IMG/VR virus record: IMGVR_UViG_3300009418_005305
Span: 1-23,800 of that record
Source: a virus
Strand: one strand, 5' to 3'
Length of the DNA stretch: 23,800 nt
Shown in pieces: positions 1-23,800 of this stretch. Within the stretch, counting starts at the first letter, position 1; the number at the start of each line of letters is the position of its first letter. The notes beneath the pieces were generated by a model. The model was given only the letters and a program-made list of their open reading frames with translations, did no database searches and was not told the DNA's origin. A program made the position numbers and the translations under genes.

Positions 1-193
1 AATTGTCATCAAACTTAACGATAGGCGGGTTCATTACCATCAGCCCATCTTCAGAAAGTCTAAATTTAAATCCTTTTAAAACTGGAACAATATCACTTTG
101 TTCCATCAATGATTTTTGAAGCGCCATCATTACTGCGCCAACTGCTTGGTCGGTCATAAACATATTTGTGTCTTGATCTTGTTCTTGTGTCAT
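1..193 (-). CDS. Partial hypothetical phage protein (N-terminal 64 residues)
   Basis: Only the first 64 residues lie in the window; the gene continues past the left edge. It begins with an acidic, Gln-rich start (MTQEQDQD), followed by a helix around residues 13-30 and a stretch reading SLMEQSDIVPVLKGFKFRL. I recall this style of short protein from T4-like marine phages, where it is annotated hypothetical; that is memory, not a search. The ATG overlaps the stop of the upstream epimerase gene (ATGA), and an AGGAG Shine-Dalgarno lies 6-7 bases before it, so the start is well supported and translation is probably coupled to the glycan operon. No catalytic motif is visible. Function unknown. Confidence 0.7.
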   Translation of the reverse strand, partial: MTQEQDQDTNMFMTDQAVGAVMMALQKSLMEQSDIVPVLKGFKFRLSEDGLMVMNPPIVKFDDN

Positions 194-1080
194 TTCTGTC
201 TCCTGTCTTTTAATAGTTTAAAACACTCGCTAATTCCTTCAATTATATTTATTTTGGGACTCCATCCCAATTCCGTTAAAGGCAATATATTAGCTTGTGT
301 GTACAATACATCGCCTTTTCTTTCTTCAACATAATCAAATTTTACATTTGGAAAATAATCTAAAACAATATTTCTAATTTCATTTAAAGAAATATTACTA
401 CCTGTTCCAACATCAAAATGTTGTCCATTAAATTCCTTTTTATGTTCCATTGCAAAAATATTTGCCGATACTACATCTTTTAAATGTGCCATATCGCGTC
501 TTTGTTCTCCATCGCCAGTTATATATGGGGTTTTGCCGTCTCTAATATATTGCATCCAATTTGCAATTGCTGTTGCGTATGGGCCGCTTGCCTCTTGATC
601 TGAAGAATAAACATTAGAATAACGTAAAGAAACTGTATCTAATCCATATAAATCAGAATATAATTTACATTCCATCTCTGAAATTAATTTTTGTAATCCA
701 TATGGGCTACTTGGCCCAAAGCCGTTTCCGACAACCGAAGAAGATCCAGAGTAAATAACTCGCTTTGCTCCTATTTTTCTAGCAAAATTAAGAATGTAAC
801 TGGTCGCCAAAACATTATTTTCCATAGTTTTAACCGGGTATTCAACACTGTAAGCTACGCGAGGGATACAGGCTAGATGAAAAATATATTCTGGCTTAAA
901 ATCATAATAATGTGGGTGAAAGCGCCGGCGCATTGGTTCGCTATACTCTTTTAAATTTTTTAATATGTCATAACCATCAAAAAGATCAATGCCTTGAACC
1001 TCGTGTCCTAACTCTTGTAGTTTTTTATACAAGCGAGAACCAATATATCCCTTATACCCTGTTACTAAACATCTTGACAT
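190..1080 (-). CDS. NAD-dependent sugar epimerase/dehydratase (extended SDR)
   Basis: Predicted nucleotide-sugar epimerase or dehydratase of the extended short-chain dehydrogenase family, 296 residues, close to the usual 300-340. The NAD-binding Rossmann motif GYKGYIG is at residues 8-14. The catalytic Ser/Thr region GSSS is at 112-115 and the active-site Tyr-x3-Lys at Tyr127-Lys131. A substrate-side segment containing GDGEQRRDM is typical of UDP-glucose 4-epimerase-like enzymes, in which the RD pair precedes the conserved V/I-x-D-V. The ATG has a GAGG ribosome site 9 bases upstream. It is the last gene of the glycan block and is coupled by ATGA to the phage gene downstream. The family is secure; the exact sugar (hexose 4-epimerisation, 4,6-dehydration or 4-reduction) cannot be told from sequence alone. 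Confidence 0.9.
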   Translation of the reverse strand: MSRCLVTGYKGYIGSRLYKKLQELGHEVQGIDLFDGYDILKNLKEYSEPMRRRFHPHYYDFKPEYIFHLACIPRVAYSVEYPVKTMENNVLATSYILNFARKIGAKRVIYSGSSSVVGNGFGPSSPYGLQKLISEMECKLYSDLYGLDTVSLRYSNVYSSDQEASGPYATAIANWMQYIRDGKTPYITGDGEQRRDMAHLKDVVSANIFAMEHKKEFNGQHFDVGTGSNISLNEIRNIVLDYFPNVKFDYVEERKGDVLYTQANILPLTELGWSPKINIIEGISECFKLLKDRRQK

Positions 1081-1117
1081 TTTATAATTCCTCTCTAATT
1101 GTTTCTAAGATATTGAA

Positions 1118-1954
1118 CTAAGCCCATTTAAACCATCCTTCAATATTTACATTGCTTAAATTTTTATTTGAAGCGCCTTTCCAGGCGCGCCAGGGGCCAT
1201 AAACTCCAACTTTTTTTGCATCACTTAAAACGGCAGCCCACCAAGCCAATGTACCATGTACAAGTATTATTTTATCAAAAGATCTAATAAAATTAAAGTC
1301 TTCATGTACATTTCTTTTTTTATAAATTGGATTAAATTTGCTCAACCCCTCAATACAAGAATTAAAATAGCTAACAGATTTCTCAATAGGTACTCTATCT
1401 TGGGTTGGCACATCTACATGAAATTTTATTGATTCCAAATCTTCTGCAGAAATATAATCCCAATTCGGCATGTCTGTTACAATATGTAAATTTTCAAAAT
1501 CAAATTGCTGGATTGCGTCTATATAGTTTTCAACAGAAGGTTTATAATCAAACTCATTTTTATAAAAAAGTCTATCGCCCGCGCGAAAATGTATAACTAG
1601 ATCATTGCTTTGATGCTTATTTATTTCTGGGAACCAAGATTTTATTATATCTATGTTCTCTTTATAAAATGTGTAATCTTCAAAATATCCTTTGAGTTCA
1701 AAATTGTAGTCTTTGTATTTTTTATTGTAACATAGTTTATAGTTGCTCTCGTTTACAAAAATTGTTTGTTGCGCAGGCTCATGTTTAAAATCTTTAAAAT
1801 CCAAGCCTAAATCCTTTAAATTTTCAATACCATAATAATCATAACTTGGCGGAATAATTGCTAATTCTTGTTCATGATGTGTGGCCAATAATTTGCCGGC
1901 AATATATTGAAAAAGATTGTTACCAAAACCATTTGTTAAATGTGTGACTATCAT
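1118..1954 (-). CDS. GT11-like (alpha-1,2-fucosyltransferase-type) glycosyltransferase
   Basis: 278-residue GT-B-type glycosyltransferase resembling family GT11. Three landmarks agree with that family: the N-terminal GFGNNLFQY (residues 9-17; GT11 usually G-x-GNQLFQYA), the nucleotide-sugar motif HFRAGD at 122-127 (GT11 H-x-R-x-GD, with the donor-binding Arg), and a C-terminal stretch around 233-250 reading HGTLAWWAAVLSDAKKV, matching the Ser/Trp-rich late motif. The usual donor is GDP-fucose, but no GDP-mannose dehydratase/fucose synthase pair is recognisable here, so the donor would come from the host or be a different sugar. There is a 5-base gap from the upstream methyltransferase stop and no clear Shine-Dalgarno, so translation may depend on the upstream gene. 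Family fairly sure; acceptor unknown. Confidence 0.82.
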   Translation of the reverse strand: MIVTHLTNGFGNNLFQYIAGKLLATHHEQELAIIPPSYDYYGIENLKDLGLDFKDFKHEPAQQTIFVNESNYKLCYNKKYKDYNFELKGYFEDYTFYKENIDIIKSWFPEINKHQSNDLVIHFRAGDRLFYKNEFDYKPSVENYIDAIQQFDFENLHIVTDMPNWDYISAEDLESIKFHVDVPTQDRVPIEKSVSYFNSCIEGLSKFNPIYKKRNVHEDFNFIRSFDKIILVHGTLAWWAAVLSDAKKVGVYGPWRAWKGASNKNLSNVNIEGWFKWA

Positions 1955-1959
1955 ATTAA

Positions 1960-2670
1960 CTATTTCTTTTTTATAACACAGAGATTTTTAGGGCCCATCG
2001 TATCGTTATGAAAGCTCCATGTTGAAATATTGTTTGCTAAATATTCTTTTTCTTTATCATCTAACATAGATGAATTCCAAACTTTAGTATCTTCATAGAT
2101 CCTAAAACTTTCTTCTAAATTGCAATCAACAACGTGAGGTATGTTTAAAAGGCCCTCAATATGTTTATTGACCACATCAAGCCTTTGTTGTCGGTCTTTA
2201 GCTGTTACCAAATCTTCAACGATATATAAACCATCTGACTTTAAAAAAGGAAATAAAAATCCCAAACTAGTCTGGATGGCGTCGGGCAAATGAGCGCCGT
2301 CGTCGATAATAACATCAAAATCCCCTCCAAAGCATTTTATAAAATTCTTTAAATCATTTTTATTCAATTGATTGCCCTTAAATACTTTTACTCCATAATC
2401 TTCTAAAATTGTTTGTAAACCTTCTTGATGGTCTGGCAAGTGAAAAGGATCTATGCAAAATATTTCTGCATTAGGAAAGTAATCTCGCCACATTTTATGT
2501 GAAGCACCAATATCTCCAGCTCCGATTTCTAATAATCTTATTTTGTTATTTCGAAGATGTTTAAAAAGATCTGAATAAATTTTTGTATAACTGTGTATGG
2601 ATGCTTTATCTGTGCCGTGTTTAAGCCCTAATTGTTTTAATTCATTTATATTAAAATATACTTCGTTCAT
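1960..2670 (-). CDS. MycE/TylF-like sugar O-methyltransferase
   Basis: 236-residue class I SAM-dependent methyltransferase. The N-terminal GTDKASIHSYTKIYSDLF (about residues 19-36) matches the K-x-GTDK...H-x-Y-T-x-x-Y signature of MycE-type macrolide-sugar O-methyltransferases. LEIGAGDIGAS (about 47-57) is the SAM-binding motif I. DVIIDDGAH (about 119-127) supplies the Asp/His residues that bind a divalent metal in this family, and LYIVEDL follows. The likely role is O-methylation of a sugar hydroxyl, on a nucleotide sugar or a finished glycan, in the cytoplasm. A strong AAGGAG lies 8 bases before the ATG. It sits between the GT11-like gene and the RxRPD-family gene in the same operon. Class secure; regiochemistry unknown. 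Confidence 0.85.
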   Translation of the reverse strand: MNEVYFNINELKQLGLKHGTDKASIHSYTKIYSDLFKHLRNNKIRLLEIGAGDIGASHKMWRDYFPNAEIFCIDPFHLPDHQEGLQTILEDYGVKVFKGNQLNKNDLKNFIKCFGGDFDVIIDDGAHLPDAIQTSLGFLFPFLKSDGLYIVEDLVTAKDRQQRLDVVNKHIEGLLNIPHVVDCNLEESFRIYEDTKVWNSSMLDDKEKEYLANNISTWSFHNDTMGPKNLCVIKKK

Positions 2671-2685
2671 GATTTATCTCCTTAC

Positions 2686-3474
2686 TTATATTTTTTGTTC
2701 TACTAAATTGCCTTCTGAATCAATTAATTTCTTTTCTTTTTGGCGATAAGGAAAATCTCTTACCGGCTGTGTTTTATCAAATCCAGTAAACGGCAAGCAA
2801 ATGTCAGTATAATAAGCCAATTGTATTCTTATTGATGGCAAATATTTTTCCATAGCTAACTCGGGGCAATCAAAATTGTTATCAGTACGACTGTCATCCG
2901 CATCAGGTAAATATACAAAAGAGCAGTATTTATTAAATGTTTCAGGTTTTGCAAAGGCAAAAAACCATGGATCTCGGTGGCCGGTATAATATCGAGTGGA
3001 ATAAACAATATTCTCTTTTATTTCAAACTTGGATATATCAATCATCTTTGGATACATCGAGTTATCTGGCCTAGATCTAACAATTGCATCATACTCAAAG
3101 CCATTCTCTGTGGCGTACTTTTGAGCCATCAAAAATCCTTTGCGAATGTTATTCATTTGATTTTGCATTCTTTTTCTAAAATACCCTAGAGTTCCAAAAT
3201 CTTTATCATCGAGATCTTCGTTTTCGTTAACTTCAACGCCTTTCAAATGTAGACCATATATTTTTTGTACATCTTCTATTATTTCTTTTTTGCTTTGTAC
3301 GGTAGTTATTTTATAATTTTGTGTAACGTTTTCTCCAGTTGTATGTAATGTGTTCTTATTGCATGCGTAAACAAAGACATCAGCTTCATTCGGCTCTATT
3401 AAATGTTTGATCTGATTAAGGGCATTAATTTTATAGTCTCTTAACTGCCCTGTGATGATTACAGCGGTTTTCAT
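2686..3474 (-). CDS. Putative glycosyltransferase, TGQLR...RSRPD family
   Basis: 262-residue protein beginning MKTAVIITGQLRDY, with a Rossmann-like first strand and a loop (TGQLR) seen in a poorly described family of phage and bacterial surface-sugar proteins. Around residues 128-138 is YDAIVRSRPDN; the R-x-R-x-D element resembles the metal/nucleotide-binding acidic motif of GT-A glycosyltransferases. No signal peptide or membrane helix is seen. The start overlaps the upstream C-methyltransferase stop (ATGA), with a GAGG about 11 bases upstream. The operon position suggests glycan assembly. A glycosyltransferase role is inference from fold-like motifs and context; a sugar-binding or modifying role is also possible. 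Confidence 0.6.
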   Translation of the reverse strand: MKTAVIITGQLRDYKINALNQIKHLIEPNEADVFVYACNKNTLHTTGENVTQNYKITTVQSKKEIIEDVQKIYGLHLKGVEVNENEDLDDKDFGTLGYFRKRMQNQMNNIRKGFLMAQKYATENGFEYDAIVRSRPDNSMYPKMIDISKFEIKENIVYSTRYYTGHRDPWFFAFAKPETFNKYCSFVYLPDADDSRTDNNFDCPELAMEKYLPSIRIQLAYYTDICLPFTGFDKTQPVRDFPYRQKEKKLIDSEGNLVEQKI

Positions 3475-4667
3475 ATTACTTCGACCTCGGGAAAATATTT
3501 AATAAAAATTACGTCAGATTCTGTGATTTCTCTTGTTTTGTTACCTATCTCGGTAAAAAAGTTCCAAGCTAGCGGTATGATTATAATATTCTGTGGGTCT
3601 TCGTTTTTAAGCGCCTGCGGGTCTTTAATTAAAATATTTCTGCCAGGAGTGTATAAATCCCATTTTAATTCATTGTCATCCACAATATAATCCAAATCAA
3701 TGAGGCCAAAATTTAAAAAAGTATTTCCTTTAGCAGCTGCGCCATAGCCAATAATTTTATAACCTTTGGCTCGAAACTCATCAATTTTTTTATTTAAACT
3801 AACAGTGATAGATCTACATTTTTCAGCATATTTTATATAAGTATTTAATTTATATAAGCCTTTTTCTTTTTCCTTATTAATCTCAGCGATAGCTTTTGAT
3901 TCGGTGGCGGAGCCTTTTTTCAATACAAACACATAGCTACCGCCATGAATGTCTGTTTTAAATACGTCAACTAAAGAAAAATTATTTATATTGGCACAAC
4001 GTTTCATAGAATTAGAATTGAAAAAAGAAAGATGCTCGTGATAAATTGTATCAAATTCATTATTGATAATCATATTGGCTTGAGACGTTTGTATAAACAA
4101 ACAACTATCCTTGTCCATGACATGCGCACAAGATTTTAAAAACTCATGTACATCATCAACATGTGCAAAAACATTTTGTGCTATGATAACATCAAATATT
4201 TCATCCATTTTACTAGCAATATCTTGATTCCAATATTCACAAGTTATTTTATGGTTTTTGCTGCTTAATTTGTATAAATTTTCCGCGGGATCAACTCCAA
4301 AAGTCTCCCATCCTTTATTTTTAAATTTGTCTAATTGTGTTCCGTCATTGCATGCAATATCAAGAACTTTTTTGTTTCCTATTCTATAAGACTCGCATGT
4401 ATCAACAAAATCAACAAAATAATTATGTAATGTTTTACTAGTGCCGCTTACATATAGATAATTTTTAAACATTAAATCTGGGTTTACAACAACGCTTAGC
4501 TGCAGGTGAAAACAGCTTTCACATACATTAAGTTCTAAAGGAAATGTCTCTTGGTCCTCTCCTTTATGGTAATTATTGGCAAGAGGTTGATTATTCAAAT
4601 CTAAAATTTGTTTAAGATTTGGACTATGGCAAATTCTGCAATTTACTTTTTTAGTATAGTTTGGCAA
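3471..4667 (-). CDS. Zinc-type sugar C-methyltransferase (NovU/TylCIII/EvaC-like)
   Basis: Three-part SAM methyltransferase, 398 residues with the start chosen here. An N-terminal zinc-binding domain has Cys10-x2-Cys13 and Cys49-x2-Cys52, with the family hallmark LNNQPLANNY between them. The SAM domain follows (VLDIACNDGT at about 102-111; NVFAHVDD; EFDTIYHEHLSFF, with the paired His and Glu typical of the catalytic site). The C-terminal domain has GYGAAAKGNTFLN at about 300-312. Known relatives C-methylate dTDP-keto-deoxysugars to give branched sugars. I chose a TTG start at 4667 because GAAGGA lies 7 bases before it and it gives a 17-base overlap with the epimerase stop; a TTG at 4706 would add 13 residues inside the upstream gene without a ribosome site. 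Family assignment is strong. Confidence 0.87.
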   Translation of the reverse strand: MPNYTKKVNCRICHSPNLKQILDLNNQPLANNYHKGEDQETFPLELNVCESCFHLQLSVVVNPDLMFKNYLYVSGTSKTLHNYFVDFVDTCESYRIGNKKVLDIACNDGTQLDKFKNKGWETFGVDPAENLYKLSSKNHKITCEYWNQDIASKMDEIFDVIIAQNVFAHVDDVHEFLKSCAHVMDKDSCLFIQTSQANMIINNEFDTIYHEHLSFFNSNSMKRCANINNFSLVDVFKTDIHGGSYVFVLKKGSATESKAIAEINKEKEKGLYKLNTYIKYAEKCRSITVSLNKKIDEFRAKGYKIIGYGAAAKGNTFLNFGLIDLDYIVDDNELKWDLYTPGRNILIKDPQALKNEDPQNIIIIPLAWNFFTEIGNKTREITESDVIFIKYFPEVEVI

Positions 4668-5583
4668 CCGATCTTCCTTCTTTGTTAATTTGTTCAAAAT
4701 TTTCAACTATAGAAATAATTATTGATTCTATAGTCTCTTCAAATTCAAAATCAAATTCATTAATGAACTTTTCTGAGTCTATTAAAAAATTATAAGCTTT
4801 AGTCTGTAGTTTAACATTAGTTATTACTTTTGGCAAGTTATTTGTTATCTCTAATTCAACATTAAGTGCTTCTGCAACTTTTTGAGATATTTCTTTTGCA
4901 GTAGAATTAAAAGAAGCTAAATTATATATACCTTTATTCTTTTGTGTTCCTTCTTCTATTAGCCAAAATATGCTTCTACATAAATCTTGTATTCCTAAAA
5001 TTGGTCTGTATATCTCGGGATTAAAACAAAAAACTTTATCATTCTTTATAGCGTTAAAAACCATGGCATTAATCATTATATCATTTCTTAAATTGGGGGA
5101 CATACCATTTACAGTTCCAAAACGCAAACCAAAGACTTTTTTGTTGCTTAGCGCTGCATATAAATCTATTTCACGCTTTGATAAATCGTAATAATTATTG
5201 GGCTCAAACATAACATAATTTTCTTTAACTATATTTTGTTTTGTATTCCCATAAACAGAAGAGCTACTAGCATAAATAAAAGTCTGTTCTTCATCAATTT
5301 TGTCTAAAAGCTCTACAAAGTTTAATACATTATTTTTCATAGTCGCAACCATGTTATTCTCGCACATTTTCACACTAGAATGTCCAGCCAATAATATGAT
5401 AGCATCATATCGTTGTAATTCTTCTTTAGTAATATCTCGAAAATCTTTTATAATATTATTTGTATTTACATAATTGCCAAACCATTCAAGATCAACAGTA
5501 TTAACATGATATCCTGGTGTTAAAAAATTATACAATCTACTTCCAATATATCCGCAACCACCAATGATTAAAACTTTTTTCAT
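4651..5583 (-). CDS. NAD-dependent epimerase/dehydratase (second copy in cluster)
   Basis: 310-residue extended SDR enzyme. The Rossmann motif GGCGYIG is at 8-14, a Ser-rich catalytic strand SSSSVYG at 106-112, and the active Tyr132-x3-Lys136. Sequence in the substrate half (RPILGIQDL, about 193-201) replaces the more usual R-D-x-x-x-V-x-D. It differs clearly from the epimerase at the left end of the cluster, so it is not a recent duplicate. An N-terminal block close to dTDP-hexose 4-ketoreductases/epimerases makes it a reasonable partner for the adjacent C-methyltransferase, which needs a keto-sugar substrate. The start overlaps the upstream methyltransferase stop (ATGA) with GGAG five bases before. 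Exact reaction undetermined. Confidence 0.88.
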   Translation of the reverse strand: MKKVLIIGGCGYIGSRLYNFLTPGYHVNTVDLEWFGNYVNTNNIIKDFRDITKEELQRYDAIILLAGHSSVKMCENNMVATMKNNVLNFVELLDKIDEEQTFIYASSSSVYGNTKQNIVKENYVMFEPNNYYDLSKREIDLYAALSNKKVFGLRFGTVNGMSPNLRNDIMINAMVFNAIKNDKVFCFNPEIYRPILGIQDLCRSIFWLIEEGTQKNKGIYNLASFNSTAKEISQKVAEALNVELEITNNLPKVITNVKLQTKAYNFLIDSEKFINEFDFEFEETIESIIISIVENFEQINKEGRSVAKLY

Positions 5584-6230
5584 ATTTTCTCCAAAAATAA
5601 AAGAACTGTTTTATCGCTAGCCATAAAATAAGAATATTGTTTAATATCGAGAGTATCTAAAAAAGCGTCTAACTTCTTTTTATTAAAAAAAGTATATATG
5701 CAAGTTGTTTCGCCATTCTTAACCATCCTGTTCAAAACAGTACCTATCGGTGTTTTGTATGATTCAAAATTCGCAAGTTCAGATTCCGAAACATGTTCTT
5801 CAAATGGTTTAAAAAAGCTTATGAGTACCATTTTTTTTGTGACTCTTAACATCTCTTTTATCTCTTTTTTATAATCGAGTTGGTGATTTAACACGGCGAG
5901 ACAAAGTGTGACATCAAAGCTTTCATTTTCAAAAGGAAGATCAGTTGCAGTTGCTAGATGTATATTAATTCCTTTTGCCTTCCCATGCTCAATATATTTT
6001 TCAGTGATTTCAACAGCGGTATATTCAATATCATAATTATCTTGTATAAATCCATAATATTCAGAACAGAGGCCGACGCCAACGTCTAATACACTTTTAT
6101 AATTCCTATTAATAATAAATCTTCTAATTTCTTGTTTGTGCCATGCATTTGGATCACCGCACCACTTTTTAAATGTTTCTATGTCCAAATCCTCATCCCA
6201 ATAAGATAAATATTTTGCTTTATTTTTCAC
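5580..6230 (-). CDS. Class I SAM-dependent methyltransferase (UbiE/Methyltransf_11 type)
   Basis: 216-residue single-domain methyltransferase. Motif I VLDVGVGLCSEY is at about 48-59; the acidic residue after strand 2 (AVEITEKYIEHGKAKG) would bind the SAM ribose; ATDLPFENESFDVTLCLAVLNHQ covers motifs II-III. The substrate is not evident; neighbours suggest a sugar or polysaccharide intermediate. The start codon is GTG at 6230 with GAGG 13 bases upstream, a poor spacing, so expression may rely on coupling to the CgeB-like gene that ends one base before. Its stop overlaps the downstream epimerase start (ATGA). Third of four unrelated methyltransferases in the block. Confidence 0.83.
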   Translation of the reverse strand: MKNKAKYLSYWDEDLDIETFKKWCGDPNAWHKQEIRRFIINRNYKSVLDVGVGLCSEYYGFIQDNYDIEYTAVEITEKYIEHGKAKGINIHLATATDLPFENESFDVTLCLAVLNHQLDYKKEIKEMLRVTKKMVLISFFKPFEEHVSESELANFESYKTPIGTVLNRMVKNGETTCIYTFFNKKKLDAFLDTLDIKQYSYFMASDKTVLLFLEKI

Positions 6231-6231
6231 G

Positions 6232-7170
6232 CTAGCTTAGTTCCTCAATGTGTTTAATTAATTGTTGTGCTCTGTTCTTCCAAGTATGATTCTCAACAAA
6301 TTCATTATAAGCATTTTCAATTATTTTATTTCTTTCTTCTTCATTTTTTAAGTAATAGTCCATTTTTTTTTCAAAATCTGATAAATTGTGATCGAACTCG
6401 ACACAATTTTCTCCATCTTTAAAAATATGCTTATATTGTTTTGGAATTTTTTGACAAAATAACAATGTTCCTGATGCGGCAATCTCATAGTATCTAGGGG
6501 TTATGTCGCCAAATGCTGCTTGAGTTGCGATCCAAATTTTAGAGGTATTTATTTTTTTTGCATACTCATCATAGCTAGGTATTCTAGCCAGCTGCTTGTC
6601 GCTAGAACTCCAAAATGTATTAATGTCATTTCTATTTTTTAAAATATTACCTATCTTTGTCCTAATATTCTTAGTAAGAAAAGCTCCATTAGGATAATGT
6701 TTATTCTCATGAAGAGCACCAGAAAAACCAACATCAATCGTCTTTTTTAATTTTCTATCAAAAAAGATTCCTGGATCAAAACCATATGGGAGCAGCCTTG
6801 ATTTAACTCCGGTTGTTCTTTCATATTCATCAAATTCTGGGTTCGGCGTTAATAAAAGATCTATCTTATTAGTCTGACAAAAAATTAATTTTTCTTCTAA
6901 ATCATTTTGTGGTTTAAAAAGTATGCATATAGAAGGAATATTAATTCCATCTATTTTGCTAAAATATTTGTTATTAAACCAACCTAGGCCAAAAACCACA
7001 AAGTTAGCTTGAAAATTATTTCGCTCACAAATTTTTTGAATATTATCAGGTATATCTCTTATTAAACCAACTTGATGTTTTTTTATAAGTTGTTTATAAA
7101 TGCCATCATAATAACGATAATTAGAGGATATAGCAGTTTCGACTACTGGATCAAAATATAATATTTTCAT
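6232..7170 (-). CDS. CgeB-like GT-B glycosyltransferase
   Basis: 312-residue protein with GT-B architecture. A degenerate N-terminal half (MKILYFDPV...YRYYDGIYKQL) is followed by a C-terminal donor domain resembling the CgeB/YkvP group: DVGFSGALHENKHYPNG near 146-162, then TPRYYEIAASGTLLFCQKIP near 225-244 (the E-x-x-x-x-G donor-binding segment), DGENCVEFD, and a final HTWKNRAQQL helix. These enzymes transfer sugars to spore coat, capsule or phage/host glycans; donor unknown. It overlaps the upstream FkbM gene by 20 bases in another frame, with AAGGA 10 bases before the ATG. No membrane segment seen. Family confidence good. Confidence 0.82.
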   Translation of the reverse strand: MKILYFDPVVETAISSNYRYYDGIYKQLIKKHQVGLIRDIPDNIQKICERNNFQANFVVFGLGWFNNKYFSKIDGINIPSICILFKPQNDLEEKLIFCQTNKIDLLLTPNPEFDEYERTTGVKSRLLPYGFDPGIFFDRKLKKTIDVGFSGALHENKHYPNGAFLTKNIRTKIGNILKNRNDINTFWSSSDKQLARIPSYDEYAKKINTSKIWIATQAAFGDITPRYYEIAASGTLLFCQKIPKQYKHIFKDGENCVEFDHNLSDFEKKMDYYLKNEEERNKIIENAYNEFVENHTWKNRAQQLIKHIEELS

Positions 7171-7969
7171 TTTTTAAAATATCCTTTTTTACTGCAAATA
7201 AATCATTTTCACGAAAAAGAGCGTAACCATGATTAGAAAATATTTCACAAGCTGCAATCTCGTCTTCAACTGTGTATAAGCCTCCCTCTTGTTTGTATTC
7301 TACACGACCATGCGTTGGATGTGGTTTATATCTTGGGTGACTAAGCGGATATCTAACAGCAGCATATATTTCAGATATATACGCCAATGGTTCTACTTTA
7401 TTGAAATCAAAACTTTTTAATAATTGATAATCGTGACCCTCACAATCAGTTTGTACCACTAGGTTATGCTCAGATGTTATTTTATGTCTTTTAAATAACT
7501 CATCCCAAGTAGTTGTTTTAACATCAATAGTGGTGGAGAATTTTTTCAGTTCTGGGCATCCTAAATTATTTTTATCTTCATAAAATGACCCTAAACCTCT
7601 TGCCCAGTGTTCCTTAATCAACCATGGAGTATGTTCTAATCGAAAAGAAACTTCTCCGTCAATAAAACATTGTTCTGGTATATAATGCATCGTTTTTTCG
7701 CCGCTTTCTACATCAAGCGCAAGTTGTTCAAAAATTAAATTTTTATTATTTTTATAATTACTTTTTAAAACTTCAAAATAACAAGGTATGGGCTCAAGCA
7801 TAATGGCTTTCGGATCATATTTATTAACAAATTCATACATTCTATCACACATCCAGCCATCATTTGCACCAATTTGTATTAAAATAAATTTTTCCGGATT
7901 CCTATGATAAATATATTCAACTATTTCTTTGCCTTTTTGTGTTGAAATGTTTGTTATGTGTGGTTTCAT
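7151..7969 (-). CDS. FkbM-family methyltransferase
   Basis: 272-residue SAM methyltransferase of the FkbM type. The N-terminal motif FILIQIGANDGWMCDRM (about 28-44), a second-strand acidic residue in MLEPIPCYFEVLKSNY (about 57-72) and the C-terminal hallmark VVQTDCEGHDYQLLKSFDF (about 173-191; family K/T-x-D-x-E-G-x-D) are all present. FkbM enzymes O-methylate hydroxyls on polyketides, lipids and sugars; in a glycosyltransferase operon the sugar hydroxyl is the natural guess. AAGGA lies 8 bases before the ATG and only three bases separate it from the upstream gene's stop. Family strong, substrate inferred. Confidence 0.86.
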   Translation of the reverse strand: MKPHITNISTQKGKEIVEYIYHRNPEKFILIQIGANDGWMCDRMYEFVNKYDPKAIMLEPIPCYFEVLKSNYKNNKNLIFEQLALDVESGEKTMHYIPEQCFIDGEVSFRLEHTPWLIKEHWARGLGSFYEDKNNLGCPELKKFSTTIDVKTTTWDELFKRHKITSEHNLVVQTDCEGHDYQLLKSFDFNKVEPLAYISEIYAAVRYPLSHPRYKPHPTHGRVEYKQEGGLYTVEDEIAACEIFSNHGYALFRENDLFAVKKDILKNENIIF

Positions 7970-7972
7970 ATT

Positions 7973-8863
7973 TTATTTCCTTAAGTCTCTTACGCCCGGA
8001 GCATAGTCTTGTAAATGTCGAAACATCCCTTGATTGTGATAACCATCTTCAACTAGCTTAAAATTATATATACTTTCAGAATATATGTGAGCAAATAACG
8101 AAATTATTTCATTATCACCCCAGCGGTATTTATATATACCACCCGAATCATTTACAGCGGTAATCCATTTTTTCCACAATGAGCTTTTAAACATTTCTGT
8201 TTTGATTACATAAGAATCGCACCAATCAAGAAAGTGAAAATTCCACTCAGCATTTGAATCTGTTAATAGGTCCTGCAATTGCTTTGATTTTGGTGTTATT
8301 TCATTACCAATTAAAAACTTTTTGGTAAAATCCCAAAGCCCAATTCTGCAATCTAGATGACCCTGATGGGGGGCGCCATTTTTTAAACGTTGGCCTACGA
8401 TATATGCTCCCATTATTTCTGGCTGTTCCGACATGACCTCAAATGGATCATATGGCATTTCTTGTGTGTATCCCGACTCATCATCATGGGTCATGATATA
8501 ATCATATTTTTCTAATTCTGTATTTTCATGGCCATACATGTTGCTCGTAAAATGACACATATGTAAATAACCTTTTCTAGTGATAGGAAAACTGGTTCTT
8601 GCATACCAAAGATCGCGACGATTATAAAATAAATTTTCTTCTTTTAAAAAGTCTGGCGTCTTGTAAAGTATTTGTCTAAAATGTACATTTTGACTAGTGT
8701 TTTCTCTTATGTTCTCTCTAAATTCTTCTGAATCGTAAATGTCGTCAAAATAATAGACATATACTGGATAATCGTATTTATAATTGTAATTGTCCCAGAG
8801 CGACTTAATGCATAAACCAATACATTGTTTTCTAGACGATATAATGTTGATACAAGCTTTCAT
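7973..8863 (-). CDS. GT15-like (KRE2/MNT1-type) mannosyltransferase homologue
   Basis: 296 residues from the ATG at 8863. Several blocks resemble the fungal alpha-1,2-mannosyltransferase family GT15: FPITRKGYLHMCHFTSNMYG (about 91-110), EKYDYIMTHDDESGY (about 116-130, with an acidic metal site) and GGIYKYRWGDNEIISLFAH (about 243-261, cf. YRWGD in KRE2/MNT1). In fungi the enzyme adds mannose from GDP-mannose with Mn2+. Here it has no membrane anchor, so it would work in the cytoplasm. I chose 8863 because that ATG overlaps the upstream stop (ATGA) and has AAGGA 7 bases before it; an upstream ATG at 8899 lies within the previous gene. Family match by eye only. Confidence 0.72.
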   Translation of the reverse strand: MKACINIISSRKQCIGLCIKSLWDNYNYKYDYPVYVYYFDDIYDSEEFRENIRENTSQNVHFRQILYKTPDFLKEENLFYNRRDLWYARTSFPITRKGYLHMCHFTSNMYGHENTELEKYDYIMTHDDESGYTQEMPYDPFEVMSEQPEIMGAYIVGQRLKNGAPHQGHLDCRIGLWDFTKKFLIGNEITPKSKQLQDLLTDSNAEWNFHFLDWCDSYVIKTEMFKSSLWKKWITAVNDSGGIYKYRWGDNEIISLFAHIYSESIYNFKLVEDGYHNQGMFRHLQDYAPGVRDLRK

Positions 8864-9813
8864 TTCGTTTTCCTTTTCCGAGAACAACTGCGAGAACAAC
8901 TGCGATTTCCTGGGGGCGGTCGAATTAAACTTAGTGCAACAATTCCATCCGACAACGAGGCTAAATCTCCAGGTTCTCCTATTTTAACATATTTAATAAA
9001 AGCCTTTAACTCCTTTTCAAGTGCATTCCCAGCTTCAACAAACAAAAGACTTTTATTAAACTTTTTATCACCACAGCATGTATATTTAAGGACCTGTTGA
9101 TTGATCAAATTAATTGTATAATATGAGTTTTCCGTGAGAAGCTTAATTGTGCGCTCTTTAAATGGGATTAGCCAACTTGTAAAAATCATACCTGTGGATC
9201 CACCAGAAAGATTTAAGAAAAAACTAGCTGTATCTTCTTGGGCGGTCTTAGTAGAAGTGCAAGAAGACACAATATCAACAATATTTTGATTTGTGATAAA
9301 TTTTATTAGATCGATATCATGGATCGCTAAATCTAATTTTACACCAACATCATTAATTCGCTTAGGATATGGACTGACTCTCGTTATGTTGCAATTTAAT
9401 ATTTTTTGACCTTTTAAATCCTCAATCAAACATTGCACTGCTGGATTAAATCTCTCAATATGCCCAACTGCAACTTTACAATTGCTCTCTTCGGCAATTT
9501 GCACTAATTCCGTAGCCTCTACGATATTATTAGCTACTGGTTTCTCTATCAATGTGTGAATTCCATTTTGTAATAATTTTTTTGCGATTTTTGTATGCGT
9601 AGAAGTTGGAGTGGCAATTATTGCACAGTCAACTTTTTGTCCTTCTATCAACTCTTCTATATTTTTATAAACGCGATGAAGGGCCCTATCAAAACCTAGC
9701 GAATCGACCAAACCAACTATGTTTATGTCTTCAATGGATTGAAGAACTTTATAATGCTTTTGACCCATCGATCCTAAGCCAACTATTGCCACGTTTATAG
9801 AACTATCTTTCAT
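8860..9813 (-). CDS. Gfo/Idh/MocA-family sugar dehydrogenase (WbpB/WlbA-like)
   Basis: 317-residue NAD(P)-dependent oxidoreductase. Nucleotide-binding motif GLGSMGQKH is at about 12-20; the family EKP motif is in HTLIEKPVANN (about 86-96); the substrate pocket includes VGHIERFNPAV (about 116-126) and DLAIHDIDL (about 160-168), which carries the catalytic-site Asp/His. Closest functional idea is the 3-dehydrogenation of UDP-N-acetylhexosamine-type sugars, as in WbpB/WlbA, which fits with the DegT aminotransferase directly upstream. The last 20 residues are odd: Arg/Ser/Cys/Lys-rich and partly coded by a 12-base tandem repeat, unlike the usual end of the family, suggesting a replaced C-terminus. 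The start overlaps the aminotransferase by 11 bases with weak Shine-Dalgarno. Confidence 0.85.
   Translation of the reverse strand: MKDSSINVAIVGLGSMGQKHYKVLQSIEDINIVGLVDSLGFDRALHRVYKNIEELIEGQKVDCAIIATPTSTHTKIAKKLLQNGIHTLIEKPVANNIVEATELVQIAEESNCKVAVGHIERFNPAVQCLIEDLKGQKILNCNITRVSPYPKRINDVGVKLDLAIHDIDLIKFITNQNIVDIVSSCTSTKTAQEDTASFFLNLSGGSTGMIFTSWLIPFKERTIKLLTENSYYTINLINQQVLKYTCCGDKKFNKSLLFVEAGNALEKELKAFIKYVKIGEPGDLASLSDGIVALSLIRPPPGNRSCSRSCSRKRKTK
8881..8904 (-). repeat. 12-base tandem duplication at the 3' end of the dehydrogenase gene
   Basis: The plus-strand unit agaacaactgcg occurs twice back to back, preceded and followed by partial matches. On the coding strand it adds SCSR-SCSR to the protein. 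Period 12 keeps the frame. It lies beside a short GC-rich run (plus strand around 8911-8920) unlike its surroundings, so it may mark a repair or recombination junction. Confidence 0.8.
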
Positions 9814-10612
9814 AATTCAATCTAATTTCTAGCGCTTTCTCTTCTGCAATTGGGCACTCTCCATTGATACCCATTTTTTTATATACTGGTTGGTCATAGA
9901 CAACTTTTGGATAATGCCCTTGTTCGGGGCCTCTTATACCTAATTCTGCTTTTATGCCTGTCATGTGGATTTTCATCTGCTCAAGGGCCATTAAACAAAG
10001 TGGCTCGGCCAATCTAAAATTAAAACCAATATATTCATGGTTATATTTGCCCATCTGTCCTTGGTCACAAATAGATCTGATTTTGTTATTATCTAATTTG
10101 GATCCTTTTGGGATACAAATCATCCCTCCTTCAAAGGTTGATATGTTTTTTGTTTTATAAAAAGAAAAAGTGCCGGCATCAGACATCATCCCAGCATTTT
10201 TTCCATTTGAGTCTATTGCTCCGAAAGCTTGAGCCGCATCTTCAATTACTACTAAATTATACTCTTTGGCCAATTGTTTAATTTTGTCCATTTTGCAGAC
10301 TCTGCCATAAAGATGCACAGGAATTATCGCTTTTGTTCTAGATGTTATGGCCTTTTCAATTTTTTTTGAGTCAATTAATAAGGTATCCGGGTCTATGTCA
10401 ACAAACACTGGTTTAGCGCCAGCAATGAGAATGGCATTTGAAGTCGCAATAAAAGTAAAAGGCGTTGTTATAACTTCATCGCCTTCTTTTAGGCTTAAAG
10501 ACCATAAAGCAGCAATTAAAGCGCTCGTGCCGCTATTGACAGCTATACAATCTTTAAGTTGAAATTTTTCCTTAACATATTCTTCAAATATATTTCTAAC
10601 TATTGCTGGCAA
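9803..10612 (-). CDS. Shortened DegT/DnrJ/EryC1/StrS-type aminotransferase
   Basis: PLP-dependent sugar aminotransferase homologue of 269 residues; family members are usually 360-400. Present: the PLP phosphate loop SGTSALIAAL (27-36), EDAAQAFGA with Asp125 and Gln128, and the Schiff-base lysine in SFYKTKNIST (Lys155). The large domain then runs to GFNFRLAEP (197-204). The expected small domain is mostly missing: after EQMKIHM the sequence jumps to text resembling the family's C-terminal loop (GHYPKVVYDQPVYKKMG...ECPIAEE), then stops early. About 30 N-terminal residues are missing as well. The start is TTG at 10612 with GAGG before it and a 17-base overlap with the upstream gene. It may be a deletion derivative that is inactive, or a compact form. 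Partnered with the dehydrogenase downstream. Confidence 0.75.
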   Translation of the reverse strand: MPAIVRNIFEEYVKEKFQLKDCIAVNSGTSALIAALWSLSLKEGDEVITTPFTFIATSNAILIAGAKPVFVDIDPDTLLIDSKKIEKAITSRTKAIIPVHLYGRVCKMDKIKQLAKEYNLVVIEDAAQAFGAIDSNGKNAGMMSDAGTFSFYKTKNISTFEGGMICIPKGSKLDNNKIRSICDQGQMGKYNHEYIGFNFRLAEPLCLMALEQMKIHMTGIKAELGIRGPEQGHYPKVVYDQPVYKKMGINGECPIAEEKALEIRLNYER

Positions 10613-11522
10613 TTGATCCCTCTACTGCGTGTGGTTGCATGAAATCTAAATATTTTTTCGAAACGTTATTCATATTATAATCTATATCCCATAAATTTTT
10701 AATTTTTCTATCAAAAACTATTGGCGGAGGTTCATATAGTTTAACTGGCTCAAAGTCCCATTTATTTTCTATAACAATAATCGCTTTAGGACCTGCAATT
10801 TCTTTTGTTCCACCCGTAGAGGAACATATGATCTGACACCCACTTGCTCGGGCATCAACAACAACATTCGGACAATGATCTAACCAAGCTAAGTGTATAA
10901 AGTATTTAGATTTCTTATATAAAGAGATTAACTGAAGAGTGCTTATGTTCCCAACATAAAAAATTCTATCGTTCTTAATGATGTCTTCTTTCTTGTCGCC
11001 GGCAATTACTAAGCACTCCTTTTCAGAGGAGTGCTCTAAAAAGTACTTTATGTTCTCGGATAGCCTTTTGTGTGGCCTCCACGAAGAGGCACAGCACCAA
11101 ACATTTTCATATTTATCTAATTTTAGGTTTTCCAATGGTGGAACTTTATCAATGTATTCAACATCAGCGCCATTATGTATAACAATGGAATTCTTATGTT
11201 CTCCAAAATATTTTGTTATAAGATCTTCATTGAAATTCGATTGGAAGATAACACCATCTGCATTATCATAAGTTCTTTTTATGTTTTTATTCTGTACTTC
11301 GTAATTTTGTGCTGTATTAAAATATATACCATCCAGTCTTTGAAACATAGGTGCGTCATCAGTTTGAAATAACTGAACTCTATGTGATTCTATAAAGCAC
11401 AATCTTGCGTCTGGAGCTTTACCTAAGTCAAAAGTGGCATCCATATATTTAATCAATTTTGAAGCAAAATGATTTGGGCCTGATGTGCTTTGTAAGTTTA
11501 CATTTTCTAAGTGTATGTTCAT
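10596..11522 (-). CDS. GT4-like glycosyltransferase
   Basis: 308-residue GT-B glycosyltransferase, shorter than the usual 350-420. The N-terminal acceptor part contains SGPNHFASKLI (about 14-24) and YFNTAQNYE. The linker has IVIHNGADVEYID, a frequent GT4 boundary motif. The donor domain has CCASSWRPHKRL (about 143-154) and HLAWLDHCPNVVVDARASG (about 213-231), where Asp replaces the usual E-x7-E first Glu, and then SSTGGTKEI. The final residues AVEGSIASNS do not look like a GT4 end and instead resemble the N-terminal ...EGxIASxGP... segment of DegT aminotransferases, so this end may be a fusion product. Start ATGA-overlaps the preceding gene's stop. No signal peptide. Confidence 0.85.
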   Translation of the reverse strand: MNIHLENVNLQSTSGPNHFASKLIKYMDATFDLGKAPDARLCFIESHRVQLFQTDDAPMFQRLDGIYFNTAQNYEVQNKNIKRTYDNADGVIFQSNFNEDLITKYFGEHKNSIVIHNGADVEYIDKVPPLENLKLDKYENVWCCASSWRPHKRLSENIKYFLEHSSEKECLVIAGDKKEDIIKNDRIFYVGNISTLQLISLYKKSKYFIHLAWLDHCPNVVVDARASGCQIICSSTGGTKEIAGPKAIIVIENKWDFEPVKLYEPPPIVFDRKIKNLWDIDYNMNNVSKKYLDFMQPHAVEGSIASNS

Positions 11523-13129
11523 ATTCTCGTGTAGGGTTGCTTGCTTCTAATTTTCTGAGCAATTGCTGCTTGTTCTTGCGTTTTAATTTTATCCACATTT
11601 AAAGGATTTTCTTTATTATATACATGTAGAATTTCTGGAATAAATTTAGAACGCTCAGAAGCCATCTCTAAAAGCGGGAGCATAATCGCTTGATCATAAG
11701 TCATCTTATAATATTCGCCATCCTCGTCTTTTAAGTCTTCAAAATTTATATGCTTCCATAATTTGTACTTAAATGTCCTTAAATGAGAAGCTCTCCATTG
11801 ATCTTGTCTAAAAGAGTTTGCTTCTATTACTTCTTTTGGGTATTCAGAAGGTTCTGGACCTTTTCTGCCAGTTGGGTTGAAAACATAGTTGCCATATGTC
11901 ATCAAGCATTCATCGTAGTTCTCGCAAAGCTTATTTAAAGTCAATGAAGAAGCAAACCAGTCATCGCCATCAAGCAGGATTAATACGTCTTCGTCATCAC
12001 AATTAGACTTTTCAATTGCATTAACAATATTAGCAAGTGCATATTTCTTTTCTTCGTTCTCTATTAAACAAAATCTAGAATCATCTGCAATTTCTTTTTT
12101 TACAATATTTACTGAGTCGTCAGTTGACATATCATCCACCAGTAAACATTCAAAATTCTTATGCTTTTGACTCTGGATACTGTTAATACATTTTTTAATC
12201 CATCGCCCACAATTGAAAAATGGTACTATAATTTTAAATTTAAGATCACTAGTCGTGTTAAGTTCTGGAAGATTTAAACATTGGGCTGCGGCAGTTTCCA
12301 TTTCTCTCCAAAATATATTGGTTCTTTGTTTTAAATAATCTAGTGCCGACTCTTTATCAGAAAACCATTCTTCATCTTTGTGTTGCACATTATCATTTAA
12401 AATCAACTCACAATCAAGCAGCTTTGCTTCAATTGTCATTCTTGGGCAAGTATCACCAGCCTTTGGAAAGAAAATTATTCCTTTCGCTTTTGCAAGCTTT
12501 TTCAAAAGCTCTTTGTGATCTATTCCCCAAATTAATTCATAATTCAAACTATTCTTCTCTGCATATTCGACAGCTTCCGCAACTCCTTTAATCCATGAAG
12601 GAGAATTTAAGATTAACCATTTATCTTCTTTCTTTGTTGTATCTAGTGATTGAATAAAATCTAATGTTTCTTCAGAAAATACAGAGCTTAAAACTTTATT
12701 ATTATTATTTTTCAAAAATGGAAAGAGTTTTTGGTAACATTTCATTTGGTTCTTTGACATCCACCAAGTTGTTTTTGCGTTATGTAGAAATGCTGAAACG
12801 ATCTTCCCTCTTCTTGATTGGTGGCAATCACAGCTACCTTCTGCTGCAATGTGTTTTCGAGAAGACCTAAAATGACAATATTTATAATCATATTCTAAAA
12901 CGCTATAATTTAAATTTTTTGCCGCGTACAATAAACAATCTTCTGGCACCGAAGCGAAGTTGCCAAAAATCCAAAAAGAATCTTTATATTCTTCCATTAA
13001 TGGCTTTGTTAACATTTGCGATAATGTTTTATTACAAGGGAATAAGCTGCCATCAATAATTGCTTCTGTGGTTAATTCCCCGCCGCCTTTATATTGCTCA
13101 GCGAACATGTCGGAAATAAAGAATATCAT
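11519..13129 (-). CDS. Two-domain glycosyltransferase: GT-B half fused to GT2
   Basis: 536 residues. Residues about 1-290 look like a GT-B protein: a Gly-rich N-terminus (QYKGGGELTTEA), WLILNSPSWIKGVAEAVEYA (about 171-190) as the start of a donor domain, and FFPKAGDTCPRMTIEAKLLDCELILNDN (about 220-247) at the E-x-x-x-x-x-x-E donor site. Residues about 297-500 are a GT-A family 2 domain: KIIVPFFNCGRWIKKCINSI, then LLVDDMSTDDSV (about 330-341) and LLDGDDWF (385-392) with the DxD-type metal site. It could add two sugars in sequence. The end (KIRSKQPYTRI) is basic. The start abuts the stop of the upstream GT4 gene, GGA about 7 bases before the ATG. GT2 half is certain; GT-B half probable. Confidence 0.85.
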   Translation of the reverse strand: MIFFISDMFAEQYKGGGELTTEAIIDGSLFPCNKTLSQMLTKPLMEEYKDSFWIFGNFASVPEDCLLYAAKNLNYSVLEYDYKYCHFRSSRKHIAAEGSCDCHQSRRGKIVSAFLHNAKTTWWMSKNQMKCYQKLFPFLKNNNNKVLSSVFSEETLDFIQSLDTTKKEDKWLILNSPSWIKGVAEAVEYAEKNSLNYELIWGIDHKELLKKLAKAKGIIFFPKAGDTCPRMTIEAKLLDCELILNDNVQHKDEEWFSDKESALDYLKQRTNIFWREMETAAAQCLNLPELNTTSDLKFKIIVPFFNCGRWIKKCINSIQSQKHKNFECLLVDDMSTDDSVNIVKKEIADDSRFCLIENEEKKYALANIVNAIEKSNCDDEDVLILLDGDDWFASSLTLNKLCENYDECLMTYGNYVFNPTGRKGPEPSEYPKEVIEANSFRQDQWRASHLRTFKYKLWKHINFEDLKDEDGEYYKMTYDQAIMLPLLEMASERSKFIPEILHVYNKENPLNVDKIKTQEQAAIAQKIRSKQPYTRI

Positions 13130-14401
13130 CTATTTTCCAGCTGAGATTTGGTCAAATAATTGGTCGATTTCTTCATCTGATGTTATATCTAATACCGGTG
13201 CTATGGCATTATAAAACGCTTCGTACTGAGCCGCTTCTTTAAAATTTTTGCAGATCCATGTTTTTAACTTTTTAGCTTGTGAATTAAATCTGCTATGATC
13301 TTTATAGACCTCACGAAGCTTCATTTTATAAGAACCTTGTTTCGGGTAACACCACATTGATTCTTTAATTAAAACGCCCTCCCAAACAACTTCTTTTGGG
13401 ATTGGTCCAATATCATAATCAACTTTTGCAAAGTGAGCTTTATTTTTAATTTTACCTTTTTTGTTTTCAGTTGGCTTATAAAGGAAATCTAAATGGCCAC
13501 TCCAGTCTGGAGCTATTACTGGCAGTCCATTATAAGCTGCTTCAAAAATTGGTAATCCAAACCCTTCGCCGTGAGTTAAAGTTACCAAAGCTTTAATTTT
13601 AGGATGTGAATAAAGCCCTGTCATTTCTTCGTCTGATATGTCGCCATGCAAAAGATAAATTTTGCATTGTCGCTGCGGGTATCGTTTTAATATTTCTCGT
13701 ACATGTTTTTCTGTATGCTGTTTATCAATGATTGAATTATTTTTAATAAATATTTTTAATACTAAGCCAACTGGTTGGTCAATAAATTCTTCTACGAACC
13801 AAGCAACAGTATTATCAATATTTTTTCTTGGCCCAATTTGGGCTACAGCTAGAAAATTAAAGTCTGTTTCAAAATCTAAATTAATATTTGCTGGCTTGTG
13901 TTTTCGAACTGGGTATTGTACAACCTCAATTGGGGTTCTACATTTAAAATCTTTAATGACTTCACCAGTATTGTTGTTTTGGGCTTCATAGCTAGTATTT
14001 TCATAAATTGATTTTGAATGATTTGAAACAGTTATAATTTTATCCATCAAGAAAGATTTTTCAACCCATTGCGGTGCTACCTTTGTTGTTTCAATCCCAG
14101 CAGTTACTCCAATATTAATAGGTGCCATCTTTTCCCATTCATTTGGGATTGTGACTTGCATGGAGGCGTCGAATTGGCCATCTTGTTGTCTGTAAATTGC
14201 TGTTTTTGCAATAATCATATCCATCCAGCGCCTTTCTTCGTCGTCTTGAAAGATCCACCCTGTTTGGCCCCATGGAACATTATCTAGATATACATCAAAC
14301 TTATCTTCATTTTGTTTAAGCATTCTTAATGTAAACCTTGCATGCTCGCCATATCCGCTGCGGCTTAGGGCCGGCCCTCTTACAATAATTCTCTTTTTCA
14401 T
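13130..14401 (-). CDS. GT4-family glycosyltransferase
   Basis: 423-residue GT-B enzyme of normal length. The N-terminus RGPALSRSGYGEHARFTLRML (residues 8-28) is a sugar-acceptor-side Gly-rich loop. DKIITVSNHSKSIYE (about 120-134) and VAQIGPRKNIDNTVAWF (about 186-202) mark the interdomain region, and the donor site HGEGFGLPIFEAAYNGLPVI is at 277-296 with both Glu of the E-x7-E motif. Retaining transfer from a nucleotide sugar is expected; donor not identifiable. Overlaps the previous gene by ATGA with GAGGT close by, and ends right at the start of the fused glycosyltransferase. With its upstream neighbour it forms a pair of similar architecture (both ~420 residues). Confidence 0.9.
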   Translation of the reverse strand: MKKRIIVRGPALSRSGYGEHARFTLRMLKQNEDKFDVYLDNVPWGQTGWIFQDDEERRWMDMIIAKTAIYRQQDGQFDASMQVTIPNEWEKMAPINIGVTAGIETTKVAPQWVEKSFLMDKIITVSNHSKSIYENTSYEAQNNNTGEVIKDFKCRTPIEVVQYPVRKHKPANINLDFETDFNFLAVAQIGPRKNIDNTVAWFVEEFIDQPVGLVLKIFIKNNSIIDKQHTEKHVREILKRYPQRQCKIYLLHGDISDEEMTGLYSHPKIKALVTLTHGEGFGLPIFEAAYNGLPVIAPDWSGHLDFLYKPTENKKGKIKNKAHFAKVDYDIGPIPKEVVWEGVLIKESMWCYPKQGSYKMKLREVYKDHSRFNSQAKKLKTWICKNFKEAAQYEAFYNAIAPVLDITSDEEIDQLFDQISAGK

Positions 14402-15660
14402 TTTACCTCGCTAAATGTCCAGCTTTTGTAGTTTTTTCTAGTTTCCCACGACCCAAGTTCATTATAAATATTTTGAAAAATTTCATCCCATCTTTTTGTA
14501 ATTTTTTCATAGTTGTAATTTTTCATAATGTGTTCTCGGCCCATTTTGCCCATTTCCTCTCGCTCTTCCTGTTTCATAGTATACATTTTTAATAATGCAT
14601 TGATGAAATCATCTTTTGACACTCGATCTTCATAAATCCATGGGATCTCTTGTGAGCCTATGATCGCTCTTGCAACTGGTTTTATACCAATACCAAACCA
14701 ATTTTCTCCATCTGTAACTTGTTCCTGCAAACCTCCTGTCATATTTACAATAATTGGTGTTTCGCACGCTAAAGATTCAAATGTCGCCAGGCCAAAACCT
14801 TCCGCATCTGCAATATTGATTGTGCAATCAGCCATGTTGTATATAAGCGCCAATATGTCTGGAGAATATTTTTGTGTAGAGAAACTAACTTCACCATTTG
14901 TTAAGTCTAAAAAGCTTAGAATCTCTTCGAGGTCCTGTCCATGTACATCTTTAACATCTGTATGCATTATTAAACATGCTTTGCCATGGCCAATCATATC
15001 TAAAAATTCTTTAAACCAAAAAATTACAGTTCCACTTTGCTTTCTTTTTGCATTTCTATTATTCCAGAAAAAAATCATTTTGTTTGTGTCATCGCTAAAA
15101 GAAGATTTTTGTTTAAAGTCTTCAATCTCTTGTGCTGTTTTTTTCTGGAATATATCTGTATCAACAATGTGTGGTATATATTCACTTCGGACGCTTGGTG
15201 CTACGGTTTTAACAATATCATCTGTTACTTTAGAAATAGTAGCAATAAAATCGTTTGACTCATAAAAAGATTTATTGTACATCGGATATGGTATGTTATC
15301 CCAAACATGATAATAAATCATCGGCATTAGCGGCCTAACTTCATTTTCTATCATCCAGAGCCAACCCCAAAATCGTGGATCTGTCATGAACCATAACATA
15401 TCAGGTCGGTCGTTTCTAATCACAGAACGTATCATTTCTTGGGTGCCATATCCATCTACTGGCAATATTACCCAATCATCTCCATATTCTGGAAGCTTTA
15501 CAGGTGTGTATTTTTCGTGTTTCATCGCACCGCCTAAACTAATAAATTGATATTTACCAGTTTTAAGCATTGCCTCGATGATATATTTTGTTTGTGTGCC
15601 GACACCAGAAGGCGATAATGGATGGTCGCCTAGTGTCAAAATCTTTATTTTTTTATCCAC
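14398..15660 (-). CDS. GT4-family glycosyltransferase (first gene of glycan block)
   Basis: 420-residue GT-B glycosyltransferase. Residues 10-26 (LGDHPLSPSGVGTQTKY) form the N-terminal Gly-rich loop; IATISKVTDDIVK (about 139-151) and a linker IPHIVDTDIF follow; then a donor domain with FFWNNRNAKRKQSGTVIFWF (about 197-216) and DAEGFGLATFESLACETPII at 285-304 containing the E-x7-E pair. The start is GTG at 15660, supported by GAGG 5-6 bases before; there is no competing ATG nearby. It lies 9 bases after the nuclease gene stop, so the nuclease and glycan genes are likely on one transcript. Function: sugar transfer, donor unknown. Confidence 0.9.
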   Translation of the reverse strand: MDKKIKILTLGDHPLSPSGVGTQTKYIIEAMLKTGKYQFISLGGAMKHEKYTPVKLPEYGDDWVILPVDGYGTQEMIRSVIRNDRPDMLWFMTDPRFWGWLWMIENEVRPLMPMIYYHVWDNIPYPMYNKSFYESNDFIATISKVTDDIVKTVAPSVRSEYIPHIVDTDIFQKKTAQEIEDFKQKSSFSDDTNKMIFFWNNRNAKRKQSGTVIFWFKEFLDMIGHGKACLIMHTDVKDVHGQDLEEILSFLDLTNGEVSFSTQKYSPDILALIYNMADCTINIADAEGFGLATFESLACETPIIVNMTGGLQEQVTDGENWFGIGIKPVARAIIGSQEIPWIYEDRVSKDDFINALLKMYTMKQEEREEMGKMGREHIMKNYNYEKITKRWDEIFQNIYNELGSWETRKNYKSWTFSEVK

Positions 15661-15669
15661 AATTTCCTC

Positions 15670-16458
15670 TTATTTACAATGTTTTGTTTTATAAAACTCA
15701 CAAGGGCCGAAAGGCCCATGACATGATAATCTATTTTTAATGAAAATTTCTTTGTTAATATTGTACAGCGCTTTTTTTAAAAATTTAATAGCATTCTCGG
15801 TTTTTCTATTGCCGCTAGTAACTTTAAATAATTCTATATGATTCTGTTTTGCAGTTCTTTTTATTAATCCAAAATATGTTTCAATATCTTCTGGGTCAAT
15901 ATTGTGTTTTAAAGCGAAATAATATTTATAGAATGTCAATTGATAGGTTGTCATTCTTTCAGTTTTTCTTCTTGCGTCCCAACCCCAAGAACATGTCTTC
16001 CAATCAATGATGTGATATTTTCCATCTTTAGTTTTAACCACTAGATCAATATAGCCTTTAAAGTTATATTTATTTTCAATAAAATCTTTTATTGGCTCAA
16101 AAAGCTTTTCCTCTGCTGAAACTATCTCGAAATCATCAAAATATTGTTTTAGCGCAGGTAACACAAGAGAGACAAGTTGTTTCCCTTTGTCTCGAAATTT
16201 GTTTATTTCTTCTCTATTGAAATTGTTCTTAATATTTTCCGGAAGCTTTTTAAGTTCCTCTAAAAATTCTTTTTCAAAATGCTCTTTTTCATTTACACTT
16301 TCGTTTAAAACTTTTTGTTCAGCAGCTGAATGTATTGCAGTGCCAAAAGCTGTATATAGGTTGCCCTCAAACCCTCGCAAGCCATCAATATAAGTTAACT
16401 TATGTTTATAGGGGCATTCGTTCCAAATTTTTAATTCTGAAAAAGATACGTGAGACAT
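15670..16458 (-). CDS. PD-(D/E)XK nuclease, RecB/Cas4-like with Fe-S cysteines
   Basis: 262-residue nuclease. Core residues: His43 in FGTAIH, Glu117 region, Asp138 in GYIDLVV, Asp152-Trp-Lys154 in HIIDWKT, and the helix YQLTFY (Gln173), i.e. the RecB-family set of motifs. Cys15 near the N-terminus (WNECPYK) plus Cys246, Cys253 and Cys261 at the C-terminus match the cysteine layout of Cas4/AddB-type iron-sulphur nucleases. Expected role: exonuclease in phage recombination or end processing in the cytoplasm. No cas genes or CRISPR repeats are near, so a phage recombination role fits better than adaptation. Good GAGG five bases before the ATG. Confidence 0.87.
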   Translation of the reverse strand: MSHVSFSELKIWNECPYKHKLTYIDGLRGFEGNLYTAFGTAIHSAAEQKVLNESVNEKEHFEKEFLEELKKLPENIKNNFNREEINKFRDKGKQLVSLVLPALKQYFDDFEIVSAEEKLFEPIKDFIENKYNFKGYIDLVVKTKDGKYHIIDWKTCSWGWDARRKTERMTTYQLTFYKYYFALKHNIDPEDIETYFGLIKRTAKQNHIELFKVTSGNRKTENAIKFLKKALYNINKEIFIKNRLSCHGPFGPCEFYKTKHCK

Positions 16459-16467
16459 GTAATCCTC

Positions 16468-16881
16468 TTACTTCTTTGTTTTAGCTGCTGGTTTAGCTGC
16501 TGGTTTAGCTGCTGGTTTAGCTGCTGGTTTGGCTGCTGGCTTAGCTGTTGGCTTAGCTGTTGGCTTAGCTGTTGGCCTAACTGCTGGTTTGGCTGCTGGT
16601 TTGGCTGCTGGCTTGGCTGTTGGTTTAGCTTCTGGCTTAGCTTCTGGCTGCGGTAGCTCAAAAACCCAAGATCCCTTTAATTGACTTTCGCCTCTAAAGT
16701 TAAAAAGTTTAGAATGCTTAACGCATTGCTCTTCTTTCACATCAATGCCTAAATCTTTTAAAGCTGCAACTGCCTCTGCAACTCGGTAAACCCGCTCTTC
16801 ATATGGACTAGCGGCCCTTTTTACAGTTAACGTTACCTGTAGCTTTGTTTTATTTTTATTATATTTTGTTGTTACTTTCAT
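16468..16881 (-). CDS. Protein with small N-terminal domain and AKP-repeat (histone H1-like) tail
   Basis: 137 residues in two parts. Residues 1-78 form a compact mixed domain (MKVTTKYNKNKTKLQVTLTV..., with a helix RVYRVAEAVAALKDLG and a strand GSWVFEL). Residues about 80-134 are a nearly pure four-residue repeat (AKPA/AKPT), ending KTKK, basic and disordered like the tails of histone H1 or bacterial H1-like proteins. A likely role is binding DNA or RNA or another acidic partner; this is inference from composition. AAGGAG lies 8 bases before the ATG, and the gene abuts the upstream metallopeptidase stop. Repeat number probably varies between relatives. Confidence 0.75.
   Translation of the reverse strand: MKVTTKYNKNKTKLQVTLTVKRAASPYEERVYRVAEAVAALKDLGIDVKEEQCVKHSKLFNFRGESQLKGSWVFELPQPEAKPEAKPTAKPAAKPAAKPAVRPTAKPTAKPTAKPAAKPAAKPAAKPAAKPAAKTKK
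16481..16650 (-). repeat. 12-base period repeat encoding the AKP tail
   Basis: Plus-strand units of gctgctggttta and close variants (gctgttggctta, gctgctggcttg, cttctggcttag) follow one another with period 12 for about 170 bases. Copies differ mainly at third codon positions, with some Ala/Thr or Ala/Glu exchanges. Slippage-prone and coding; no spacers, so not a CRISPR array. Confidence 0.9.
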
Positions 16882-17574
16882 TTAGTATTCTCCTTGTAAG
16901 TAATCAATTAAACTTTCTATTTTATTAAATATATTCAAGCTTATATTTCTTACATATTCTCTTTCTCCTATAAAATAATGTTCAAACCCATTAGCAAAAT
17001 ACTCTCTTAAAGATGTTGCAGCGTATGGGGAAACAAATAAATTCGTAGTTAACATTGTTAGTTTATCATATCCGACTCTCTTATATAAAAGTTCATCAAA
17101 TTTATCATTAAAGTCTAAACTTAAAAAATCTGATAATTCTACTGGATATCCTTCTGACCTCAAAATGTGATAAAGTCGTTTTCTTTTTCCTAAGAACTCT
17201 TCTTCGATATCGCCATCTCCATATATAAAGTCTCCAGCAAATTCTTCAAGAGAGTGTGCCATTTCGTGGACAATATCATCTAACATATCTTCTTCGTTTG
17301 ATTGCTCATTCGTGGTATAAATTGCACCATCTCGATAATAAGCATTAACATTCTTTTCAGCAAAATATCTATCTTGGCCGATGAAAATAGAATCAATTGA
17401 ATATGTTAACTGAGATGGGATATTAGTTTCAATAGTCTCAAGAATAAAGTTCAGATCAAAATCTTCTGGTAAAGGATCTTTTATATAAACTACGATTCTA
17501 TTATATAAAAGCCTTTCTTTTCTTTCTCGCCGGGCTTTGCCGGCAGAGTCTTTAATATACTCATTAACGGTCAT
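16882..17574 (-). CDS. Predicted HExxH (ATLF/gluzincin-like) metallopeptidase
   Basis: 230-residue protein, no signal peptide. Residues 103-107 are HEMAH, a zinc-metalloprotease motif preceded by DDIV and followed by SLEEFAG. Further on, SPYAATSLREYFANGFEHYF (about 182-201) carries Tyr184 and Glu191, in the arrangement of a third zinc ligand in anthrax-lethal-factor-like (ATLF) gluzincins, which have S/Y...EFFAE.F..Y. The N-terminal segment EYIKDSAGKARRERKERLLYN is charged. Expected to cut a protein in the host or during capsid maturation; substrate unknown. The ATG shares one base with the upstream stop (TAATG). Motif assignment moderate, no search made. Confidence 0.65.
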   Translation of the reverse strand: MTVNEYIKDSAGKARRERKERLLYNRIVVYIKDPLPEDFDLNFILETIETNIPSQLTYSIDSIFIGQDRYFAEKNVNAYYRDGAIYTTNEQSNEEDMLDDIVHEMAHSLEEFAGDFIYGDGDIEEEFLGKRKRLYHILRSEGYPVELSDFLSLDFNDKFDELLYKRVGYDKLTMLTTNLFVSPYAATSLREYFANGFEHYFIGEREYVRNISLNIFNKIESLIDYLQGEY

Positions 17575-17912
17575 TACAATTCTTTAGTTTTGTATATTTC
17601 TTCAACCAATCTTTGACCTTCATCAACATCATTCATTGCTTGTTGATATCCACGAATAAAATTTTCTTCAGCAATCGGCATAAGAAACTCTGGAAATTCT
17701 GTAGCTAGCACTTCAATAATCATTTCAATTGTTACGCTGTCATCTTCTGGTTTTAATTTGTTGCCTACGTATTCCACTAGCCATTTTTTTACTTCAGTGT
17801 CTGGCTTTACCTCTTGGAATAGATCCGGATTTTCATCAACAACGTTGTCACCTGCTAATATATTTTCATCCATTGATACGTTATTTCCTATTTCTATACT
17901 TTCTTTACTCAT
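17574..17912 (-). CDS. Small acidic hypothetical protein
   Basis: 112 residues from the ATG at 17912. Acidic, with a polar first 40 residues (SIEIGNNVSMDENILAGDN) and a helical C-terminal half (EVKKWLVEYVGNKLKPEDD...EENFIRGYQQAMNDVDEGQRLVEE). No known domain recognised. An AAGGAG stands 12 bases before this ATG; an alternative TTG start nine codons earlier lacks a ribosome site. The ATG overlaps the -10 box of a perfect sigma70-type promoter, so a transcript begun there would leave out this start codon; the protein must then be made from the upstream PhoH transcript, or from the internal ATG at 17873 after TAGGAAA. Followed directly by the metallopeptidase gene. Confidence 0.65.
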   Translation of the reverse strand: MSKESIEIGNNVSMDENILAGDNVVDENPDLFQEVKPDTEVKKWLVEYVGNKLKPEDDSVTIEMIIEVLATEFPEFLMPIAEENFIRGYQQAMNDVDEGQRLVEEIYKTKEL

Positions 17913-17939
17913 TATACGTCTTTGCTCCTTGTTTGTCAA
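17911..17939 (-). promoter_or_regulatory. Perfect sigma70-type promoter TTGACA-N17-TATAAT
   Basis: Reading the minus strand, TTGACA (17934-17939), 17 bases, then TATAAT (17911-17916): both hexamers and spacing match consensus exactly. Predicted start near 17904, inside the first codons of the small acidic protein gene. It would drive the metallopeptidase, AKP-repeat protein, nuclease and possibly the glycan block. Such perfect sites are rare by chance, so a host-polymerase (early) promoter is likely. Confidence 0.75.
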
Positions 17940-17946
17940 TAAAAAT

Positions 17947-19263
17947 TTAAAGAATTTTTGCAGCTAACGTTGCAACATTTGAACGTTCGCCTTTTATAAG
18001 TACTACATGACCGGATAATTCATGATTTTTAAGCTTTTCTACTGCATATGTCAATCCATTAGAAGTTTCATCAACATATACATTATCAATTTGTTCAACA
18101 TCTCCGGTTAATACTATTTTTGTGTTTTCCCCAACTCTGGTGAGAATTGTTTTAAGTTCGTGTGCAGTAAGATTTTGTGCTTCATCAATAATCATAAATG
18201 CGTTTGCAATTGATCGACCTCTTATATAGGTTAATGCTTCAATCTCAATTGTACCATTATCTGTATACATTTTAAGGGTTTCTTTGTCGTTTCCCATTAA
18301 ATATTGTAAATTATCTTGTATTGGGGCTAGCCAAGGAGCCATTTTTTCTTCCAGTGTGCCTGGCAAATAGCCAATATCTTTTCCCATTGGCTGGATTGGT
18401 CTAGATACAACTAATCTGCGATATGGGGCTTCTTGATCGTTTTCAACTACTTGTGCTAGGCCGGCGGCTATGGCCAACAACGTTTTTCCACTGCCGGCCT
18501 TGCCAACAAGCGTGACAATTGAGACTTTAGGATCCATTAATAGATCAAGAGCAAAATTTTGTTCTTTATTTCTTGGTTTAATGCCCCATATTCCTTTTTT
18601 ATATTCTCCATTAATGCGCTTAAGCGGCATTGCGTGATTGTAAAATCTTGCAAGTGCTGTCTTTTTTTCATTTATATTTGATACAAGCATGATATATTCA
18701 TTCGAATACGGTTTTATTTCATCTTTTTCTAAAAATATTGACTCGCCATTATAAAACTGTTCAATCAATTCATCATCAACTAAATGAGATCGGAACCCTC
18801 TATATAAAGCTTCTGTGTCCTTAACAACTTGATTCGTTATATAATCTTCTGTTTTTAACCCTAAAGCATCGCACTTAACGCGCATATTGATGTCCCGAGA
18901 AACAACAACTACTTTTCTTACTGGATTTATCTGCATCTCTTCTAACGCTACTGAAATAATCTCATTATCCGCTATAGATAGATCTAACTCTTTTAATAGT
19001 GAATTATGCTTCTTTACGTAGACAATACCTCTGCCTTTTCCGAGTCGCACACCTTTATAAAGACTTCCCTTCTCACGTAGTGCATCTAGAATCCGAATTG
19101 TTTGTCGTGCGTTCAATCCAACACTATCTTGGCGTTTTTTATGGTTATCTATTTCTTCCAATACCTTAAAGGGTATTATAATATCATTATTGCCATAAGA
19201 TATAATTGAATTCGCATCGGTTAGATATACACTAGTGTCTAGAACATATTTTTTTTTAGCCAT
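17947..19263 (-). CDS. phoH: PIN-PhoH ATPase (PhoH2/YlaK-type)
   Basis: 438 residues in two domains. Residues 1-150 are a PIN ribonuclease domain (VLDTSVYLTDA with Asp9, a central DNEIISVALE near 99-108, and SRDINMRVKCDALG near 122-135 supplying the later acidic residues). Residues about 220-438 are the PhoH ATPase: Walker A GKAGSGKT at 254-261, Walker B FMIIDEAQN at 356-364, and GDVEQID as sensor. Fusions of this kind are RNA helicase/nuclease-like proteins and are common in T4-like marine phages, where the role is unsettled. An AAGG lies 11 bases before ATG. A T4-type late promoter (19356-19363) stands about 93 bases upstream. All key residues appear intact. Confidence 0.93.
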   Translation of the reverse strand: MAKKKYVLDTSVYLTDANSIISYGNNDIIIPFKVLEEIDNHKKRQDSVGLNARQTIRILDALREKGSLYKGVRLGKGRGIVYVKKHNSLLKELDLSIADNEIISVALEEMQINPVRKVVVVSRDINMRVKCDALGLKTEDYITNQVVKDTEALYRGFRSHLVDDELIEQFYNGESIFLEKDEIKPYSNEYIMLVSNINEKKTALARFYNHAMPLKRINGEYKKGIWGIKPRNKEQNFALDLLMDPKVSIVTLVGKAGSGKTLLAIAAGLAQVVENDQEAPYRRLVVSRPIQPMGKDIGYLPGTLEEKMAPWLAPIQDNLQYLMGNDKETLKMYTDNGTIEIEALTYIRGRSIANAFMIIDEAQNLTAHELKTILTRVGENTKIVLTGDVEQIDNVYVDETSNGLTYAVEKLKNHELSGHVVLIKGERSNVATLAAKIL

Positions 19264-19280
19264 TCAAATCTTAACCTTAC

Positions 19281-19288
19281 TATAAATA
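19281..19288 (+). promoter_or_regulatory. T4-type late promoter for the lipoprotein protease
   Basis: Exact TATAAATA, the T4 late consensus recognised with the phage gp55 sigma. Predicted start near 19294, leaving an ~84-base leader before the protease ATG. In intergenic position and correctly oriented, although the motif alone is common in AT-rich DNA. Confidence 0.55.
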
Positions 19289-19355
19289 GAATTTTACAAA
19301 CAAAAATATAATAATATTTTAAAAAGAACAGTTGTTAGGAATTAATTTACCTAGT

Positions 19356-19363
19356 TATTTATA
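19356..19363 (-). promoter_or_regulatory. T4-type late promoter for phoH and downstream genes
   Basis: TATAAATA on the minus strand (plus TATTTATA). Predicted start near 19350, giving a leader of ~86 bases before the PhoH ATG. It lies downstream of the plus-strand late promoter, so the two primary transcripts would be complementary over their first ~55 bases. Confidence 0.55.
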
Positions 19364-19377
19364 AGGGTATCATATGA

Positions 19378-20166
19378 ATGTTTAAAAAACTATCAATTAT
19401 TTCTTTATTGCTGCTTACGATCTTTAGCTTAAGCTGCAACATTGGTAGTAAACAAGTTAAAATAAATGATATCCTTCCACGTAAATCATTTTTATATGTA
19501 AAAAAAGTATTAACAATTTACAAGTGTGTTGACGATATATGTTCTGCTACGGACTATCAAGCATATGCGTCCGCTTATGTTGTAGAAACATACACTGAAG
19601 GAGCTTTGGCAGTTACAGCAGCACACGTTTGTACTGCTGATGAAAATAATCCACCACCAGATGATATTAAAATAACTATAAAATATAAAGTACTTCGATT
19701 AGATGGAGAAGCTTTCGATGCTAATGTGTTAAATTATAATAAAAAAATTGATGCATGTATGCTATTTGTAAAAGATCTAACTGGAGTGGAAAAAGTTGAG
19801 TTGGCCAAAAAAGCTCCTAAGCCTGGGGATAAGGTTTACAACCTGGCTGCTCCGAGAGGAATTTTTAGACCAGGGATGGTGCCAATCCTAGAAGGAAGAT
19901 TCAATGGAGACTCTGATGGCGTTGCGTGGTATTCTCTATTGGCAGCACCAGGAAGTTCAGGATCAATGATTATAAATGAAGAGGGAGATTTGATAGGGAT
20001 GGTACATTCTACTTATATACGTTTCCCGGTTATAACTTTATCAGTACAATATGATGACTTGAATACGTTTATTACTTCTAGTGTAGATAAATATAATTTT
20101 ATGAAGTTTCTAAAAACTGCTTATGAAATAAAAAAATATATTGACATGCTATCTATTCCATATTAA
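19378..20166 (+). CDS. Trypsin-like serine protease with lipoprotein signal
   Basis: The only plus-strand gene; 262 residues. Residues 1-19 are a signal peptide (MFKK, hydrophobic core, then SLSC) with the lipobox cysteine at Cys20, so a lipidated, membrane-anchored protein is expected in a host with Lgt/Lsp. The protease domain shows His83 (VTAAHVC), Asp125 (KKIDACM) and Ser194 in APGSSGSMI, the chymotrypsin-fold catalytic triad in correct order; Cys50, Cys55, Cys85 and Cys127 might form disulphides. Likely role: cleaving or protecting surface proteins, perhaps in superinfection exclusion or lysis. Its start has AAGGG 9-13 bases upstream; another ATG four bases earlier is out of frame. It overlaps a leftward gene by 18 bases, tail to tail. 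Confidence 0.85.
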   Translation: MFKKLSIISLLLLTIFSLSCNIGSKQVKINDILPRKSFLYVKKVLTIYKCVDDICSATDYQAYASAYVVETYTEGALAVTAAHVCTADENNPPPDDIKITIKYKVLRLDGEAFDANVLNYNKKIDACMLFVKDLTGVEKVELAKKAPKPGDKVYNLAAPRGIFRPGMVPILEGRFNGDSDGVAWYSLLAAPGSSGSMIINEEGDLIGMVHSTYIRFPVITLSVQYDDLNTFITSSVDKYNFMKFLKTAYEIKKYIDMLSIPY

Positions 20167-20505
20167 TCTGCCTAATTTATTTCTCACTTCTTTTAAACTT
20201 TTGCGTACATATAAAGCTAATGTAACTTTATCTTCTTGTACATAATCTTTAATATCTTTTTCCGAAAATAATGATATTCCTTTGCAAAAAGTTTGTATCT
20301 TTTGATCCATTGTTGCTGGGTCTAAATCTGGTACTCTATAATTTCCAACCAGCGCTTCTTTGTTGTTGACAAAAAGCATTACATCAATGGTGCCTCCATG
20401 TTTAGATGAGACGTCTATAACAATTTTCATTGAATTTGGGTCACATACATATTCAAATTTATTTTTGTTATAGAAGCGACTTTTTTTTCTATGTCCGGAT
20501 GGCAT
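20149..20505 (-). CDS. Hypothetical protein, 118 residues
   Basis: Basic N-terminus (MPSGHRKKSRFYNKNKF), then alternating strands (MKIVIDVSSKHGGTIDVMLFV) and a helical C-terminal half ending RNKLGRLIWNR. No known domain recognised. AAGG sits 8 bases before the ATG. Its 3' end overlaps the protease gene by 18 bases on the opposite strand, the only convergent overlap in the window. The next leftward gene is PhoH, so transcription of this group may need to end in or pass antisense through the protease gene. Small phage gene of unknown function. Confidence 0.7.
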   Translation of the reverse strand: MPSGHRKKSRFYNKNKFEYVCDPNSMKIVIDVSSKHGGTIDVMLFVNNKEALVGNYRVPDLDPATMDQKIQTFCKGISLFSEKDIKDYVQEDKVTLALYVRKSLKEVRNKLGRLIWNR

Positions 20506-20521
20506 GTTTTACCTTTTATGC

Positions 20522-20788
20522 TTATGGAAAAGCTTTAACTCTTAATATATCGCTTGGAGAGATAAATTCTAATTTTTTATTTTTATTATCTTGATCTATT
20601 AGTGTTAAATATTGATCTGTACTCCATTCTAAATAACTCATATCTTCTATAAGAAAAATAGAAGCATGACGATTACGAGGGCCGGCCCCTTTCTTTTTTT
20701 CAGGCCTAACGTCTCTTACTAATTTAACCGTAGAACCAATATAAACTTTTTTACCGCGCTTGTCCAGCGCGAATCTTCTTGTTATCAT
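20522..20788 (-). CDS. Small hypothetical protein with SH3/KOW-like beta pattern
   Basis: 88 residues. KVYIGSTVKLVRDVRPE (about 14-30) is followed by a Gly/Arg/Lys loop (KKKGAGPRNRH), ASIFLIEDMSYLEW and a strand-rich end DNKNKKLEFISPSDILRV. The alternating hydrophobic strands resemble a small beta barrel such as KOW or SH3, but no family is certain. It begins inside the 3' end of the upstream gene (38-base overlap, other frame) with a weak ribosome site. Possible nucleic-acid binder; unproven. Confidence 0.6.
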   Translation of the reverse strand: MITRRFALDKRGKKVYIGSTVKLVRDVRPEKKKGAGPRNRHASIFLIEDMSYLEWSTDQYLTLIDQDNKNKKLEFISPSDILRVKAFP

Positions 20789-20999
20789 TTTTGCGAACTT
20801 TCTTTTTAGATTTTTTACTTTGTAACGGAACAGAATTCCATGCTTTCACTCTAAAAACTTCGCCATCAGATACGCCGCGTTTAACTTTTACTTGTTCATA
20901 TATATCTAAAAGTTGTTTTCGTCGAAGATCTGCTTCTTCATAAGTTGAAAAGGTTGCAACAGTTTTCCATGATTTGTTTTTTTGCACATCAATCGTCAT
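20751..20999 (-). CDS. Small basic hypothetical protein
   Basis: 82 residues from the ATG at 20999. Compact N-terminal domain with aromatic and helical parts (SWKTVATFSTYEEADLRRKQLLDIYEQVKVKRG, about 9-41), VFRVKAW at about 47-53, then a very basic tail KKSKKKVRKNDNKKIRAGQAR. I chose the inner ATG because it overlaps the upstream stop by 11 bases (ATGACGATTGA) and the residues before it are simply the shifted reading of the upstream gene. The tail suggests nucleic-acid contact; otherwise unknown. Confidence 0.65.
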   Translation of the reverse strand: MTIDVQKNKSWKTVATFSTYEEADLRRKQLLDIYEQVKVKRGVSDGEVFRVKAWNSVPLQSKKSKKKVRKNDNKKIRAGQAR

Positions 21000-21174
21000 T
21001 AGATTGTGCTTCTTCTGTATCTTCATTCGCCGTAAGATCTGTGGTCTCTGACGATGTTGTAAAAGCTGCAACAGCTTGTGCAACAATTGCTGCTTCCTGT
21101 AGATCAAAAGCTCCTGTATTTTGAGCCTTGTTGGCTGCTTGTATTAATACGTTCACCGCTTGCGTTTGATTCAT
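20989..21174 (-). CDS. Small NQTQ...AQAV-type phage protein
   Basis: 61 residues: an N-terminal helical motif MNQTQAVNVLIQAANKAQ, then FDLQEAAIVAQAVAAF and a disordered acidic tail (TTSSETTDLTANEDTEEAQSNDD). I have seen short proteins with this helix-loop-helix pattern in T4-like marine phages, of unknown role. The start directly follows the stop of the 26-residue membrane peptide gene; AAGG lies 11 bases upstream. Its end overlaps the next gene by 11 bases. Confidence 0.7.
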   Translation of the reverse strand: MNQTQAVNVLIQAANKAQNTGAFDLQEAAIVAQAVAAFTTSSETTDLTANEDTEEAQSNDD

Positions 21175-21255
21175 TTATACTACACCCTTCTTAACTAAAG
21201 CGATTCCCACAACAACTCCTGCTGCAAGTACTACTAAAAATTCTACTAAACCCAT
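21175..21255 (-). CDS. 26-residue single-pass membrane peptide
   Basis: A very short open frame that is easily missed. Begins MGLVEFLVVLAAG, continues hydrophobic with VVVGIALV, and ends with KKGVV: one transmembrane helix with a short basic, probably cytoplasmic, end. A strong AAGGAG is 8 bases before the ATG and its stop is directly followed by the ATG of the next gene, the spacing expected in a phage operon. No homologue recognised; could be a membrane modulator, superinfection factor or tiny holin-like peptide (inference). Confidence 0.6.
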   Translation of the reverse strand: MGLVEFLVVLAAGVVVGIALVKKGVV

Positions 21256-21279
21256 GATTTTTCTCCTTTTTTAAAAAAT

Positions 21280-22437
21280 TTACATCCCACCAAGTAATGT
21301 CAAAGCAATTAATCCTGGTAGTCTATCATGTACGTAAACACCAGAAAATAAAGTTTCAGCACGACCGCCGACATAGGAGAAGGCAGCTTCCATTCGATTG
21401 CTGATTTGAGGGTTGTCACCCATTTCTGGTGTTATGATTAAAAGCAAAACTCCTGTTTTTGGCTGATTAGAAGGTTTCGCGCAGGGCGAAGATTTTAAAC
21501 AGCCTTGGAATATCGATGCGCCCAAATCTTGTATGGTTGCATCTCTAATAACAGTGCTTCCTAAAAGCATTCTACCATTTGATGCCAAACACCTTTCAAG
21601 ATCTTTTGAATCAAAAGCTTGAATTGGTGATGGTTCATCAGCCAACTTAAATACTTGACCAAGGAGTTTTGCAAAGTTCATATTTGCGGCAGGGTACATG
21701 TTAAGCATACCCACTTTTCCGCGTAAAAGTTGTAATTGTTTTTCGTTATCAATAATAATGTGAGGATGATTCTTTATATCTTTTAACATCACTTCACAAT
21801 TTGATTTAATAGTCGGATTCAATAATTCTTGCGCCGTTGGTTTGCTGACAACATAAACAACTTTCCCTTCAGCTTCAATTGAAGATAAATAACGAGTTAA
21901 CGATTTGTGCAAAACGTGGCTAGCGCTACCTGTGCCGCCACCTGCACCAGCAAGAACAAAAATCCAATCTATTTTTCCGATTCGAGTTCGAAGAGCGTCT
22001 TCAACAAGGGCGCTATTATTTTCTAAAACTTCTTTTCCTAGTTTAATATCTTTTGCTACCCCGTCGGCACCAGGGATTAAAAGAAAATTCTCTGGATTGA
22101 TACCACTTGGTTGATCTTTTTCTGTTGTGTTGATTAAGAGCGTTTTATTGAATCCTAGATCTAAAAAAGCTTTTGCCATTTTACCACCGCCTCCGCCAAT
22201 GCCGAGGAAAGCACAATTTATAGCGCTCTTAGCAGTATTTTCTTCCAGCATTCTATCATCATCTGCTGGTTCGTCATCATATGCCTCTACGAAATCAAAA
22301 TCATTTAAGCCAACTGGGGCCTCATCCGGGGCCTCCCAAGTTTCTTCTTCTAGTGCTTCTTCTTGTTTTTCTTCTTGCTCTTCTTCTTGCTCTTCTTCAA
22401 GACTTTCTTCTTCATTAAAATCAAATTCATCACTCAT
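21280..22437 (-). CDS. FtsZ/tubulin-like GTPase with acidic N-terminal extension
   Basis: 385 residues. Residues 1-66 are strongly acidic (Glu-rich 9-33) and disordered. The tubulin-fold GTPase follows: T1 GIGGGGGKMA (79-88), T3 NTTEKD (103-108), T4 glycine-rich GAGGGTGSA (164-172), T6 IDNEK (229-233) and the T7 region NMNFAK (252-257). In FtsZ, T7 reads N-x-D-x-x-D and supplies the acidic catalytic residues to the neighbouring subunit; both Asp appear replaced (Asn254, Lys257). A C-terminal FtsA/ZipA-binding tail is absent. Expected to bind GTP and maybe polymerise for DNA/capsid placement or to interfere with host FtsZ. A GGAG ribosome site lies 11 bases before the ATG; only 27 bases separate it from the tmRNA. 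Confidence 0.85.
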   Translation of the reverse strand: MSDEFDFNEEESLEEEQEEEQEEKQEEALEEETWEAPDEAPVGLNDFDFVEAYDDEPADDDRMLEENTAKSAINCAFLGIGGGGGKMAKAFLDLGFNKTLLINTTEKDQPSGINPENFLLIPGADGVAKDIKLGKEVLENNSALVEDALRTRIGKIDWIFVLAGAGGGTGSASHVLHKSLTRYLSSIEAEGKVVYVVSKPTAQELLNPTIKSNCEVMLKDIKNHPHIIIDNEKQLQLLRGKVGMLNMYPAANMNFAKLLGQVFKLADEPSPIQAFDSKDLERCLASNGRMLLGSTVIRDATIQDLGASIFQGCLKSSPCAKPSNQPKTGVLLLIITPEMGDNPQISNRMEAAFSYVGGRAETLFSGVYVHDRLPGLIALTLLGGM

Positions 22438-22464
22438 AATATATTTATCTCCTTATTTAATCCA

Positions 22465-22844
22465 TGGAGGCGCCGAGAATCGAACTCGGGTCCAAAATGG
22501 TTTATATATCTCGTCATTCACAAGAATAGGCACATTCACCACCGAAGCACCACCACCTGACAAGTGTCAGGGAATCCATTCACCAACTTAAGGTGTTGGC
22601 TACCAAAATTATATAGTCTCCTACATAATTAATATCCGCTTGCGCGGATAACCAGCTTTTCTGAAAACTGGAAACGATTAGCATTTGTTAATAAAGCCGC
22701 TAATGGCTCCCGATTAAGCTGCTATAGCGTAATCAAATTCAACGTTATCGTTGGCATTTATAATATTCGAACATTTTTACTGTGTTGCTCACACAGTCTT
22801 GCACAAAATATAATCACTTATTTTGTCGAAACCTTTTCGCCCCC
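22465..22844 (-). ncRNA. ssrA: tmRNA (transfer-messenger RNA)
   Basis: One-piece tmRNA of 380 bases. The 5' end reads GGGGGCG-AAAAGGTTTCGAC, the conserved tmRNA start. It pairs with CGCCTCC at the 3' end to give a seven-pair acceptor stem with one G-U. The T arm is present (CCGAG, loop TTCGATT, CTCGG). CAAAAT near the 5' end can pair with ATTTTG near the 3' end as helix P2. The discriminator is A at 22465; the genome then reads TGG, so CCA is not encoded and must be added. Inner bases contain a resume codon and tag frame. Its role is to rescue stalled ribosomes by trans-translation with SmpB and tag the stalled protein. In a phage this would need host SmpB. Assignment near certain. Confidence 0.95.
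22714..22755 (-). other. tmRNA tag reading frame (ANDNVEFDYAIAA)
   Basis: Within the tmRNA, resume codon GCC at 22753-22755 opens a frame of 13 codons then TAA (22714-22716). The peptide is ANDNVEFDYAIAA; the end AIAA fits the hydrophobic, Ala-Ala-terminated degrons read by ClpXP-type proteases, and AND at the start matches proteobacterial tags. An Ala resume codon is the usual first residue. The 5' side is helix P5/H5-like sequence, as in other one-piece tmRNAs. Confidence 0.9.
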
Positions 22845-23079
22845 ACATTTTAAAAGAACAAGTACTATAAAGGGTGTTGGTTCTTCACACCAACAACGCT
22901 AGGCTCCTTTCAACTGGAAAACGTTACATAACGTTTTTTATATTCCCCTTCAAGAGAGTCATTGAAGGTTGGTTTTTAATCCATAGATTCTAGTTTAGCA
23001 CCCTTATAGTCTAGAAATTTCACTTCCTTGTTTAATTATCATATATAAAACGAATCTCTTTTGATTCGAGTTATATATA
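22845..23079 (-). other. Hairpin-rich leader between the promoter and the tmRNA
   Basis: About 235 bases with no convincing gene. On the minus strand I see: a stem of 6 with loop 6 at 23051-23068 (CGAATC...GATTCG, then TTTT); a stem of 7 with loop 8 at 22947-22968 (CCTTCAA...TTGAAGG); a stem of 9 with loop 2 at 22918-22937 (AAAACGTTA...TAACGTTTT); a stem of 6 with loop 9 at 22875-22895 (TGTTGG...CCAACA); and a loose TTCTAG...CTAGAA pair between. They could be processing, attenuation or termination elements; the plus-strand version of the third is followed by six T and could terminate rightward transcripts. Confidence 0.6.
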
Positions 23080-23108
23080 ACTATATTACATTATACTTAA
23101 TCTGTCAA
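23080..23108 (-). promoter_or_regulatory. sigma70-type promoter TTGACA-N17-TATAGT for tmRNA unit
   Basis: On the minus strand TTGACA (23103-23108) overlaps the last codons of the Fis-type gene; 17 bases later stands TATAGT (23080-23085), one mismatch in the -10. Predicted start near 23073, upstream of the hairpin-rich leader and tmRNA. No terminator is seen between tmRNA and the FtsZ-like gene, so the promoter may serve both. Confidence 0.7.
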
Positions 23109-23471
23109 GTTATTTTTATCTTTTTCTTCAAAAAAACTTTCTGTTTTGTATTTTTTTACCAATGCCCTAAAATTACTTGTATTTATTCCTAAAAATCTTG
23201 CGGCTTCTTGTTTTGTTCTACAAGCTGAAAGAGCATATTTTAATACTGCATCTTGAACTATCTCTTTCATTGAATACCATATTGGTAATCCATATGCTTT
23301 TCCGCCAAATACTTTTGAAGCTAATTCTAATTTAAGACCAATTATTTCTTCTAAACTAAGCGTATTAAGCATTATTTCGAAAGCTTCTGTTATCTTTTCT
23401 TCTTCTCTTAACTTTTTTATTAAGCTGTAATTTTCATTACTTCCGTGATATTTTCTTTTTTTCCAAACCAT
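23097..23471 (-). CDS. Fis/NtrC-C-terminal-type DNA-binding protein
   Basis: 124 residues. A basic N-terminus (MVWKKRKYHGSN) and two helices (SLIKKLREEEKITEAFEIML; LSLEEIIGLKLELASKVFGG) precede a Fis-like helix-turn-helix at about 76-108 (VLKYALSACRTKQEAARFLGINTSNFRALVKKY), whose T-x-x-E/A-A-x-x-L-G-I-x-x-x-x-x-x-x-x-x-K pattern matches Fis and the C-terminus of NtrC activators. No AAA+ or receiver domain. Likely a small phage-borne DNA-binding regulator. Its stop lies on the -35 box of the tmRNA promoter, so it could self-limit that promoter (inference). No good Shine-Dalgarno; the ATG start is preceded by AAAAAGAAA. Confidence 0.75.
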   Translation of the reverse strand: MVWKKRKYHGSNENYSLIKKLREEEKITEAFEIMLNTLSLEEIIGLKLELASKVFGGKAYGLPIWYSMKEIVQDAVLKYALSACRTKQEAARFLGINTSNFRALVKKYKTESFFEEKDKNNLTD

Positions 23472-23547
23472 GTGTTAATATTTCTTTTTAAATGTGATAC
23501 CCTTGGTCGGAGGGTTGGCAACATTGTCGTATATACAATTAAAATTT

Positions 23548-23800
23548 TTAAACGACTGGTGCAGGAGTTTGTGGAATATTTCCAGTTATCCTTCGCTCAT
23601 ATAAATCTAAAAATAAATTTATATTTTTAAGCAAGTATGTTTTAAACAATTCTTGATCTCTTGAATCAACAATTGGTTTGAGGGCATTTGCAATTAAATC
23701 TTTAATTCCATTAAAAGCTTTTAAAGCAATGTTTCTACCAGTTTCATCCAAGCCTGGAATTGTAAAATCTTCTTCTTCTCTTTCTTCTTCTGTTCTTCCA
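23548..23800 (-). CDS. Partial hypothetical phage protein (C-terminal part)
   Basis: The frame is open to the right edge; about 83 residues are visible. It starts (in window) with an acidic run (GRTEEEREEEDFTIPGLDETGRN), then helices (ALKAFNGIKDLIANALKPIVDSRDQELFKTYLLKNINLFLDLYERRI) and a Pro-rich end (NIPQTPAPVV). A TTG at 23751 could be read as a start, but the frame continues upstream, so this is more likely the tail of a longer gene. No family recognised. It ends 76 bases before the Fis-type gene. Confidence 0.65.
   Translation of the reverse strand, partial: GRTEEEREEEDFTIPGLDETGRNIALKAFNGIKDLIANALKPIVDSRDQELFKTYLLKNINLFLDLYERRITGNIPQTPAPVV

Follow-up and report, generated by a model that had tools for sequence, protein, structure and literature searches.

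We consider it likely that the 23.8-kb window, the whole stretch of DNA analyzed here and an entire IMG/VR record, carries a functional ssrA gene that is conserved within a phage lineage, and that this tmRNA is expressed from a sigma-70 promoter through a structured leader RNA, processed by the host, and employed with host SmpB in ribosome rescue and in tagging with an AIAA-ended degron. The preliminary description of this DNA had proposed a complete one-piece tmRNA, naming no strand. ARAGORN called the same gene and placed it on the minus strand (Table 1), typing it and its close relatives as one-piece genes with no circularly permuted (two-piece) structure, and reported neither a tRNA gene nor a second tmRNA gene elsewhere in the window. 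The comparison with the Rfam tmRNA model that had been suggested as a check yielded a full-length match to RF00023, spanning positions 22462-22844, with 105 bits (E = 2e-40) against a curated cut-off of 47 bits. With this score, and with compensatory stem changes among at least 45 distinct viral homologues of the tmRNA, chance can be excluded.

Table 1 Features of the window and related sites at other loci
Feature	Position	Strand	Basis or remark
Tubulin/FtsZ-superfamily GTPase (TubZ/FtsZ fold), 385 aa	21280..22437	(-)	27 nt after tmRNA
TGG directly 3' of the discriminator, at the site of a would-be CCA	22462..22464	(-)	sequence
One-piece tmRNA (ssrA)	22465..22844	(-)	ARAGORN and Rfam RF00023
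Tag reading frame, ANDNVEFDYAIAA then stop; resume codon GCC	22714..22755	(-)	ARAGORN, gene positions 90-131
Structured RNA element, tmRNA leader, 153 nt (P1, P0, P2, P4)	22865..23017	(-)	
Sigma-70-type promoter TTGACA-17-TATAGT (11/12)	23080..23108	(-)	-35 box overlaps the Fis-like ORF at its 3' end
Fis-like helix-turn-helix protein, 124 aa, upstream partner of tmRNA	23097..23471	(-)	homologues, HTH_8 search, structure model
Copies of the leader element, CTGG subtype	L338:4350; L342:100; L343:6767; L344:2126-2165(-); L339:468-517(-); L349:814-923		
Loci with Fis-like/tmRNA overlap	L006, L008, L012, L013, L014, L026, L237, L269, L289, L296, L312, L318		

The gene displays several defining parts of a tmRNA. 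Its acceptor stem reads GGGGGCG/CGCCTCC, the T loop GTTCGA is present in the tRNA-like domain, and the third pair is the alanine identity pair G3-U70 (G22842-U22468), which is the pair read by alanyl-tRNA synthetase. A resume codon, a short tag frame with an AxAA-type end, and a stop codon were all found, the tag ending in IAA and not in LAA. PK1 was located 5' of the tag, and several helices of the PK2-PK4 part, located between PK1 and the tRNA-like domain, have a low posterior in the Rfam alignment. The discriminator A is followed by TGG, as had been seen from the outset, and since CCA is not encoded the 3' tail must come post-transcriptionally. That part of the earlier proposal stands, and the further statement that a host enzyme supplies the tail becomes a presumption. 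The feature itself is not distinctive: 20 of the 45 tmRNAs among the matches listed do not encode CCA either, so it is ordinary in this set and implies enzymatic CCA addition, presumably by the host.

The relatives were obtained by scanning viral contigs of IMG/VR with an ANDN-type tag pattern, which, together with earlier loci, gave the set of at least 45 distinct one-piece tmRNAs, with lengths of 305-422 nt. Among the matches listed, G3-U70 is present in 45/45, and the same set shows covariation at acceptor pair 5 (GC/AT/TA) and pair 6 (CG/TA). In the relatives where the search located PK1, its stem 2 covaries as well (TGAGT/ACTCA, TAAGT/ACTTA, TGAAT/ATTCA, GAGTG/CACTC). Ala10, Ala12, and Ala13 of the tag are invariant in 42 relatives among the matches listed while their codons differ (GCT/GCC/GCA/GCG), indicating selection on the peptide. 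Position 11 of these 42 listed tags is occupied by Leu (39), Ile (2), or Met (1), which makes the IAA end of the window a rare variant. One-piece viral genes among the matches listed carry ANDNV[EASTDG]-type tags, except two of ANNN type, and the other ANDN tags listed from the viral set come mostly from permuted genes. Taken together, the retention of G3-U70 and of the AxAA end and the covariation in the acceptor stem and PK1 argue that the window tmRNA is probably functional with host SmpB. No SmpB was detected in the 36 phage records searched, which are fragments and not full genomes (positive control, 10/14 genomes), suggesting that host SmpB is probably used. A separate observation concerns the tmRNA at L030:7521-7926, in which the usual resume codon opens a 36-aa frame (ANDVSLATPWFSLKDRTGYVPVQLLDEASEAVAYVN followed by a stop codon) without an AxAA end. 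ARAGORN gives another frame for this gene, and the 36-aa tag occurs on one contig only and could be an assembly chimera.

The preliminary description had missed two neighbors of the tmRNA, a structured RNA upstream of it and a Fis-like partner gene. In the window, the RNA element lies between the promoter and the tmRNA; it is shared with L010, L011, L007, L002, L248, L272, L212, L244, and L345, and a diverged core of it was found in L078. Its P2 is a CTTCAA hairpin, the loop of which, GACTC, pairs with a downstream GAGTC in a pseudoknot that has one mismatch (A-C) in the window. Compensatory changes were observed at 5/6 pairs of the P4 hairpin. P1 is a long-range closing helix: the 3' tail pairs with its own 5' segment at a mean of -12.4 kcal/mol versus -7.0 kcal/mol with the segments of others, with 0/20,000 permutations as good, and the self versus non-self test over 15 copies gave 0/50,000. 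By eye, the P0 hairpin crosses P1. An initial pairing of the leader, AAAGG/CCTTT, held in 71% of cells with no compensatory change and gave way to the long-range P1, and the possibility that the leader encodes a peptide was rejected because no reading frame is kept. No Rfam family was matched at cut-off by the leader element; the only matches were to sRNAs at chance level (E 1-9), with none for L248. A covariance model of the element, built without the pseudoknot, found copies away from the tmRNA, and a pattern scan added more. The neighbors of these six distinct copies are mostly small KOW-like (MKVGDLV-type) and unknown genes, and the copies keep the pseudoknot through new compensatory pairs, GATTC/GAATC and GGTTC/GAACC, that are outside the model. 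Both subtypes of the element occur in G073. As a candidate new RNA class, the leader element shows strong covariation and recurs in several copies within the lineage.

Whether this candidate acts on the tmRNA is a matter of weighing. Two copies, those in L338 and L349, have new promoters behind them, and in L344 P1 is succeeded by a long T run; instead of a riboswitch, the element may thus be a 3'-end element or a free RNA. In line with these two features, and with the copies that lie elsewhere between small KOW-like genes, the element might be an independent small RNA, a terminator-like element, or a processing element that is merely located 5' of the tmRNA and does not regulate it; tmRNA loci of the same family without the element also exist. 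By contrast, at ten loci the element is flanked by the Fis-like gene on one side and by the tmRNA 5' end on the other, in most cases behind a strong promoter. On balance, we rate an independent element as a serious contender, with somewhat less than an even chance.

The second neighbor, the Fis-like gene, was found upstream of 30 of the 45 tmRNAs among the matches listed, even where the tubulin-like gene sits elsewhere. The structure model of its product is all-helical, Fis chains make up its 21 best PDB matches (at E 0.3-1), and Pfam HTH_8 scores 17.3 bits, below its cut-off of 22. In the window and in most loci where the two genes do not overlap, the Fis-like gene carries a consensus promoter, TTGACA-17-TATAxT, at its 3' end. 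There is no overlap in the window itself. In 12 loci, however, the Fis-like frame reaches into the tmRNA, with its stop codon 32-38 nt from the tmRNA start, and in all of them the coordinates place tmRNA base 1 at codon base 1 of the Fis-like frame. A strong promoter is present in 13/17 non-overlapping versus 0/12 overlapping loci (p = 6e-5, relatedness of loci ignored), a count that omits a perfect match at -296 in L006, inside the Fis-like coding region.

A nonstop message is a typical tmRNA substrate. Because the tmRNA starts at a codon boundary, a cut by RNase P would leave a nonstop Fis-like mRNA in the sister phages. It is established that RNase P makes the 5' ends of tmRNAs and that AlaRS charges them (PMC3985003). 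An ArfA-like loop is thus possible in the sister phages, though not in the window, whereby tmRNA maturation would leave the Fis-like mRNA nonstop. A broader scheme, which we regard as doubtful, would make the whole locus a self-regulating unit: the pseudoknotted leader would control tmRNA output and, in sister phages without the promoter and leader, each RNase P maturation would render the Fis-like mRNA nonstop, to be followed by tmRNA tagging. If true, such a unit would link a DNA-binding regulator with the capacity for ribosome rescue, and the overlap of the Fis-like gene with the tmRNA would be a new way of tying gene control to trans-translation.

Downstream of the tmRNA, no terminator-like site was found in the 27-nt gap that separates it from the tubulin-like gene, suggesting that the two are probably co-transcribed. 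A Foldseek search with the model of the tubulin-like protein returned TubZ/FtsZ (E 4e-20 to TubZ), the GGGTGS G-box is invariant in 22 relatives, and the Pfam Tubulin score of 27.5 bits is just below the cut-off of 33. Relatives were detected at 68 loci among 2.9 million viral contigs scanned, in many cases with the tmRNA directly in front, and many of these loci share their contig with a T4-type capsid gene. In L008, another ORF lies between the tmRNA (6209-6514) and the tubulin-like gene, and in G014, G015, G020, and G023 the two stand apart. These arrangements indicate that the tmRNA is less tightly paired with the tubulin-like gene than with the Fis-like gene.

The working model starts from what the sequence displays, namely the gene with its identity elements, tag, promoter, and leader structure and the lack of a recognizable phage SmpB in the records, and borrows processing, charging, rescue, tagging, phage benefit, and regulation by the leader from known tmRNA biology. 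The ssrA gene would be transcribed from a host-type sigma-70 promoter that overlaps the Fis-like gene at its end; the transcript would include the structured leader RNA and probably extend into the tubulin-like gene. Host RNase P would generate the 5' end of the tmRNA, host enzymes would trim its 3' end and add CCA, and alanyl-tRNA synthetase would charge it via G3-U70. Together with host SmpB, the tmRNA would then rescue ribosomes stalled during infection, the stalled peptides being marked by a ClpXP-type degron with an AIAA end. The idea put forward earlier that the gene acts late in infection finds no support, the predicted promoter in front of the tmRNA being sigma-70-like.

Alternatively, the tmRNA could be mainly a competitor or decoy that soaks up host SmpB or takes the place of the host tmRNA, with control of tagging outweighing extra rescue. 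As the search of the records showed no SmpB gene, the phage tmRNA must draw on the host pool, and phage DS6A provides a precedent in the form of a relic of the tmRNA tRNA-like domain, inhibition of tmRNA by such a molecule having been described (PMC4131195). A pure decoy, however, has no need of the full tag frame and the AxAA end, both of which are kept under synonymous change, and we hold this explanation to be quite unlikely compared with ribosome rescue and tagging.

The tmRNA lineage is one of uncultured, T4-like phages, and the phage context assumed in the preliminary description is borne out by the viral record and by related contigs with T4-type gp23. The tmRNA, the tubulin-like gene, and the T4-type gp23 capsid gene occur together in G015 (166 kb), G020, and G023 (203 kb each), and one 166-kb contig unites the tmRNA, the Fis-like gene, the tubulin-like gene, and a T4-type capsid gene. 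The gp23 gene was found in 15/36 records of a first set and 8/32 of a second. The tmRNA region, the tubulin-like protein, and the Fis-like protein have no match among 50,697 deposited phage records, and PhoH, as well as the gp23 of the relative G044, is less than 60% identical to every one of these. From the IMG numbers, we take the source contigs to be marine. The exact tag with Ile (-AIAA) is present in 0/84,980 bacterial and archaeal species genomes. Host assignment through the tag did not succeed, as the pattern ANDNVxxx[YF]AxAA was found in 0/398 sampled Pseudomonadota and a looser pattern in bacteria led to alphaproteobacterial tags among the matches listed. Although PhoH and glycosyltransferases occur in bacteria too and the window contains no structural gene, a host chromosome or a host tmRNA contaminating a viral assembly, the two origins that the preliminary description had flagged, is extremely improbable, given the viral records, the same gene order on many viral contigs, gp23 on related contigs, a tag not found in the bacterial genomes searched, and the permuted structure of all 104 bacterial ANDN-tag genes typed by ARAGORN among the matches listed.

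Other genes of the window include, at 16468-16881 (-), a small protein that ends in a long KPAAKPTAKPAAKP repeat and adjoins a PD-(D/E)XK exonuclease and PhoH, and, at 19378-20166 (+), a trypsin-like serine protease beginning in the manner of a lipoprotein (LSLSCN), which is among the few opposite-strand genes. A long series of ORFs of sugar epimerase, methyltransferase, and glycosyltransferase-like type at 190-15660 (-), judged from reading the translations only, is of the kind expected for glycan or virion-decoration genes.

Phage tmRNAs have usually been recorded and then left as curiosities. They are already known from Melnitz, Bxz1, phage G, and huge phages; new are the Fis-like neighbor, its overlap with the tmRNA in sister phages, and the undescribed pseudoknotted leader RNA. 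In the present case, an entire uncultured T4-like lineage has retained a tmRNA together with a constant, regulator-like partner, and some of its members add a structured leader, which makes it a directly testable question what a phage gains from its own ribosome rescue.

In agreement with the initial remark that such genes are uncommon, ssrA is present in 402/18,146 phage genomes, and one-piece forms are rarely marine (PMC9004378). Phage-encoded ssrA genes were reported in Bxz1 and phage G (PMC4131195). Bxz1-type mycobacteriophages, Wildcat, and Bacillus phage G have a phage tmRNA in common with the window, although the phages are unrelated and the likeness is drawn from the literature, not base by base. 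Huge phages, which encode both tmRNA and SmpB (PMC7162821), share the presence of a tmRNA in large phages as part of a takeover of translation; they differ by their SmpB, as none was found in the 36 records (fragments) of the present lineage. A regulatory parallel is offered by E. coli ArfA, the nonstop mRNA of which is kept down by tmRNA (PMC3985003), and the Fis-like mRNA of the sister phages is likewise predicted to be nonstop. ArfA, however, is a rescue factor and its message is cut by RNase III, whereas in the sister phages the loop would involve a Fis-like protein and a cut by RNase P. The closest functional parallel is the methylophage Melnitz with its relatives (PMC9004378), which share with the window lineage a T4-like phage, a complete ssrA, and an associated structured regulatory RNA. 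The Melnitz tmRNA is two-piece (permuted) and SAR11-like and comes with a glnA-type glutamine riboswitch, whereas that of the window is one-piece and comes with an element without an Rfam family. Finally, in Melnitz a coactivator gene lies downstream, whereas in the window lineage a Fis-like gene lies upstream.
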